From Bacteroidota bacterium (GTDB lineage Bacteria > Bacteroidota > Bacteroidia > Chitinophagales > Saprospiraceae), in assembly GCA_017857395.1 (NCBI GenBank), contig JAFMDF010000011.1, positions 1 to 64,000 of the forward strand: a stretch of 64,000 nucleotides of DNA, in the 5' to 3' direction. Under the pieces are notes generated by a model, which was not told where the DNA came from, did not search any database, and was given only the letters and a program-made list of their open reading frames with translations. The position numbers and the translations under genes were made by a program. The stretch's first letter is position 1. Every line of letters begins with the position of its first letter. This document shows positions 1 through 64,000 of this stretch, in pieces.

Positions 1-113
1 AATCAATGAAATAAATGACATATTTTATTTTTTAATAAGTTTAATTTAGTTCATTTGTATTATTTGACTGCCTTAAATCTATTTTCTATAGGTTTAAACC
101 AAAAACACCCAAT

Positions 114-1304
114 ATGTATAAATTAAATAAGTTGTTTTTCCTGTTCTTTATATTCAATTTAGGTTGTAGTAAAAATAGTAGTGAAACTACTCAACCAAAT
201 CCAGTTACACAAGCATCTGTTTCCGTTAATGGTAGTACGTTGTTTGAAAACGCGAATTCTGGTAGGCTACAATTTGAAATCAGGGCAAGTGAAACTTTGA
301 CTGCTGCCGTTTCCATTAATTACACTATTAGTGGGCTTACCGCAGAACCTGAGAAAGATTTCATGGCCAGTTCAGGCACCATAGAAATACCTGTAGGTAG
401 TAATTCTGCTAGTATCGCTGTTCCGATTGTTGATGATGAAGTGAATGAAATTAATGAAAAATTAATGGTGACACTAACGGAAGCGACCAATGCGACTATT
501 AATCAAGCTACCGCTATTGGTATCATTCAAGATGATGACCAACCTACTTATAATGCGGATGGCTATGAAACGGCTATGAGTCATTTCGGTTATGAGTTAG
601 AATGGTCAGACGAGTTTGACGGAACAGCTCTAGATACCGATGTATTCAATTATGATTTAGGAGATGGTTGTCCAGATCTTTGTGGTTGGGGGAATAATGA
701 ATTAGTGGTCTACACCAATGAACCAGAACATATTTGGTTAGCCGATGGACAATTAGTTATCCAAGCCACTAAAGAAGGAAGTAGTAATTTTAAAGCTGCT
801 AAAATTCATACGAAAGGCAAACAAGCTTTTCAATTTGGTAGAATTGATATCCGAGCTAAAATGCCTGAAGGGCAAGGCATTTGGCCAGCTATATGGATGT
901 TAGGTCAAAATATTGATGCCGTTGGATGGCCTGCTTGTGGAGAAATTGATATTATGGAATTGGTTGGTCATACGCCTAAAATCACCCATGGTACAGCCCA
1001 TTGGGGCCCACAAGGAGGGCCTAATAAATCTAGTGGGGCTTCTTTTAGTTTAGATGAAAAATTTAGTGAACGATTCCATGTATTTAGTTTAGTGTGGGAA
1101 AGGGATGAGCTATTATGGTATATGGATGAAGTGTTAATGCATAAAGTTACGGTTTCCAGTACACAAGGAGATTTATATCCATTCAATCAAGCTTTTTACC
1201 TTATTTTCAATATCGCTATAGGTGGAAATTGGCCAGGTAATCCAGATGAGACTACTGTTTTTCCACAACAAATGGTGGTGGATTATGTACGGTATTTTAA
1301 GTAG
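114..1304 (+). CDS. GH16 beta-glucanase (laminarinase-like) lipoprotein with Calx-beta domain
   Basis: Probably a surface lipoprotein that hydrolyses beta-1,3- or beta-1,3/1,4-glucans. The N-terminus is a lipoprotein signal ending FNLGC, with lipidated Cys18. Residues about 35-145 look like a Calx-beta repeat, including an acidic IVDDEVNE stretch and a closing IIQDDD. Residues about 160-396 are a GH16 fold with the EIDIME catalytic motif: E277 is the expected nucleophile and E282 the acid/base. The extra residue that makes EIDIME rather than EIDIE is typical of laminarinases. The length is normal for a Calx-beta plus GH16 protein. The next gene, in the same direction, is a broken arylsulfotransferase gene. 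Substrate choice is inferred from the motif only. Confidence 0.9.
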   Translation: MYKLNKLFFLFFIFNLGCSKNSSETTQPNPVTQASVSVNGSTLFENANSGRLQFEIRASETLTAAVSINYTISGLTAEPEKDFMASSGTIEIPVGSNSASIAVPIVDDEVNEINEKLMVTLTEATNATINQATAIGIIQDDDQPTYNADGYETAMSHFGYELEWSDEFDGTALDTDVFNYDLGDGCPDLCGWGNNELVVYTNEPEHIWLADGQLVIQATKEGSSNFKAAKIHTKGKQAFQFGRIDIRAKMPEGQGIWPAIWMLGQNIDAVGWPACGEIDIMELVGHTPKITHGTAHWGPQGGPNKSSGASFSLDEKFSERFHVFSLVWERDELLWYMDEVLMHKVTVSSTQGDLYPFNQAFYLIFNIAIGGNWPGNPDETTVFPQQMVVDYVRYFK

Positions 1305-1436
1305 GTCAGTTAAGCCGTTGTCGGTTAGCATAATGAAAAAATAGTCACCTCGAAAATGACGATTAATTATGCTTCCTTTGCATGGAATAAAAAACAATTG
1401 CAATAATCCAATTTGATTTAACCATAACCATCAAAA

Positions 1437-3176
1437 ATGAAAATATATACCTTGTTTATCAGCTCCATTCTTTGTTTAGCTCTTTTTTTTATCAACTGTG
1501 GAAAAGACACAACCCCTATTATTCCCAATCCTCCAACAAATAATAATAATGGAGGTATTATTCAAGATTTAAATGTCCTACTAAATCCAAGTACTTATGC
1601 GCCTTTATCGGCAAAATTGGAATTCTCTACTAATAAAGAGGTCACCATTCGCTTAAAAGTCAATGGAAAAAATGGAGCAGCGTCTGATGTAATTAGAGAA
1701 TTTACAGACCTCAATATGGCTTTTAGTCTTCCTGTTTTAGGTTTATATCCTAGTTTTCAAAATAAAGTAGAACTTGCTTTAATGGATGAAAATGGAATGA
1801 TGTTGAGTAATGACACCCTCACTATAGCAACACCGCCATTAACTACTGAATTACCCGTAGTTCGCATAGAAAAGGCTGATGTTTCGATGATGACCCCAGG
1901 CTGGAATTTAGTAAACTACGCAGGATATAACAGAAATAGACTTCCTCAAAAAGCTTTCATGTTTGATGAATTTGGAGATATTCGTTGGTATGTTGACTAT
2001 AGTGAGCATCCCAAGCTAAGTGACTTGATTTATGAAGTGGGATTAAGTCGTTTACAAAATGGTCATTTTATTTTTGGAGATAAGAACAGTAACGCTATAT
2101 ATGAAATAGACATGTTTGGCGACATTGTAAATAATTGGGATTTGAATGATTATATTTTCCATCATACCGTCATTGAAAAACCCAATGGTAATTTGCTATT
2201 AACGGCAAGTGAAAAAGGACAGTCAACCATCGAGGATATTGTTTTAGAAATTGATCGAACCAGCAATACTATTATTCGTAAATGGGGTTTAAGAGAATCC
2301 TTAGACAGATTTCGGCAAACTTGGGATACCGACCTAGGAGATATCAACAAAGATTGGTTTCATGGTAATGCCATTGCTTTTGACGAAAAAGATAATGCAA
2401 TCATCGTGTCAGGTAGAACACAAGGTATTGTCAAATTAACAGAAAATAATGAAGTTATTTGGATACTTGCTCCACATAAAGACTGGAAAACATCGGCAAA
2501 TGGATTGGATTTAAATGAGTTTTTATTACAGCCCTTAGATGCAGAAGGTCTACCTATTACAGATTTAGCCGTTCTTGAAGGTACTACCAATCACCCAGAT
2601 TTTGAATGGGCCTGGTACCAACATGCTCCTTTTTTGATGCCCAATGGTAATCTATTAGTTTTTTATAAGGGGCGAGGCAATTAATAATGTACCAGAAATG
2701 ACGAGGTTATTTTTTCTTTTAACAAGGCAAAATTTTCCAGCATAGTCTTTATTACGTTGGAAAATTTTAACGCAGTTAAATGGAAAAAGAATCCGTCAGG
2801 CTGGTAGGTTATTTTTTTCCTCGTCCCTAATGGGGATAATCGAAATTTTAATTCAACTCAAGCATACAGTCGTGCAGTAGAATATGAAATTGACGAAACC
2901 AACAAAACAATCAAACAAGTATGGACTTATGGAAAGGAAAGGGGAGCTGAATTATACAGCAGAATAGTATCAAAAGTAACCTACGATGAAGTGCAAAACA
3001 ATGTATTAATGACTAGTGGATCAATTGATTTTAATGAGAAAAAATATGGTAAAATAATAGAGATAAATAGGGCGACTAATAAAGTCTTATTTGAAGCAAC
3101 CATCATAGCACCTCAAACTTTTTTTATTATAACTTTTCATAGTGCACTACGAATGCCTTTATTTAATCAAAATTAA
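1437..3176 (+). pseudogene. arylsulfotransferase (ASST) family lipoprotein, interrupted by an insertion
   Basis: The first open part (1437-2684, 415 residues) has a lipoprotein signal (FFINC, Cys21), an Ig-like N-terminal region and an arylsulfotransferase propeller. The motif FHHTV (H242/H243) is followed by PNGN, the usual surroundings of the ASST catalytic histidine. The frame stops at 2682-2684, directly after PNGNLLVF. Homologous sequence resumes in the same phase at 2829 with NGDNRNFN and runs to the natural-looking C-terminus and stop at 3174-3176. About 165 bp of unrelated inverted-repeat DNA separates the halves. The first half might still be made, but it would lack about 115 C-terminal residues. 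An intact enzyme would transfer sulfate between phenolic compounds in the periplasm or at the surface. Confidence 0.8.
2664..2828. mobile_element. MITE-like palindromic insertion inside the arylsulfotransferase gene
   Basis: The ends form imperfect terminal inverted repeats: AAGGGGCGAGG at 2667-2677 against CCTCGTCCCTAA at 2819-2830. A second inner pair, AAAATTTTCCA near 2729-2739 and TGGAAAATTTT near 2758-2768, would close a long hairpin. The insert carries no open reading frame of note. The gene is in the same phase on both sides, so the net gain is a multiple of three (about 162-165 bp), but the insert brings stop codons. Exact boundaries and any target duplication cannot be fixed without an uninterrupted homologue. 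No related transposase is in the window. Confidence 0.6.
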
Positions 3177-4562
3177 TCACCGAAGCAAAAAAACATCTCC
3201 AGCCATAGTCTTTCGCTCCCCATTAGCAAAAAGCACAATGGCTTGATATAAATAAGTATCCTGTTTAGCCAGTATTCCATTGATTCGACCATCCCAGCCT
3301 TCATTAGGTTGATTCGGTAAAAGGTTCGATTTGAAAAAGACCAAACTGCCCCAGCGATCAAAAATGGAAAAACTTTCGATGGTTTTAGCATTTGTTCCTC
3401 CGTATATAGTAAATTGATTATTACCAGAAGAACTAGCAGGGTTAAATATATTGGGGGCATAAATTTCTGAGGGTAATTCAGTTACATCGATAACAAAATC
3501 AGCTCTATTAATACAGCCATTTTCATCTGTCACCAGAATATATAATTCATTATTACGCTGTGGAAAATAGTTGATTTCTGGGCAAGTTCTACAATCAATT
3601 TGACCGTTTGTCATCCATTCATATTCATAAGCTATTATTGCTTCTTCCCTCGGAATACTAACCGCTATATTTACAGGATTTCCTTCAGGTACGGTCGTTT
3701 TATCTGCATGAATGGTAAGCTCTAAAGGATCAAAATTTTGCACGATAAAAGAAGAAACACCTTCACAATTTTGGTCATTGGTCACCGTTATTTGATAGGC
3801 TCCCGCTTCTGAAATATTAATCAAGGAATCCGTAGCCCCAGTTGACCATTGGTAGGAGTCAAAACCAAACACCAATAAATCAGCAGTCATTTCTGGGCAT
3901 ATTGTAGATGGCCCTTTAATTTTTACGTCTACTTTACTAATATCAGGAATGTCTATGTTTCCAAAAAAAGTACAGCCCAGTTCATCCGTTACCGTTACTT
4001 CATATCGTCCTCCTTTTGTCACTTCTAAAGTGGAGGTTATACCAACTTCGCCCTCTCCTGCCCATTCGTAAGTCATAAATTTATCGGAAACTTCTAGTGT
4101 TTTAATCCCTTCTGTGCAACGGTCATCATTGACAAAAATAGGCACTTCTCGCTCGATATTATTGGCCAAAGCAAAAGCACAGTCAAAATCTGTTTCACAA
4201 CTCCAAAGTACGGTAATACGAGTGGCAAAGGTATAGGTAATAAAAGCATCTACATCAGAAGGATTACAAACAAAGTCATCATCATTAGATTTACATTCTC
4301 CTAAAAAAGTACCTTCGGGGGAGTACATTCTTGCGACTGATTCCGTATTGGAACAACCGTACCTCAAAAAATAAAAAATCCGACCGCTATTTTCTATTTC
4401 TGAAATGGCAGGGGGAATCCACTTACATCGTTCGCACAAATCCGTTTCTTCTTTCACTTCTCTTGCCAATTCCTTAATCCATTCCAAAGAGGTGTCTTCT
4501 TGCCCGAATAAATACATGGGAAGGCAGCATAAAAAGAGGCATATTTTTGAGCGATTTAGCAT
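3177..4562 (-). CDS. secreted protein with T9SS type B (gliding-associated, CHU_C) C-terminal domain
   Basis: A 461-residue protein with a Sec signal peptide (MLNRSKICLFLCCLPMYLFGQ). The middle contains Cys-rich segments and PKD/Ig-like modules typical of Bacteroidota adhesins, such as YQWSTGATDSLINISEAGAY and YEYEWMTNGQIDC. The last ~95 residues, from APNIFNP through FSIFDRWGSLVF and GWDGRINGILAKQDTYLYQ to the end, match the gliding motility-associated C-terminal domain, which acts as a type 9 secretion signal. The protein should therefore leave the cell through the SprA translocon encoded at 26.4-33.9 kb. Its stop codon abuts that of the broken sulfotransferase gene with no spacer. The ligand or function of the passenger is not recognisable. 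Confidence 0.85.
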   Translation of the reverse strand: MLNRSKICLFLCCLPMYLFGQEDTSLEWIKELAREVKEETDLCERCKWIPPAISEIENSGRIFYFLRYGCSNTESVARMYSPEGTFLGECKSNDDDFVCNPSDVDAFITYTFATRITVLWSCETDFDCAFALANNIEREVPIFVNDDRCTEGIKTLEVSDKFMTYEWAGEGEVGITSTLEVTKGGRYEVTVTDELGCTFFGNIDIPDISKVDVKIKGPSTICPEMTADLLVFGFDSYQWSTGATDSLINISEAGAYQITVTNDQNCEGVSSFIVQNFDPLELTIHADKTTVPEGNPVNIAVSIPREEAIIAYEYEWMTNGQIDCRTCPEINYFPQRNNELYILVTDENGCINRADFVIDVTELPSEIYAPNIFNPASSSGNNQFTIYGGTNAKTIESFSIFDRWGSLVFFKSNLLPNQPNEGWDGRINGILAKQDTYLYQAIVLFANGERKTMAGDVFLLR

Positions 4563-4627
4563 TTATATCATTGAAATGTCTCAAGTAACTTTTGACAATG
4601 CTGCATTAGAATAAATTGATTTTTTGT

Positions 4628-4722
4628 CACATAGCCACATAGTTTGAAACATAGTAAAACATAGTTTTTTAGTCGATAAAACTATGTTTTCTATGTGTTG
4701 TTTTTACTATTGTGGCTATGTG
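4628..4722. repeat. nested intergenic palindrome (ACATAG words)
   Basis: The outer arms are CACATAGCCACATAGT (4628-4643) and its near-complement ending TGGCTATGTG (4706-4722). The inner arms AAAACATAGTTTT (4656-4668) and AAAACTATGTTTT (4678-4690) are perfectly complementary. The word ACATAG is repeated several times inside. It lies between two minus-strand genes, 3' of the upstream FG-GAP gene at 4836. It could act as a terminator or be a REP-like element. The remainder of 4723-4835 shows nothing else. Confidence 0.6.
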
Positions 4723-4835
4723 TTGAAAAAAAACACAGTAATTAGGCGTTAGTAGATTTTCTCAAAAATGACAAATAGTACGTGGTAATGTAGCATTAGT
4801 AGTTTCCTGCGGAAAAGCAAACTGTCTTTTTCGGT

Positions 4836-7800
4836 TTACAAAATCACTCTATTCCCTCCCTGATAATCAAACACTTCTACTTTACTGGCATTAGTAGGCA
4901 CCGTTAATACTCTAGCAGATTGAGATAAAAAAGTCTGACCGTAACCACATTCTTCTTTATAACTTTGTCCATCACTTAAGGTAATAATGGCGTAAGCATC
5001 AAAAGGCTGTAAATCAATATTTTTTGAATTAGTAGCGGTATTCCCAAATACTTTTAACGGGCCTTTATTTTGGGAGGCGATAATCGCTAATTGTTGATTG
5101 GCTTGTCTAACTTGTACCAAAGCTTTAGCATCTCCTGGCATATAAAATCCACTCTCCGCTAAAGTTGTTGGTTCAAATCCACCTTTTCCGTCACCAATCA
5201 ATAATAAACCATTAAAAGCATCTGCTTTACCCATTGCTGTTTCCATTCCGTGGTCATTGCCTTGTAATAAAACATCTTTATATCCATCTCCGTCAAAATC
5301 TTTAGCAATCATACCATAAATGGGGGCAATTTGGGCCTCTATAGGCAATGCCTGCAAAGCAAAATTACCATCACCTTGGTTCTCAAGATAAGCAGATTTT
5401 AGGTAATTGGCGGTTAAAATCAGCGGATTAGTATTTTCAAAGACTTCTAAAACCTCTTTTACTGTTTTTAAACCAAAATCTCGGTGTACAGGAAATTCCT
5501 TTTTGAATTGAATAATTTGTTTATCCATATCCATTCTTCCAAAATAAGGATATTCTTTGGGGTCTCGCTGGTCAAAGGTGGAAAAGTAAGCCGTTGGAAT
5601 GGCATCATATCCTCCATTTCCATCAAAATCTGCTGCATATAATCCAATCGGTTGGTCTTCGGTCACTTTCCACAAGGTATTCATTCCTGTATTTCCTACC
5701 ACATAATCCATATCTCCATCTTGATCAAAATCTGCCGCTACTAGACTATTCCACCAGCCCCTTTTATTACTTGGTTGTTTAGTTGCTTGATCTATTATTT
5801 TACCTGATGGCTCAAATTTTCCTTCGTTATTTTTCAGGAAGGTAATGGGCATAAATTCTCCTGCAATCAATAAATCTTGCCAGCCATCATTATCATAATC
5901 CGTCCAAAGGGCATCGCAAACTAACCCAATATCGGTTAAAGCAGGAGCTATTTTTTCATTGACTATATCGAATTTTATTTGATTCGCTGTAGAATTATTC
6001 TGTAAAATATAGCTAGAAACTGGTTTGGGATATTGTTGTGGTTCAAGTCGACCACCTACAAATAAATCTAAATCTCCATCTTTATCATAGTCTGCTGCTT
6101 TAATACAGGAGCCACTACTCAAAAATTCAGGTAAGGCATTCTTTTCTAATCGGAATCGACCATTTTCGTTCACATAAAACTGGTCTTGATAAGTGGAATC
6201 GGTTGCCACAAATTCATTGCCTCCATTCACTAGATACAAATCATTATCACCATCTTTATCTGCATCAAATAATAAAACGCCTAAAGTCTCTTCTCTAGGT
6301 TCTTCCGTCATATCCATCCATAAATCGGTCGCTTGAAATTGACCGTGTGCTTGTTGGATAAAAAATTGCCCTTTTTTAAATCTAGATCCGCCTACAAAAA
6401 AATCATCTAATCCATCTCCATTGACATCGCCAACAGCAATGCCTGGTCCGTACTGAGATAATTTATGTGGAATTAAACGCTGAACATTAAAATCAACAAA
6501 ATCTTCTTCGTCTTGCAGATAATTAATACCAGTTTCCGAAGTAATATCTTTGAAAATTGGTGATTCCTTTTCTGCTAATTTATTGTCCCGCGCTGACTTT
6601 GTAGCATCCTTAATATCTAAGCTTAATATTTGATTAACGGCTACATTTTCTAAAATTTGCTGTTGCCCATTTGGCCAAGTACAGATAATTTTAGATACCG
6701 TTGTATTGCTACCCAAGCCAAAATGTGCCACAGATTCCATCGTAGATAAATACCCTCTAAAGGTCGTATGTTCCCAAAATTGTTGCTGGTTCTCCCCATA
6801 AAAAAGTTGAATAGTTGCCCCTTGTCCAGTCGGATTAGCTTTGTCTCCAATAAAATTAATCCGCAACCAATTGGCTGGGTTGTCTTCCGTATTTTTTAAA
6901 TTATTTTTATAGACAAAAGCCGCATCATTGATATTATTTACCACATAATCCAAATCTCCGTCATTGTCTAAATCCGCATAAACAGCTCCATTGGAAAAGG
7001 AAACTGTTTTGGTACCCACCCAATCATTTGTCACATTAGAAAAGGTTAAATCTCCATTATTTAGGTAAGCATAATTCCTTATTTTGACAGAAGGGATTTG
7101 AGATAATAACAGATTAGGAGAAGCCAAGCGATTAAATTGTTGGTGATAATCAATAAAATCTCGGTCAGTTACATCTTTTGGAAAACCGTTGGTAATAATA
7201 ATATCTCGATATCCATCATTATTAAAATCCGCCACTAAAGGCGTCCAACTCCAATCCGTGGCACTAATTCCTGCTACCATAGCTATTTCACTAAACGTAA
7301 TATCTTTAGTAGAATCAGGTCTTTCTCCTTGATTTAATTGTAGTGTATTTCGCAAATATTGGTAGGTATAACCAAAGCGGTCATTATTATAATAACTGCT
7401 ATAATTATTAGCTGGCAACATCGTCTTTTTCCGAAAATTATCTTCTGGCAACATATCTACCGCAATCACATCTGCCAAGCCATCGTTATTCACATCCACT
7501 ACATCACTCCCCATTGCAGACGCACTCGTATGTTTAAAATAAGTATCTGCTTTATCCGTAAAAGTGCCATCTCCATTATTGATATAAAATAAATCATTGG
7601 TCAAATAGTCATTGGAAACGAAAATATCTTTCCAACCATCTTTATTAATATCCGTAATATTCACGCCTAAACCAAACCCTTCTATTAGAATACCCGCTTC
7701 TTTAGATACATCTGTAAATACAGGATGTCCCAATGTTGCACTCCAATCATTTCGGAACAATTTATCAGTTTTTGGAGAGCTACCGTCTATTATTTTTTTG

Positions 7801-8426
7801 CGGTATTTATTAGGTAATTTCGTTTCATCCATTTCATTAACTAACAAATAAACATCTAAATCACCATCATTATCATAATCAAAAAAAGTAGCATTGGTCG
7901 TATGTGATTGATCAGCCAATCCATATGCGCTCGCCATTTCTTTAAAAGTAGGCACATTTTCTCCATTCAATCCTTGGTGAATAAATAAGGTATTTTGCCG
8001 TTGTACAGCATCAGACCTATTGGTCGCACAAACATAAATATCTGGCCAACCATCTTGGTTAATATCTATAACCGCAACCCCTGAAGACCAACGGTTTTCA
8101 GCAACTACTCCCGCTTCTTCAGTAATGTCTTCGAATTTAAAATCACCTTGATTTAGGTATAATTTATTCGATTCCATATTCGCCGTAAAGTATAAGTCGG
8201 ATAGACCATCTTCATTAAAATCTGCTACGGCAATACCCCCGCCATTATAGATATATTCATTTTTCAGGATATTAATTTCTTCCGATTCGGTGATGGTGTT
8301 AGAGAAGGTAATTCCAGTTTCTTCGGGGGATAATAGTTCGAATTGATGGTTAGTGTTCCAATTGCATGCCGTAGTTATAACTAAAATAAGTAGAAAGGAA
8401 AGTTTTTGAAAATTGAGTTTACTCAT
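4836..8426 (-). CDS. FG-GAP/VCBS repeat lipoprotein with ASPIC/UnbV domain (1)
   Basis: A large extracellular lipoprotein of 1196 residues. The start at 8426 was chosen over the upstream in-frame ATG at 8507 because MSKLNFQKLSFLLILVITTAC is a textbook lipoprotein signal (Cys21). Many calcium-binding D-x-N/D-x-D-G-x-x-D loops, such as DFNEDGLSDLYF, DINQDGWPDIYV and DYDNDGDLDVYL, indicate a seven-bladed FG-GAP propeller in each half. Between them, at about residues 520-600, is an ASPIC/UnbV domain (GYLSTMESVAHFGLG, then TWPNGQQQ). The family commonly sits beside SusC/SusD pairs in Bacteroidota but has no proven biochemical role; ligand binding at the cell surface is an inference. A close paralogue is encoded at 9011-12343. 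Confidence 0.9.
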   Translation of the reverse strand: MSKLNFQKLSFLLILVITTACNWNTNHQFELLSPEETGITFSNTITESEEINILKNEYIYNGGGIAVADFNEDGLSDLYFTANMESNKLYLNQGDFKFEDITEEAGVVAENRWSSGVAVIDINQDGWPDIYVCATNRSDAVQRQNTLFIHQGLNGENVPTFKEMASAYGLADQSHTTNATFFDYDNDGDLDVYLLVNEMDETKLPNKYRKKIIDGSSPKTDKLFRNDWSATLGHPVFTDVSKEAGILIEGFGLGVNITDINKDGWKDIFVSNDYLTNDLFYINNGDGTFTDKADTYFKHTSASAMGSDVVDVNNDGLADVIAVDMLPEDNFRKKTMLPANNYSSYYNNDRFGYTYQYLRNTLQLNQGERPDSTKDITFSEIAMVAGISATDWSWTPLVADFNNDGYRDIIITNGFPKDVTDRDFIDYHQQFNRLASPNLLLSQIPSVKIRNYAYLNNGDLTFSNVTNDWVGTKTVSFSNGAVYADLDNDGDLDYVVNNINDAAFVYKNNLKNTEDNPANWLRINFIGDKANPTGQGATIQLFYGENQQQFWEHTTFRGYLSTMESVAHFGLGSNTTVSKIICTWPNGQQQILENVAVNQILSLDIKDATKSARDNKLAEKESPIFKDITSETGINYLQDEEDFVDFNVQRLIPHKLSQYGPGIAVGDVNGDGLDDFFVGGSRFKKGQFFIQQAHGQFQATDLWMDMTEEPREETLGVLLFDADKDGDNDLYLVNGGNEFVATDSTYQDQFYVNENGRFRLEKNALPEFLSSGSCIKAADYDKDGDLDLFVGGRLEPQQYPKPVSSYILQNNSTANQIKFDIVNEKIAPALTDIGLVCDALWTDYDNDGWQDLLIAGEFMPITFLKNNEGKFEPSGKIIDQATKQPSNKRGWWNSLVAADFDQDGDMDYVVGNTGMNTLWKVTEDQPIGLYAADFDGNGGYDAIPTAYFSTFDQRDPKEYPYFGRMDMDKQIIQFKKEFPVHRDFGLKTVKEVLEVFENTNPLILTANYLKSAYLENQGDGNFALQALPIEAQIAPIYGMIAKDFDGDGYKDVLLQGNDHGMETAMGKADAFNGLLLIGDGKGGFEPTTLAESGFYMPGDAKALVQVRQANQQLAIIASQNKGPLKVFGNTATNSKNIDLQPFDAYAIITLSDGQSYKEECGYGQTFLSQSARVLTVPTNASKVEVFDYQGGNRVIL

Positions 8427-8463
8427 TAAGCTAAAATGTGTGTCGGTTATTAATTTTTGTTTT

Positions 8464-8547
8464 TTTGATACAATGCATTTAAAGTGTCCGTAGCTTAGGC
8501 ATCCCAATATTCGGGAAAGGCTAAACTACGGTTTGCAATGTATCAAA
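8464..8547. repeat. long intergenic hairpin (CCGTAG family)
   Basis: The outer arms TTTGATACAATGCA (8464-8477) and TGCAATGTATCAAA (8534-8547) pair with one mismatch. The inner arms CCGTAGCTTAGGCATCCC and GGGAAAGGCTAAACTACGG pair around an AATATTC loop. It lies downstream of the small plug-like lipoprotein gene and upstream of the FG-GAP gene, both on the minus strand. The inner word resembles the arm of the hairpin at 51678-51751. Confidence 0.65.
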
Positions 8548-8582
8548 GAGTCAGAATTTTCTAATAAATAGGAAGTTTTGGC

Positions 8583-8957
8583 TTAGTCTGTTTCGATTAC
8601 AATAAAAGAATGAAAAGACCCCAGAAGACCATTTCTATAAATGGTAGGACCAGAATTTCTAGGAAATTCTACTTTCTTTATATTCTTACCTTCAACTAAT
8701 TGGCAGACATCAAATAAATTATTTCCTCTTTCTATACCATTAAGTATAAAGTTGGGACAGGAAGGTACTTTCATATTATGGCCAAATCCATCTATTCTTA
8801 AACCGGGTATTGCCTCGATTTTGGCAATTAAATCCGCTTGAGCAGAATATTCTTCTTCTGATTCCATTTCAGGTGTTACGGTTAGTGATTTAGTAGTAGA
8901 GGGAGCGCATGCTGTGTAAAAAGATGCCATTAAAAGCAGTACAAATAGTTGTTTCAT
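8583..8957 (-). CDS. small lipoprotein with degenerate TonB-receptor plug-like domain
   Basis: 124 residues. The start at 8957 gives a clean lipoprotein signal (MKQLFVLLLMASFYTAC, Cys17); the in-frame ATG at 8993 would add 12 residues before it. The mature part aligns by eye with the clearer plug-domain lipoprotein at 24221-24634: a GLRIDGFG segment, then FILNGIERG in place of LFVINGTDVG, then IKKVEFPRNSGPTIYRNGLLG in place of IKSVRVLKGSDATFYGLRGAG, ending VIETD. It lacks the RGVNSYGSN portion and so is diverged. No barrel follows. It sits between two FG-GAP/ASPIC lipoproteins on the same strand, so it is probably co-expressed with them. Function is unknown; a protein-protein role at the outer membrane is a guess. 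Confidence 0.65.
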   Translation of the reverse strand: MKQLFVLLLMASFYTACAPSTTKSLTVTPEMESEEEYSAQADLIAKIEAIPGLRIDGFGHNMKVPSCPNFILNGIERGNNLFDVCQLVEGKNIKKVEFPRNSGPTIYRNGLLGSFHSFIVIETD

Positions 8958-9010
8958 TTTAAAAGTTTTAAGTTTAAAAAAATTATACAGCATTAACTCC
9001 TACAAAGTAC

Positions 9011-12000
9011 CTAATTTTTTTCATATCCCAAAACAGGTGCATTATTTCGACCAATTAATAACAGTTCTTTACCATTGGCTCGTTTGATCGTTTGAATATC
9101 TCTAATTTCTCCTTTGACATTTATCCCCGTAACATCGGTTGATAATTCTACAAATCCGCCTTTCCCATCTCCTTTTAAAAATAACCCTCGGTTGGCATCT
9201 TGTCTACCTACTTCTGGTTTTAAACCATAATAATTCCCCATTAATAAGAGATCTTGTTGTCCATCTTTATCCATATCATCCACATGAATGGCAAGGATAG
9301 GTGATAATTGAGCCGCATCGGGAAGCGCTTCTAATCTTAGACCATTTGGCTCATTCCAAAGAATAGCACTTTTCAAAGTAGTCGTTGTAAATGATTTTGC
9401 TCCAGCTCGTTCTGCTACTGAAAAAACTTGTTCGTAGGTGCTATTGGCATAATCTTTATGTTTTAGAATCTTCTTTTTTAGATGCGGTAGTTGTCCAGTC
9501 AAATCCATTTTAGAAGCAAAAGGAAAAGCTTTTTGACTACCTTCAAACCAAGTTTCAATGATAAATTCCGATTTTTGATTTTTATCAAAGTCATTGACAT
9601 ACATATTCATTGGTTGCTCGACAGAAGCTTGAAATACAGAATTTTCGCCCCAGTTACCTACTATAAAATCATCATCTCCATCTCCGTCCAAATCTGCTGC
9701 TTTTAGCGATTGCCACCAACCATGACTATTTGGAATGGTTTCTTTGGATTGTAATTGCCCATTTTCCATTCGTAATAAAGTAATCGGCATCCACTCCCCT
9801 ACTACTAACAAATCTTGATCTTCGTCTTTATCAATATCTGTCCATTGCGCTGCTGTGACCATCCCTAATTGTCCAATTTCTTGAGCCGTATTGCTGACCC
9901 AGCCTCCATCACCATCGTTAATCACTAAAAAACTAGCAGGAACAAGTCCGTAATTTCCAGGCACTACATAACCTCCCATAAAAAAATCCATATAGCCATC
10001 TTTATTCAAATCCGCAGGTGCTATACAGGACAGATTACCGCCGCCTGGCGGTGCTTTTTCGTGGTCATATTTAAATTGTCCTGTTCCGTCATTTTCATAA
10101 AAGCGCAGACTAAAATTAGCCCGACCTTTTTGGAATTCATTGCCTCCGTGTCCAATTATTAAATCTAAATCTTTATCTCGATCAACATCCAAAAAAAGGC
10201 CACAAGTAGCTTCTAATTTTTGGTCAAAAAAGATACCTTCTTGGAAAGGTGAATCAAATTCCCCATTCTCTTGCTGAATAAATAGTTTACTTGGATCATC
10301 AGCAGCTCCTAAAATCAGGAAATCCTCTAAATTATCGCCATTGACGTCTGCCGTTAATATTTTAGGGCCTAGCGTAGATATTTGGTGAGGCAATAAATTT
10401 TCTGTATCAAAATCATTAAACTTATTTTCTTTATGAAATGCTTTTTCAGCAATAGATTTTGGAATTTTTTCGCTGAATAAAGTTTTTTGCTGCTTTCTAG
10501 CGGGTCGAACAAATTTTAAATTAGCGGCAGCTTGTTCTACTTCCAAAGTTTGGTTGGCAGCTACTTGAGTTAAAATTTGTTTGCTTTTATCTGCCCATAT
10601 AATTTCTACTTTTTCAATAGTTGTTATATCTCCCAGCCCTACCACTAATCCAGGTGCAACGGAACTTTGAAAACCTCTAGATAAATAATGTTGGTAAGTT
10701 TGAATGCCATTTGTAGTCGTCAAAATTATTTTTGCGCCAATGCCTAAAGGGTTTTTCTCCTTACCTGTAAATTTGACCTTCAAGTAATTTGTTCCTCCTT
10801 TTTCAACCGTTTTATTTTGATAAACAAAAGCAGGCATATTGACGTTATTCACCACCAAATCCAAATCGCCATCATTGTCTAAATCTCCGTAAGCCGCACC
10901 ATTGCTAAAAGAAGGTTCATCTAACCCCAAGGAAGCCGACTCATTAGTAAAATTAGTATTCCCATCATTTAAAAAAGCATAATTAGATAATTTAGTCGAG
11001 GGCATATAAGGCAAGTAATCTCTAAAATCTGCTCTTTGAGATTTTTTCACGATCTCTTTTACATTTTCATCATCTTTAACAAAATCGACAAAATCAAAAT
11101 CCGTCAAATCTTTATTAATTCCATTACTCAGAAAAATATCTTTCGATCCATCATTATTCAAATCAAGAAACAAAGCACCCCATGTCCAATCTGTAGCAGC
11201 TACTCCTTTTTGAAAAGCCACTTCCTGAAAATCTCCATTTCCTTTATTTAGTTGTAAGGTATTTTGAAGTCCTTGATAATAGTACCCCGCTTTCTTTTTG
11301 GCTTCAATTAAATGAAAAGGGTCAAATTTAGTCATCGTCTTCCTCCTAAAATTATCCGCTGGCAGCATATCCGTTGTCATGATTTCTGGATGTCCATCAT
11401 TATTCAAATCACCTATGTCTGCTCCCATACTGTTTAAAGAAGTATAAGAAAACCTTGCTTCCAGTTCTTCAACAAATTGACCATTTCCTAAATTTCGATA
11501 AAAATAATCTCTTTCCCAAAAATCATTACTCACATAAATATCTGGCAACATATCTCCGTTCAAGTCACTCACAGAAACGCCCAATCCAAAACCAACATCA
11601 CTTGAATAAATGCCTGCCTCGGTGGTAACGTCCGTAAAAGTAGTTCCATCGTTTCTATATAGCTTATCCCCTCCTTCTTCGTCTATTTCTGTTCTACTTC
11701 TGGTATAAAGTTCAATTCTATCAGGGCTAATAAAACTATTATTCAATAAGTAACAATCCAAATCACCATCTTGGTCGTAATCAAAGAAAGAAGCATGGGT
11801 TGAAAACCCATTATTATTTAAGCCCCATTCTTTGGCCGCTTCTTTAAAAGTACCATCTTTTTGGTTGATATATAATTCATTTTCTTTATTATCGCCAGCT
11901 ATATCTCCTGAATTGCAGACATAAATATCTAACCAACCATCTGCATTGATATCTGCCATCGCCACTCCTGTACTCCAGGCTCTTGAACCACCAACGTTTG

Positions 12001-12343
12001 CTTTTTGGGTAATATCTTCAAATTGAAAATTGCCTTTATTTAAGTAGAGTTGATTCTTTTCTAGATTAGCGGTAAAGTATATATCTGCTAAACCATCATT
12101 ATTAATATCTCCTATAGCCACACCTCCTCCATTATAAAAATTTCGATAGCTTAATATGTTAAAGTCTTTTTGGTCTTCAATTTGGTTGATGAAGGCGACA
12201 CCCGTTCGCTCGGTTGGTAAGCTAGTAAAAAGGGCGCTTGGGTTAGGTGTATAAACTGGTAAAATAGGTGTTTGTTCTACTTCGGGTTGACAACTTACCA
12301 GTATACAGGAAAAGATACAAAGAAATAATTTGTAGTTACTCAT
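9011..12343 (-). CDS. FG-GAP/VCBS repeat lipoprotein with ASPIC/UnbV domain (2)
   Basis: A paralogue of the gene at 4836-8426, 1110 residues. The lipoprotein signal is MSNYKLFLCIFSCILVSC (Cys18). Calcium-loop motifs recur along the protein, for example DINNDGLADIYF, DINADGWLDIYV, DYDQDGDLDCYL and DLNNDGHPEIMT. The ASPIC/UnbV segment lies near residues 518-600 (GIGAKIILTTTNG, SRGFQSSVAPGLVVGLG, IWADKSKQ). The order signal, propeller, ASPIC, propeller matches the paralogue. It lies 137 bp downstream of SusD, past a terminator hairpin, suggesting a surface partner or accessory of the SusC/D transporter. Neither ligand nor enzymatic activity can be read from the sequence. Confidence 0.9.
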   Translation of the reverse strand: MSNYKLFLCIFSCILVSCQPEVEQTPILPVYTPNPSALFTSLPTERTGVAFINQIEDQKDFNILSYRNFYNGGGVAIGDINNDGLADIYFTANLEKNQLYLNKGNFQFEDITQKANVGGSRAWSTGVAMADINADGWLDIYVCNSGDIAGDNKENELYINQKDGTFKEAAKEWGLNNNGFSTHASFFDYDQDGDLDCYLLNNSFISPDRIELYTRSRTEIDEEGGDKLYRNDGTTFTDVTTEAGIYSSDVGFGLGVSVSDLNGDMLPDIYVSNDFWERDYFYRNLGNGQFVEELEARFSYTSLNSMGADIGDLNNDGHPEIMTTDMLPADNFRRKTMTKFDPFHLIEAKKKAGYYYQGLQNTLQLNKGNGDFQEVAFQKGVAATDWTWGALFLDLNNDGSKDIFLSNGINKDLTDFDFVDFVKDDENVKEIVKKSQRADFRDYLPYMPSTKLSNYAFLNDGNTNFTNESASLGLDEPSFSNGAAYGDLDNDGDLDLVVNNVNMPAFVYQNKTVEKGGTNYLKVKFTGKEKNPLGIGAKIILTTTNGIQTYQHYLSRGFQSSVAPGLVVGLGDITTIEKVEIIWADKSKQILTQVAANQTLEVEQAAANLKFVRPARKQQKTLFSEKIPKSIAEKAFHKENKFNDFDTENLLPHQISTLGPKILTADVNGDNLEDFLILGAADDPSKLFIQQENGEFDSPFQEGIFFDQKLEATCGLFLDVDRDKDLDLIIGHGGNEFQKGRANFSLRFYENDGTGQFKYDHEKAPPGGGNLSCIAPADLNKDGYMDFFMGGYVVPGNYGLVPASFLVINDGDGGWVSNTAQEIGQLGMVTAAQWTDIDKDEDQDLLVVGEWMPITLLRMENGQLQSKETIPNSHGWWQSLKAADLDGDGDDDFIVGNWGENSVFQASVEQPMNMYVNDFDKNQKSEFIIETWFEGSQKAFPFASKMDLTGQLPHLKKKILKHKDYANSTYEQVFSVAERAGAKSFTTTTLKSAILWNEPNGLRLEALPDAAQLSPILAIHVDDMDKDGQQDLLLMGNYYGLKPEVGRQDANRGLFLKGDGKGGFVELSTDVTGINVKGEIRDIQTIKRANGKELLLIGRNNAPVLGYEKN

Positions 12344-12381
12344 ACGTTTTTTAGCCAGTCAATTTATAGGTTGATAAAGAT

Positions 12382-12431
12382 CAAAAAAAGAATCCCGAAA
12401 GAAGAAGCATTGCTTCATTCTTCCGGGACTC
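12382..12431 (-). terminator. rho-independent terminator after susD
   Basis: On the minus strand, AGTCCCGGAAGAATGAAGC pairs with the following GCTTCTTCTTTCGGGATT and is followed by a run of T. It starts about 50 bp after the SusD stop codon, so it probably ends or attenuates the susC-susD transcript before the ASPIC gene. Confidence 0.75.
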
Positions 12432-12480
12432 TTTACTAGTATATATTTGAGGAATAATCAATAATGATTAAACCCAATAA

Positions 12481-14181
12481 TTACCATCCTGGATTCTGCT
12501 GTAACATTTGCGTACCTTCAACAGAACTCAATTCTAATTGAATAGTTGGTAATGGATACCATAGGTGACGATCTTCTACTGGACTAGCACCGTTTAAGTA
12601 ATTTCTTCTAGTCTTTTCAACAGAAACATATTCGTTTAATACTTCCTTGAAAGTTCCCCATCTTCTTAAATCAAAGAAACGGTGTCCTTCCATCGCTAAT
12701 TCCAAACGACGCTCCATACGAACAGCAGCTCTAGCAGTAGTTTGGTCTGTCCAAGCAGCATCGTAAGTACCAATTTGGTAATTCGCCCAAGTAATTGCAG
12801 GATCATCAATTGTAGTGGCAACAGATACACCATCCGCTCCCTGTGCACAAGCACCTGCTCTAGTTCTAATTTGATTCACTAATTCTCTTGCAGTTTCTAG
12901 ACTACCTGCTTCTACTTCTGCCTCTGCTAACATCAACATAACGTCAGCAAAACGCAAAATATGTAAATTCATAGAGTGTAATTGGTAAGAAGCCCAACCT
13001 ACAGCACTACCTACACCAGAACCTTTTTCGTAGATATTCTTCTTAGGAGAATAAGGACCAGCCCAAGCTCTATCACGAATCCATCCTGGAGCATGTAATC
13101 CCCAATCTAAGAAAGGTACGTCATCTCTACCAGCTGTCCAATCTAAACGTGGATCAACTGCATCTGATGCAGTTAAATCAGCACTATTGAAAGAACCATC
13201 TAATAAAGGTAAACCATTAGCATCTACTTTAAAAGCATTCACTAAGTTTTGAGTAGGCTGGTGGAATCCACAACAACCAAATGGGCTACCCCCGTGAGGG
13301 AAGTTCAAACGGTCATTTCTATTACCGTTTTCTCCATTAGGATCACCATCATTAGAAGAAGCTTGGAAAGCTAATACTGTTTCAGGACCATTATCTTTAA
13401 AAGCAGAAAATACATCATGAAAACAGTCTTCTAAAGCATAAGGCCCATTGTTTACTACATCACTCAATACAGCCTTAGCACCAGCGTAATCTTTAGCAAA
13501 CAATAATGCTCGTCCTTTGTATGCCTTGGCAGTCCAAGAGGTCACTCGACCAATTTGTGCTTGAGAAGCGGGCAATAAACTAATCGCATCGTCCAAATCG
13601 GAGATAACGGCAGCTAAAGCTGCATCCGCTCCACCATTTGCTTTTCTAAAATCAATATCTGCTTCTGTATAAACAGGAATATTTCCCCAATATTTATAAG
13701 CTTCGAAGTGATAATGTGCTCTTAAAAATTTAGATTCACCTTCAATTCTTTGTGCAGTTGCAGTAGGAATTCCTTCAACGGTAGTTAATAATGCTAAAGT
13801 AGCATTAGTTCTACTAATTCCTTCATAAAGTACTTGGAATTTACTATTTAAATACCCATCCGCACCACCAGTATTCCACTGATAAAATTCAACATCTGTA
13901 GTTGGTTGCTGATCACCAGGTTCAGAACCTTTATAAGCATCATCAGAAGAAACGGATCCAAAAATCCAGTTACTACCTGCAGCCCCCCAGTCTCCAAACT
14001 GTGCAAATCCATCTAGTATGGAATAAGAAGCAATTAAGGTCGCTTCTACACCAGCTTCATTCGCTAATGTACCTGAATCCAGTACTCCCTGAGCAGGACC
14101 ATCTAAGAAATCATCCGAACAAGCTATAAAAGTACCTGTAGCTATAAGGAGAATTCCAACATATTTTAAAATATTTTTCAT
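12481..14181 (-). CDS. susD: SusD/RagB-family nutrient-binding outer membrane lipoprotein
   Basis: Surface lid of a SusC/D import complex; it captures a glycan or peptide and passes it to the SusC barrel. The 566 residues start with a lipoprotein signal (GILLIATGTFIAC, Cys21) and the typical SDDFLDGPAQG segment. A helical TPR-like N-terminal half follows, with RAHYHFEAYKYWGNIPVYTE and WTAKAYKGRALLFAKDYAGA. The C-terminal half has LRFADVMLMLAEAEVE, then MERRLELAMEGHRFFDLRRWG, both SusD signatures. It lies directly downstream of the SusC gene, 220 bp apart, and is presumably co-transcribed. No glycoside hydrolase is in the same block, so the ligand is open. Confidence 0.95.
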   Translation of the reverse strand: MKNILKYVGILLIATGTFIACSDDFLDGPAQGVLDSGTLANEAGVEATLIASYSILDGFAQFGDWGAAGSNWIFGSVSSDDAYKGSEPGDQQPTTDVEFYQWNTGGADGYLNSKFQVLYEGISRTNATLALLTTVEGIPTATAQRIEGESKFLRAHYHFEAYKYWGNIPVYTEADIDFRKANGGADAALAAVISDLDDAISLLPASQAQIGRVTSWTAKAYKGRALLFAKDYAGAKAVLSDVVNNGPYALEDCFHDVFSAFKDNGPETVLAFQASSNDGDPNGENGNRNDRLNFPHGGSPFGCCGFHQPTQNLVNAFKVDANGLPLLDGSFNSADLTASDAVDPRLDWTAGRDDVPFLDWGLHAPGWIRDRAWAGPYSPKKNIYEKGSGVGSAVGWASYQLHSMNLHILRFADVMLMLAEAEVEAGSLETARELVNQIRTRAGACAQGADGVSVATTIDDPAITWANYQIGTYDAAWTDQTTARAAVRMERRLELAMEGHRFFDLRRWGTFKEVLNEYVSVEKTRRNYLNGASPVEDRHLWYPLPTIQLELSSVEGTQMLQQNPGW

Positions 14182-14401
14182 TTTATAATAAGTTTAAATT
14201 TTAACGTTTTAGTTATATTTGTTAAAGGTACGGTTTGTAGACATCTTTTGGCTTTTTTGATTTTATAATCAATATAAAAAGTCTCTATCCTTACCAAAAT
14301 TATTAACAAAATATCCCTTTTACTAATTTCTAAAGTAACCTTTCTGTCATTTATAAAATCAAGTGTAATCGCTACTTATAATAAGTAACTATTATCCCTA
14401 A

Positions 14402-17400
14402 TTAAAAGGCAGCATTGATACCAAAAGAAATGATTTTATTCGTTGGGTATGTACCTCTGTCAATACCCTGTGCTTGGTCAGATTGGTTACCACCAGATCC
14501 ATCTGTGCTAATTGCAGGTAATGATGGATCAATATTATCATAACCAGTAATGGTAAATAAATTCTGAGCTTGGATATAAACTCTCAAGCTAGACAAGCCA
14601 AGATTTCCCAAATTACTTTGAGGAATCGTGTATCCTAAAGAGATATTCTTCAATCTCACATAAGATCCATCTTCTACATAGAAGCTACTGAAAGCACTAG
14701 AGAATTGGTCATTCTGATCTAATTGAGGATATTTTGCCCCTGGATTAGATGGGGTCCAAGAATCTGTTAATCTATCTGCTCTTACGTTAGTACTAAATAA
14801 ACGGAAAACCGTAAATTCATCTGTAATATCAAAGATATCGTTTCCAACAGAAGCAAAAAGGAAAGCATTAAAATCAAAGTTCTTATAGTTAAATCCTAAA
14901 TTCAAACCAGCTGTAAAATCTGGGTGGTAACTACCAATAACATCTCTATCAGAAGCATTTACAGTACCATCACCATTGACGTCCTTAAATCGGATACGAC
15001 CTGGGGCAGCACCATCCTGAGCAGCATGTGCATCTACTTCTGCTTGGCTTTGGAAAATTCCATCCGCTACTAAACCGTAAAAAGAACCGATAGGTTGTCC
15101 TAACTGGTTGATTACGGTTGTACCGCCACGACCACCTACTGGGCCAAAGAAGAAATCTTGTACCCCATCAATCTTAACAATCTCGTTCGTGTATTGTCCA
15201 AGATTCAAGTCAGCAGTAAATTTGAACTCAGAGCCAAAAGTCTTTCTATAACCTAAAGTTAAATCAAATCCAGTATTCTCCATTTTTCCAATATTCACAA
15301 TTGGAGGAGCAGCATTACCCGCAGTACCTGGTAAAGATGGATTAAATAATAAATCATCTACCGTACGCTTATACCAGTCAAAAACAATTTCAAAAGCACC
15401 ATTTGCTAAAGAGGCATCAAATCCAACGTTAACAGAAACATTTTCTTCCCACTTTGCATCTGGGTTACCATTAGATGTTTTAACAAAACCAGAAACGATA
15501 CTTGTATTCGTACCATTAATATCGTAGAAAGAAGAAGCTGTTCCACCACCAAATTGGTCAAATACTCTACCAGAAGGAATATCTTGGTTACCCGTAACAC
15601 CCCATCCAGCTCTAATTTTCATATCATCTAACCAATCTGCTCCTTGTGCAAATCCTTCGTCAGATAATCTCCAAGCAGCACTTACCGCAGGGAATACACC
15701 GTATCTGTTACTTCTACCAAATCGAGAAGACCCATCTCTACGTACCGTACCACTTAAATAATATTTATTTTCGTAATTATAATCTACTTTACCAAAAACA
15801 GATTGTAAAGAACTAAATCCACCATTACTGAAACCACTTAATGTTCCTGGATCGGCTAAAGCAGGCTGAACATACCAAGCATTTTGGTCTAAAGTAACAA
15901 AGTTAGAAATCTGTGCTTGTAAGAAGTTATTCTGGTTTTTAATTGCTTCGTAACCCGCAATTGCAGTAACATTATGCTTCTCTGCAAAAGTTTTGGTATA
16001 ATTCAATGTATTAGTCCAAGTCCAAGAAGTAATATCCTGTGCATTCTCTGTAAACCTTGTTTCATTATTTGGTTCAGAGTTTTCAGGAGTAGTGAATTGG
16101 AATCGACGATCTCTTTGAGAAGTAAAGTCAAATCCAAGGCTTGTACGGAAAGATAAACCATCGATTAATTGTACTTGTGCAAAGGCATTTCCAAGAATAT
16201 TTGCATTTGTGAATACATTGTCTTTATCCTTGAATAATTGTGCTCTTGGATTAGAACCGTTACCTAAAGTATTCGCTTTTGCACCAGCAAAATAACCATT
16301 TGGCCCTGAATCAAATACAGGAATAATTGGCTGCATTTTGATAATTTGACCAATAGCAGAACCTTCTCCTTGACTACCAAAACCACCGTCCACGTTTTCA
16401 GAACGAGAGATAGATAAATTTTCACCAAAGGTGAATCTACCAGCCTTCATTTGGCTATTCGCTCTTAAAGACATTCTTCTCCACCAAGTATGCTTCATCG
16501 TACCATCTTGGTCATAATAGTTAGCAGAAATATTATAAGTAGCATTATCTGTACCACCAGATACGCCTAAGTTAAGGTCCATAACAGGTGCTGGATCAAA
16601 TACCTCATCCCACCAATTTGTTCCAGTACTAGCAGGGTGAATCAAATTATTAGGAAAAGAATAAGAGCTTATATCAGCAGACTGCGTTTGGTTAACCCCA
16701 TCATTTGGCCATAAAAAAGCAGGAATTGATTGATTATTAGGATCACCATAAATATTAGTAGGTACATCAATACCTGCATTTACGTGACTTTGTCTAACAA
16801 CTTCTCCATAATCCAAAGCATCCTGAATTAAGTAATCATCCATTCCTTTTACAGGATTCTGAACACCATAATAAGCATCAAAAGAAACAACTGCTTTTCC
16901 AGCTTTACCTTTCTTTGTCGTTACAATAATTACCCCGTTATTTGCACGAGCACCATAAATAGATGCCGCAGAAGGGTCTTTCAAAACCTGAATAGACTCA
17001 ATGTCATTCGGGTTAAGCGCATTATTAAAGGCGCTTTGTACAGGTACTCCATCAATCACATATAATGGATCATTGTTTGTAAAAGAAGAAATTCCTCTAA
17101 TACGAACAGTAGAACGTCCTCCTGGTGCACCACCTGTAGTAACGTTAACCCCTGCTGCACGACCTTCTAATTTTTGAATAAAAGAAGCAGCAGTAATCGT
17201 GTTTAGTTCTTCGGCATCAACAACAGAAACCGCACCAATTATATCTCTCTTTCTTTGAGAAGAATAACCAGTAACGACCACTTCGTCAATCAATACCCCT
17301 TGAGCCAATCGAATAGATAATACACTCGAAGCTCCAACAGTTACATTTTGAGTAGAGTATCCTGTATAAGAAACTTCTAAAACATCTCCGGCATTAGCGT

Positions 17401-17608
17401 CTATGCTAAAATTACCATCAATGTCTGTTACTGTACCATTTGCGGTACCTGCAATCAAGACAGATGCACCAATTAATGGTTCATCATTGCTGTCGTCAAC
17501 AATTGTACCCGTAATCTGCGCAAACATAGTAGCAGAAAACAACAAACATAGTGCGACAAGGCTACTTGGTAGCCATTTCAAAGACATACGTAATGCTTTT
17601 TGTCTCAT
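14402..17608 (-). CDS. susC: SusC/RagA-family TonB-dependent outer membrane receptor
   Basis: Energised outer-membrane importer partnered with the SusD protein at 12481. The 1068 residues begin with a signal peptide ending near FSATMFAQ. A carboxypeptidase-regulatory-like domain ([19 protein letters not shown], residues about 31-110) follows, then a TonB-box-like DEVVVTGY and a plug ([58 protein letters not shown]). A long 22-strand-type barrel ends ...ISFGINAAF. The length is typical. The 220 bp gap to SusD shows no clear terminator. A second Met at residue 8 is an alternative start. Substrate is unknown. Confidence 0.96.
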
Positions 17609-17692
17609 AAGCTGATTTTAAATTAAACTAGTGATTTTAATAAAAATAAAAAACTTAATCTTGAAGCTTAAATTTTTTCGAATGTTAGTATT

Positions 17693-17700
17693 CAAAACTA
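17693..17700 (-). promoter_or_regulatory. candidate -7 element upstream of susC
   Basis: Minus-strand TAGTTTTG matches the Bacteroidota -7 consensus TAnnTTTG, about 85 bp before the SusC start. No good -33 TTTG is found at the usual spacing. The same octamer lies about 82 bp before the TPR gene start at 36225. Confidence 0.3.
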
Positions 17701-18304
17701 AAGGATAAGCATTCGACGGTATTAAGCTTTTTAATTACAACAATATTCTAGTTTGTATGATGAAAAAAAGGTTGAATGATTCGTTTTAACTTTTTAATCA
17801 AAACACCAACTAAATAGTTTTTTAGTATATCAATTTGGTAAGGCTTTTAATTTGGTTAGTGTAAAATGACAATCTTAATAAAACGTTAAGGTATTAGGGA
17901 AATCAAATGTAATAATTTTTTTTGGAGACAAAATAGAAAATATACTTTTTTTTTGCTTTTAACTTTTAAATCAATCGTTTCATGACCTTATTCTGCGTAA
18001 TTCAGAATAATAATTTGAAAGAACATTCTTTTAAACGATAAAAAATAGAATTCCGCTTCCTCAGAATAAATATTTTTTTTCCTAATAAAATGTTAATAAA
18101 CATGATCATTTCATCATTAATAAGAAATCAAAGAACAAAATAGGCAAACATATAACAGGATGGATGGTAGTCACATCAGCTTATGTTAAACTATAAATAA
18201 TGGTGCAAAACAGGGAGAGCATAAATACCTTTCTTTCTAGGTAAAAATTGTATCGGTATTACAATAAAAGTATTTGTAAATAGAACCATGGTTATTCGCT
18301 GAAA

Positions 18305-18334
18305 GAACCTACCAACAATAAAGTTAGTAGGTTC
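18305..18334 (-). terminator. hairpin downstream of the AraC-type regulator gene
   Basis: GAACCTAC...GTAGGTTC arms form a stem of about 12 bp around a short AT loop. On the minus strand the stem is followed by TTTC. It lies about 220 bp after the regulator's stop, farther than usual. Confidence 0.5.
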
Positions 18335-18551
18335 GTATTGTATGAAACTAAAAGTTGTTTTGCTAATCAAAATCAAATAGATAATAAATCCATTTAATCA
18401 CTTAAAAAATTTATAAAAAGCCAATAACTTCAAATAAGATTTTTTTTAACTGGTTAAATGTAGGAACAATTAATAAATTATTATATTTTTTTAAAAAAAA
18501 GTATTAGTTTTTAACATAAAAGTATTACTTATTCATTAATAAGTGTCAAAA

Positions 18552-19442
18552 TTACACGAACCGCTTTGCTACTGTTGGTAATTCATAACGTAATTGTCTT
18601 CGGTAAGCTACGGGACTCATTCCTTTATATTTCTTAAAAAGGCGATTAAAATTAGACAAGTTAGTGTATCCACATTGAAAGCAAATTTCACTCACACTAT
18701 CCTGCGTTTCCAATAATTGTTTACAAGCATGTGCTAAGCGGGCATCTGTTAAAAATTTAGAAAAACTTCGTTTGGTAGATTTTTTAAAAAAATGGCTAAA
18801 CGCAGAATCGCTCATATTAATCATACTGGCTACTTGATGTAGCGTAATTTTAGATTGGTAATTACTCATGATAAATTCATAAACACGATCCATTCTTTTA
18901 TTTTCAGGGAAAGGTATTTTAGAAGAATAACCAGCGCTCGACACTAACCGATTTTCGTTGGAGGTAGCTAAAATTTGTAAAATTTTTAGAAAAGCAATCG
19001 CTCCCTCAAAACCTTTTAAGTCCACCAATTCAATCATTTTCTCCATCACAATCTCTCTTGTTTCTCCAAAAAATTCTATTCCTCTAACCGAATATCCTAA
19101 CATGGTTTTAATCGACAGAAAAGCCCTTTTTGACAAAAAATTATGCTGGAAAAGATGTTCTCCAAATTGTAAAACCACCGTATGTGTAGTTGGATATTTC
19201 TGTTTATCTGTATCTGCGCCATCCCAAGCATGATTTAAATAAGGGCCTAATAACACCAAATCAAAATCATGGTATTTCTCCATTTTATCCCCTACAATTC
19301 GATTACCAGAAGCCCTCATTATCAAATTTATTTCATATTCTGGATGATTGTGCAAAGGATAATCAAAAATTGCATTGGGGTAACTAAAGATAGCATAGGT
19401 ATCATCTGAGTTTAAAGGCGTTATTTCTCTATAAATTTTCAT
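18552..19442 (-). CDS. AraC-family transcriptional regulator with cupin sensor domain
   Basis: The start at 19442 (MKIYREITPL) is preferred over the ATG at 19484, whose extra 14 residues look unrelated to the family. The N-terminal half carries a cupin-type sensor motif (PLHNHPEYEINLIM, then GPYLNHAWDG). The C-terminal ~100 residues are two helix-turn-helix units of AraC type: ITLHQVASMINMSDSAFSHFFKK and VSEICFQCGYTNLSNFNRLFKKYKGMSPVAYRR. It is the nearest regulator upstream of the SusC/SusD genes and on the same strand. Control of that block by a small ligand bound in the cupin is plausible but unproven. Confidence 0.9.
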   Translation of the reverse strand: MKIYREITPLNSDDTYAIFSYPNAIFDYPLHNHPEYEINLIMRASGNRIVGDKMEKYHDFDLVLLGPYLNHAWDGADTDKQKYPTTHTVVLQFGEHLFQHNFLSKRAFLSIKTMLGYSVRGIEFFGETREIVMEKMIELVDLKGFEGAIAFLKILQILATSNENRLVSSAGYSSKIPFPENKRMDRVYEFIMSNYQSKITLHQVASMINMSDSAFSHFFKKSTKRSFSKFLTDARLAHACKQLLETQDSVSEICFQCGYTNLSNFNRLFKKYKGMSPVAYRRQLRYELPTVAKRFV

Positions 19443-19584
19443 AGCTACTATTTTTGTATACCACGAAGATAGGTTGTTCAGCATAAAAAATAAAATTCCC
19501 CTTCTTTTATACAGGTTTGAAAACTTACTGATTTAGACACCTTGGAAGCTAGAAAAACAATCTAAGATTTCTAGAGACAGGTTA

Positions 19585-20655
19585 TCAAGGATTCCAATAA
19601 TCTGGTTTAATTAAAGAACTGTTTCTAATCGTTGTACAATCAAAACATTCCGAAGGTAAAGTTCGATTAAATCGTCTTCTACAACTAGAGGCTACAAAAA
19701 GAACGCCTATTGACTGAGGGTTCGCAAAAAAACGCTTACTACTGACACCACTTACAGAAAAATACCCGACGACCACTTCAGCTGGATTATCTTCGATAAA
19801 CAAATTCCCTCTTACCGTTCCAGGAGGTGGGTCAAATAAACTGCCATCAATATTTATGATGTCGCTTACGGCATCCCAATATTTAAATTCTGCTTCATTC
19901 ATTGCATATTGAAAAATATGGAAGCAATAATTAAAAGCAAACCGTCCATCTAAGGTAGTCGTCAAAAAAGGTTCCTTACTAATTCTATTACCTTCCAATG
20001 TCCGTGTGTCAAAAATTTTCAGTTTATTCAAATCTACATTATTCTTAATGTAACAAGTTCTAGGACTGATAGCGTCTGGATAATCTTCCAGGAATTCATA
20101 TTCGCCGTCTGCTCGCCAACGCAAAAAGGGTTTCTCTTCGGTAGAAAATTCAGTACTCACTTCTATCTCTACCTTACTTGTTACAATTACATTATTACCA
20201 TTACCACTCACTTTGCCCTCTTCTACTACTCGAGCGTGAACGGAATCTATAGCGGGTGCTTTTAACAAAACAGTAGGCGTGCTTTTAATAATTCGCCCAT
20301 CGGGCAATTTAATTTCTGTAAAATAAGCTCGCCCCGCTTCTCCTTTCATTTCTTTTTCATAAGTACCAGGAGATTCCATTGATTCTACAAATTCAAAAGT
20401 ATTTCCAGCATCATCAAGGACTAAAACACTTGCACCCGTAATAGGATCTAATACATTATCATTTCCAACACCAATCACCGCAGAAAAATTTAATTTTATA
20501 GCGTAGGCAGCTAGTTCATCTCCAATTAATCCTTCAATCGCAACACTTCTTTGATTCGTGTCGATATTTAATTTTATTTCGTCAATGCAATTACTGAATA
20601 AGATTAGAACCAAAAAAAGTAAACCGACTATTGATATTTTTATATTTATATTCAT
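19585..20655 (-). CDS. DUF4249-family lipoprotein
   Basis: 356 residues with a lipoprotein signal (LLFLVLILFSNC, Cys23) followed by IDEIKLNIDTNQRSVAIEGLIGDE, the characteristic opening of DUF4249 proteins. The rest is a predicted beta-rich extracellular domain with late cysteines, including SSCRRRFNRTLPSECFDCTTI. It follows the TonB receptor gene by 10 bp in the same direction, so the two form an operon, as usual for this family. By analogy with SusD it is probably a surface partner of that receptor. The substrate is unknown. Confidence 0.85.
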   Translation of the reverse strand: MNINIKISIVGLLFLVLILFSNCIDEIKLNIDTNQRSVAIEGLIGDELAAYAIKLNFSAVIGVGNDNVLDPITGASVLVLDDAGNTFEFVESMESPGTYEKEMKGEAGRAYFTEIKLPDGRIIKSTPTVLLKAPAIDSVHARVVEEGKVSGNGNNVIVTSKVEIEVSTEFSTEEKPFLRWRADGEYEFLEDYPDAISPRTCYIKNNVDLNKLKIFDTRTLEGNRISKEPFLTTTLDGRFAFNYCFHIFQYAMNEAEFKYWDAVSDIINIDGSLFDPPPGTVRGNLFIEDNPAEVVVGYFSVSGVSSKRFFANPQSIGVLFVASSCRRRFNRTLPSECFDCTTIRNSSLIKPDYWNP

Positions 20656-20665
20656 GAATGTTATT

Positions 20666-23083
20666 TTAAAATTTAAAATTATAAGTAAGTGCGGGGAAAG
20701 CCGATCCTAGAACTGCCACTCGATTTGCCGTTACACTTTGAAATGGATTTTGTCTAAAAAATACCGAAAAAGCATTTTTTCTACCGTATACATTATAAAT
20801 GGAGAAAGTAACGGAGTTTTCTCGATTGGCTTTTTTGCCCCAAGGCCCGATGGTATAAGCCACATCTAAACGATGAAAATCAGGAATTCGGAACTGATTT
20901 CTGTCTGAATAGATTGGAATAGTCCGAATATTCCCATTAGAATAGGAACTAATCGGTGCAGTCGTCGGTCTACCTGTACTATAAGTGAAATTAACAGATA
21001 AATCGCTTTTCGGCCCTACCTGTAAAAAGTAATTAAAATTTAAAATATGCGGTTTATCGTAGTTAGAGGAGTACCAATCACCTTGATTCACACTTTCTTG
21101 TAGGTCGGTAGCTTCTGCCCTTCTCAAGGAACGAGAATAAGTATAATTGACATCAAACCGATTGCGACCAGTTGCCTTATTAAAAGATAATTCCAATCCG
21201 TAAGCTTTCCCCGTTCCTATGACTAATTCTGTTTCGATGTGTTCATTCAATAATAATTCAGAAAAATCCTTATAATCTATTAAGCGATCTATATCTCGAT
21301 AAAAGGCAGTAACTTGGGTAAGAATGGCATTGTCATTATAATTAGCATGATAACCTATAGAAAAATTATCTGCTTTTTGCGGTTGAATGTGGTAATTAGA
21401 TAATTGCCAGATATCAATCGGGGTCGCCGAAGCAGTATTAGAAATTTGATTCAAAAACTGGTAAGATCGATTATAGCCTAATTTAATTGAACTACTTTCA
21501 TTCACCAAATAGCGCAGAGAAATTCGAGGTTCAAAACCCGTGTATTGCACAATCTCTTCGTCTTCGCCAAATTGTAAAGATTCTATAATGTTTACTTCTG
21601 CTTTTTCTACACCTGGTGTATAAAGGAATACTTCATCTTGTCCTATATTTTTGTAAATGGTATACCGCAATCCAGCTAATACTTCTAATTTATCTCCAAG
21701 GTTAAAAGTGTTTTGAAAAAAGAAAGCCGTTTCATAGCCTTTTTCTTCGGCCAAAATATCTGGCTTCACTTGAGATATATCTCCTTCTGGATTGATCTCT
21801 CCTGGGGCAACAGTATACCGGTTTTGTTCTAATCCAAATTCTAGTTTATAGTTTTCTGCAATTTGATATAGCCCATTAAGCGAAGCTCTTAAATAGGTAA
21901 TCTGATTATTAAATCGAGATTGGTCTGTCCCACTAATATCAAATAAGGCGCTTTTGTATTGCCCCGCATTAACTAATAATCTTACATTAAATTTATCTCC
22001 TATCAATTGATTGATATATGCCGCTCCAGTATTTGTGGAATAGTCAAATTTTACTTCATCTGAAAATTGAAATTCATCTTGGGTAGTAAATCCACTAAAT
22101 CCAATTTTAGTACTTTTTGTGATTCGTGCATCAAATTTCCCCGTCAGGTCATAGAAAAAGGCTTTACTTTTTCGTATATCTACATCTTTAACTTGGTTTA
22201 AAATCCAATCAAAATAACTAACTCGTCCTCCTATTATAAAAGAGGCTTTATTTTTCACAATCGGGCCTTCTACCGCTAACCTAGAAGATGCAATTCCTAA
22301 ACCTCCTTTAATCCCAAATCGTTCGTCGTTGCCTTCTCTCAATTCTACATCTAAAACAGAAGATAATCGGCCTCCATATTTTGCGGGTACGCCTCCTTTA
22401 TAAAGGGTTACTTTGTTCACCAAATCAGGATGAAATAAAGAAAAGAAGCCCAAGGCATGTACGGGGTTCATAATTAAATTTCCATCTTGAAAAATTAAAT
22501 TTTCATCTGTGTTCCCCCCTCTTACATTAAACCCGGAAGAACCTTCTCCTGTGCTACTCACCCCTGAAATAGACTGCAAACTTCGTAAGACATCCGTTTC
22601 GCCCAAAAATTTAGCTTGTCGCTCTATTTTTTCGATGGTTAATTGCTCTACGCCTGCAATGGTCGTCATCACATTCTCATTTTTTCTAGTTTCACTCACC
22701 GTTACTTGATCTAAGGTAACCGCCGTTTCTACTATTTTAAATTCATGTTCCCCATTTCCGAATAAATGTATTCTAGCCTTGTAATCTTCATAACCTAGAA
22801 AGCTAATATTAATTTCATAAATACCAATTGGAACCGCTAAACTATACTGCCCATCCTCATCGGTGACGGTATTTTCTTGGGTATCGACTAAATAAATTAA
22901 TGCCCCAGTTATTCCAATATTATTTGCATCCACTACTTTTCCTTTTAAGGTCGCCTTCTTTCCAAGTTCTACATTGGATTCACCAAAAACCAACACTTCT
23001 AAAGGTGCTTCTTTTTGGCCAAAAACTAATCCATTTAGCAAGAAGGAAGAAATAAGAAAAAAGATTATTTTTTTATTTGACAT
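20666..23083 (-). CDS. TonB-dependent receptor (partner of DUF4249 lipoprotein)
   Basis: The start at 23083 (MSNKKIIFFLISSFLLNGLVFGQ) gives a proper signal peptide; the upstream ATG at 23134 would add 17 residues before it. The 805 residues contain a carboxypeptidase-regulatory-like domain (LKGKVVDANNIGITGALIYL), a TonB box region (LDQVTVSETR), a plug (GVSSTGEGSSGFNVRGGNTDE, then MNPVHALGFFSLFHPD) and a 22-strand-type barrel ending ALTYNFKF. The gene leads an operon with the DUF4249 lipoprotein. The remnant of a related receptor lies divergently 440 bp upstream. Substrate is unknown. Confidence 0.93.
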   Translation of the reverse strand: MSNKKIIFFLISSFLLNGLVFGQKEAPLEVLVFGESNVELGKKATLKGKVVDANNIGITGALIYLVDTQENTVTDEDGQYSLAVPIGIYEINISFLGYEDYKARIHLFGNGEHEFKIVETAVTLDQVTVSETRKNENVMTTIAGVEQLTIEKIERQAKFLGETDVLRSLQSISGVSSTGEGSSGFNVRGGNTDENLIFQDGNLIMNPVHALGFFSLFHPDLVNKVTLYKGGVPAKYGGRLSSVLDVELREGNDERFGIKGGLGIASSRLAVEGPIVKNKASFIIGGRVSYFDWILNQVKDVDIRKSKAFFYDLTGKFDARITKSTKIGFSGFTTQDEFQFSDEVKFDYSTNTGAAYINQLIGDKFNVRLLVNAGQYKSALFDISGTDQSRFNNQITYLRASLNGLYQIAENYKLEFGLEQNRYTVAPGEINPEGDISQVKPDILAEEKGYETAFFFQNTFNLGDKLEVLAGLRYTIYKNIGQDEVFLYTPGVEKAEVNIIESLQFGEDEEIVQYTGFEPRISLRYLVNESSSIKLGYNRSYQFLNQISNTASATPIDIWQLSNYHIQPQKADNFSIGYHANYNDNAILTQVTAFYRDIDRLIDYKDFSELLLNEHIETELVIGTGKAYGLELSFNKATGRNRFDVNYTYSRSLRRAEATDLQESVNQGDWYSSNYDKPHILNFNYFLQVGPKSDLSVNFTYSTGRPTTAPISSYSNGNIRTIPIYSDRNQFRIPDFHRLDVAYTIGPWGKKANRENSVTFSIYNVYGRKNAFSVFFRQNPFQSVTANRVAVLGSAFPALTYNFKF

Positions 23084-23521
23084 GTATTTTAGTAAAAAAA
23101 ATTTAATGAATATTATTGAGCCGTTTTTTTTCAATTCATGTGCAGAAACAGCTATACATTAGCTTAATGTTCAGAACGACAAAAAGAAGGAAACCGTCCT
23201 TTTAAAACCGACCAATATTGCAAAAAAATTATCAAATAAAATAATTACAAGTGTTAACTTCAAAGAAAACTCAGAATTGAATGTTTGAATCATTCTTTTT
23301 TGCTATCCTTTTTATTTAATTTTGACAACATCCAATTGGGTATTTATTTTATATGGATTCCTTGCCTGACCGGCAAACAGGCGTTGTCTTCATTCATCCA
23401 TTGGGCATTTTTCACCAACGGATGAATGAAGACAACGGATATTAAATTACTCCTCATTTCAACAATGGTCGAATATTAAGTTAGCTTTGGAAAATTTCAT
23501 CACCCGTAGTTTATAAGTAAT
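23084..23521. other. intergenic region between the TonB receptor and the receptor remnant
   Basis: A 438 bp divergent intergenic region without a gene. Its main content is the strong hairpin at 23382-23437 and, just before it, a small GCCTG...CAGGC stem near 23364-23382. No consensus -33/-7 promoter pair could be assigned by eye. Confidence 0.5.
23382..23437. repeat. 23-bp-arm hairpin in a divergent intergenic region
   Basis: The arms 23382-23404 (CGTTGTCTTCATTC...) and 23415-23437 (...GAATGAAGACAACG) pair over 23 nt with a single mismatch and a 10-nt loop. It lies upstream of both flanking genes, so a simple terminator role is unlikely. It may be a REP-like element. Confidence 0.65.
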
Positions 23522-24032
23522 TTGAAACAAAAAAAGAGCTTCTTTCTCAAATACATCTTGGGTATTGCCTTGATGTTTATCTCCTTTCTTTCCTTTGCAC
23601 AATCACCTTTAGAGTTGAAGGTGTCCGCTACTTTTCAAGAGCTGACCTTAATAGAAATTTTGGATAAAGTAGCGCAAGACCAACCTTTTTCTTTTTATTA
23701 TCGCCCCGAAGATTTACCCAATCAAAAAAAATTTTCTATTACGCTACAAGAAACCCCTATTCGGGAAATGCTACAGGAACTCCTCAAAGGTTTACCCCTA
23801 AGTTATTTTGATTATCGTTTTTATGGTATTGTCATCGGGCCCAAACCTATTATAGAAGAATTTTATACAGCTGATTTTTATAAAATTTTAGAAAAACAAA
23901 TGGCCAGTAAGACTAATATTGAACCCGCTGCAACGACTATTCGAGTTGGAGATAGGTGTTAGTACGATTGGAGAAGGAGCAACAGGTTTTAATGTTCGAG
24001 GCGGACTACTCAAAAAACAGGATAAATTTTGA
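23522..24032 (+). pseudogene. remnant of an STN-type TonB-dependent receptor
   Basis: The first frame (23522-23962, TTG start) has a signal peptide (ALMFISFLSFAQ) and an STN domain (LTLIEILDKVAQDQPFSFYY, FSITLQETPIREMLQELL), as in receptors with an N-terminal signalling domain. It reads to TTIRVGD and then stops at 23960. In the +1 frame from 23952 the sequence IGVSTIGEGATGFNVRGG is a plug-domain segment, nearly the same as in the intact receptor at 20666, and stops at 24030. The carboxypeptidase-regulatory domain, most of the plug and the whole barrel are missing. This looks like a large internal deletion plus 3' loss. A TTG start in a decayed gene is also weak evidence for translation. Confidence 0.75.
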
Positions 24033-24106
24033 TTTAATTCTTAAAACGAAAGGTTATAGAAGTGAATCCATCTCCTTAATTTCAGAAATCTTTCTGCTCC
24101 AAATAA

Positions 24107-24150
24107 AAGAAGGATTAAAGAAAATTTCACTCATTCCTTTAATCCTTCTT
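24107..24150. terminator. hairpin between the receptor remnant and the plug lipoprotein gene
   Basis: AAGAAGGATTAAAG (24107-24120) and CTTTAATCCTTCTT (24137-24150) are perfectly complementary over 14 bp with a 16-nt loop. It sits at a convergent junction and could serve either direction, although neither side has a long T run. Confidence 0.6.
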
Positions 24151-24220
24151 AATAGATTTAGCCGTTCAATACCGCTAAATTTGTTAACCAATACCCTATT
24201 TCACAAAATAATAAGCATTT

Positions 24221-24634
24221 CTATTGCGCTTTGATAACGACAACACCACCTGCCCCTCTCAATCCATAAAAAGTAGCATCTGACCCTTTTAACACTCTTA
24301 CTGATTTTATTTTCATACCTCTTAATAAACCAGCAGCATTAGAATAATTTTGCCCAACGTCTGTCCCATTAATAACAAATAGAGGTTGCGTATTACTACC
24401 ATAAGAATTCACTCCACGTACTTGGACGGTTGCATTTTGTCCTGATCCTACAACCCGAACACCTGCGGTTCGATTTAAATAAGATTCTAGATTGTTTTCT
24501 GGATTGACTTGATTATCGTCTAGTGTCATTTCCCCTGTTTCTCTGTCTAAAGTTGATGCGCTTTTATTAGCAGTAGTAGGAGAACAAGCTACATAGAAGC
24601 AAGCAACAACAAAAAGAAATAATAATTTTTTCAT
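24221..24634 (-). CDS. free-standing TonB-receptor plug-domain lipoprotein
   Basis: 137 residues. The start at 24634 gives the lipoprotein signal MKKLLFLFVVACFYVAC (Cys17); an in-frame ATG at 24667 would prepend 11 residues. After a short linker the whole mature protein is a SusC-type plug: LESYLNRTAGVRVVG, TVQVRGVNSYGSN, PLFVINGTDVG, IKSVRVLKGSDATFYGLRGAGGVVVI. The gene then stops normally with no barrel, so it is not obviously a truncated receptor: it has its own lipobox, start and stop. A diverged paralogue is at 8583-8957. The plug could bind a barrel or periplasmic partner, but no function is established here. Confidence 0.8.
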   Translation of the reverse strand: MKKLLFLFVVACFYVACSPTTANKSASTLDRETGEMTLDDNQVNPENNLESYLNRTAGVRVVGSGQNATVQVRGVNSYGSNTQPLFVINGTDVGQNYSNAAGLLRGMKIKSVRVLKGSDATFYGLRGAGGVVVIKAQ

Positions 24635-24866
24635 AATTGGATGATTTATTTCACCTACATTCTTCAAAATAGTTTTTTAAAAGCTACCCTAAAAACACTA
24701 TTTTAAAAATAAATAAGGCGATTAAGAAATAATTTATATAAAGTTAGTCTTTTATAATCAATAAAAGAAATATCATAAAATTTCAATATCATTCAGCTTT
24801 GAAAAAAGAATAGCACACTCAAAAGCAATAAGCATCTCCTATTAAATAATCGGGACAAGTTGAGTT

Positions 24867-24920
24867 GATGAGTTGATAAGTTTATAAATTAATGAGGAGA
24901 ACCCGCCTTATTAACTCATC
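24867..24920. repeat. inverted repeat GATGAGTTGATAAG
   Basis: GATGAGTTGATAAG (24867-24880) pairs with CTTATTAACTCATC (24907-24920) with one mismatch and a 26-nt loop. The left side is built of repeated GAGTTGAT words. Confidence 0.5.
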
Positions 24921-25053
24921 ACCTTATCTACTTATGACCTCAAAAAAAGTGTCGATAATATCAATAGAGGTGCTGAGCTATAACTTATCTATCTAAAATA
25001 AAGCTAAATTGATTTTTCTTATTGTATTTTTGTCGTTTTATTGGAAAAGAATA

Positions 25054-25128
25054 GGTATCAGGTGTCAGGTATCGGGTGTCAGGTTATACGAATATAGCCT
25101 AACACCTGACACCTGATACCCAATACCG
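25054..25128. repeat. word-repeat hairpin in front of ruvA
   Basis: The left arm consists of tandem words such as GGTATCAGGTGTCA and GGTATCGGGTGTCAGG. The right arm is the complementary set (CACCTGACACCTGATACC). About 25 of 33 positions pair. It ends about 14 bp before the ruvA start, so it would fold in the 5' leader. Confidence 0.6.
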
Positions 25129-25142
25129 CCAAAAAATAAACT

Positions 25143-25733
25143 ATGATTTCCTACATAAAAGGCGCCATTAGCTTCAAAAATCCAACATTTATTATTGTAG
25201 AAACAGGCGGCATAGGCTATAAAGTTAATATTAGCCTGAATACCTATAGTAAAATAGAAAAATTAGAGACCATTAAAATCCTCACCCATTTACAGGTAAA
25301 GGAAGATAGTCATACTTTATATGGTTTTGCAGATGGAGCAGAACGCAAACTGTTCCGACACCTCATTTCTGTTTCTGGTATTGGGCCAAGTACCGCTCAA
25401 ACCATGCTTTCCTCTATGAGCCCAGAAGAAGCTCGCGCCGCTATTATTGGGGAAAATGTGGCCGCCTTCAAAACAGTAAAAGGCATTGGTCCAAAGACTG
25501 CCAAACGGTTAATTTTAGATTTAAAAGATAAATTATTAAAAGATGGAGGAGATACGGCATTAGTTGCAGCAGGTGTAGACAATACATTGCGAAATGAGGC
25601 GTTATCTGCATTAGTTTCTTTAGGCTTTAACAAAATTCAATCACAAAAGGTATTGAGTAAAATTTTGAAGGAGCAACCACAAGTAAAAACGGTAGAAGAA
25701 TTAATTCGGTTATCCTTACGGCAGTTTTCTTAG
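25143..25733 (+). CDS. ruvA: Holliday junction branch migration protein RuvA
   Basis: RuvA tetramers bind four-way DNA junctions and load the RuvB motor for branch migration. At 196 residues the length is normal. The N-terminal OB fold runs from MISYIKG to about residue 63. Two helix-hairpin-helix motifs follow (SGIGPSTA near residue 79 and KGIGPKTAKRLILDLKDKL near residue 113). The C-terminal RuvB-binding three-helix domain has LRNEALSALVSLGFNKIQSQKVL. It precedes sprA in the same direction, an arrangement often seen in Bacteroidota. The 677 bp between them suggest separate promoters. Confidence 0.96.
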   Translation: MISYIKGAISFKNPTFIIVETGGIGYKVNISLNTYSKIEKLETIKILTHLQVKEDSHTLYGFADGAERKLFRHLISVSGIGPSTAQTMLSSMSPEEARAAIIGENVAAFKTVKGIGPKTAKRLILDLKDKLLKDGGDTALVAAGVDNTLRNEALSALVSLGFNKIQSQKVLSKILKEQPQVKTVEELIRLSLRQFS

Positions 25734-26410
25734 AAGAGCAGTTTAGGAGGTATAGCGGTTCAATCGTATAAAGGTAAAGCATTTGCATAATAAAAAACGA
25801 ACACAACCCGCAACTCGCAACTCGCAACTCATAAACCCCGTAAAAACGAAGATAATTCTCCAAATATAAACTATTGAAATCAAGCCTTTTATACTTATTA
25901 AGGAACTTACACTGTTAAAATTTATCCTTAATAGGCAATTAAATCACCCTTTTACGTTTGATAGACAACGCTTATAAAAAACGTTAGCAACTAAATTGTA
26001 AAATCTACACCTATTTACCCTTTCTGGTAAAACTTCAAGTACGCCTACTTGAAAAAATTAAGTTGAAGATTTATAATCTAGGCTAATTAAAATAAGCCGC
26101 ATAGAACAACTGTAAGTTGAAACTTGCAGTTGAAATAGAACGTTTTTAGACATCTTTACTTAAAACTGATTGAGTAAATGTTATTGAATGGCAAAAGATG
26201 GAATAGATTTTGAATTATATAATGTTTAATAATCTATTAATCAACTAGTCAATACCATTTCAAATGCACAAATGACAAAATGCATAAATGATTAAATAAA
26301 AGTTATTAGAAATCTAAGAGGCGATAAAATGCCTAAAGGAATGCACTTATTTTTTCATTTTCTCATTTTCTCATCTACTCATTTCACTTCTCAATCCTAG
26401 GATTTTCGCA
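25734..26410. other. intergenic region between ruvA and sprA
   Basis: 677 bp with no gene. It contains a lone GCAACTCGCAACTCGCAACTC word array at about 25808-25830, of the same kind as the paired arrays at 52.1-52.9 kb. Small stems are present: TCAAGT-N6-ACTTGA near 26035-26053 and a compact palindrome CAACTGTAAGTT/AACTTGCAGTTG at 26107-26132. An inverted pair TATTAAGGA/TCCTTAATA lies near 25900-25932. The sprA promoter could not be pinned down. Confidence 0.5.
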
Positions 26411-29400
26411 ATGTTTACCATGAGCAAAACATCTTTACTTTTTAGTATTTTCTTTGTATCCAGTTTTTATTTATTTGCTACCGGGCCTGACTTTGGTATT
26501 GAATATACGCCCTCCTCTATCGAAGAACCAACCATAACAGTTGTTCAAGATACCATTCCACCGATCCAAGATCGTACGGAGGATTTTATCAATAATCCTA
26601 ATAGTAACCCTTTCGATTTAAAAGATCCAGCAGTTATTGAAAAGAATGTAGAATATGATGTAGAAACTGGGCAGTATATTATTACAGAAAAATTAGGAGA
26701 TGACTATTTTCGAGCGCCAACCTATATGTCTTTTCAAGAATATATGGATTATCGAGCTAAAGAACAGGAGCAAAAATATTTTAACAACTTAGCGGGCGTT
26801 AATACGAGCGATGATAATATTAGTGGTCGAATTGACCCTATTTCTAAACTACAATCCGAGATAGAAAATAATCTGGTGAATCGACTTTTTGGTGGCACCG
26901 ATGTTTCTATTCAACCACAAGGTAATATTGACATTACTTTTGGTGGTTTTTTCTCTGATAATGGAATTGTTAATTTAGATAGACAAAGAAGAAGACAAGG
27001 AGGGTTTGATTTTGATATGGATATTCAAATGAATGTAGAGGGTAAAATTGGAGAAAAATTGAATTTATCTACCAATTATAATACGCAGGCTACCTTCGAT
27101 TTTGAAAACCAGTTGAATTTAGGCTATGCTAGTGATGCTTTTAGTGAAGATGACATCATCAAAAATATTGAGGCGGGTAATGTAAGTTTACCTTTACCAG
27201 GTACATTAATTCAAGGTAGTCAAAATCTATTTGGACTGAGAACGGACTTACAATTCGGTTATTTAAAACTAAGTTTAGTAGCCGCTCAACAAAAATCTCA
27301 ACGAGATAATATTCAGCTAGAAGGTGGGGCACAGGTGCGAGAATTTGAGGTATTTGCGGACGAATATGATGAAAATAGAAACTTTTTCTTATCTCATTAT
27401 AATCAACAAACATTTGAAGGGGCATTACAGAATTTACCTCAAATCAACAGTCTTTTTAGAATTTCAAAAATTCAAGTTTGGATCACCAATGATAGAAATG
27501 CGGTGGATGCTACAGATAACATTCGAGAGGTAGTAGCAATTGCAGATTTAGGAGAATCAGAAAGGACTCAATCGATTCCTGCTACAAATCCTCCAAATCG
27601 AGATTTATTTGGTCGAAGTTTACCTGCTAATAATTCCAATTTCTTAGAAAGAGAGTTATTAGATGATAGAGACGCACACATTATTGATAATGTCGTAAAA
27701 GTGGTAGAAGGTTCGCCATTTAATTTACAGCAGATTAGAGATTATGAAAAAGTAAGGGCGAGAATGTTATCCCAATCTGAATTTTCTTATAATGCAGATT
27801 TAGGTTTTATCTCTGTCAATGTGAATGTTCGACCCAATCAAGTATTAGGGGTTGCTTATGAATATACTTATAATGGTCGAGTATTTAGAGTCGGAGAATT
27901 TGCCAATGACGTTTCAGAAAAGAGTTCAGATGGGGAAGAATGTACCCAAGATCCATCGAATGCCATCTTCGTAAAAATGTTAAAAAGTTCTGCGAATCGA
28001 ATTGACCTACCGATGTGGGATTTGATGATGAAGAATGTTTATAATATTGGCGCTTATCAAGTAGATGAGCAAGAATTTAGAATGGAGGTCTTATACCAAG
28101 ATCCAGGTAAGGGAGACAAACGTTTTATTCCTGCGCCAGAATTGTCTAGATTTCCATTATTACGTTTATTAAATTTAGATAACTTAAATATTCTTAGAGA
28201 TCCTCAACCTGATGGAGTATTTGATTTTGTGCCAGATTTGACGATTAATTCTAGAAATGGTCGAATCATGTTCCCAGTTTTAGAGCCTTTTGGCAGTTCT
28301 TTAGAAAATGAAATTAGAGAACGAGTTGATAATGAAGCTAGAGCCAATCAATTAATCCGACAATATACGTTCCCACAATTATATGATTCTACCCTTTTCC
28401 GAGTGAAGGAATATCCCGAATTGAATAGATATATTTTAAAAGGAGAATATAAATCAACGGTCAGTTCAGAAATCTCCCTAGGTTCTTTTAATATTCCAGA
28501 AGGGTCAGAAAGAATCACGGCAGGTGGACAAAGATTAGTTAGAGGTTCAGATTATACGATTGATTATAATATTGGTCGAGTAAAGATTCTGAATGATGCC
28601 ATCTTAAATTCAGGTGTTCCCATTAATGTTTCTTTTGAAGATAATTCCTTATTTGGTTTCCAATCGAGAACGATGTTAGGCGTTCGAGCAGATTATGAAT
28701 TGGGTAAAAATGCCACGATTGGAGGTACTTTCATGCAATTGTTTGAGCGACCATTCACACAAAAAGTAAATTTTGGGGAAGACCCTATTAATAATAAGGT
28801 ATACGGTTTAGATTTTTCTTTTCAAAAAGAAGCGCCTTGGTTGACCAAAGCATTAGATGCCCTACCCTTCTACAGTACAAAAGCAGAATCTTCTATTGCT
28901 GTTAGTGCCGAACTAGCCGCTTTAAGACCTGGTCACGCAAAGGGTGTCAATCAAGCAGATGACGATGGAGCAGTCTACTTAGATGACTTTGAAGGAACAA
29001 CCAGTTCTATTAATTTAGGTACACAAATTTTAAATTGGAACCTAGCCTCTGTTCCACAAAACGCAGGACAAAATGGAGGCAGAGCTTTCCCTGAATCTCG
29101 CTTAATTGATGATATTAGAGGTGGGGTTAATAGAGCTAGATTAAATTGGTATTCACTCGAATTTGGTACAGCCGGTTCAGATGATGACCCTTATACTAGA
29201 CGGGTGCCGATTACAGAAATATTTGAAAATGAACAATCTTTTAATACGGGTTTAGGTAACAATTCGGAGCGTTTATTAGATATTTTTTATGACCCAACGG
29301 AAAGAGGACCGTATAATTTTGAGCCACCTAATGGTACGCAGTTTTCAGCAGGGATGAGTGCCAATGGTAAATTAAGAAATCCAGAAAGTAGATGGGCGGG

Positions 29401-32400
29401 AATTACGCAAGCTATTCAAAATAATACCGATTTCCAGTCTAGTAATGTAGAATTTATAGAATTTTGGATGTTAAGTCCTTTTATTGAAAATCAAGGAGGC
29501 GGTGGAGAAATCGTCTTTAACTTAGGGAATGTATCGGAGGATTTGTTAAGGGATTCCAAACGGTTTTATGAAAATGGGTTGAATACTACTCAGGATGCGG
29601 AAAATGCCAGAAGTCAAAGAGATTCTTGTGATAATATCGAAGAACAATTAGTAGCGACCACTAATTGGGGTCGAGTACCAAGATTAGTTAATAGAGTCCG
29701 TAGTTTCAATCGAGAAGGAGGGTCAAGAAACGAGCAAGATTTGGGATTTGATGGATTGAGTGATAGTGCAGAAGTGGTACATTATAATCAGTATGTGAGT
29801 GCTTTAGAAGATGCAGCAACAGCAGGTAATCTGAATCAGAATGCCTTAGAGGAAATATTAGCCGATGTCTCTAATGATAACTTTACTCACCATCGGGATT
29901 ATGCCAGTGGTACATCTGTTAGAGAACGTTATTCCAAATTTAATGGTACGCAGGGTAATTCCAGAGATCAAAATGATGATAACACATCAGGAGATATTAA
30001 TGGGTTCAGCAATGAAAGTAATCGAGGAAATCCAGATGATGAAGATTTAGATAGAAATAATAGTTTGAATGAAACGGAGGCTTATTTTGAATATCGAATC
30101 CCAGTGGAAGGAGACGGTTTTGGAGGCATTGAATTAAATGAATTCATCACCGATGTAGAACCAGGTAGAACTTTTGGAGGAGTAGAAGCCAATTGGTATC
30201 GGTTCAAAATTCCATTAGCTCAACCTACAGGAACAGTTGGTGGTATTAGTGATTTCCGAGCGATTCGTTTTTTTAGAATGTATATGACGGGATTTGCTGC
30301 GCCAAGAACCTTCCGTTTTGCAAGATTAGAATTAATTAGTAATCGTTGGAGAAGATATACCAGAGAATTAGGTACTTTATTTGGTATTCCTACCAATCCA
30401 CCTTTAACCGCAGATTTTGACATTAATACCGTAAATATTAATGAAAACGGAAAAAGAGAGCCTTTTGCGTATGTGCTGCCTCCTAGAATTGTGAGAGAAA
30501 ACTCCCTAGGTAACTTCCCTAATGCACTACAAAATGAGCAATCGCTATCCATTAGTGTCTGTGATTTGGCGGATGGAGATGCCCGTGCCTTATTTAAACC
30601 GCTCGATGTAGATATGCGGGTGTATGAACGCCTCAAAATGTTTGTCCACGCCGAAGATGAAGAAGGAGAAGCCCTTTATGACCGTGGAGAAGTCCAGCTT
30701 TTTATGCGCTTGGGTAGTGATTTTGAAGAAAATTATTACGAGTATGAATTGCCTTTAACGATGTCCAATGCGGCTAATTTGCCAGAGATAACGGGAGGTG
30801 GATCAAGACAATTGGATGAGCGTTATGTAGAAGAAGTCTGGTTACCTCAAAATCAAATAGATATAGCTTTAGATTCTTTCATTGCCATCAAACAATTAAG
30901 AAATAGTCAAGTAGATGCAAATATTAACGTGCCATTTACCGTAGCAGCTGGTCAAGAAGGGGCAAACATCACCGTTTTAGGTAATCCTAATCTAGGTTTG
31001 GTGAAAGGCATCATGATTGGTATTAGAAATAAAAGAGATAATGGCGCGCCTATTTGTACGGAAGTCTGGTTAAACGAATTGCGTTTAAGTGGATTTGATG
31101 AAGGTGGCGGTTCGGCTGGTTTGGCTAGAGTCGATATTACCTTAGCCGATTTAGGAAATGCAACCGTAGCGGGTAATTTTAGCACGATTGGTTGGGGGCA
31201 ATTAGAAGATAAAGTAAATGAACGGGCAAGAGAACGCTATTTGCAATACGATTTATCGACTAATTTAGAATTAGGTAAATTTTTGCCAAAAAAATCGGGC
31301 ATTAAAATACCTTTTTATGCACAACATTCTGTCACTACTTATACGCCAGAATACGACCCTTATGATTTAGATATTCCGCTAAAAGAAAAATTAGATGCTG
31401 CACCTGCTGCTATCAAAGATTCGATTAGAGAGCAAGCGCAAGAATATAATTCAATTAGTACGATTAACTTTAGTAATGTCCGAAAAGAACGAACAGGGGA
31501 TTCTAAACCAATGCCTTGGGACATTTCCAATTTCAGTGCTTCCTATAATCATACCAAGACAATTAATCGAAATGCGTTAATTCAAAACGACCAAACGGAT
31601 AATCATCGTGCGGGTATAGATTATAGCTTTTCTTGGCGACCAAAATACATTCAGCCTTTTAAAAAGGTAAAGAATAAAAATCTAAAGTTCATCAAAGAAT
31701 TAAATTTAAATCCACTTCCTAATTCTTTCACTTTCAATACGTTATTGGATAGACATCAACAAGCAACTACCTATCGTTTTGTAGAAGAAGAATTCAATAC
31801 TTATTTTATTCGGAAGTTTTTATGGAGTAGAAATTATGATGTCAAATGGGACATTATGAAAGCCTTGAAATTAAACTATCAAGCAGAAAATCAAGGGGTC
31901 ATAGATGAACTAGATACAGAAGGGAATACACCTTATGGCGAACGGTATGACGGTTCTAATCGAGATTACATTCGAGAAAACATTGGAAATTTTGGTCGTA
32001 ATAAAAATTATTACCATAGTGTGAATGCCAGTATCAATGTTCCATTAAAGAATTTTCCTTTCCTAGATTTCATTACGCTAAAAGGGCAATATAGTGCTAC
32101 TTACGATTGGAGTCGTTCGGCTATTAATGCGGATTCTTTAGGAAATGTCATTCAGAATAGTTCTAATCGCCAGGTTAATTTAGACATCAATTTTGATAAA
32201 TTGTATAATAAGTCTAAATACCTGAAAGAAATTAATGGAAAAGGTGGCAGAAAAAGAAAACCGAAGAAAAAACCCACTAAAAAGAAAGGTAAAAAAGATG
32301 ATAAAGAAGACAAAGACGGTAAAAAGGAAAAGAAAGAGAAAAAAGAAAGAGAAGTTTCTGCTGCCGAAAAAGCGTTAATTCGTCCTTTATTACTGTTGAA

Positions 32401-33871
32401 AAAAGCTAGGTTAAATTACTCGGAGTCTTATGGTTCTGTAATTCCTGGTTTCATGCCTCAATCTGAATTATTTGGCCAGCAAGATTTTTCCTCCCCTGGT
32501 TGGGATTATGTGTTAGGCGTTTCTCCAAATGATGCTTGGTTTGATAGGGCTTCGGATAAAGCGAATGGTTTTCAAAACCCTTGGATTACGAATAATGTCT
32601 TCTTAAATCAACAAGTCATTAAAGATTATCAGCAATCTGTGGATGCTAGAGTCACCTTAGAACCATTCAAAGATTTTAGGATTGAAATTGAGGCTAATAG
32701 AAAATACCAAGAAAATCACAGTGAATTCTTTAAAGATTCTACTTCTTTTGTGCAAAGGCTAGAACCAGGTTATCAAAGTGAAATTAACCATATCAACGAG
32801 CGAGATATTGGTTCGTTATCTGTCTCTTATTTTGCCTTGAATACGTTATTTGAAAAAGATTTAGATGGGCTGTTTGCTACTTTTGAGGAATACAGAGAAA
32901 TTATTTCTGCACGACTAGATGATACAGGGCTTCCACACACGACCGATGATAGTGGATTTAGATTCGGTTATGGTCAAACCCATCAAGAGGTCTTGATTCC
33001 AGCATTTTTAGCGGCTTATACTGGTCAAAATCCAAATACAACGGAACTCTATAGAGATGCTAGGAAATTCCAAAACATTATTCCTAAACCAAACTGGCGA
33101 TTAACTTATAATGGTTTAGCAAAAATAAAAGGCTTAAGCGAAATTTTCCAAAATGTAAGTATTACACATGGTTATAAATCAACGTTAACCATCAATTCTT
33201 TCAATACCAATTTCCAGTACAATGCAACCAACCCATTGGGGCTAAGCAATATCAATTCACAAACCAATAATTATTATGCTCGGTTTGAAATTCCAGCGAT
33301 TGTGATTGATGAAGCCTTTAGTCCATTATTAGGTTTGGATATGCGGATGAAAAATGGCATGAATATGCGTTTAGATTTCAAAAAATCTAGGCGACTTTCT
33401 TTCTCTTTATTAAATGGAGAATTGGATGAAGAAAATACCACCGAATACATCGTTGGGTTTGGACACCGATTAAAAGACGTAAGTATTCCTTTCTTACAAT
33501 TTGGTGTCACGAAGAAGAAAAAGAAGAAGAAAAAAGGGGAAGACCAACAAGAACCACCTAGTGGTTTACCAGGTGGCGGTCGTCAAGGGCAGGGGCAATC
33601 ACAAGCCAATGATTTAAATATCAAATTCGACTTCTCTTTTAGAGATGATGTGACTATCAAACATACGTTGGATGAGTTAAAAGCACCTGTACCAACTAGA
33701 GGCTCTACTCAAATCAAAGTATCGCCTTCTCTTGATTATACGGTCAATAGTCAATTAAATCTTCGATTATTTGTAGATTTCAGTAAGGATATTCCAAAAA
33801 CATTATTAGGCGGCTCTATTGGGCAAACCAACATTCGAGGTGGTTTAACGGTTCGATTCTCTTTGAATTAA
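26411..33871 (+). CDS. sprA: type 9 secretion system outer membrane translocon SprA (Sov)
   Basis: The giant beta-barrel that carries T9SS cargo across the outer membrane; needed for gliding and adhesin secretion in relatives. The 2486 residues match the family's usual size (about 2300-2500). The signal peptide is at residues 4-22; the Met at residue 4 (26420) is an equally good start. The N-terminal YMSFQEYMDYRAKEQEQKYFNNL and the later DDFEGTTSSINLG are recognisable SprA segments. Two lysine-rich stretches, near residues 1945-1985 and close to the C-terminus (TKKKKKKKKGEDQQEP), look like lineage-specific loops. It follows ruvA. Its likely cargo in this window is the protein at 3177-4562. 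Confidence 0.95.
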   Translation: MFTMSKTSLLFSIFFVSSFYLFATGPDFGIEYTPSSIEEPTITVVQDTIPPIQDRTEDFINNPNSNPFDLKDPAVIEKNVEYDVETGQYIITEKLGDDYFRAPTYMSFQEYMDYRAKEQEQKYFNNLAGVNTSDDNISGRIDPISKLQSEIENNLVNRLFGGTDVSIQPQGNIDITFGGFFSDNGIVNLDRQRRRQGGFDFDMDIQMNVEGKIGEKLNLSTNYNTQATFDFENQLNLGYASDAFSEDDIIKNIEAGNVSLPLPGTLIQGSQNLFGLRTDLQFGYLKLSLVAAQQKSQRDNIQLEGGAQVREFEVFADEYDENRNFFLSHYNQQTFEGALQNLPQINSLFRISKIQVWITNDRNAVDATDNIREVVAIADLGESERTQSIPATNPPNRDLFGRSLPANNSNFLERELLDDRDAHIIDNVVKVVEGSPFNLQQIRDYEKVRARMLSQSEFSYNADLGFISVNVNVRPNQVLGVAYEYTYNGRVFRVGEFANDVSEKSSDGEECTQDPSNAIFVKMLKSSANRIDLPMWDLMMKNVYNIGAYQVDEQEFRMEVLYQDPGKGDKRFIPAPELSRFPLLRLLNLDNLNILRDPQPDGVFDFVPDLTINSRNGRIMFPVLEPFGSSLENEIRERVDNEARANQLIRQYTFPQLYDSTLFRVKEYPELNRYILKGEYKSTVSSEISLGSFNIPEGSERITAGGQRLVRGSDYTIDYNIGRVKILNDAILNSGVPINVSFEDNSLFGFQSRTMLGVRADYELGKNATIGGTFMQLFERPFTQKVNFGEDPINNKVYGLDFSFQKEAPWLTKALDALPFYSTKAESSIAVSAELAALRPGHAKGVNQADDDGAVYLDDFEGTTSSINLGTQILNWNLASVPQNAGQNGGRAFPESRLIDDIRGGVNRARLNWYSLEFGTAGSDDDPYTRRVPITEIFENEQSFNTGLGNNSERLLDIFYDPTERGPYNFEPPNGTQFSAGMSANGKLRNPESRWAGITQAIQNNTDFQSSNVEFIEFWMLSPFIENQGGGGEIVFNLGNVSEDLLRDSKRFYENGLNTTQDAENARSQRDSCDNIEEQLVATTNWGRVPRLVNRVRSFNREGGSRNEQDLGFDGLSDSAEVVHYNQYVSALEDAATAGNLNQNALEEILADVSNDNFTHHRDYASGTSVRERYSKFNGTQGNSRDQNDDNTSGDINGFSNESNRGNPDDEDLDRNNSLNETEAYFEYRIPVEGDGFGGIELNEFITDVEPGRTFGGVEANWYRFKIPLAQPTGTVGGISDFRAIRFFRMYMTGFAAPRTFRFARLELISNRWRRYTRELGTLFGIPTNPPLTADFDINTVNINENGKREPFAYVLPPRIVRENSLGNFPNALQNEQSLSISVCDLADGDARALFKPLDVDMRVYERLKMFVHAEDEEGEALYDRGEVQLFMRLGSDFEENYYEYELPLTMSNAANLPEITGGGSRQLDERYVEEVWLPQNQIDIALDSFIAIKQLRNSQVDANINVPFTVAAGQEGANITVLGNPNLGLVKGIMIGIRNKRDNGAPICTEVWLNELRLSGFDEGGGSAGLARVDITLADLGNATVAGNFSTIGWGQLEDKVNERARERYLQYDLSTNLELGKFLPKKSGIKIPFYAQHSVTTYTPEYDPYDLDIPLKEKLDAAPAAIKDSIREQAQEYNSISTINFSNVRKERTGDSKPMPWDISNFSASYNHTKTINRNALIQNDQTDNHRAGIDYSFSWRPKYIQPFKKVKNKNLKFIKELNLNPLPNSFTFNTLLDRHQQATTYRFVEEEFNTYFIRKFLWSRNYDVKWDIMKALKLNYQAENQGVIDELDTEGNTPYGERYDGSNRDYIRENIGNFGRNKNYYHSVNASINVPLKNFPFLDFITLKGQYSATYDWSRSAINADSLGNVIQNSSNRQVNLDINFDKLYNKSKYLKEINGKGGRKRKPKKKPTKKKGKKDDKEDKDGKKEKKEKKEREVSAAEKALIRPLLLLKKARLNYSESYGSVIPGFMPQSELFGQQDFSSPGWDYVLGVSPNDAWFDRASDKANGFQNPWITNNVFLNQQVIKDYQQSVDARVTLEPFKDFRIEIEANRKYQENHSEFFKDSTSFVQRLEPGYQSEINHINERDIGSLSVSYFALNTLFEKDLDGLFATFEEYREIISARLDDTGLPHTTDDSGFRFGYGQTHQEVLIPAFLAAYTGQNPNTTELYRDARKFQNIIPKPNWRLTYNGLAKIKGLSEIFQNVSITHGYKSTLTINSFNTNFQYNATNPLGLSNINSQTNNYYARFEIPAIVIDEAFSPLLGLDMRMKNGMNMRLDFKKSRRLSFSLLNGELDEENTTEYIVGFGHRLKDVSIPFLQFGVTKKKKKKKKGEDQQEPPSGLPGGGRQGQGQSQANDLNIKFDFSFRDDVTIKHTLDELKAPVPTRGSTQIKVSPSLDYTVNSQLNLRLFVDFSKDIPKTLLGGSIGQTNIRGGLTVRFSLN

Positions 33872-33910
33872 TGAATAAGGATTGAAGTTCATTTATATAC
33901 TAATCTTATG

Positions 33911-33946
33911 AAAAGGCGATTTAACTTTGGTTGGGTCGCCTTTTTT
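33911..33946 (+). terminator. rho-independent terminator of sprA
   Basis: AAAAGGCGA (33911-33919) pairs with TCGCCTTTT (33936-33944) and the run continues as TTTTTT. It begins 40 bp after the sprA stop. Confidence 0.8.
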
Positions 33947-33969
33947 ATGCTTACTAATTTGTTCGCCCA

Positions 33970-34080
33970 ACGGATTTGTCGTGGCATCTCTAATATAAAA
34001 TCCGTTGCCAATCCATCCGTTACCAAAATCATCCATACTGTAAAAATCCGTTCGGAATAAAATCCGTGGCAAAAGCATCC
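33970..34080. repeat. cluster of ATCCGT words upstream of hemJ
   Basis: Within about 110 bp the word ATCCGT or close variants occur several times: AAAATCCGTTGCC, CATCCGTTACC, AAAATCCGTTCGG, AAAATCCGTGGCA, and CGGAT in the opposite sense at 33970. ATCCGTGGCA at 34062-34071 is matched by its exact complement TGCCACGGAT at 34731-34740 on the other side of hemJ. Confidence 0.5.
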
Positions 34081-34160
34081 GAGATAAAATGACCAAAAGA
34101 TGTAAAAAATTATCCCTTCCTTTCCAGAAAAGATATAGTTTTGCTAGTAAAATTATCAAT

Positions 34161-34709
34161 ATGCCATCTATATTACTCTTTAAAGCCTTACATGTCTTCG
34201 GTTTTGTTTCTTGGTTTTCAGGGCTCTTTTATCTAGTCCGCATTTTTGTCTATCACACAGAAGCGATGAATCGTCCTGAACCGGAAAGAAGTATTCTCAT
34301 CAAAGAATTCAATGCGATGCAATGGCGAGTGTATAAAATTATTTGTAATCCAGGGATGATGATTACCTGGTTCTGTGGCTTGGCAATGCTTTATTTACAT
34401 GGGCTAGAATGGTTACAAGTCAATACTTGGATGCATGTTAAACTAGTGCTCCTATTTGCTTTACTCGCTTATCATTTACATGCTAAAAAAGTCATACAAA
34501 AATTAGAAAATGGAGAAGGTTATTTTACTTCTTTTCAATTTAGATTATGGAATGAGCTGCCAACTTTGTTTTTATTAAGTATCGCACTACTCGCAGTTTA
34601 TCGGAATACTTTGAATTTTTTATATGCTTTTGTAGGTATTTTAGTTTTTGCTTTTTTATTGGTGATGGCTGCTCGAGCTTATCGGAATTATCGGGAGAAG
34701 CAACTCTGA
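34161..34709 (+). CDS. hemJ: protoporphyrinogen oxidase HemJ
   Basis: Membrane enzyme that oxidises protoporphyrinogen IX to protoporphyrin IX in haem synthesis. The start at 34161 gives MPSILLFKALHVFGFVSWF, the normal HemJ opening; the upstream ATG at 34089 would add 24 residues read from repeat-rich DNA. The 182 residues form four or five membrane helices. The family hallmarks are present: KALHVFGFVSWFSGLFYLVRIFVYH (shown in part; H11 is the expected conserved histidine), WRVYKIICNPGM, and WMHVKLVLLFALLAYH. It is a single gene after the sprA terminator, converging on the TPR gene. Confidence 0.92.
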   Translation: MPSILLFKALHVFGFVSWFSGLFYLVRIFVYHTEAMNRPEPERSILIKEFNAMQWRVYKIICNPGMMITWFCGLAMLYLHGLEWLQVNTWMHVKLVLLFALLAYHLHAKKVIQKLENGEGYFTSFQFRLWNELPTLFLLSIALLAVYRNTLNFLYAFVGILVFAFLLVMAARAYRNYREKQL

Positions 34710-34840
34710 TATTTTACTATGGCTAAGTAATGCCACGGATAAGGGTGTAACAGATGATTAGAAAGGTAGGATTAACAACCAAAAGATGGATTAACAGAGA
34801 ATGTGTTATTAAGCATTTTCTTGAAGAATAAATATAAAAA

Positions 34841-34870
34841 AGGGCTGAATCCATAGTAAGATTCAGCCCT
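34841..34870. terminator. bidirectional terminator between hemJ and the TPR gene
   Basis: AGGGCTGAAT (34841-34850) and ATTCAGCCCT (34861-34870) are perfectly complementary. The stem is flanked by A-rich DNA on the left and TTTTTATA on the right, so it fits both strands at this convergent junction. Confidence 0.85.
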
Positions 34871-34908
34871 TTTTATATTAGCTAATTTGTATCAATAAAA
34901 TACTGCTA

Positions 34909-36225
34909 TTAATCATTAAAATAAGACGCCTCATTTTGACCACCAGCTTCTAATATATCCAATCTATTTTTGAATTCCGTAGAAGTTGGTAAATCATCTT
35001 TTCTAGCAAAGATTTCTTTCAAGGCGATTAAAGTATTTCTATCATTAGGATTTAACGTCTCTGCTTGCTTAAAGAAAGGTAAAGCTTCGTCAAATTGTGT
35101 TAAGACTAATTTTCTTAATTCGTCGTACTTTTTCAATCCTGCTTTAGAATAATCATCTGCTAAAGCATTCATTTCTTTAGTCGTTGCCGCTGCACGGTTA
35201 TAGTATAAAGCACCGATACTGTATAACGCATCGAAGAATTTTGCATCTCTCTCTAAAGCATTGTTATAAGCTTTATAAGCATTATCAAAATTCGTTTTTG
35301 CCGCATCTTCCTTTCCTTCTTCTAATGCTTTTTGGTAAAGATTGTCATAGATACTACCTAAAGTAGTGTACAAAGAAATATTGTCTGGTTCTTTATCAAT
35401 AGCCGCTTGTAACTTCCCAGTTAAAGCGTCTAATTTACCATCCGCTAAGTAGTGGTTAATTTCATTGAATAGTAAAGATACATCATCAGGGAATTTAGTT
35501 CTGCCTTCTTCTAAGATAGCTAAACCTGCTTCTCTATCGTTCTCTACTTCTAATTTATACAATGCCTCATAAATAGCTGGCTTATCAAATCCTGCATCTT
35601 TTAAAGCAGAAAAGATAGGCTTAGCTTCTACCATTTTTTGAGCGTTCAATGCTGCTAAACCAGTATAATACATTTGGTCATTTACAGCAGCATCATCTGC
35701 AAAAATACTCTCTTTTCCATTTTCCTTTAAGTATTCATGTGCATCTAAAGCATATTGAAAAGCCATATAAGCTGTTTCATATTCTTTCTTTTCATAGTAG
35801 CCAGCACCTTCGCCTACTAAATGACCTTGTATTTCTCCAATACCTTTTTGGATTAATTTTGGGTCTCTTTTCTCTGCCAAAGGCATTGCTGCAGTATAAG
35901 CCTCAAAAGCGATAACAGCTGCATTTTCTACAGCCTTCTCAGCAGTAGGATCCAATGTACTCAATAACTGGTGAGAAGAACAAATACTTGCGTATATATT
36001 TCCTTTAGTAATCCAAGCCTTAGCTGTATTTTTAGTATCTTCAGCAGTAGTTGCTGTTTCTATAGCAGCAATTGCTTCTTCTAATTTATCTCCATTTTTG
36101 GACGGATCTAAATCATAAGTTCTCTGAGCATTAATCGCTTTCTTTAAAGCTTTTTTGCCATCTTGTGCGGTCAATGTACCAGCGACTAATAATAAAGATA
36201 AGAATCCAAGCACTAACTTCTTCAT
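34909..36225 (-). CDS. secreted tetratricopeptide repeat protein
   Basis: 438 residues with a signal peptide (MKKLVLGFLSLLLVAGTLTAQ), so periplasmic or outer-membrane associated. The mature part is helical with TPR-like units such as YETAYMAFQYALDAHEYL, ISLYTTLGSIYDNLYQKA, AYKAYNNALERDAKFFDALYSIGALYYNRA and ALPFFKQAETLNPNDRNTLIALKEIF. No catalytic domain is seen; TPR arrays usually mediate protein contacts. It lies about 340 bp downstream of gyrA on the same strand, a neighbourhood seen in other Bacteroidota. The hairpin at 36514 suggests it has its own promoter. Confidence 0.85.
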   Translation of the reverse strand: MKKLVLGFLSLLLVAGTLTAQDGKKALKKAINAQRTYDLDPSKNGDKLEEAIAAIETATTAEDTKNTAKAWITKGNIYASICSSHQLLSTLDPTAEKAVENAAVIAFEAYTAAMPLAEKRDPKLIQKGIGEIQGHLVGEGAGYYEKKEYETAYMAFQYALDAHEYLKENGKESIFADDAAVNDQMYYTGLAALNAQKMVEAKPIFSALKDAGFDKPAIYEALYKLEVENDREAGLAILEEGRTKFPDDVSLLFNEINHYLADGKLDALTGKLQAAIDKEPDNISLYTTLGSIYDNLYQKALEEGKEDAAKTNFDNAYKAYNNALERDAKFFDALYSIGALYYNRAAATTKEMNALADDYSKAGLKKYDELRKLVLTQFDEALPFFKQAETLNPNDRNTLIALKEIFARKDDLPTSTEFKNRLDILEAGGQNEASYFND

Positions 36226-36306
36226 TGTATTAATTTTTAGTTTGAAAGTTTTTTAAATCAAAAAATTGAATTGTTTATAAAATAACCTGTTTTATGTTTA
36301 CAGGTA

Positions 36307-36314
36307 CAAAACTA
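36307..36314 (-). promoter_or_regulatory. candidate -7 element upstream of the TPR gene
   Basis: Minus-strand TAGTTTTG fits TAnnTTTG, about 82 bp before the TPR gene start. It is identical in sequence and nearly identical in position to the box before susC. No -33 element at the expected spacing. The rest of 36226-36513 shows only two GACGTTA words and no gene. Confidence 0.3.
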
Positions 36315-36513
36315 CAACTTTCGTAGTTTTTTTTATAAAGGTTCGCTATTAAGACGTTAGGAAATCTCTTTTTGGTGTTGCAAAGACGTTAAAGCCTTTG
36401 ATTAGGATGTTAAATTTCGTTAAAGAAAGTGACAGACGGGTGATTTAAAAAACCAATATGAGGAAAAAATACAAAAATATAAAATTGACGGGGGAATTTT
36501 TCTATTCATTTAT

Positions 36514-36553
36514 AAAAAAAGTGAATGGTATTAAACACACCATTCACTTTTTT
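36514..36553 (-). terminator. rho-independent terminator of gyrA
   Basis: AAAAAAGTGAATGG and CCATTCACTTTTTT form a near-perfect stem around an 11-nt loop, starting 14 bp past the gyrA stop, with a T run on the minus strand. Confidence 0.85.
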
Positions 36554-36566
36554 ATATGCTATTTAG

Positions 36567-39152
36567 CTACGCTTCTGTATCATCGCTTGCTGCTTCTTCA
36601 GTATCATCCGTTTCCTTATCTTCTTTATCAGCAGCACCTGCTTCTTCTGGAGTCAGATTTTCTGTATTCTCTGTATTTTCTAAATCTATTTCTACTTCCT
36701 CTTCTTCTGATTTAGGGATAACTGCAATATCTGCAATAGCATCTCCATCATCAATTCTAATCACTTTCACCCCTTGCGTTGCTCGACCCATTACTCGCAT
36801 AGCTGATGCAGAAATCCGAATAGTGATACCTGATTTATTGGTAATCATTAAATCTTCTTCCTCGCTTACTGATTTGATGGTTGCCAAATAACCCGTCTTT
36901 GGCGTTACTTGTAAGGTCTTCACCCCTTTTCCACCCCGATTGGTCATTCTGTATTCTTCTAACTTAGAACGCTTGCCATATCCTTTTTCAGAAACCATTA
37001 ACACAGTTCTACTTTCATCACTCGGATCAACACTAATCATCCCCACTACCGCATCGTTTTCATCATCTAATATAATACCTCTTACGCCACTTGCACTTCT
37101 ACCCATTGGGCGAACTTTAGTTTCTGGGAAACGAATTGCTCGACCACTTCTAACGCCCATTAATATCTCATTCTCTCCATTCGTTAATCTAGCTTCAAAT
37201 AAAGTATCCCCTTCTCGGATGGTAATCGCATTAATGCCATTAGCCCTTGGTCTAGAGAATGCCTCTACTGAAGTTTTCTTGATAATTCCTTTTTTAGTAC
37301 ATAAGATGATGTAATTATTGTTAATAAATGCTTCATCCTTTAAATCTTCAATCTTAATATAAGCTTTAACTTTATCATCTTTAGGCAAAGCAACAATATT
37401 CTGTAACACCCGACCAGCAGAATTTTTGCTAGCTTCTGGTATTTCATAAACTCTTAACCAATGACAACGTCCCTGTTCAGAGAAGAGCAATAGATAATTA
37501 TGTGTTTTTGCGGTAAATAAGTGTTCTACAAAATCTGTATTTCTAGTCTTGGTCCCTCTAGACCCTCGACCTCCCCTAGCCTGTCTACGATATTCCGTCA
37601 CAGGCGTTCGCTTGATATAACCAAGATTAGAAATCGTGATAACCACTTCTTCATTCTTAATTAAATCTTCGATGCTAATTTCACCATCCGCATAACTAAT
37701 TTCAGAACGACGATCATCTCCAAATTTTTCTCTTACCTCTGCTAATTCTTCTCTTACGATATCTTTTTGCATATCTTCGCTAGCTAAGATAGCCTCTTTA
37801 TGCGCAATTAATATTTGCAATTCATCGTATTCCTTCTGTACCTTATCAATTTCTAATCCAGTAAGCTTCTGCAAACGCATCTCCAAAATAGCTCTCGCTT
37901 GAATTTCGGATAAGCCAAATTTCTCCATCAAGCCATTTCTCGCAGTCTCTACTGTTCTGGAAGCTCTAATCAACTTAATAACAGCATCTAAGTTATCTAG
38001 TGCTATCAATAGACCTTCTAAAATATGTGCTCTTTCTTGTGCTTTTTTTAATTCATATTGCGTACGACGAACAACGACTTCAATACGGAACTTTATAAAC
38101 TCTACTATCTGCTGCTTTAAGTTCAGTATTCTTGGGCGGCCATTAACTAAACATACATTGTTGACACCGTAAGAACTTTGTAGTGGTGTATATTTGAATA
38201 ATTGGCTTAAGATGACATTCGCCATGGCATCTCGCTTCACATCAATGACAATCCGTAAACCATTTCTATCTGATTCATCTCGAACACCACTAATTCCTGT
38301 TACTTTTTCTGTATTGACCAACTCTGCAATCTTAATGATAAGATTCGCTTTATTGACTTGGTAAGGGATTTCATGAACGACAATCTTCTCTCGACCATTA
38401 TTATCTTGAATTTCTGCTTTCGCTCTCACGACAACTCTTCCTCTACCCGTTTCAAAAGCTTCTTTCACGCCCGTCATTCCGTAAATAATACCACCTGTAG
38501 GAAAATCCGGCGCTTTAATGAATTCCATCAAACCATCCAAATCTATTTCAGGATCATTAATTGTTGCCACTATTCCATCAACCACTTCCGTTAAATTATG
38601 GGGCATCATATTGGTTGCCATACCTACTGCAATCCCTGAAGCACCATTAATCAATAGATTGGGAACTTTAGTTGGTAAAACCGTTGGCTCCTTTAGCGTA
38701 TCATCAAAATTTAAAGAAAAATCGACGGTATCTTTACCTAAATCCGCTAAGATTTCATCACTAATTTTACGCAATCTAGCTTCAGTGTACCTCATAGCCG
38801 CAGGACTATCTCCATCCATCGAACCGAAGTTTCCTTGACCATCTACTAATGGGTATCGCAAAGACCAATCTTGCGCCATCCGAACCATAGAATCGTAGAC
38901 AGAGGTATCACCATGTGGGTGATATTTACCCAATACTTCTCCAACAATTCTTGCGGATTTCTTATGTGCTTTATTATAAACCAACCCCAATTCTGACATA
39001 CCAAACAATACTCGACGGTGTACGGGTTTTAGCCCATCTCGTACATCAGGTAAAGCTCTAGAAACAATAACAGACATCGAATAATCAATGTATGCAGATT
39101 TCATGTGGTCATCAATCTTAATGGGAATTATTCTCTGGCTACTATTAGACAT
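36567..39152 (-). CDS. gyrA: DNA gyrase subunit A
   Basis: Catalytic breakage-reunion subunit of gyrase, which introduces negative supercoils. The 861 residues start with the [28 protein letters not shown] segment (partly shown). The active-site tyrosine is Y122 in AAMRYTEAR. The quinolone-resistance region reads [10 protein letters not shown], with Thr83, Ser84 and Asp87 in E. coli-like numbering. A GyrA-box-like [11 protein letters not shown] sits at the start of the C-terminal DNA-wrapping pinwheel, separating gyrase from ParC. The tail is strongly acidic (from EEEEVEID onward), as in many gyrases. A well-formed promoter lies about 115 bp upstream. Confidence 0.97.
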
Positions 39153-39253
39153 TGAAAAACTTTAAAAGTGGAAAGAAAAATAGGATAATTTCTAAGCTAA
39201 GAAAATTAAAAATTATTGATTTTTTCAAATCAATTCTTTTTGCTAAGTTTAAT

Positions 39254-39516
39254 CGCTAGGTTCGCCCAAAATTAGTTAATAAAATAAAATATTATCAAAA
39301 TAATATTTTGATTTATGTTTAAAATGCAGAATTTTATTTATTTTAAATAAACTCTTTTCAGGTTATTATTTTAGGGTTAAAAATAATATTTTAATTATAT
39401 TTATTTAATAAAAATAAATACGAACAAAATACTGTTTTAAAGATAAAAATACTTTTAATACAGAATATTATTTCGTGTAATTTATGTATTAATCAAAAAT
39501 TTGAGCGAACCTAGCG
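39254..39516. repeat. 12-bp perfect inverted repeat bracketing 240 bp of AT-rich DNA
   Basis: CGCTAGGTTCGC (39254-39265) and GCGAACCTAGCG (39505-39516) are exact complements, with partial similarity continuing outside and inside (TTTAAT... and ...CAAATTT). Everything between is extremely AT-rich and has no gene. It could be a non-autonomous element with terminal repeats, or a paired regulatory site; the gyrA promoter overlaps the left copy. Confidence 0.55.
39267..39299 (-). promoter_or_regulatory. Bacteroidota-type promoter of gyrA
   Basis: On the minus strand TTTG (39299-39296) and TAATTTTG (39274-39267) are separated by 21 nt. That is the -33/-7 arrangement of the Bacteroidota primary sigma factor. 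The start would be near 39260, leaving a leader of about 108 nt that begins within the GCGAACCTAGCG repeat. Confidence 0.5.
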
Positions 39517-40244
39517 TTTAATGCAATGTTAATATAGATTCATTTAAATATTGCTCCCTTAATATCTCCTAGCCTAGCCGCTGCGAAATGCAAAGAAAAA
39601 AGAAACTTATTTAACATTGTAGTAGAAATAATTTTATAAACTTAAATATAACCTATCTAATAAAAAGTGTATTCTATATAAATACAAAGTGTAATTTTCA
39701 TCCGTTTTTAAACGGTCTGCAAATTTACAATATTTATAAGAATTACGAGGTGTTTTTAGGAACAAAAAGTAAGAAAATAATGAGTTATCTTGATAAAAAA
39801 TGACTAAATAAAATTAATAGGGAAATTGAGAAAATAAGGTAAGCATTCAGGATAATAAATAGCAATGGAGTGGGCTATTAATTAGTATAAATTAGTTTTT
39901 ATTTTTTGTCAAATTAAAATATAAATAAATTTAAATTTTATAAAAAACTATTAAATTATCAGTTACACATAATTAATTTTATAATTATAAAAAACAAACG
40001 CATTATCATAAAAACGAAGCGCATGGATAAAATATTAAGCCCGCCAAAATTCGCAAAAATGAAGCACTTTTAAAAAAGTGCCAAACTTGATGAATGGGGG
40101 GATAAAAAGGTCAAAATTAGGCATACCACGTACTTTTATGCGCTATTTCTTTGGATAAAAGCAAATTTTGTAATATAATTGCCTTTAGAAATATTAACGA
40201 TAAAAACCATTTTTTAAGATATAGTGTTTCATAGTGTGAGGTGT

Positions 40245-40260
40245 AACCACTTAAGTGGTT
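40245..40260. repeat. perfect 16-bp palindrome
   Basis: AACCACTTAAGTGGTT is self-complementary and is followed on the plus strand by GCTCCTTTTTT. It sits 21 bp past the stop of the polyprenyl synthetase gene. The T run is on the strand opposite to that gene, so a terminator role is doubtful. Confidence 0.45.
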
Positions 40261-40281
40261 GCTCCTTTTTTATGTAATTAG

Positions 40282-41259
40282 CTATTCGTTTCGCTTCAAT
40301 AAAAGCGTCGCCAACGCTCTAAATTCTTCCTTTTTGCTGTCTACAACAGCAATTTTCCCTAAATGATACATTGCTTTATCTTGGTATTCATTTTTAATCT
40401 GATCGGCTAAATTTTGAATGTTATTTTTTTGAAAAATAGTTCTGACCTCTTTTATTTTTTTCTCCTCATCACTAGGGTAACTACTCATTAATATTTCTAA
40501 TTGTTTTTTGTCAATTTCGTTTGCTACTTCTAGTGTTTTTAAAACCAAGAAGGTCTTTTTGTTTTGTAAAATATCACCACCAACTCTTTTACCAAATTTT
40601 GCAGGATCACCAAAGGTATCTAAAATATCGTCTTGCAGTTGAAATGCAATCCCTACATTTCTACCAAATTCCCCTAAGTGAACTATATCTTCCTCAGAAG
40701 CTTTCGCCAAGATAGCGCCCATTTTTAAGGCGCCAACCAACAATAAAGCCGTCTTGTGTTCAATCATCATTAAATAGGCAGGAATTGTGACTTCATTACT
40801 TGTCTCAAAATCCATATCATATTGCTGTCCTATACAAACTGCTTCTGCTACCTCCGTAAAAGTTTTAACTATTTCTGGTATTATTGTCTTGTCCTCCACC
40901 TTCAATAAATAATGGTAAGCATAAATGAGCATAACATCTCCTGAAAGGATGCCTGTGTTCGTGTCGTACTTATAATGAACTGTTGGTTTCCCTCTTCTCA
41001 GTGGGGCTTCATCCATTATATCATCATGCACTAAAGAAAAATTATGGAAAATTTCAACAGCTTGTGCTATTGGAAGTGCCGCTTTTATGTTTGTTTCATA
41101 AAGGTTATAAGCCATTAAAACTAGTATCGGCCGCAATCGCTTTCCTCCCAATTGCATAATGTAATCTACTGGTTCAAAGAGTTTTATAGGAGCTTGGGTA
41201 AAAGGGTTTTGTTGTAAATAATCTAAGAATACTTCTTTTAATTGAGCAACGGAATACAT
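40282..41259 (-). CDS. trans-polyprenyl diphosphate synthase
   Basis: Condenses isopentenyl diphosphate with allylic diphosphates to make C15-C20 or longer prenyl chains. At 325 residues the length is typical. The first aspartate-rich motif is DDIMD at residues 79-83 (in SLVHDDIMDEAPLRRGKPTVH, partly shown). The second is DDILD at 210-214 (FQLQDDILDTFGD). GGKRLRP near residue 38 binds IPP. Phe74, five residues before the first Asp, is of the kind that limits chain length, so a farnesyl or geranylgeranyl product is more likely than a long one; that is an inference. It is a single gene. Confidence 0.92.
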   Translation of the reverse strand: MYSVAQLKEVFLDYLQQNPFTQAPIKLFEPVDYIMQLGGKRLRPILVLMAYNLYETNIKAALPIAQAVEIFHNFSLVHDDIMDEAPLRRGKPTVHYKYDTNTGILSGDVMLIYAYHYLLKVEDKTIIPEIVKTFTEVAEAVCIGQQYDMDFETSNEVTIPAYLMMIEHKTALLLVGALKMGAILAKASEEDIVHLGEFGRNVGIAFQLQDDILDTFGDPAKFGKRVGGDILQNKKTFLVLKTLEVANEIDKKQLEILMSSYPSDEEKKIKEVRTIFQKNNIQNLADQIKNEYQDKAMYHLGKIAVVDSKKEEFRALATLLLKRNE

Positions 41260-41779
41260 AAAATAAATTTATAGTTTAATGCCAAAATTCCTGTCACAAA
41301 TTTCTTTTTTGACCATTTGGGCATCATATTTGAATATTATTGAAGAATAAGCGCTTTTTGTGAGCATTTTCCATAAAGGCTTTTACAAAAGGGGCTATCT
41401 ATAAAGATACAAATCTAGCAAATGTTTAATAAGTGTAGCTGAAAGTTCTTTTTAATTAAAAAAAGATGTCCATCTACTAAAAATAATATGAACTCCCCCA
41501 TTCTCCGATTTAAATTAAACACTCGAAAAGTTTTAGTCATTAGAATTCCTATTTCTTACACAAATTTAGTGATTCTAGCAACTTAAGTTTTCTTCCTAGT
41601 AGGGCAAAGTAAATGTTCGCTTTTCTTTTAAAATGTCAACAATCTCCTTTACAGTCAATTATTTACCATTTTAAAAGAAAACGAAATTAGAGCATTTATT
41701 TTTTATTGTCCCCCTACTAAAGAAGAAGCATTAAGGTAAATTTTATAACCAAATCTTACACTTAGAGAAACGGAAGTTT
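41260..41779. other. intergenic region upstream of the hybrid response-regulator gene
   Basis: 520 bp without a gene. The notable content is the fold-back element at 41597-41719. TAGATTTG on the minus strand at 41410-41417 fits the -7 consensus for the polyprenyl synthetase gene but lacks a -33 partner. Confidence 0.45.
41597..41719. repeat. fold-back element with nested inverted repeats
   Basis: The outer ends TAGTAGGG (41597-41604) and CCCTACTA (41712-41719) are exact complements. The inner arms TTTTCTTTTAAAATG (41621-41635) and CATTTTAAAAGAAAA (41667-41681) are also perfect over 15 bp. The unit is 123 bp, has no coding capacity and ends 60 bp before the downstream gene. The structure resembles a small MITE. 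Confidence 0.55.
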
Positions 41780-43732
41780 ATGAATGGTAAAAAGAAGATA
41801 CCAATACTCCACCTTGAAGATAATAAGGCGGATGTTACTTTGATGAAAAAACTGTTAGACGATTCCTCCATTAGATACGATTACACAAGTGTATCCAGTT
41901 TAAGACAAGGCATAGAGTTGGCGCACCAACAACAAGTATCGGTTGTGCTCATTGATTTAAATTTATTGGATAGTACTGGTTTCAAAACACTCACGACTTT
42001 TCTAGACAAAGGGCCATTTGTCCCTGTTATTGTAGTAACTGCCACCAATAATGAAATTATTGGCAATCAATCCGTAAAAGCAGGCGCACAAGATTTTTTA
42101 GTAAAAGGTCAGTTTGATGGAAAATTATTAGGTCGTTCTATCAGGTATTCTTTGCAACGACATAGTACGCAACAAAAGTTAGAAATAACCGCTCGTAATT
42201 TATCCGTTAGCGAAAAAAGATACATTCAAGCTCAATCCCTAGCACATTTTGGTAATTTTGAGATGGATATTGTCAATAATGAAATGCATTGGACAGAGGA
42301 GATTTTTAAAATATTAGGTTTACACCTCAATAGCATTAAACCTGCCCTTACAGACTACCTAAATTTTGTTCACTTAGAAGATAAACAAGTAGTTGAAGAT
42401 TTCTTTGATGAAATAGCCAAAAGCGGTCAACAAGGCAGTATAGAACATCGAATTGTTCAAGATGACCATACGATTAAATATGTTGCATTGAATGCCAAGC
42501 TGTTTTATGATGAAATTGCAGAGAGAGTCCTCTTGGTTGGTGGTATTCAAGATATTACAGAACGTAAAGTATCAGAGCGACTCATCATAGAAAAAAACAT
42601 CAACACCAAAGCTTCTAAAGTAAAAGAAGAGGCATTGATGAACATGAGCTTTCACATTAGAACCCCCTTAGCATCTGTTGTCAACTTTGTCTATTTATTA
42701 GAAAAATCTCGGTTAAATAATCAACAAAAGGAATTTTTAGGCGGCTTAAAAACGTCTGTAGATGACCTTTCTATCATGGTAAATAATTTATTAAATTTTT
42801 CCATGTTAGTGACAGACCAAGTTAAAGTAGTAGAAGAAGAATTTAAAATCAAAGATTTCCTACAGAGCATTAAGAAAATTGTCCAAATTAAGACGGATAA
42901 TGCCAAATTAAAACTCGACTTTAATATAGCTAAAGGATTACCTGCTACTATTTTTAGTGACTCCATCAAAATCACTCAAATTCTATACAATTTGATGGAT
43001 ACGGCTATCAAAAACACTAAGGAAAAAGAAAGTTTGACGATTGCTGCTTTTGTGAGTAAAGACAATCATACAGGCTCTTCTTTTATTTTTAACATCATAG
43101 ATAACGCCACTTTATTATCGGAAGAAAAACTAACTAAATTTGAAGAATCTGAGAAATTATTAGAAGTTTACTCAGAAGAATTTGATGACGAAAATCAGCA
43201 AGAGTTTTTAAGTATAGCGATGGTTTCTAAATTAACAAAAGTGTTAAAAGGAACTTTTACCATCAATAGTGAAGTGGAACAAGGAACTAGTTATCGAGTA
43301 GAAATTCCTGTAAAAGTTGGTCTATCTACCAAAATCAGCCACGGAGATGCACCAGATGTGCCCATCAAAATATTACTAGTCGAAGACCATTTCTTAAATC
43401 AAATTGCTACTAAAAAAGTTTTGACTACTTGGTCAGACTTTGTCAAAGTAGATATTGCTGAAAACGGCTTGATTGGTGCACAAAAGCAAAAAGAGAAAGG
43501 GTATGACATCATTCTAATGGACATTCAAATGCCTGTGATGAATGGTATTGATTCTGCTAAAAAGATAAGAAAGTTTAGTGAAGTGCCTATTATCGCCTTA
43601 ACGGCAAATGCGTCCAAACAAGAAGCAGACCGCTGTATTTCGGTAGGTATCAACGATTATTTAGGAAAACCTTTTAAGCCAACCGATTTATATGCTAAAA
43701 TTATGAGTATGTTGGTAGGCGTAGAAGCGTAA
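41780..43732 (+). CDS. REC-PAS-HisKA-HATPase-REC hybrid two-component protein with degenerate kinase core
   Basis: 650 residues, no membrane segment, so cytoplasmic. The N-terminal receiver domain starts PILHLEDNKAD with expected phospho-acceptor D59 (VVLIDLN). A PAS domain follows (about residues 150-270; LAHFGNFEMDIVNNEMHWTEEIF). The kinase dimerisation helix reads MSFHIRTPLASV: the usual phospho-histidine position of SHEIRTP is Phe291 and the neighbour is His292. In the ATPase domain the N-box is altered (NLMDTAIKNT) and the glycine-rich boxes are lost (IIDNATLLS; FLSIAMVSKLTKVLKG). The C-terminal receiver domain is intact, with D581 in ILMDIQMPVMNG and the K in YLGKPFKP. It is probably a pseudokinase scaffold or phospho-relay. 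Confidence 0.88.
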   Translation: MNGKKKIPILHLEDNKADVTLMKKLLDDSSIRYDYTSVSSLRQGIELAHQQQVSVVLIDLNLLDSTGFKTLTTFLDKGPFVPVIVVTATNNEIIGNQSVKAGAQDFLVKGQFDGKLLGRSIRYSLQRHSTQQKLEITARNLSVSEKRYIQAQSLAHFGNFEMDIVNNEMHWTEEIFKILGLHLNSIKPALTDYLNFVHLEDKQVVEDFFDEIAKSGQQGSIEHRIVQDDHTIKYVALNAKLFYDEIAERVLLVGGIQDITERKVSERLIIEKNINTKASKVKEEALMNMSFHIRTPLASVVNFVYLLEKSRLNNQQKEFLGGLKTSVDDLSIMVNNLLNFSMLVTDQVKVVEEEFKIKDFLQSIKKIVQIKTDNAKLKLDFNIAKGLPATIFSDSIKITQILYNLMDTAIKNTKEKESLTIAAFVSKDNHTGSSFIFNIIDNATLLSEEKLTKFEESEKLLEVYSEEFDDENQQEFLSIAMVSKLTKVLKGTFTINSEVEQGTSYRVEIPVKVGLSTKISHGDAPDVPIKILLVEDHFLNQIATKKVLTTWSDFVKVDIAENGLIGAQKQKEKGYDIILMDIQMPVMNGIDSAKKIRKFSEVPIIALTANASKQEADRCISVGINDYLGKPFKPTDLYAKIMSMLVGVEA

Positions 43733-43750
43733 ATCAATTTTTAATTCAGA

Positions 43751-43804
43751 ATTTTCAATTTTCAATTTTCAAAAAGTATAGTTTGAAAATTGAAAATTGA
43801 AAAT
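43751..43804. terminator. perfect 23-bp hairpin at a convergent junction
   Basis: The arms 43751-43773 (three ATTTTCA words) and 43782-43804 are exact complements with an 8-nt loop. It lies between the hybrid regulator gene and the GIN-domain gene. The repeated ATTTTCA/TGAAAAT words make slippage likely. Confidence 0.7.
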
Positions 43805-43818
43805 TTTACATTGAAAAT

Positions 43819-44502
43819 TTAAAAACTTCTCACATCGCCAGAACCTGCAATACTAGACTTCACTTTATCAGGGTCTCCTTTATATTTGACGTCGCCAGAA
43901 CCTGCGATACTCACCTGTAAGCTACCAGAAACATTAATTTCACAATCTCCAGAACCTGCAATACTCACTTCACAATCATCTACTTTAAAGCCAGCCAAAT
44001 CAACATCCCCAGAACCTGCGATGCTTACTTCTAAATCTTCGCCAGAACCATTTAAAGTAACTTCGCCAGAACCCGCAATACTCACTTCTAAATCATCTAT
44101 ATTTTTAAAGTCTGTTTCACCAGTAATACTCCCTGAACCAGCAACGGATAATTCATCAATCATTGGCAAAGTGATATAAACATCAATTCCATCATGTCGT
44201 TTTAAGTTAGTGCCTTTCTCCAATCTCACCTTCCATTTACCATTTCTAACATCACGGTCAATTAAATCAATAATGTTCTGCTGTGCTTTGATTTCTACTT
44301 TTTGTTTATTGCCTTGACGCAAATGGACTTCTGCCCCAATAGATACGCCAATCCCTGTAAAATCATCAATATCTAAAGTCTTCGTTACTTTTTTGCCTTC
44401 TCCTGACACACCGTTTCCCCATTTATTCCATTGGGCATCGGCAGTAAAAGAAACCATTAAGCTCAAACAGCACACGCTAAAAAATAAGCTATATTTTTTC
44501 AT
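43819..44502 (-). CDS. head GIN domain (DUF2807) secreted protein
   Basis: 227 residues with a signal peptide (MKKYSLFFSVCCLSLMVSFTADAQ). The rest is a right-handed beta-helix-like domain of the DUF2807 family. It carries six S-V/I-AGSG motifs: LSVAGSG once, SIAGSG five times, spaced about 20-25 residues apart. The usual family opening (LDIDDFTGIGVSIGAEVHLRQG) is present. The family is common in Bacteroidota and thought to be cell-envelope associated; no reaction is known. It is a single gene downstream of the tricorn-like protease gene, separated from it by a hairpin. Confidence 0.88.
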   Translation of the reverse strand: MKKYSLFFSVCCLSLMVSFTADAQWNKWGNGVSGEGKKVTKTLDIDDFTGIGVSIGAEVHLRQGNKQKVEIKAQQNIIDLIDRDVRNGKWKVRLEKGTNLKRHDGIDVYITLPMIDELSVAGSGSITGETDFKNIDDLEVSIAGSGEVTLNGSGEDLEVSIAGSGDVDLAGFKVDDCEVSIAGSGDCEINVSGSLQVSIAGSGDVKYKGDPDKVKSSIAGSGDVRSF

Positions 44503-44587
44503 ATTTGTTGATTTTTATTTTTGAATACTTGATTGTCTGTTTTAAAGACAGGATAATTAGCTAAGGGTTGCAGGTGCAATGTTACCT

Positions 44588-44634
44588 TGTTGCGGTGTTA
44601 CCTTGTTATTCGTCAACATGGTAACACCGCAACA
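44588..44634. terminator. 20-bp hairpin after the tricorn-like protease gene
   Basis: TGTTGCGGTGTTACCTTGTT (44588-44607) pairs with 44615-44634 with one mismatch and a 7-nt loop. The words GTTACC and TGTTGCG continue on both sides. It lies 14 bp past the protease stop codon, so termination is likely, but no T run follows. Confidence 0.6.
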
Positions 44635-44647
44635 TCGCAACATGGTA

Positions 44648-47600
44648 TTATTCCTTCACATCCTTCAACATTTCTTCTATAGCTCGTTCTAATTGCTGGT
44701 CTATTCCTTTATCGACTGCACCAGGCATATTTTTCACTTTTATAGTCGGCTCGGTTTGGCTATTTTCCATCCAATTTCCATTGATGTCTTTCGCACTTAC
44801 TGGAACGACGCCCCAAACAGAACCATCAGGCAATCTTTCCCAACCTGCAAAACTACAAGTTCCAGGTACAGGCATCCCGACTGTTTTTCCAATTTTCAAA
44901 TCCGTATAACCACAAGCAAAACAATGCCCATCAGAATACATACTTTCATTCAAAATGGCTAAAGTAGGTTTAGTCCAACGAGAAGTTGGTTCTCCACCGA
45001 CTACTTTGGCTTCTGTTTCATAGGTAATAAACGGTACGCCTGTGAAAAACATTGCTAAATCTGCCACTAAATCACCACCACCATTAAATCGCGTATCAAT
45101 CACCATTCCTTTTTTATCAAAATATTTCCCCATCATGTCTTGGTAAATACTTCGATAAGGACCATCTCCCATACCAGGAATATGTACATAACCCAATTGT
45201 CCATTACTTTTTTCCTCGACCTCTTTCTCATTCATTTTCACCCATCGTTTATACAATAGCCGATTTTCGTCTCTTAAAGAAATAGGTTTCACTCGAACCA
45301 TTTCTCGTTTTTTGGTAGCAGGGTCAACGATTTCTAATAAGGTAAAATCTCCTGCCTTTCTATTTAAGTATTTAGCAACATCTTGATTTTGGCTAATTGT
45401 TTCGCCATCAATTTTTTCAATAATCATTCCTGCTTTTGCCTTAACTTTCGCTTTATCTAAAGGTCCACCTTTAATAATTTCATCAATTAGAATACCATCT
45501 CCAGTATGCTTGTAATTCATAAAAATACCTAGTGAAGCGGTCGCATCGGCATTGGATACTTTGTTACCGCCATATCTTGCCCCCGCATGAGACACGTTTA
45601 ATTCGCCCAACATCTCTGACAACATCTCCGTTACTTCAAAGGAATTGCCTAAATGAGGAATGTATTTTTCATATTCCGTCTTCATCTGATTCCAATCAAT
45701 GCCATGAAAATTAGAGTGATAAAAAATGGCATTCGTTCTAATCCAAACATGGTCGAACATTGCTTGTCTTTCTGCCGCTGCATCAAATTCCATTTCTCCT
45801 TTAATCTTTACCGCTTCTTTCTTCGCTTTTTCAGGGTCAATCTTAGAAATTTTACCACTACTTAGTAAAAAGAGGTTCTCTCGTTCTTTATCCCATTCTA
45901 ATCTACCAAAACTAGCGCCTAATTTCAGCACCATCTTCGTTTCTTTGGTACGTAAATTAGTACTCCATAAATTCATCCCTTTTTCAAATTGAGACAAATA
46001 GTATAATTTTTCTCCATCTTTTGATAAGACGGCATCTCCCAATCGAGAAGAATGAATCGTTAATCGACTCGTGCGGTCTTTCATATTTTCCCAATCAAAA
46101 GTCAAATCTTTTACTTTATCCTTGTCTTCTTTTTCGTCCTTCTCTTCCTTTTTATCAGTATCCTTTGATTTCTTTTTTCCTTTTTTCTTGCCATTCTTTT
46201 CAGCAGCTTCTTCAGCTTTCTTTTTTTTCTCCTTTGCTTCTTTTTCCGCCTTCTCTTTTGCTTCTTTCTCCACTTCCTCTATCGCTTTCTGCAATTTATA
46301 ATCCTCATCATCCAAACTATATTTATCCCAAGCCTCTTGAGTAAAGAACATGCTATAAACATCTGTTTCCGAACGACCACTCGTTGCATAAGATTTCAAA
46401 CCATTTTTATTACTAAACCAAATCATCTGCTTCCCTTCATTCACCCATTTCGGACTAGAATCATAATAACCACTTTGATTGAGGTTCACTCTTTTTGATC
46501 CATCCGCAGCCATTAATAAAACTTCTGTATTATTCAGAGATAAACCCCAATCAACTAACAACCATTTACTATCTGGACTCCAAGTAAAATACTTGTCTCC
46601 GTCTCGCATGTGGTAAAGGTCTTTTGGTGTCAATAAGGTTACTTCCTTTTTAGTAGCTATATCTAGTATTTTCAAAGTCCGTCTTCCTTCAATAAAAGCT
46701 AATTTCTTTCCATCAGGAGAATATTTTGCTAAGTAATTATCTGTTTTATTTTCGATAACAGGCGATTCTTTAGTCAAAGTAGCCGCATAGAAAAAAGGCT
46801 CTTCCTTTCTCGTTTTTTCTGTTTTATAAATACTCCATTTTCCATTTCGCTCACTACTATATACAATAGATTTTCCTTCTGGTCCCCAAGTCACAAAACG
46901 TTCTTGTTCAGGCGTATTGGTCAATCTTTTAGTAAAAGATTCTCCAACGGACGTTACAAAAACTTCTCCCCTAGCAATAAAAGCAATTTCTTTTCCACTT
47001 GGCGAAACAGCCATTTCTTGAATTCCACCATTGATAGAAATAAATTTATCGTTATTATTTTTGTCTTGTGTTCTAATAGTAATCGCCACTTTCTTTGGTT
47101 GTTCTCCTTCTTTCATGGTGTATAACTCACCATCAAAACCAAAACTTAAAGTCCCATTCCCCATGCTCAAAAATCGAACTGGATGGAGTTTAAAATTAGT
47201 CAATTGCTCCTTTTGTGTTGGATTATCAATTGCCATTTTATGTACATTAAAAGTCCCACTCGCTTCACTCAAATAATAGATACTTTTTTCATCGGCACTT
47301 AGAATTGGTTGTCTGTCTTCTCCTTCATAAGTCGTTATCATTTTATGCGTATCCGTTGCGACATCATAACTCCAAATATCTCTTGTAATAGAAGACGTAT
47401 GGTGCTTTCTCCATTCATTCTCTCCTCCTTTTTTATCGTGGTAATACATTTTTTGTCCATCCTTGCTAATTTGTACATATTCAGCAGGAAAGGTAAAAAC
47501 TTGGTTCACTCTTCCGCCTTTTACAGGAACCCTATATAATTCTGATTGCGAACGATGTGGATATTGTCGATGCTTGACTTCATCTTGGCGCAAAGCCCCA

Positions 47601-47968
47601 AAAAGAACATTGGTATCATCCGCAGAAAAAGTAAAAGGTTGTTCATTATTAGAATGGAAAGTTAATCTATTCGCTGGACCGCCCATTGCATCCATGACAT
47701 ATACATCAAAATTGCCGTAACGGTCAGAAGCAAAAGCTATCTTGCTGCCATCTTTACTCCAAATTGCCATATAATCGTGCGCATCGTGATAGGTCAATTG
47801 CGTGGCATTTCCACCAGCAGTAGGCACTTTATATAAGTCACCTTTATAAGTAAAAACGATTTGCGTACCATCTGGTGAAATCGTAGCAGAACGCACCCAA
47901 TTTGGGTTGATTTGTGCCATTAGGCATAACGGAAAAGCTAGTAAGGTAAATAACAGTCTTAATTTCAT
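44648..47968 (-). CDS. tricorn-like S41 peptidase with WD40-like propeller and PDZ domain
   Basis: 1106 residues with a signal peptide (MKLRLLFTLLAFPLCLMAQ). Residues about 20-550 are PD40/TolB-like propeller repeats (ISPDGTQIVFTYKG, WSKDGSKIAFASDRYG, YSPDGKKLAFIEG, WSPDSKWLLVDW). A lysine/glutamate-rich linker of some 60 residues follows (EKAEKEAKEKKKKAEEAAEK...). Next come a tricorn C1-like segment, a PDZ domain (GDGILIDEIIKGGPLDKAKV, GMIIEKIDGETI) and an S41 protease domain with LGYVHIPGMG, IDTRFNGGGDLV and the probable nucleophile in NESMYSDGHCFACGY. It probably degrades peptides in the periplasm. The charged linker is unusually long. Confidence 0.9.
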   Translation of the reverse strand: MKLRLLFTLLAFPLCLMAQINPNWVRSATISPDGTQIVFTYKGDLYKVPTAGGNATQLTYHDAHDYMAIWSKDGSKIAFASDRYGNFDVYVMDAMGGPANRLTFHSNNEQPFTFSADDTNVLFGALRQDEVKHRQYPHRSQSELYRVPVKGGRVNQVFTFPAEYVQISKDGQKMYYHDKKGGENEWRKHHTSSITRDIWSYDVATDTHKMITTYEGEDRQPILSADEKSIYYLSEASGTFNVHKMAIDNPTQKEQLTNFKLHPVRFLSMGNGTLSFGFDGELYTMKEGEQPKKVAITIRTQDKNNNDKFISINGGIQEMAVSPSGKEIAFIARGEVFVTSVGESFTKRLTNTPEQERFVTWGPEGKSIVYSSERNGKWSIYKTEKTRKEEPFFYAATLTKESPVIENKTDNYLAKYSPDGKKLAFIEGRRTLKILDIATKKEVTLLTPKDLYHMRDGDKYFTWSPDSKWLLVDWGLSLNNTEVLLMAADGSKRVNLNQSGYYDSSPKWVNEGKQMIWFSNKNGLKSYATSGRSETDVYSMFFTQEAWDKYSLDDEDYKLQKAIEEVEKEAKEKAEKEAKEKKKKAEEAAEKNGKKKGKKKSKDTDKKEEKDEKEDKDKVKDLTFDWENMKDRTSRLTIHSSRLGDAVLSKDGEKLYYLSQFEKGMNLWSTNLRTKETKMVLKLGASFGRLEWDKERENLFLLSSGKISKIDPEKAKKEAVKIKGEMEFDAAAERQAMFDHVWIRTNAIFYHSNFHGIDWNQMKTEYEKYIPHLGNSFEVTEMLSEMLGELNVSHAGARYGGNKVSNADATASLGIFMNYKHTGDGILIDEIIKGGPLDKAKVKAKAGMIIEKIDGETISQNQDVAKYLNRKAGDFTLLEIVDPATKKREMVRVKPISLRDENRLLYKRWVKMNEKEVEEKSNGQLGYVHIPGMGDGPYRSIYQDMMGKYFDKKGMVIDTRFNGGGDLVADLAMFFTGVPFITYETEAKVVGGEPTSRWTKPTLAILNESMYSDGHCFACGYTDLKIGKTVGMPVPGTCSFAGWERLPDGSVWGVVPVSAKDINGNWMENSQTEPTIKVKNMPGAVDKGIDQQLERAIEEMLKDVKE

Positions 47969-48039
47969 TTTTTTTAATTATGTGGTTAGGTTTTGTAAAT
48001 TTTAATATTATTCAAAAATTGGATTGGGTAGTCACTCCA

Positions 48040-48118
48040 AATCATAAATCATACATCTTGCATCATAAATCTGTCACGTAAAAACTGGATAGATTTATGA
48101 TGTATGATGTATGATTTT
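48040..48118. repeat. ATCATACATC word hairpin
   Basis: The left arm 48040-48072 (ATCATAAATCATACATC... CATCATAAATCT) pairs with 48091-48118 (AGATTTATGATG TATGATG TATGATTTTTT). It ends two bases from the stop of the quinone-reductase-like gene, so a terminator for that minus-strand gene is possible. Both arms are built of repeated CATCAT/ATGATG words. Confidence 0.6.
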
Positions 48119-48121
48119 TTG

Positions 48122-49138
48122 TCACACCTTCACCACTACTTTCCCAATCGTCTGCCCCGTCTGAAATAATTTAATCGCTTCTTTTAAATTAGGAAATTCA
48201 AAAACATGCCCCACATGCGGTTTACCAATATCCAAATCTTTTAATTCTGCAATTAAACTTTGCATTAAAGCTGTTCTTTCGTATAAATAAATGAGGTTGA
48301 AACCCAAAATTCCTTTATTAATTTCACTCATAGATTGTGGGTCAATCATTGGTCGAGTCAAGTGTTCCCACAGCACTTTAAAGTAATTAGGGCGACTTCC
48401 AGGTGAAGCATATCTAGCAGCGCCATAAAAGATAACTCTACCTTCTGGCGCCATTATATCGTAAGCATTTTTAAAAAAAGAACCACCAATACATTCCATT
48501 ACAATATTCAATTCTCTACCATCTAATGCTTTTGTTAAGTCTTTTTTAAAAGTCGATTTATTCCGAACGATGACTTCATCGTAGCCTTCTTTTTTGACAA
48601 AATCTATTTTTTTAGCACTACCGACTGTTCCAATGGTATAAGCTCCGTATTTCTTGGCAATTCGATTGGCTAAAATACCGACGCCTCCTCCAGCACTATG
48701 CACTAAAATGGTGTAATTCTCTCGAATTGCTCCTAAGTTTTTCAAACCATAAAAAGCAGTTAATCCTTGTACCAAATAAGCTGCGCCTTCTTCAAAAGTC
48801 CAACCATCAGGCAAAGGCATAATATGTCCTTCGTCCATATTCAAATGGGAAGTATATCCGCCAAATCGGGTCACACCCATGATTTTATCGCCTACCTTAT
48901 ACGTCTTAGTAGCAGGTCCAACTTTAATCACTTCGCCCGAATATTCTAAACCAGGGATAAAAGTACCTTTTGGTGTCGCACTATATAAGCCGAACATGGC
49001 AAAAATATCGGCAAAATTTAAACCGATAGCTTTTACTGCTATGGTTACTTCATCACCAATTGGGTCAGGCAGTTCGGAAGTGACTAGTTTGAGATTGGCG
49101 ATACTGCCTGCTTTGAGTTGGTAGGATTGTCTTTGCAT
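48122..49138 (-). CDS. zinc-free medium-chain dehydrogenase, quinone oxidoreductase/VAT-1 type
   Basis: 338 residues; NADPH-dependent reductase of the MDR superfamily. The N-terminal GroES-like half has VKAIGLNFADIFAMFGLY and FIPGLEYSGEV, a quinone-reductase pattern with no zinc-binding cysteine/histidine set. The cofactor-binding Rossmann half contains ILVHSAGGGVGILANRIAKKYGAYTIGTVGS (partly shown). The C-terminal GHVFEFPNLKEAIKLFQTGQTIGKVVVKV is typical. It is a single gene facing the DUF2461 gene divergently. The actual substrate (quinone, enone or other) cannot be told. Confidence 0.88.
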   Translation of the reverse strand: MQRQSYQLKAGSIANLKLVTSELPDPIGDEVTIAVKAIGLNFADIFAMFGLYSATPKGTFIPGLEYSGEVIKVGPATKTYKVGDKIMGVTRFGGYTSHLNMDEGHIMPLPDGWTFEEGAAYLVQGLTAFYGLKNLGAIRENYTILVHSAGGGVGILANRIAKKYGAYTIGTVGSAKKIDFVKKEGYDEVIVRNKSTFKKDLTKALDGRELNIVMECIGGSFFKNAYDIMAPEGRVIFYGAARYASPGSRPNYFKVLWEHLTRPMIDPQSMSEINKGILGFNLIYLYERTALMQSLIAELKDLDIGKPHVGHVFEFPNLKEAIKLFQTGQTIGKVVVKV

Positions 49139-49255
49139 GTAAAAGTTAAGTTTAGAAACCTACGGATTTTCAAAAATTCATTCCGTTTCTTTTAAAAATA
49201 ATGTAAATTAGCATCAAATATACTGAATCTTTTATACTACACAATCAAAATAATT

Positions 49256-49918
49256 ATGGCTTACTTCACCCAAGACTATCTTACTTTTCTTACTGAACTA
49301 GAAAGTAATAATAACCGAGACTGGTTTAACGATAATAAAAAGCGTTTTAAAGAAAATGTGGAAGCTCCTTTCAAGGCTTTTTTACAAGATCTAATTGATA
49401 CCGCAAGTGCAGTAGATACAAGAATTTCTATTACGCCAAAAGAAGCGATGTTTCGTATTTATAAAGACACTCGTTTCTCCAAAGATAAAACCCCTTATAA
49501 AACACACATGTCCGCTATCGTAGGCGAGGGCGGCAGAAAAGGCATGAAACCTAATGGTATTTACATCCATTCTGGTTTTGATAGTTTTGGCATTTTTGCA
49601 GGTGCTTATCGACCGCAGCCAAAAGAAGTGAAATTGATTCGAGAGGCAATTGCATCCGATTTGGATGGTTTTCAAGCCATTTTAGACAATAAAGATTTCA
49701 AAGAAAAATTTGGAGAGGTCAAAGGCGAAGCACATAAACGCATTCCAAAAGAATTTGCAGCTGAGTATGAACAACAGCCATTACTCATCAAAAAATCGTT
49801 TTATGTCAATCACACTTTCCCTGCTGATACTATTCTAAAAGACAATATTGTAGATATTTGCATGGAGCATTTTATCGTTGTACAGGATTTTGGGGAGTTT
49901 TTGTATGAAGCTTATTAA
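49256..49918 (+). CDS. DUF2461 domain-containing protein
   Basis: 220 residues, cytoplasmic, no signal or membrane segment. It matches the DUF2461 (TIGR02453) family: FLTELESNNNRDWFNDNKKRF near the start, RIYKDTRFSKDKTPYKTHM and GIYIHSGFDSFGIFAGAYRPQPKEV in the middle. The length is normal. The family is widespread in Bacteroidota and Proteobacteria; its biochemical role is not known to me. It is followed by a racemase gene in the same direction after a hairpin-bearing 137 bp gap, so it need not be co-transcribed. Confidence 0.88.
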   Translation: MAYFTQDYLTFLTELESNNNRDWFNDNKKRFKENVEAPFKAFLQDLIDTASAVDTRISITPKEAMFRIYKDTRFSKDKTPYKTHMSAIVGEGGRKGMKPNGIYIHSGFDSFGIFAGAYRPQPKEVKLIREAIASDLDGFQAILDNKDFKEKFGEVKGEAHKRIPKEFAAEYEQQPLLIKKSFYVNHTFPADTILKDNIVDICMEHFIVVQDFGEFLYEAY

Positions 49919-49944
49919 TAAAGCATTACTATAAAAGGGAGAAT

Positions 49945-50010
49945 TATCTGTGCCCCTTTATCAATCCGTGGTACAAAATCACTACCACTAATTAATAAAG
50001 TACCACAGAT
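49945..50010. repeat. CCGTGGTAC inverted repeat
   Basis: CCGTGGTAC (49966-49974) faces GTACCACAG (50000-50008), and ATCTGTG (49945-49951) can alternatively pair with CACAGAT (50004-50010). The preceding AATCCGTGG links it to the ATCCGTGGCA words around hemJ. Confidence 0.45.
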
Positions 50011-50055
50011 ATTAGACTTGTAAGATTAATTTCTTCTTCACTTTCAAAAGACTAC

Positions 50056-50748
50056 ATGAAAAAAATAGGCATCATCGGCGGCGTCACTTGGGTCTCTACC
50101 CAAGAATATTATAAACAAATCAATCAAGCTGTCAATCAAAAATTGGGTGGTTTTCATTCTGCTAATATGTTAATTAATTCCGTTGACATGGGAGAGATCT
50201 ATCCTTTTTTACCAATTGGGGATTGGGATGGATTAGCGGATTATATCACCACAAAAGTAGTAGAACTTAAAAAAGCAGGAGGGGAGTTTTTTGCCATTGG
50301 CTCTAATACTATTTCTAAGGTCGGACATCAAGTTTCCAAAAATACAGGTTTACCTTATATCGATATTTATGAAGCTACTGCGGAAGCCATTGCCAAAAAA
50401 CAGCTGCAAAAAGTAGCTTTATTAGGAGTTGCCTTTACTATGAAGGATGATGTTTATGCCAAGGCTTTAGCAAAATTCGGCATAGAAACAGTTATTCCGA
50501 CCGATGCAGAAATGGATAAAACGCATGAAATTATCATGACTGAATTAACCAAAGCTATTTTTACGTCAAAAAGTAAAGCAACTTACCTTGAAGTCATAAA
50601 CAGAATGCAAAAAGAAGCAGCAGTTGAAGGAGCTATTCTAGGTTGTACTGAGATTCCTTTATTAATAAATCAAACAGATACAGATTTACCAGTATTCGAT
50701 ACAACTGCCATCCATGTAAAAGCTATTTTGGAGTATGCTTTTAGCTAA
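50056..50748 (+). CDS. aspartate/glutamate racemase family protein with Ser83/Cys197 active site
   Basis: 230 residues, PLP-independent racemase fold. The opening KKIGIIGGVTWVSTQEYYKQIN is the family signature. The first catalytic position, usually Cys in a CNT motif, is Ser83 here (FFAIGSNTISKVGH). The second, Cys197, is present in GAILGCTEIPLL. From memory, the E. coli homologue YgeA also has a non-Cys residue (Thr83) opposite Cys197 and is an L-specific racemase, so this protein may be one-directional rather than inactive. It lies between DUF2461 and pyrophosphatase genes in the same direction but with large gaps, so it is probably a single-gene unit. Confidence 0.85.
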   Translation: MKKIGIIGGVTWVSTQEYYKQINQAVNQKLGGFHSANMLINSVDMGEIYPFLPIGDWDGLADYITTKVVELKKAGGEFFAIGSNTISKVGHQVSKNTGLPYIDIYEATAEAIAKKQLQKVALLGVAFTMKDDVYAKALAKFGIETVIPTDAEMDKTHEIIMTELTKAIFTSKSKATYLEVINRMQKEAAVEGAILGCTEIPLLINQTDTDLPVFDTTAIHVKAILEYAFS

Positions 50749-50941
50749 AATTCCAAACAATATTTGCAAACCTTTCCTAACAAAACAACGTTTCAAAATA
50801 TAATTCTATAATTAATGGAAATTTAACAGCATCTAAATACAAGTTGCTGTAATTTTGCCCTAATTAATCACCCTTGGACACCGTTCATTTCCGATAAAAT
50901 CGGAACAAACTATGAATCGTGTGCTGTAAACCGTTCAAAAA

Positions 50942-51667
50942 ATGGGACAAGAAGCTTATGATAAGTTGTGGAAGTTAATTGGCTTACGTTATAAATCGCA
51001 TCCTTGGCATGGTATCGAAATAGGTAAAAGAACACCGAGAGTAGTCACCTCCTTCATTGAAGTGATTCCTTCTGATACAGTAAAATATGAAGTTGATAAA
51101 AAGACAGGTTATTTAAAAATTGACCGTCCACAAAAATTTTCTAATATCGTTCCTGCCCTTTATGGCTTTATTCCTCAGACGTATTGTAAAGAGGAAGTTG
51201 CTGCCTACTGTATGGAAAAAACAGGCAAAACAGATATTGTCGGTGATGATGATCCACTAGATATTTGTGTATTAACAGAAAGAGAAGTAACGCATGGAAA
51301 TATCATCGTGAAAGCTAAACCAATTGGCGGTTTTAGAATGCTAGATGGTGGCGAAGCAGATGATAAAATTATTGCTGTTTTAGAGAACGATGAAGTGTAC
51401 GGTAAATGGAATGACGTTTCAGAATTACCCCCTTCAATCATCAATCGTTTGCAACATTATTTTTTGACTTACAAGCAATTGCCTGGAGACAAACCGAAGT
51501 GTGAAATCACGCATACTTATGGTCGAGCGGAAGCACAAGAAGTTATCCGAAGAAGTCAGGTAGATTATAATAAAGCTTACGGAAATTTAGAAGAAGTCAT
51601 GTCAATGACTTTGATGGAAGCTTTTAATTTTGGCCAGCGTCAGCAGGATATTTTGAAGGATTTGTAA
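50942..51667 (+). CDS. ppa: inorganic pyrophosphatase (family I)
   Basis: Hydrolyses pyrophosphate to phosphate, pulling biosynthetic reactions forward. The 241 residues include DRPQKFSNIVPALYGFIPQTYC and the metal-binding DDDPLDICVL (acidic residues at about 102-107). VKAKPIGGFRMLDGGEADDKIIAV follows (partly shown). It is longer than the 176-residue E. coli enzyme, as in other Bacteroidota, with an N-terminal extension (YKSHPWHGIEIG). A small TTCCGAT...ATCGGAA palindrome occurs about 45-60 bp upstream. It ends at the 27-bp perfect hairpin shared with the next, convergent gene. Confidence 0.93.
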   Translation: MGQEAYDKLWKLIGLRYKSHPWHGIEIGKRTPRVVTSFIEVIPSDTVKYEVDKKTGYLKIDRPQKFSNIVPALYGFIPQTYCKEEVAAYCMEKTGKTDIVGDDDPLDICVLTEREVTHGNIIVKAKPIGGFRMLDGGEADDKIIAVLENDEVYGKWNDVSELPPSIINRLQHYFLTYKQLPGDKPKCEITHTYGRAEAQEVIRRSQVDYNKAYGNLEEVMSMTLMEAFNFGQRQQDILKDL

Positions 51668-51677
51668 ATATAATTGT

Positions 51678-51751
51678 ACCGTAGCTTGGGCATTCTTGCC
51701 CGAGTGTATTACACACATGATGTGCTCGGGCAAGAATGCCCAAGCTACGGT
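51678..51751. terminator. 27-bp perfect hairpin between ppa and a convergent gene
   Basis: The arms 51678-51704 (ACCGTAGCTTGGGCATTC...) and 51725-51751 (...GAATGCCCAAGCTACGGT) are exact complements around a 20-nt loop. The right arm touches the stop codon of the minus-strand gene at 51751. Too long and too GC-rich at the ends for an ordinary terminator; related to the hairpin at 8464-8547. Confidence 0.7.
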
Positions 51752-52140
51752 TATAGGCTAAAAACCTCCACTTGACTAGTCAATCGCTGCACCAACAAAT
51801 TAGTCGTCCGCTTAGTCAACTCTCTTTCATCTGCAATAAAACGTGCCCATTCTTCTAGGGTAAAATGTCCTGTAATCACGCCAACCAACAAGTTTTTGAA
51901 TTTCAAATCTTTCCGAATACTATTCTCGATATATTCCACTCTTTTGGGTTGACCCAATTTATGAAAAACCCCTTTTCTTTTAATAATATAATTCTTAAAA
52001 ATAGCATCTAATAAATCATTTTGCAATTTTAGAATCGGTCGCAAAGTCCTATTTTGGAATAATTCGGCAGGGTTGACTGCGTTTTTGTCGATGATGGTAG
52101 GGATAGGTGGACGAAGCGTTATTAGTTGAGTATCTCTCAT
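51751..52140 (-). CDS. conserved hypothetical protein (MRDTQLITLRPPIPT type)
   Basis: 129 residues, no signal peptide or membrane helix. The opening MRDTQLITLRPPIPT and the following FQNRTLRPILKLQNDLLDAIF recall a small protein family of Bacteroidota that I know only as uncharacterised. The C-terminal part is helical and charged (FTLEEWARFIADERELTKRTTNLLVQRL). It is followed by the 27-bp hairpin and preceded by a paired word array. The neighbouring minus-strand genes at 52317 and 52851 are also small soluble proteins. No function can be assigned. Confidence 0.7.
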   Translation of the reverse strand: MRDTQLITLRPPIPTIIDKNAVNPAELFQNRTLRPILKLQNDLLDAIFKNYIIKRKGVFHKLGQPKRVEYIENSIRKDLKFKNLLVGVITGHFTLEEWARFIADERELTKRTTNLLVQRLTSQVEVFSL

Positions 52141-52161
52141 TTTAGGAATTTTTAGTTATGT

Positions 52162-52312
52162 GTTGCGGGTTACGGGTTGCGAGTTGCAGGTTGCGGGTTA
52201 AAAACTGCACAGGTTTATTATTTGAATACTACTTAAAATTGGTTATTTTACTCCAATATTAAGCAAAATCACTACAATCAACTCGCAACTCGTAACCCGC
52301 AACTCGCACCCC
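52162..52312. repeat. paired GTTGCGGGTT word array (1)
   Basis: The left array 52162-52200 is tandem GTTGCGGGTTACGGGTTGCG-type decamers (last letters vary: GCGAGTT, GCAGGTT). The right array 52279-52312 is the complementary set (CAACTCGTAACCCGCAAC). The best 18-nt core pairs with one mismatch across an about 78-nt spacer. It fills the gap between two minus-strand genes. The same words recur at 52710-52849 and once near 25808. Confidence 0.7.
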
Positions 52313-52316
52313 GTTT

Positions 52317-52700
52317 TCAACAAACATCAGGCTTTTTAGTTGCCAATTCCGTAAAGGTATCTGATTTATCTTCGTCTTCTCTGTCGATACAAGGGAAATC
52401 TTTTTCGATTAGAATGTGCAAATTCTCACCATTCTCTAATGGGTAATTAACTTCTATGCCCACTTGATTAGAATTAATCCATTGCTGGGCTTGGACTAAT
52501 GGAATATGCACCGCTAATAAATTATCGACCAATTCCGCATTCACCTCATCCCTCATTGCGTCAACGCCTAAAGCAAAAGCAAACATTGTTGTTCCTCCCA
52601 AAGAAACCGTTTCTGTAAGAATGCCTTCGCTGTCTAATTTTTGCAATTCCGATTTTTTAATTCTAATTCGGATGCTGTTGTGGACACATCTTAGTTTCAT
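52317..52700 (-). CDS. conserved hypothetical protein (DUF7009-like)
   Basis: 127 residues, soluble. The start MKLRCVHNSIRIRIKKSELQKL, followed by a beta-rich stretch (TVSLGGTTMFAFALGV, VHIPLVQAQQWINSNQVGIEV) and a late cysteine pair (FPCIDRE...DVC), resembles small uncharacterised proteins annotated as DUF7009; the match is from memory. The gene is bracketed on both sides by paired GTTGCGGGTT word arrays. The strongest context signal is therefore repeat-borne rather than functional. No function can be assigned. Confidence 0.7.
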   Translation of the reverse strand: MKLRCVHNSIRIRIKKSELQKLDSEGILTETVSLGGTTMFAFALGVDAMRDEVNAELVDNLLAVHIPLVQAQQWINSNQVGIEVNYPLENGENLHILIEKDFPCIDREDEDKSDTFTELATKKPDVC

Positions 52701-52709
52701 GTTATTTCA

Positions 52710-52849
52710 GTTGCGGGTTGCGAGTTACGGGTTGCGGGTTGGATAAAGTAACTTGGTTTAATACTTGAATTAAAAACTAAAGCTTTAGATTCTTATTCAA
52801 ATAGTCAAAACAAACACTATACAACTCGCAACACGTAACTCGCAACTCG
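52710..52849. repeat. paired GTTGCGGGTT word array (2)
   Basis: The left array 52710-52740 (GTTGCGGGTTGCGAGTTACG...) and right array 52822-52849 (CGCAACACGTAACTCGCAAC) pair over 23 nt with two mismatches, around an AT-rich spacer of about 80 nt. The right array ends one base before the stop codon of the SnoaL-like gene. Confidence 0.7.
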
Positions 52850-52850
52850 A

Positions 52851-53255
52851 TCATTTTTTAAAATTTTCCAACATTTCCATCATTTGCTGATGCAATTTTT
52901 GCATGCCTTGCAGCGGTCGTACCATCACTTTAAATTCTGTAATTTGGTTATTATCATTATAGGTGACAATATCGACTCCATTAATTGTAACACCATCAAT
53001 TACCGTCGTGAATTCTAGCATAATTTGCTGGTTGCTCGTAATTTCTTTGGTGTAAACAAAGTCTCCTGCACCCAATACTTTTTCGGCAGCCATGAGATAA
53101 ATCTTTGTGATTTTTTTCCCTCGCTGTGGCGTATGTACTACTGGCGAATGAAAAACAACCTCTTCAGCAAGTAGTTCATCTAATATGGTAAAATCATGCT
53201 TATCCATGTATTCATACCAACGATTTAAAACGTACGGTTTTTCGCTTATCATCAC
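52851..53255 (-). CDS. SnoaL/NTF2-like fold protein
   Basis: 134 residues, soluble. The pattern fits the small cone-shaped NTF2-like domain: a first helix with RWYEYMDKHDFTILDELLAEEVVFHSPVV, then strands FVYTKEITSNQQIMLEFTTVIDGVTINGVDIVTYNDNNQITEFKVMVRP (partly shown). Such proteins are small isomerases, hydrolases or binding proteins; the pocket residues here do not reveal which. It directly follows an SDR gene on the same strand with a 25 bp gap, so the two are probably co-transcribed and may share a pathway. A second Met at residue 2 is an equivalent start. Confidence 0.75.
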   Translation of the reverse strand: MMISEKPYVLNRWYEYMDKHDFTILDELLAEEVVFHSPVVHTPQRGKKITKIYLMAAEKVLGAGDFVYTKEITSNQQIMLEFTTVIDGVTINGVDIVTYNDNNQITEFKVMVRPLQGMQKLHQQMMEMLENFKK

Positions 53256-53280
53256 TTTTTAATTTTACATTTTCAACTAA

Positions 53281-53982
53281 TCAAAGGTCACCTAATTGTG
53301 GTCGCATCACAATTTCTTCTATGGTCGAACTAGCACTCATATTATACGCACTCCAAATCGTATTGGCTACATCTTCGGGTGGCATAATTCGTCCTGCTGG
53401 CAATTCTACGCCTGCCCAAGCATTCGTCAAAGTAGCACCAGGAATAACGGAAGTTACTTTGATATGTTTATCCATTAATTCATGTCGCAAGACTTTAGAA
53501 AATCCCAATAGCGCAAATTTAGAAATCACGTAGCTACTACAATTAGGATAGGCTTTCTGGCTTGCTACACTACAGATATTAAAGATATGTCCTTTTTTCT
53601 GATTTATTAAAGTAGGTAATAATTTTCTCGTCAAATAATAAGACCCATATACATTGGTTGCCATCATGTTTTCCAAAAAACCATCTGGTTCTTCTAATAA
53701 ACTACCTTGCAAAAAAGTAGCCGCATTATTCACCAAAACATCTACGCCTCCCCATTTATCCAATATTTTTTTAGCAAAGTTTTCTACTTGCTTTTTAGAT
53801 TGCATGTCCACTTTTTCTGCTAGTATTTCATTTAAAGAATTAATGGTTAATAATTCTTTTTTAGTCGCTTTTAAATCCGCAGTCGTCCGAGCACAAATCG
53901 CTATATCAAAATCTTCGTTGGCAAATTTTTCAGCAATCGCTTTGCCAATTCCTTTGGTACCTCCCGTAATTACTATAAGCAT
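53281..53982 (-). CDS. short-chain dehydrogenase/reductase
   Basis: 233 residues, classical SDR. The cofactor motif TGGTKGIG is at residues 6-13, NNAA at 85-88, catalytic Ser138 in FNICSVAS, Tyr151 and Lys155 in YVISKFALLGFSK. Cys-Ala-Arg (ICART) after the second strand suggests NADP(H) preference. The C-terminal half ends with VIPGATLTNAWAG and a variable substrate loop. It is the first gene of a two-gene unit with the SnoaL-like protein. The substrate is unknown. Confidence 0.9.
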   Translation of the reverse strand: MLIVITGGTKGIGKAIAEKFANEDFDIAICARTTADLKATKKELLTINSLNEILAEKVDMQSKKQVENFAKKILDKWGGVDVLVNNAATFLQGSLLEEPDGFLENMMATNVYGSYYLTRKLLPTLINQKKGHIFNICSVASQKAYPNCSSYVISKFALLGFSKVLRHELMDKHIKVTSVIPGATLTNAWAGVELPAGRIMPPEDVANTIWSAYNMSASSTIEEIVMRPQLGDL

Positions 53983-54146
53983 AGAATAATGGTTAAACTA
54001 AAAAGTACAAAGAACGTTCTTTTCTAGATAAAAGGAGACTCAAATGATTATTCTTATATTTGCGCTTTTGTAAATTTTCAGCGCAGTATACGCTCAAATT
54101 CGTATGCGCTAGGCTCTATTTAATTCATATAACCAATTCAATTTTC

Positions 54147-55190
54147 ATGAAGTATACAACACTCGGAGATACCGATTTAAAAGTTAGTAAAATATGTCTT
54201 GGCACCATGACTTGGGGTGAACAAAACACCGAAGCAGAAGGCCATGAGCAAATGGACTATGCGCTTGACCAAGGCGTTAATTTTTGGGATACGGCAGAAA
54301 TGTATTCTATTCCAGGGCGAGCAGAAACTTATGGCGCTACGGAAAAAATTATCGGAACTTGGTTTAAGAAAACAGGTAAAAGAGACCAAGTTATTTTAGC
54401 CACTAAAATTGTAGGTCCTTCTCCAGGTATTACTTGGGTAAGAGATGGAAAAATAGATTTTAGTAAGGCGTCTATTTTTGCTGCAGTGGAAACTAGTTTG
54501 CAACGATTACAAACAGATTATATTGATTTATACCAACTGCATTGGCCAGAACGTCGAACCAATTATTTTGGTAAAAAAGAGTTTAAATATTCTGCAAGCG
54601 ACCCTTGGCAAGACAATATGCAGGAAGTTTTAGAAACCATGCAGGAATTGGTTAAGCAAGGAAAAATTCGCCATTTTGGGATTTCTAATGAAACGCCTTG
54701 GGGTTTTTCTCGCTATTTAAATTTAGCAGATAAGCATAATTTACCAAAAGTACAGACCGTACAAAATCCATACAGTTTATTGAATAGAACGTATGAAATT
54801 GGAATGTCAGAAATTTCTATTCGAGAAAAAGCAGGTTTAATTGCTTATTCTCCAATGGGTTTTGGGATGTTGTCTGGTAAGTTCCACAAGGGTACAGATA
54901 AACCAACGGATAGAATTAATAAATGGAAAGTTTATAATCGATATAGTAGTGAGTTATCTAAAAAAGCAACAGGAAAGTATTTAGAAATTGCGGAGGCACA
55001 TGGTATGACTTTAGCAGAAATGTCTTTGGCTTTTGTTAGCACTCGTCCTTTTGTAACGGCTAATATTATTGGCGCTACTTCTATGGTTCAATTGAAGGAA
55101 AATATCGGTAGTATTAAATTTGATATTTCTAAAGAATTAATGAAAGAAATTAATGCGGTACATCAGGAAATTTCTAATCCTGCGCCGTAA
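54147..55190 (+). CDS. aldo/keto reductase (Tas-like)
   Basis: 347 residues, NADPH-dependent carbonyl reductase with a TIM-barrel fold. The start at 54147 (MKYTTLGDTDLKVSKICLGTM) is the normal family opening; the ATG at 54060 would add 29 residues without family character. The catalytic tetrad is complete: D48 and Y53 in FWDTAEMYS, K87 in ILATKIVG, H132 in LYQLHWPERRTNYFG. The last motif and the length are close to E. coli Tas. The gene converges on xdhC across a palindrome doublet. The natural substrate is unknown. Confidence 0.9.
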   Translation: MKYTTLGDTDLKVSKICLGTMTWGEQNTEAEGHEQMDYALDQGVNFWDTAEMYSIPGRAETYGATEKIIGTWFKKTGKRDQVILATKIVGPSPGITWVRDGKIDFSKASIFAAVETSLQRLQTDYIDLYQLHWPERRTNYFGKKEFKYSASDPWQDNMQEVLETMQELVKQGKIRHFGISNETPWGFSRYLNLADKHNLPKVQTVQNPYSLLNRTYEIGMSEISIREKAGLIAYSPMGFGMLSGKFHKGTDKPTDRINKWKVYNRYSSELSKKATGKYLEIAEAHGMTLAEMSLAFVSTRPFVTANIIGATSMVQLKENIGSIKFDISKELMKEINAVHQEISNPAP

Positions 55191-55192
55191 TT

Positions 55193-55266
55193 TTACTGGA
55201 TAACTTCCCGTTATCCAGTAAATTGATAAGCAAAAAATTACTGGATAACGGGAAGTTATCCAGTAA
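55193..55266. repeat. TTACTGGATAAC palindrome doublet (REPIN-like), convergent junction
   Basis: The left unit 55193-55221 reads TTACTGGATAAC-N5-GTTATCCAGTAA and is itself a palindrome. The right unit 55238-55266 is its exact reverse complement, so the whole forms a 29-bp perfect inverted repeat with a 16-nt loop as well as two local hairpins. It lies between the aldo/keto reductase and XdhC genes. A second doublet of the same family is at 58327-58410. Confidence 0.8.
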
Positions 55267-55274
55267 TTATGCTT

Positions 55275-56309
55275 CTATTTAAACGCATTCTGCACCATAA
55301 TAATCTCCCCCATAATACTCAAAGCAATTTCTTTTGGCGTTTTTGCCTTAATAGAAATACCGACTGGCGAATGAATTTTGGCAATCTCTTCGGCAGAAAA
55401 TCCTGCCGCTTCCAATCTAGCTACTCTTTTTGCTTGCGTTTTTCTACTCCCTAAAGCACCAATATAGCCCACTTCAGATTTTAATAAAATATGCAAAGCA
55501 TTATCATCAATTTTAGGGTCATGTGATAAAACGACCGCATACGTATAGGCATCTAAAATATAATCTGGTAATACCTCTGCTGGATATTTTTCGTAAATAC
55601 TATCTGGCGCTGTTGCAAATTGGGTTTTATTGGTAAAAATGCCTCTTGGGTCAATGACGACCGTTTCAAAACCATACATTTTACCTAGTGTTACTAAGTC
55701 AACGGTGATATGTGCGGCACCAATAATTAGTAATTGACTTCGACGAGGAAAGACTTGGGCAAAATATTGAACGCCCTCATTCTCTACAATTTGACTCTTT
55801 CGCTCTTTATAGACTCTAATACCTTCTGCTATTAGAAACGCAGGCAATTGTTGCCCCAAAGCAGAACGGTCAGGCATAATCAATAAATGCTGACTTTCTC
55901 CTGCTTGTAAGCGAGTCAATAAGACACAAGGTTCATTATTATTTAGATTAGCTTGTAATCTTTGCCAAACAGCTTGTTCCGCTGGTCGTTTATCAAAAGC
56001 TAAAAATTTTTCGGCATATATTTGAATTTTACCACCACAACTTAATCCTACGCCCCAAGCTTCTTCATCGGTTACCCCAAAATCTAATTGTGCGCCTTCC
56101 CCTTTGGCAATTAGTGGAAGTGCTGCTTTAATGACTGCCCCTTCTACACATCCACCACTAACAGAACCTGCCATTTCCATATCTTCAGAGACCAATAAGG
56201 CAGAACCAACTGGGCGAGGAGAAGATCCCCAAGTTTTTATCACCGTAGCAACTGCAAAAGGCTTATCTTCGGTCGTCCAATCATTGATTGTCGCTAATAA
56301 TTCTTTCAT
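55275..56309 (-). CDS. XdhC/CoxI family molybdoenzyme maturation protein
   Basis: 344 residues. The N-terminal XdhC_CoxI domain shows AVATVIKTWGSSPRPVGSALLV and GSVSGGCVEGAVI, including the conserved GGCVE cysteine. The C-terminal Rossmann half has QLLIIGAAHITVDLVTLGKMYGFETVVIDPR (partly shown) and VGYIGALGSRKTQAKR. Members bind sulfurated molybdenum cofactor and hand it to xanthine dehydrogenase-type enzymes. No molybdoenzyme subunit is in the window, so the client is elsewhere. The MoaD-like gene starts divergently 82 bp away, which fits a molybdopterin context. Confidence 0.9.
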   Translation of the reverse strand: MKELLATINDWTTEDKPFAVATVIKTWGSSPRPVGSALLVSEDMEMAGSVSGGCVEGAVIKAALPLIAKGEGAQLDFGVTDEEAWGVGLSCGGKIQIYAEKFLAFDKRPAEQAVWQRLQANLNNNEPCVLLTRLQAGESQHLLIMPDRSALGQQLPAFLIAEGIRVYKERKSQIVENEGVQYFAQVFPRRSQLLIIGAAHITVDLVTLGKMYGFETVVIDPRGIFTNKTQFATAPDSIYEKYPAEVLPDYILDAYTYAVVLSHDPKIDDNALHILLKSEVGYIGALGSRKTQAKRVARLEAAGFSAEEIAKIHSPVGISIKAKTPKEIALSIMGEIIMVQNAFK

Positions 56310-56391
56310 TAGAGTAATTTTTTAAAAATTATACTATTTTTAAGCAAAAATAGGTGATTGATTGTTTAATTGTTAAAATGTACGATTTTTT

Positions 56392-56664
56392 ATGGCTAAA
56401 ATTAAATTCACCGCAGCATTAAAAAGATTTTTTCCAAATTTGGAAGAATTAGAAATTGATGGCAATACGGTAGCAGAAGTTATCCAAGCAACAGAAGTCA
56501 AATACCCTGGTATTAGTGGTTATTTATTAGATGAAAGAGGTGCTGTTCGACAACACATGAATATTTTTGTGCGAGGAGAATTGATTGAAGATAGGGAGAC
56601 CTTACAAGATGCCTTGGCAGAGCATGATGAAATTGTTATTTTTCAGGCTTTGTCAGGAGGATAA
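56392..56664 (+). CDS. MoaD/ThiS-family ubiquitin-like protein
   Basis: 90 residues with a beta-grasp pattern (IKFTAALKRFFPNLEELEIDG, VAEVIQATEVKYPGI, NIFVRGELIEDRETLQDALAEHDEIVIFQALSGG; each partly shown) and the C-terminal Gly-Gly that is adenylated or thiocarboxylated in this family. No MoaE, ThiG or E1-like gene is adjacent. Upstream, divergently, is XdhC; downstream in the same direction is a BNR propeller. It could supply sulfur for molybdopterin or act as a SAMP-like modifier or sulfur carrier. The choice cannot be made from sequence alone. Confidence 0.85.
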   Translation: MAKIKFTAALKRFFPNLEELEIDGNTVAEVIQATEVKYPGISGYLLDERGAVRQHMNIFVRGELIEDRETLQDALAEHDEIVIFQALSGG

Positions 56665-56702
56665 TTTTCAATTCTCAATTTTCAAAATTCGTCATGCCTG
56701 AC

Positions 56703-56728
56703 CTCCAAGCGTCTTTAAGACCTTGGAG
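56703..56728. repeat. short hairpin between the MoaD-like and propeller genes
   Basis: CTCCAAG-C-GTC pairs with GAC-CTTGGAG around a TTTAA loop, with one bulged base. It lies 38 bp after the MoaD-like stop. It may attenuate read-through into the propeller gene. Confidence 0.4.
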
Positions 56729-56787
56729 CGTCTAAAAGAACAACTTATCATTTCCTCATTACTTATTTCCATACCTTTTCTTCTTCT

Positions 56788-57882
56788 ATGCCACAAAAAC
56801 TACTCGTTGGAACAACCAAAGGATTGGTTGTTTTTGAAAAAATGAATCAGCAATGGCAGGTTCAACAGACGCATTTCCTCGGAATGCCTGTTTCTATTAT
56901 TTATGTCAACGAATTAACCAACACTTGGTGGGCAGGAATTACGCATCATCATTGGGGGCAAAAATTACATTATTCGACGGATGAAGGGCAAACTTGGCTA
57001 TCTGTGCCCCCTCCTTCTTATCCATTAGCTGCACAAATGGCCTCTGGCAAACCAGCTACTTTAAAAAAAATATGGAGCATTCAACATGGCGGCAAAGATT
57101 ATCCAAATCGACTTTGGGTAGGCACAGAACCAGGAGGTTTATTTGTGAGTGAAGACAATGGGCAACATTTTGAATTAGTCAATGCCCTTTGGAATCATCC
57201 AAGTCGAATGAATCAATTAGAATGGTTTGGAACGGGACGAAGCGAGCCTTTCATTCATTCTATCGTGGTCAATCCAACTAATAATAATCAAGTATATATT
57301 GCCGTTAGTTGTGCAGGTATTTTCGAGACAACAGATAGTGGGAAGCATTGGCAACCTAGGAATAAAGGACTAATTGCCGCTTATTTACCTAATCCAAATG
57401 CAGAAATTGGGCATGATCCGCACCGACTTTTTGCTTGCGCTACGAATCCAGATGTATTATGGCAGCAAAATCATTGTGGTATTTTCAGAAGTATAGATGG
57501 TGCGAAAACATGGAAAGACATTAGTGATAAAAATGGGATCGCCAATTATGGATTTGCGTTAGCTATTGACCATCAAGATGATAAAAAAGCATGGGTGGTT
57601 CCTGCGGTTAGTGATGAGTTGAGAATAGCACCCAATCAAGCATTAAGTGTTTGTCGAACCGTAGATGGTGGGCAAACTTGGCAAACGTTAAATAATGGAT
57701 TACCACAAGAAAATTGTTTTGATATTGTTTTTAGGCATGCTTTAGCTATTCATAAAAATACATTAGCTTTTGGCACAACTACAGGTAATTTATATTTATC
57801 AGAAAATAATGGGGACGAATGGATTTGTTTAAGTCATCATTTAGCAAGAATTGATTATGTAAGTTTTACGCAACCGATTTAA
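56788..57882 (+). CDS. BNR/Asp-box beta-propeller protein
   Basis: 364 residues without signal peptide, so probably cytoplasmic, which is unusual for sialidase-like propellers. Six Asp-box motifs are visible: STDEGQTW, SEDNGQHF, TTDSGKHW, SIDGAKTW, TVDGGQTW and SENNGDEW. The opening PQKLLVGTTKGLVVFE and HHHWGQKLHYS identify a family I know as WD40/YVTN/BNR-like proteins of unknown role. The conserved internal His- and Trp-rich segments (LWNHPSRMNQLEWFGTG, IGHDPHRLFACAT) hint at a catalytic or metal pocket. It follows the MoaD-like gene by 123 bp, a pairing I believe recurs in other bacteria. Confidence 0.75.
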   Translation: MPQKLLVGTTKGLVVFEKMNQQWQVQQTHFLGMPVSIIYVNELTNTWWAGITHHHWGQKLHYSTDEGQTWLSVPPPSYPLAAQMASGKPATLKKIWSIQHGGKDYPNRLWVGTEPGGLFVSEDNGQHFELVNALWNHPSRMNQLEWFGTGRSEPFIHSIVVNPTNNNQVYIAVSCAGIFETTDSGKHWQPRNKGLIAAYLPNPNAEIGHDPHRLFACATNPDVLWQQNHCGIFRSIDGAKTWKDISDKNGIANYGFALAIDHQDDKKAWVVPAVSDELRIAPNQALSVCRTVDGGQTWQTLNNGLPQENCFDIVFRHALAIHKNTLAFGTTTGNLYLSENNGDEWICLSHHLARIDYVSFTQPI

Positions 57883-57925
57883 CTACGCCCACACATGTTT
57901 ATGGCGCTAGTAAAAAACTATAACT

Positions 57926-58321
57926 ATGAGAAAAACAACCACTTTATATCTACCCAAAAACGGCAAAGAAAAATGGACAAAAATCATGGAAGGTGGCACA
58001 ACTCATTATGCGGATGATGTCTTAGAGGGACAACCTATCGTCATGGCAACCGCCACTTTTGATGATGGATTTTGGGTAGCAGGAGGTGTTTACAAATCTG
58101 AAACACCCGAGGAATATAATATTAAATTTATGAATGTTTATACACCAGACGGCATTCAAATACCTTTTTTAATTGACCCTTCCGATCATGAGGATTTTAG
58201 AGATGAAAATTTTACTTTTTACCTAAATGACGAAGAAGTGGGCGATGAATATGTGGTAAAAATAAAGGAAAGAAAAGCCGAATGGGTATTTGGTGGAGTT
58301 TGGTTAGCTGAAAATTCTTAG
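57926..58321 (+). CDS. small soluble protein of unknown function
   Basis: 131 residues, no signal or membrane segment, predicted mostly beta strands with many acidic residues (DDVLEGQPIVMATATFDDGFWVAGG, LIDPSDHEDFRDENFTFYLNDEEVGDEY; each partly shown). I do not recognise a family. It begins 43 bp after the propeller gene in the same direction, so the two, perhaps with the MoaD-like gene, could form one operon. It ends six bases before a TTACTGGATAAC-type palindrome doublet. Confidence 0.65.
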   Translation: MRKTTTLYLPKNGKEKWTKIMEGGTTHYADDVLEGQPIVMATATFDDGFWVAGGVYKSETPEEYNIKFMNVYTPDGIQIPFLIDPSDHEDFRDENFTFYLNDEEVGDEYVVKIKERKAEWVFGGVWLAENS

Positions 58322-58326
58322 TTATT

Positions 58327-58410
58327 ATTACTGAATGGCTTTCCGCCATCCAGTAATTTCAACTTCGGTGAATATCTTGAATTTACTGGATAACTTCCGT
58401 TATCCAGTAA
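58327..58410. repeat. TTACTGGATAAC palindrome doublet (second), convergent junction
   Basis: The right unit 58383-58410 is TTACTGGATAAC-TTCC-GTTATCCAGTAA, 12-bp perfect arms. The left unit 58327-58357 is a diverged copy, ATTACTGAATGGC-N5-GCCATCCAGTAAT. The core ATGGC/GCCAT replaces ATAAC/GTTAT in both arms, so the stem is kept by compensatory change, with one A-C mismatch. It fills the gap before accC. Confidence 0.75.
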
Positions 58411-58412
58411 TA

Positions 58413-59756
58413 CTAATCATCCGTTAAATCAAAGTCTTTCAAAAAGCCCGTATGAAAATTACCTGCTTTAAAGTTTTCATCTTTCATCAAGCGTTGATGA
58501 AAAGGTACGGTCGTTTTTACACCCTCTACGATAAATTCATCCAAAGCCCTTGACATTTTCTTAATACATTCTTCTCGAGTCTGAGCTTTACATATCAATT
58601 TAGCAATCATTGAATCATAATATGGTGGAATCGAATAGCCTGCATATACGTGTGTATCTACTCGTACACCATGCCCTTTAGAACTATGGAAAGAAGTAAT
58701 TTTTCCTGGGCTTGGTCGGAAATTATTAAATGGATCTTCTGCATTAATTCGACATTCTATCGCATGCATAGTCGGGTAATAATTCTCGCCCTTCAGTTTT
58801 TCTCCAGCAGCTACTTTAATTTGCTCTTTAATTAAATCATGGTCAATTACCTCTTCCGTTACAGGGTGTTCTACTTGAATACGAGTATTCATTTCCATGA
58901 AATAATAATTGCGGTATTTATCTACTAGAAATTCAACCGTTCCTACGCCTTCATAATTGATGAATTTAGCAGCTTTAACTGCAGATTCTCCCATTTTTTC
59001 TCTTAATTCTGGAGTCATAAAAGGAGATGGACATTCTTCGACTAATTTTTGATGCCGTCTTTGAATGGAACAATCTCTCTCTGAAAGATGCGCTACATTT
59101 CCGTGTTGATCACCAATAATTTGGAATTCTATATGTCGAGGTTCTTCGATAAATTTCTCCAGATACATGCCTGCATTACCAAAAGAAGATTGCGCTTCAT
59201 TTGTAGCCATATTCCATGCGCCTTCAAACTCTTCTGGTTTCCATACTTCTCGCATCCCTTTTCCACCTCCACCAGCAGTTGCTTTTAAGATAACAGGATA
59301 ACCTACTTCTTCTGCTAACTTCAAACCATGTTCGATGTCTTTTAACAAACCGCCTGAACCCGGTACAACAGGCACACCTGCTTTAATCATGGTCTCTTTC
59401 GCTGTAATCTTATCTCCCATTTTCCGAATCATGGCAGGAGCTGGGCCAATAAATTTAATACCATATTCTGAACAAACTTCGGCAAAATCAGCATTTTCTG
59501 ATAAGAATCCATAGCCAGGATGTATAGCATCCGCATTGGTTATTTCTACCGCAGCCATAATTTTAGACACACTTAAATAAGAATCTTTAGAAGCTGGAGG
59601 TCCAATACAAACGGCCTCGTCCGCAAATCGTACATGCAAACTTTCTCGATCAGCCGTAGAATAAACAGCTACGGTCTTTATCCCCATTTCTTTACAAGTT
59701 CGAATAATACGAAGGGCGATTTCTCCTCTATTAGCAATGAGAATTTTTTTGAACAT
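58413..59756 (-). CDS. accC: acetyl-CoA carboxylase, biotin carboxylase subunit
   Basis: ATP-dependent carboxylation of the biotin carried on AccB, the first step of fatty-acid synthesis. The 447 residues have the normal length. The N-terminal [24 protein letters not shown], the ATP-grasp glycine loop ([13 protein letters not shown]), [17 protein letters not shown] and the catalytic-site region [18 protein letters not shown] are all present. It follows accB on the same strand with a 99 bp gap, the standard accBC arrangement, here preceded by efp. Its 3' end faces the palindrome doublet. Confidence 0.97.
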
Positions 59757-59855
59757 AAATTTTGTTTTGTTTAAAGTTCTCTATTAATTAATGCCATATT
59801 ACCATGATGACGTATCAATATGCTCATCATTAAGCATTCATTTCACCCCTAATAA

Positions 59856-60362
59856 TTAGCCATTAGGGTCAACTAAAAACAAAGGTTGATCATATTCTAC
59901 AGGAGAGGAATCTTCTAGTAAGACTTTCACTACCTTTCCACTTATTTCAGATTCAATTTCATTGAATAATTTCATAGCTTCTACAATACAGACAACGCTT
60001 CCTACCTCAATCGTGTCTCCTACTTTAATATAAGCTGGTTTTTCTGGAGAAGAAGAACGATAGAAAGTACCAACAATTGGAGATTTTACCTCAACGTAAT
60101 TATTAGTCTCCGCTGGCACTGTTGCAGCAGGAGTAACAACTGCAGGAGTTTCCGCCGCAGGAGCAGGTGGTGCGGAAGGGGCATAAGCAGGCGACATAGC
60201 TGCTGGCACAGAAATTACTTGCTGTGTAGCAGGGGCTGCTTTCATTTTATGATATTCGTCGGTACGAATAGTCATTTCAAATTCACCATCTTTCAATTTA
60301 AATTCAGAAAGATTAGTTTTATTAATCAATTTAATAAGGTCTTGTATTTCTTTAAAATTCAT
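59856..60362 (-). CDS. accB: biotin carboxyl carrier protein of acetyl-CoA carboxylase
   Basis: 168 residues. The N-terminal region (MNFKEIQDLIKLINKTNLSEF) is the family's start. A proline/alanine-rich linker follows (residues about 42-85). The biotinyl domain has PIVGTFYRSSSPEKPAYIKVGD and VEAMKLFNEIE, with biotinylated K131. It forms an operon with accC downstream. The gap to efp upstream is 166 bp and holds TATGTTTG on the minus strand at 60493-60500, which fits the -7 consensus but lacks a -33 partner. Confidence 0.96.
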   Translation of the reverse strand: MNFKEIQDLIKLINKTNLSEFKLKDGEFEMTIRTDEYHKMKAAPATQQVISVPAAMSPAYAPSAPPAPAAETPAVVTPAATVPAETNNYVEVKSPIVGTFYRSSSPEKPAYIKVGDTIEVGSVVCIVEAMKLFNEIESEISGKVVKVLLEDSSPVEYDQPLFLVDPNG

Positions 60363-60528
60363 TTTTTGTATTATTGGTGTATATAACGGGTGTTGGTGTC
60401 TAAATCAAAAAAAGTGCAATATAAGAATTGAGGTCGGATAATTATAAAAAAATTAATCCTTTAATTAATTATACAATTGTCTTGTTGGACAACAAACATA
60501 GCATTTTAGCACACCTTATCGAAATAAA

Positions 60529-61095
60529 TTAGGATTTGACTCGCTCTATATAGGAGCCTGTTTTAGTATCCACTTTTATCATATCTCCTTCATTGATAAA
60601 AAGTGGCACTCTTACCTCCGCCCCTGTTTCAGTGGTTGCAGGCTTAGTAGCATTCGTAGCAGTATTCCCTTGAACACCCGGTTCTGTATAAGTAATTTTC
60701 AAATTAATGTATTGGGGCAAATCAATGGTTAAAGGCGTTTCTCTAGCAGCATCAAATAAGATTTCAATTTCAGCTCCTTCTTTGATAAATTTAGGTTGAT
60801 CAATCATTTTTTCTTCTAACGCCACTTGTTCATAAGTTTCATTATCCATAAAATGAAAAGCATAATCATCTTTATACAAGTATTGAAACTTTCGACGCTC
60901 CACCCTTACTACTGAAATTTTATGTCCAGCAGGAAAAGTATGATCCACTACTTTTCCAGTGGCAAAACTCTTCAATTTAGTTCGTACAAAAGCATTACCT
61001 TTTCCAGGTTTAACATGTTGGAAAGAAACAATAGAATACACATCTTTATTAAAATCAATGCATAAGCCATTTTTAATATCCGAAGTATTTGCCAT
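60529..61095 (-). CDS. efp: translation elongation factor P
   Basis: Binds between the P and E sites to rescue ribosomes stalled on polyproline. 188 residues in three beta domains. The tip loop reads HVKPGKGNAFVR with Lys32 at the position modified in other EF-Ps. The VERRKFQYLYKDDYAFHFMDNETYEQ segment (partly shown) and the C-terminal GDMIKVDTKTGSYIERVKS are typical. The gene order efp-accB-accC is common in bacteria. No modification enzymes for the lysine are nearby. Confidence 0.96.
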   Translation of the reverse strand: MANTSDIKNGLCIDFNKDVYSIVSFQHVKPGKGNAFVRTKLKSFATGKVVDHTFPAGHKISVVRVERRKFQYLYKDDYAFHFMDNETYEQVALEEKMIDQPKFIKEGAEIEILFDAARETPLTIDLPQYINLKITYTEPGVQGNTATNATKPATTETGAEVRVPLFINEGDMIKVDTKTGSYIERVKS

Positions 61096-61305
61096 AATAT
61101 ACAGGTCAATTTTAAAAATAAGTAATTCATCCCAAAATATGGGAGATTAAATTTCATCTATTATCTATCAGATAAAGATGTGCTAAAGAAGAATGAGTTG
61201 TCAAAAAAAATCTAACAAACTGACAATCAAATAGTTACAATTCAGTATAAAAATCTAAAAATCAATATTTAGCTATGCCTTGTGCCAAATCAGTTTGCAA
61301 AGATA

Positions 61306-61809
61306 TTAAAATCCATACAAAACACCAGCAGTAATAGTCGATTGGTCAATTCCGCCAATAGTTACTTTAAACTCACCAAAATAACTTAGACTAGTTAAAG
61401 TCTCAATTTGTGTGCCCAAACCTAGGTTTAGTCCGACCGATATACCATCTTCTCTTGCTCTAATGCCAGTAGTCGACCCATCAATTTTAACATTAAAAAT
61501 ATTAATTCCAGCCACAGGATAAACATTAATCTCATCTCCAATAGCAATTAATTGATATCTACCATCTAGGTCAATGGAAAAATAACTAAAAGAAACATCA
61601 TTTAAGGCTTTGTCTTTAAAAAAGAAATTAACCCCTGGTGCTGCTAGAAATTTGTCATTAATTTCGTAAGTACCTCGTAGGTTTAGCCCTAATTTGGAAA
61701 TACCTGTACCAAAGGTCAATCCCCCACCCAATTGTATCTGTGCATTGGTAGTAGATAAACAAAAGAAGGTGCAGCATGATAAACAAAAATAAAGTAGTAA
61801 TTGCTTCAT
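61306..61809 (-). CDS. small outer membrane beta-barrel protein
   Basis: 167 residues with a signal peptide (MKQLLLYFCLSCCTFFCLSTTNAQ). Alternating hydrophobic strands (IQLGGGLTFGTGISKLGLNLRGTYEI, FFFKDKALNDVSFSYFSIDLDGRYQLI, TVGVLYGF-type end: ITAGVLYGF) fit an eight-stranded OmpA/OmpW-like barrel. The C-terminal Phe is the usual barrel end. No ligand or partner is evident. It is a single gene, 210 bp downstream of efp's start region on the same strand. Confidence 0.75.
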   Translation of the reverse strand: MKQLLLYFCLSCCTFFCLSTTNAQIQLGGGLTFGTGISKLGLNLRGTYEINDKFLAAPGVNFFFKDKALNDVSFSYFSIDLDGRYQLIAIGDEINVYPVAGINIFNVKIDGSTTGIRAREDGISVGLNLGLGTQIETLTSLSYFGEFKVTIGGIDQSTITAGVLYGF

Positions 61810-62193
61810 ATCGTTTAGTAATTTATTTTAATTCTTTGGCAATTTTGCATTTTATTGAATGGTTGACTTACCTCAACCTATACCTATCTAGAAATCAATA
61901 TCTTTCGTTGATGGAAGTCAACAATACAGTTTGATTTGACAAAATTGTCAAAGAATCTTTATTCATAAAAATGCAATTTACATATTTTTTAAAAAATGTA
62001 AGGAAATTTACAGTTTATTAAGCATCGAATTTGCTAATCCAAACGTAATATATAGAAAGCGGCATAATAAGGTCGCTCAAAGTACGTTTCTAAAGGCAAT
62101 TGTCTTGATTATCAAACATATAGTATTTTTTTCATTTGACTATATCTTGTTAAAACCGTATCTTTGGACAATAAAATTGATTGCACAAAACTC
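61810..62193. other. intergenic region upstream of the orphan gene
   Basis: About 384 bp without a gene. A perfect palindrome TTGACAAAATTGTCAA lies at 61937-61952 and could be an operator. Nothing else was recognised. Confidence 0.45.
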
Positions 62194-62859
62194 ATGTTAA
62201 AACAGAACTATTTACAGCTTATAAAAGAGCTGACAACAACACTTGATTCTTTCGATTACACTTTGCTTACACCAGGCATTACTAGCCAATTTTTGCCTGT
62301 CATTAAACTAGCTATTCGTTCTAAAGAAAGAGAAATTTTCCAGCAGCAACTAGCCGAAAAATTAGATTTTCAAGTTATCCAAAGTAAGTTAGATACCACC
62401 ATTCTTACAGCTAATTTAGCCGAAGATGAATTCATTACAATAGAATTATATCACTTCTTCCATGAAGACCGTTTGACTTATTTGGATATAGAAGAAGTAT
62501 TAGCCAATAGAAAACAGTCTGAAAAAGGCTTGTTCATTCCTAAATTAGAACATCTTTTGGAATTCAGTGTTTTGAATAGTTTCTTTCATGAGGAAGGTCT
62601 AAGCGATCATATTATCAAACGCTTTGAGGATTTGCATATCTTTTTGCAGGAAGGCTTATTGGATTATTTTAATACGAAATACGATACTTATTTTAATAGT
62701 CTTTATGACTTATCAGATTATAAGGAAATGATAGATAATCACTTCCACAAACAGTTAAAACAGTTTCCAGTCAATAAGTTTTCTAATCGAGTAAAATTAG
62801 GTTGGGTCAATATGAAGCTTTTATTAAAGCGTTCTGCTGTTTTTTCTTATTTCTTTTAA
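62194..62859 (+). CDS. orphan protein, possibly nucleotidyltransferase-like
   Basis: 221 residues from the ATG at 62194 (MLKQNYLQLIKEL); an in-frame TTG at 62164 would add ten. No signal or membrane segment. It is rich in helix-forming, acidic and aromatic residues (LAEDEFITIELYHFFHEDRLTYLDIEEVL). The LVFE-free pattern of an internal strand ending in FITIELYHFF, then a later KLEHLLEFSVLNSFFHEEG, faintly recalls the N-terminal domain of thymidylate kinase-like polysaccharide proteins, here without the kinase half. That link is weak. I cannot assign a function. The gene converges on the cytochrome peroxidase across a hairpin. Confidence 0.6.
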   Translation: MLKQNYLQLIKELTTTLDSFDYTLLTPGITSQFLPVIKLAIRSKEREIFQQQLAEKLDFQVIQSKLDTTILTANLAEDEFITIELYHFFHEDRLTYLDIEEVLANRKQSEKGLFIPKLEHLLEFSVLNSFFHEEGLSDHIIKRFEDLHIFLQEGLLDYFNTKYDTYFNSLYDLSDYKEMIDNHFHKQLKQFPVNKFSNRVKLGWVNMKLLLKRSAVFSYFF

Positions 62860-62863
62860 AAAT

Positions 62864-62925
62864 CAGTTATCAGTTGTCGGTTATCCGTTCTAAGTTTTAC
62901 CCGACAACTGACAACCGACGACTGT
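62864..62925. terminator. word-repeat hairpin at a convergent junction
   Basis: The left arm CAGTTATCAGTTGTCGG... and right arm ...CCGACAACTGACAACCGAC pair imperfectly over about 24 nt. Both are built of GTTGTC/GTTATC words. It fills the gap between the orphan gene and the peroxidase gene. Confidence 0.55.
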
Positions 62926-62927
62926 TC

Positions 62928-64000
62928 TTACCTAATATTCCCACCTACTGGTAATCCGCTTGGCACACTTGCAGGAATCTGCTGATCAAAACTTTCATCA
63001 TTTAAAGCTTGTAAAAAAGCAGCAATTGCTTGTACGTCATTATTATTCAAACGCAAATTACGAGCATCTTGGTCAATTTGATTTCTAGGTACATTGGGAT
63101 TAATATTTAAATTACCAGGACCGCCACCGCCATTTCCTTGAATTCTTCTATAAAAATTAAGGACGTCTGTTAAATCTCCAGCCACCCCATTATGAAAATA
63201 AGGCCCTGTTGTATTCAAATTCCTTAAACTCGGTGTTCTAAATTCATATCTATTATTGGCACCAACGTCCGAAAAACCCAGTAATGGATTATCTGGTACG
63301 CCCAAAGTGTGCAAATCATAATCTGAAAACATCGACCCACTATGGCAATCCGTACAACCTACCGCATCAAATCTATTTAAACCTTGAATTTGTTGGGGAT
63401 TTAAAGCATTTTCATCTCCTCTTGCATAACGGTCAAAAGGGCTATTATTGGCAACTATGCTTCTTTCAAAAGCAGCAATTGCTTGACCGATATTAATCGA
63501 ATTGACTGCATTATTACCACCAAAAATCTGTTGAAACTGATTCCTATAAGCAGCAATTGCATTGATTCTAGCAACAATGACTTCCAACGTCTCGTCTTCA
63601 TCAAAAGCATGCCCTCGCATTTCTTCAAAAGAATGTAATGGTAATAAAGCTTGTTCTTCTAAACCATTCGCTCGATTATCCCAAAACATAGGCGCTTGGT
63701 TGGGGTTCACATTTCCTTGCTCATCAATCCCATTAAAAGCCGTATTAACAATAGTTGGAGAATTTCTTTGCACTAACCCAATGTCATCATTTACGCCATC
63801 TCGTCTCGCAGGGCCTAAACCTATCCCACCTACACCAATCGGTAATGCTCGCCCATCTGCATACCCAAAATCTGGGTGATGGCAAGTAGCGCAAGACACA
63901 TCCTGCTCTCCTGAAAGTACTGGGTCCCAAAATAATAAACGACCTAATTCTACTTTTGCAGCCGTCAACGCATTATCAGCGGGTGAAACGACATTCAAAG
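62928..64000 (-). CDS. di-haem cytochrome c peroxidase (MauG/CcpA family), 5' end outside window
   Basis: The reading frame is open to the right edge, so the N-terminus, probably with a signal peptide, is missing; 357 codons are visible. Two CxxCH haem c sites are present: CATCH in DVSCATCHHPDFGYADG and CTDCH in GCTDCHSGSMFSDYDLH. The sequence GRLLFWDPVLSG before the first and TPSLRNLNTTGPYFHNG after the second are characteristic. The enzyme reduces hydrogen peroxide in the periplasm or, in MauG-like members, oxidises a protein or other substrate. The two roles cannot be separated here. Confidence 0.9.
   Translation of the reverse strand, partial: LNVVSPADNALTAAKVELGRLLFWDPVLSGEQDVSCATCHHPDFGYADGRALPIGVGGIGLGPARRDGVNDDIGLVQRNSPTIVNTAFNGIDEQGNVNPNQAPMFWDNRANGLEEQALLPLHSFEEMRGHAFDEDETLEVIVARINAIAAYRNQFQQIFGGNNAVNSINIGQAIAAFERSIVANNSPFDRYARGDENALNPQQIQGLNRFDAVGCTDCHSGSMFSDYDLHTLGVPDNPLLGFSDVGANNRYEFRTPSLRNLNTTGPYFHNGVAGDLTDVLNFYRRIQGNGGGGPGNLNINPNVPRNQIDQDARNLRLNNNDVQAIAAFLQALNDESFDQQIPASVPSGLPVGGNIR

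Follow-up and report, generated by a model that had tools for sequence, protein, structure and literature searches.

The palindromes at two convergent gene junctions of the window, that is, the whole analysed stretch of 64,000 nucleotides from a Saprospiraceae genome, are probably REP-type hairpins of a REPIN/RAYT-type system, in a variant form, and a probability of roughly 0.7 is assigned to this reading. The layout of REP doublets mobilised by RAYT transposases, which had been proposed in a preliminary description of this DNA, is supported by further copies of the hairpin, by a RAYT gene lying between units of the family, by doublets that mostly follow one order and by covariation of the arms. 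Within 55193-58410, four hairpin units were found, two at each junction, with the following features:

54060..55190, + strand: ORF of 376 aa, stopping 2 nt ahead of hairpin unit 1
55193..55221, + strand: hairpin unit 1, first of the junction 1 doublet; stem TTACTGGATAAC/GTTATCCAGTAA, loop TTCCC; model score 54.6 bits; -11.3 kcal/mol as DNA
55222..55237, no strand: spacer of the junction 1 doublet, 16 bp, AT-rich
55238..55266, - strand: hairpin unit 2, second of the junction 1 doublet, in opposite orientation; loop GGGAA; 54.6 bits; -12.1 kcal/mol
55275..56309, - strand: 344-aa ORF converging on junction 1
57926..58321, + strand: ORF of 131 aa, stopping 6 nt ahead of the hairpin at 58328
58328..58356, + strand: hairpin unit 3, junction 2; TTACTGAATGGC-TTTCC-GCCATCCAGTAA, with ATGGC/GCCAT in the inner stem and one A.C mismatch; 48.1 bits; -8.4 kcal/mol
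58357..58382, no strand: spacer at junction 2, 26 bp
58383..58410, + strand: hairpin unit 4; 4-base loop TTCC, reversed relative to the matching unit of congener G006; 41.1 bits
58413..59756, - strand: 447-aa ORF converging on junction 2

Three of these units had been described as sharing TTACTGGATAAC-N-GTTATCCAGTAA, which was confirmed at 55193-55221, 55238-55266 and 58383-58410 (loops TTCCC, GGGAA and TTCC), and the convergent orientation of the genes was borne out at both junctions. The remaining unit, at 58328-58356, had been said to keep its stem through changes in both arms; the ATGGC/GCCAT change is indeed compensated, but one of the 12 stem positions is an A.C mismatch, which leaves 11 pairs. 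Inverted doublets had likewise been claimed at both junctions, and the loops bear this out for the pair at 55.2 kb, whereas at 58.3 kb both loops (TTTCC and TTCC) read on the + strand. The second loop at the latter junction is GGAA in congener G006, and by this comparison it looks as if it has been flipped in the genome of the window. As single-stranded DNA, the four units have folding energies between -8.4 and -12.1 kcal/mol, while the doublet 55185-55274 reaches -31.6, and for each of these five an equally stable fold was obtained in 0 of 200 shuffles. Taken by itself and with up to 2 mismatches allowed, the half word occurs 14 times in the window against 7.1 expected, which is weaker evidence than the gapped palindrome. 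An Rfam scan of 54000-60000 returned no match reaching the gathering score.

The genome-wide search for further copies recovered about a hundred, in contradiction to the outcome in which there would be none. The gapped palindrome has 9 exact copies in this genome and 0 when the pattern is read backwards as a control, and a hairpin model gave 104 matches at E<=1. Of 131 model matches in the fetched loci of this genome (10.15 Mb), 103 units were kept, which form 65 clusters; the matches dropped were repeats on the second strand, duplicates where loci overlap, incomplete matches and a single match of 22.7 bits. A looser pattern, TTACTGN10-20CAGTAA, was set aside, since its 24 matches compare with 12 in the control and about half would be due to chance. 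The exact core word occurs 0 times in viral contigs, and no plasmid matched the junction 1 doublet. The family, whose units share a CTTCCCG loop, was present in all nine genomes of the genus that were searched and in 0 of 31 genomes of other genera. The stem word differs among copies and among species around this common loop (TTTGTCCAGCAACTTCCCGTTGCTGGACAAA, for example, is the local word in G008), and some units of one congener are missing from the matching place in another; an empty site with clean ends or a target duplication was not seen in these congener comparisons.

A unit consists of a 12-13 bp stem and the CTTCCCG loop, often with TA in front and TTT behind, the latter directly 3' of the stem in 65 of the 92 units that remained for foot and flank counts once 11 of the 103, which have four-base loops or lie at contig ends, had been excluded for being too short. 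Among these 92, GTAG was found within 14 nt upstream in only 6 units on the CTTCCCG strand and 3 on the other, a GGAG foot in 5 and 2, respectively, and a CGTC foot in 0 on both strands. Two oppositely oriented units and a short AT-rich spacer make up a doublet of roughly 80-100 bp. Neighbours within 400 bp were arranged as '+-' in 25 cases (spacers of 15-205 bp), '-+' in 2, '++' in 5 and '--' in 6, five of the last in one array, and a single detected unit was present in 35 of the 65 clusters. With ORFs called by script, 12 clusters lie at convergent, 34 at co-directional and 6 at divergent positions, 5 within ORFs and 8 at contig edges; one doublet sits in frame within an ORF of 2307 aa. At C34, hairpins of another type were observed inside a family doublet.

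The arms of the stem change together. Double-changed stem cells numbered 142 in one alignment (shuffled 48.2, sd 6.1) and 204 in the other (shuffled 64.0, sd 5.4), and they outnumber the half-changed, unpaired cells (33 and 30) and the wobble cells (5 and 5), with the percentage paired being favoured in both alignments because the pattern or model by which their units had been found presupposes pairing. Alignment A6 comprised 64 rows chosen from congener matches, with repeats on the second strand, nearly identical copies and matches differing in length left out, and its row L356 has a reversed loop; a wide alignment (A3) was discarded because it held units in mixed orientation. The claim that covariation shows the structure to be selected is thus upheld as far as strong matched changes across the genus are concerned, and selection is likely; yet matched changes would also arise if one arm were copied from the other, so that selection is not the sole reading. 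Selection acting on RNA of the CTTCCCG strand was rejected, since the 13 G-T cells against 30 A-C cells point in the wrong direction. On the opposite strand the relation is reversed, and this G-T excess would fit RNA, although it is small and the copies are non-independent.

A RAYT gene flanked by the word had been suggested as a further check, and one was found in this genome, bracketed by family units and with a predicted fold nearest to a RAYT-REP complex:

C84:17257-17925: RAYT of 222 aa, with family units at 17149, 17214, 17935 and 18057, two on each side

This gene was recognised by reading the ORF between the C84 units, and the Pfam Y1_Tnp scan misses it. Of 430 ORFs near units (a set in which the overlapping loci L085 and L210 cause a few ORFs to be counted twice), 2 are flanked on either side by a unit no more than 150 bp away, namely the C84 RAYT and an ORF inside the C226 unit array, and the chance of such bracketing, for ten such genes, is about 1e-5. 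In 12 relatives of the protein, N53-H54-F55-H56 (HUH) and Y176 are invariant and the YIHNNP motif is kept. In a structure comparison, the RAYT-REP complex 4ER8 came nearest to the predicted fold (Z 14.6 over 136 residues, rmsd 2.4), the next entry having a Z of 9.4. On this model, the protein is classed as a RAYT, with an HUH motif and a catalytic tyrosine in a predicted TnpA-Y1 fold. Thg1 and viral Rep structures rank lower, at Z about 6-7. By sequence, NCBIfam NF047646 (REP_Tyr_transpos) matched at 28.1 bits and E 1.6e-6, below its cut-off of 80, while a Pfam search gave no relevant match and a PDB sequence search nothing at E<=1.

Pfam Y1_Tnp genes, with seven matches in this genome and 25 in 8 of 9 genomes of the genus, were also considered as sources of the cognate transposase and rejected, since no family unit was found in the DNA fetched around them, mostly 1.5 kb on each side or up to the contig end, the exception being a C385 doublet 4.8 kb off one Y1 gene. 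A RAYT bracketed by the CTTCCCG family was not found in the eight congeners, which are drafts of 55-94% completeness. The hairpin model has 16 matches in G004 and 15 in G005; no relative of the C84 RAYT was found in the former and just one partial relative (33%) in the latter. Relatives of this protein also occur in genera that lack the hairpins. Hairpins were seen beside the C155 RAYT and the C441 RAYT of G002 as well.

Several points count against a REPIN/RAYT system: most units lack a GTAG, GGAG or CGTC foot, the NCBIfam score is under the cut-off, a bracketed RAYT was not found in the eight draft congeners, and in other genera RAYT relatives come without the hairpins. These hairpins could instead be a palindromic element that has no dedicated enzyme or is moved by another one, as in CGTC repeats and Rickettsia palindromic elements, in which case the units at the C84 RAYT would have landed there fortuitously or through an attraction of hairpins to RAYT genes. 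The absent foot motif of known RAYT hairpins would agree with this, as would the finding of strong family units at only 1 of 11 genus loci having a C84 RAYT relative of at least 40% identity, and the C34 case indicates that hairpins gather near hairpins. We nonetheless regard such an element as improbable in view of the low chance of bracketing and of the fact that the sole gene so placed, besides the ORF within an array, is a RAYT.

It was also considered that the hairpins are mainly terminators or mRNA 3'-end structures and that they look alike because a useful terminator was copied, with no mobile family involved. At both window junctions the hairpins start 2-8 nt away from a stop codon, 27 of the 34 co-directional clusters have their unit closer to the 3' end of the upstream gene, most stems are followed by TTT, and other hairpins occupy these places in congeners. 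Additionally, strong hairpins were present at 30 of 40 convergent junctions of a 395-kb sample and at 0 after shuffling, in a sample drawn from large contigs that holds no family units by choice (stretches fetched for them were skipped), with ORFs from a simple script and one shuffle per region that preserves base counts only. However, the clusters show no preference for convergent junctions, their 12 convergent, 34 co-directional and 6 divergent positions comparing with 40, 143 and 37 in the sample; the order within doublets is independent of gene order, one doublet is read in frame within the 2307-aa ORF, and the G-T deficit on the CTTCCCG strand speaks in the same direction, although it is reversed on the other strand. 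A terminator scan of 50000-64000 gave 10 hits against 9.5 expected, no more than background, and 1 of the 4 window units passed it. This origin is therefore judged quite improbable. That two independent terminators came to be alike by accident is hardly credible: their position at gene ends is the sole point in favour, the 9 exact copies (none with the pattern reversed) and the genus-wide family speak against it, and the copy number refutes it.

Under the REPIN/RAYT reading, and by analogy with published RAYT work, the C84 RAYT would recognise the single-stranded hairpin, cut beside it and then copy or move the doublet. Enzyme and hairpin may drift together, which would give species-specific words, and a doublet once placed at a gene end could take on a secondary role as the 3'-end hairpin of the neighbouring gene. 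In one congener, junction 1 of the window is occupied by a different hairpin family, which is also found beside a RAYT of that genome. A more speculative proposal, which we consider rather unlikely, is that several RAYT lineages of the genus each drive their own doublets and that these swap at common docking places, with junction 1 and an in-frame linker of a fatty-acid synthase gene carrying, in different species, hairpins of different families that are each linked to a RAYT of their own. On this proposal, near-exact palindromes would be kept by arm-from-arm copying in transposition or repair; such copying would account for matched arm changes outnumbering half-changed stems and for reversed loops.

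The family resembles the REPINs of Pseudomonas fluorescens SBW25, as described in PMC3116915, in its inverted hairpin doublets with a short spacer, its compensatory changes and the RAYT beside it; it differs in having no GTAG-type foot, 12-13 bp stems round one fixed loop and far fewer copies, and excision was not observed for the CTTCCCG units. According to PMC6006769, TnpA-Y1 (RAYT) subclass 2.4 corresponds to RAYT group 4 and is abundant in Bacteroidetes, and in-frame REP insertions in genes have been described. The NHFH and YIHNNP of the C84 RAYT fit the NH[IFV]H and YIxNNP tabulated there for subclass 2.4, a likeness of two motifs, whereas the REPs of that subclass have a 5' GT[AG]G foot that the CTTCCCG units do not carry. 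The CGTC-tagged REPs, which include Rickettsia RPE-4 and RPE-6 and are known also from Bacteroidetes (PMC3733652), are likewise short palindromes, mostly dimers and sometimes within genes; unlike them, the 92 units have no CGTC foot, their stems are 12-13 bp rather than 8-9, and in one genome a RAYT stands beside the family. Intrinsic terminators at convergent genes share the hairpin near the stop codon, often with TTT after it, and differ from this dispersed family with its fixed loop, doublet order and in-ORF copies. A literature search, mostly outside subscription papers, found no paper naming this word or Saprospiraceae REPINs.

These results would add to the Saprospiraceae a REPIN/RAYT-type system without the usual GTAG foot, and since its enzyme is missed by the Pfam Y1 profile, such systems may be under-counted. 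The nine related genomes, with varied stem words round one loop, provide a natural series for what a RAYT reads and how arms co-change. Finally, mobile hairpins may be a source of 3'-end structures, as is suggested by different hairpin families replacing one another at one gene end.

The window palindromes belong to a dispersed, often paired hairpin family in which one loop is shared and the stems change yet stay paired, with a REP-associated tyrosine transposase (RAYT) gene lying between units. All four palindromes claimed in the preliminary description were found, with stop codons 2–8 nt away, at two convergent gene junctions:

55193-55221, family palindrome, junction 1
55238-55266, family palindrome, junction 1
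58328-58356, family palindrome, junction 2, one A.C mismatch in the stem
58383-58410, family palindrome, junction 2

The stem of the ATGGC/GCCAT unit (58328), described as kept, is indeed paired but for that mismatch, and of the inverted doublets claimed at both junctions, the 58.3-kb pair is not inverted when judged by its loops. The junction 1 doublet can be folded into a single long hairpin. The exact gapped palindrome occurs in 9 copies in the 10.15-Mb genome of origin (G000), versus 0 for the reversed pattern.

A first covariance model, built from 16 copies, retrieved weaker matches sharing the loop and outer bases and carrying a different stem word; these were confirmed by a pattern with free stem letters, which gave 15 + 15 matches on the two strands versus 1 + 4 for the control. 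With a second model of 52 units (alignment A4), at least 104 matches were obtained in G000 at E ≤ 1, a lower bound, as 150 of 5162 candidates were scored. The genome search for further copies suggested in the preliminary description yielded 65 clusters with 103 distinct units between them, derived from 131 matches of the 52-unit model in the 63 loci that were fetched (570 kb in all, mostly picked for holding family matches). At E ≤ 0.01, the family was present in all nine genomes of the genus (G000 and the draft congeners G001–G008; 6 to 92 matches apiece) and in 0 of 31 genomes of other genera.

The unit layout is (C)TA-TTA-variable-AAC-TTCCC-GTT-variable-TAA-TTTTA; among the 92 units with full flanks, TA lies immediately 5′ of the stem in 56 and TTT immediately 3′ in 65. 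Stem words vary (TCCAGT 33, CTGGAT 14, TCAAGT 13, plus others), also from species to species, with TTTGTCCAGCAACTTCCCGTTGCTGGACAAA in G008, G004 and G003 and TTATCCAGTGACTTTCCGTCACTGGATAA in G001, while the window's own word also occurs in G007 and others. Over 12 pairs, 55 of the 103 units are free of mismatches and 30 have a single one. Neighbours within 400 bp are mostly ordered '+-' by loop orientation (25, versus 5 '++', 6 '--' and 2 '-+'); several pairs in G008 are '-+', so the doublet order is not universal. On contig C226 of G000 (3884-4153), six units form a tandem array with a period of exactly 45 bp, and a unit of opposite orientation comes before them.

The compensatory stem changes proposed from the window alone were borne out across the family. 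In the 52 units of G000, both-side changes occur at 12 of 13 stem pairs, and double-changed cells numbered 142 versus 48.2 (sd 6.1) after shuffling, alongside 33 unpaired cells and 5 wobble cells; in 64 congener units the figures were 204 versus 64.0 (sd 5.4), alongside 30 unpaired cells and 5 changed on one side. Double-changed cells are about 4–6 times as numerous as half-changed ones, a ratio to be read knowing that model-based unit choice favours paired stems. Arm-to-arm copying is a possible cause of both the double-change excess and loop reversal.

Pfam Y1_Tnp had 7 matches in G000 and 25 in the genus, and the DNA around them held no family unit, except for one doublet 4.8 kb from one match. 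A RAYT flanked by family units, such as the preliminary description had proposed to look for, was found on contig C84 of G000 (17257-17925), with two units on each side (17149 and 17214; 17935 and 18057). This ORF encodes 222 aa with the motifs NHFH and YIHNNP, and is matched by NCBIfam REP_Tyr_transpos with a score below the cut-off. Its predicted model (pLDDT 85, pTM 0.84, from 12 sequences) is closest to 4ER8, a solved complex of a RAYT with a REP hairpin (Foldseek E 3.2e-6; Z 14.6, the next being 9.4). Of the 430 ORFs that the 63 loci contain, just two have units no more than 150 bp away on each side: this RAYT and, within the C226 array, an ORF of 103 aa.

By analogy with the experiments on enzymes of E. 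coli, Stenotrophomonas and Marinomonas described in PMC8266576, the RAYT would cut and copy the single-stranded hairpin. The family would work like a REPIN/RAYT system, but it falls outside both the GTAG foot that defines canonical REPs and the definition of CGTC REPs, which makes it a putative new REPIN/RAYT variant. Two motifs of the C84 RAYT fit the table in PMC6006769 for TnpA-Y1 subclass 2.4, to which it may belong and whose REPs carry GT[AG]G feet.

Relatives of the C84 RAYT were detected at E ≤ 0.001 in 23 of 40 genomes, genera lacking the family hairpins included. At ≥40% identity, the genus holds eleven loci, C84 included; strong family units were absent at 10 of the 11, with two weak matches (22 and 20 bits) at C155. 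A script-found hairpin lay within 300 bp in 8 of the 9 relative loci with flanks read, which says little alone since hairpins are common between genes; none was found within that distance at C504 of G001. Among thirteen site sequences compared with RAYT loci, two matched DNA beside a RAYT: the G002 junction 1 inverted repeat resembles both flanks of the C441 RAYT of G002 (84% over 89 bp), and the palindrome in a G002 synthase gene resembles hairpins before the C281 RAYT of G007 (91% over 35 bp) and beside the C441 RAYT (83% over 35 bp). For the G008 and G003 junction 1 sequences, the match was to a repeat lying some 1.3 kb away from a RAYT-like ORF; the G002 junction 2 sequence has a 27-bp match elsewhere, and the other 8 of the 13 gave no match, nor did any of 13 shuffled queries. 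RAYT-like genes of a different type (NHLH, YIHLNP) occur at loci L014-L016, L224, L226, L230, L233 and L237, several adjoining other hairpins, often with an ATCGA-like foot. In G000, the spacer of a family doublet (C34, 19176-19376) holds hairpins of another type, GTCTGGAGAC and GTCTCCTGAC, which match hairpins on each flank of a different RAYT, found in G005 (L226); here one hairpin family lies within another's doublet.

Where both junction 1 genes were matched (G005, G007, G002), non-family inverted repeats were seen by eye and no family units; where the left gene alone was matched (G001, G008, G003, G004), other inverted repeats lie 3′ of it, G004 having tandem repeats. In G008 and G003 (L252, L260) the inverted repeats are long, consist of AACCACATAGGTACATAG-like words and are related to a repeat on contig C325 of G003. 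Both junction 2 genes were matched in G006 and G005, with family hairpins, and in G002 and G007, with different ones. One unit of G005 has no counterpart at window 53271/53272, where the flanks are too diverged to fix exact ends. Three further junctions retain family units in both compared species: C448, which shows versus G005 a matched difference at one stem pair and another hairpin decayed in G000; C272, where one G000 loop is reversed relative to G002 and G006; and C467. A doublet on C385 lies in frame inside an ORF of 2307 aa that encodes ketoacyl-synthase and FabA domains; in-frame REP insertions are reported in PMC6006769. One in-frame linker of this gene (L172, L173 and L174 in G000, G002 and G007) carries the family doublet in G000 and G007 and an unrelated palindrome in G002, and the G001 gene has no palindrome at that site. 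The doublet of the G007 ortholog has a different spacer and shows matched arm changes, from TGAC/GTCA to TAAC/GTTA.

In a sample of G000 (L388-L407), strong hairpins were found in 30 of the 40 gaps between convergent genes, 49 of the 143 between co-directional and 5 of the 37 between divergent ones, against 0, 0 and 1 in the shuffled control, and family units may possibly serve a 3′-end role. Some sample hairpins are A/T-flanked, and others are words that recur at different places, CTGTCAGAAGTCAGA among them. A second, distinct dispersed near-palindrome, CTCCAAG...CTTGGAG, lies between two ORFs of the window (56694-56740), with many matches in G000 and some in G005 and G006.
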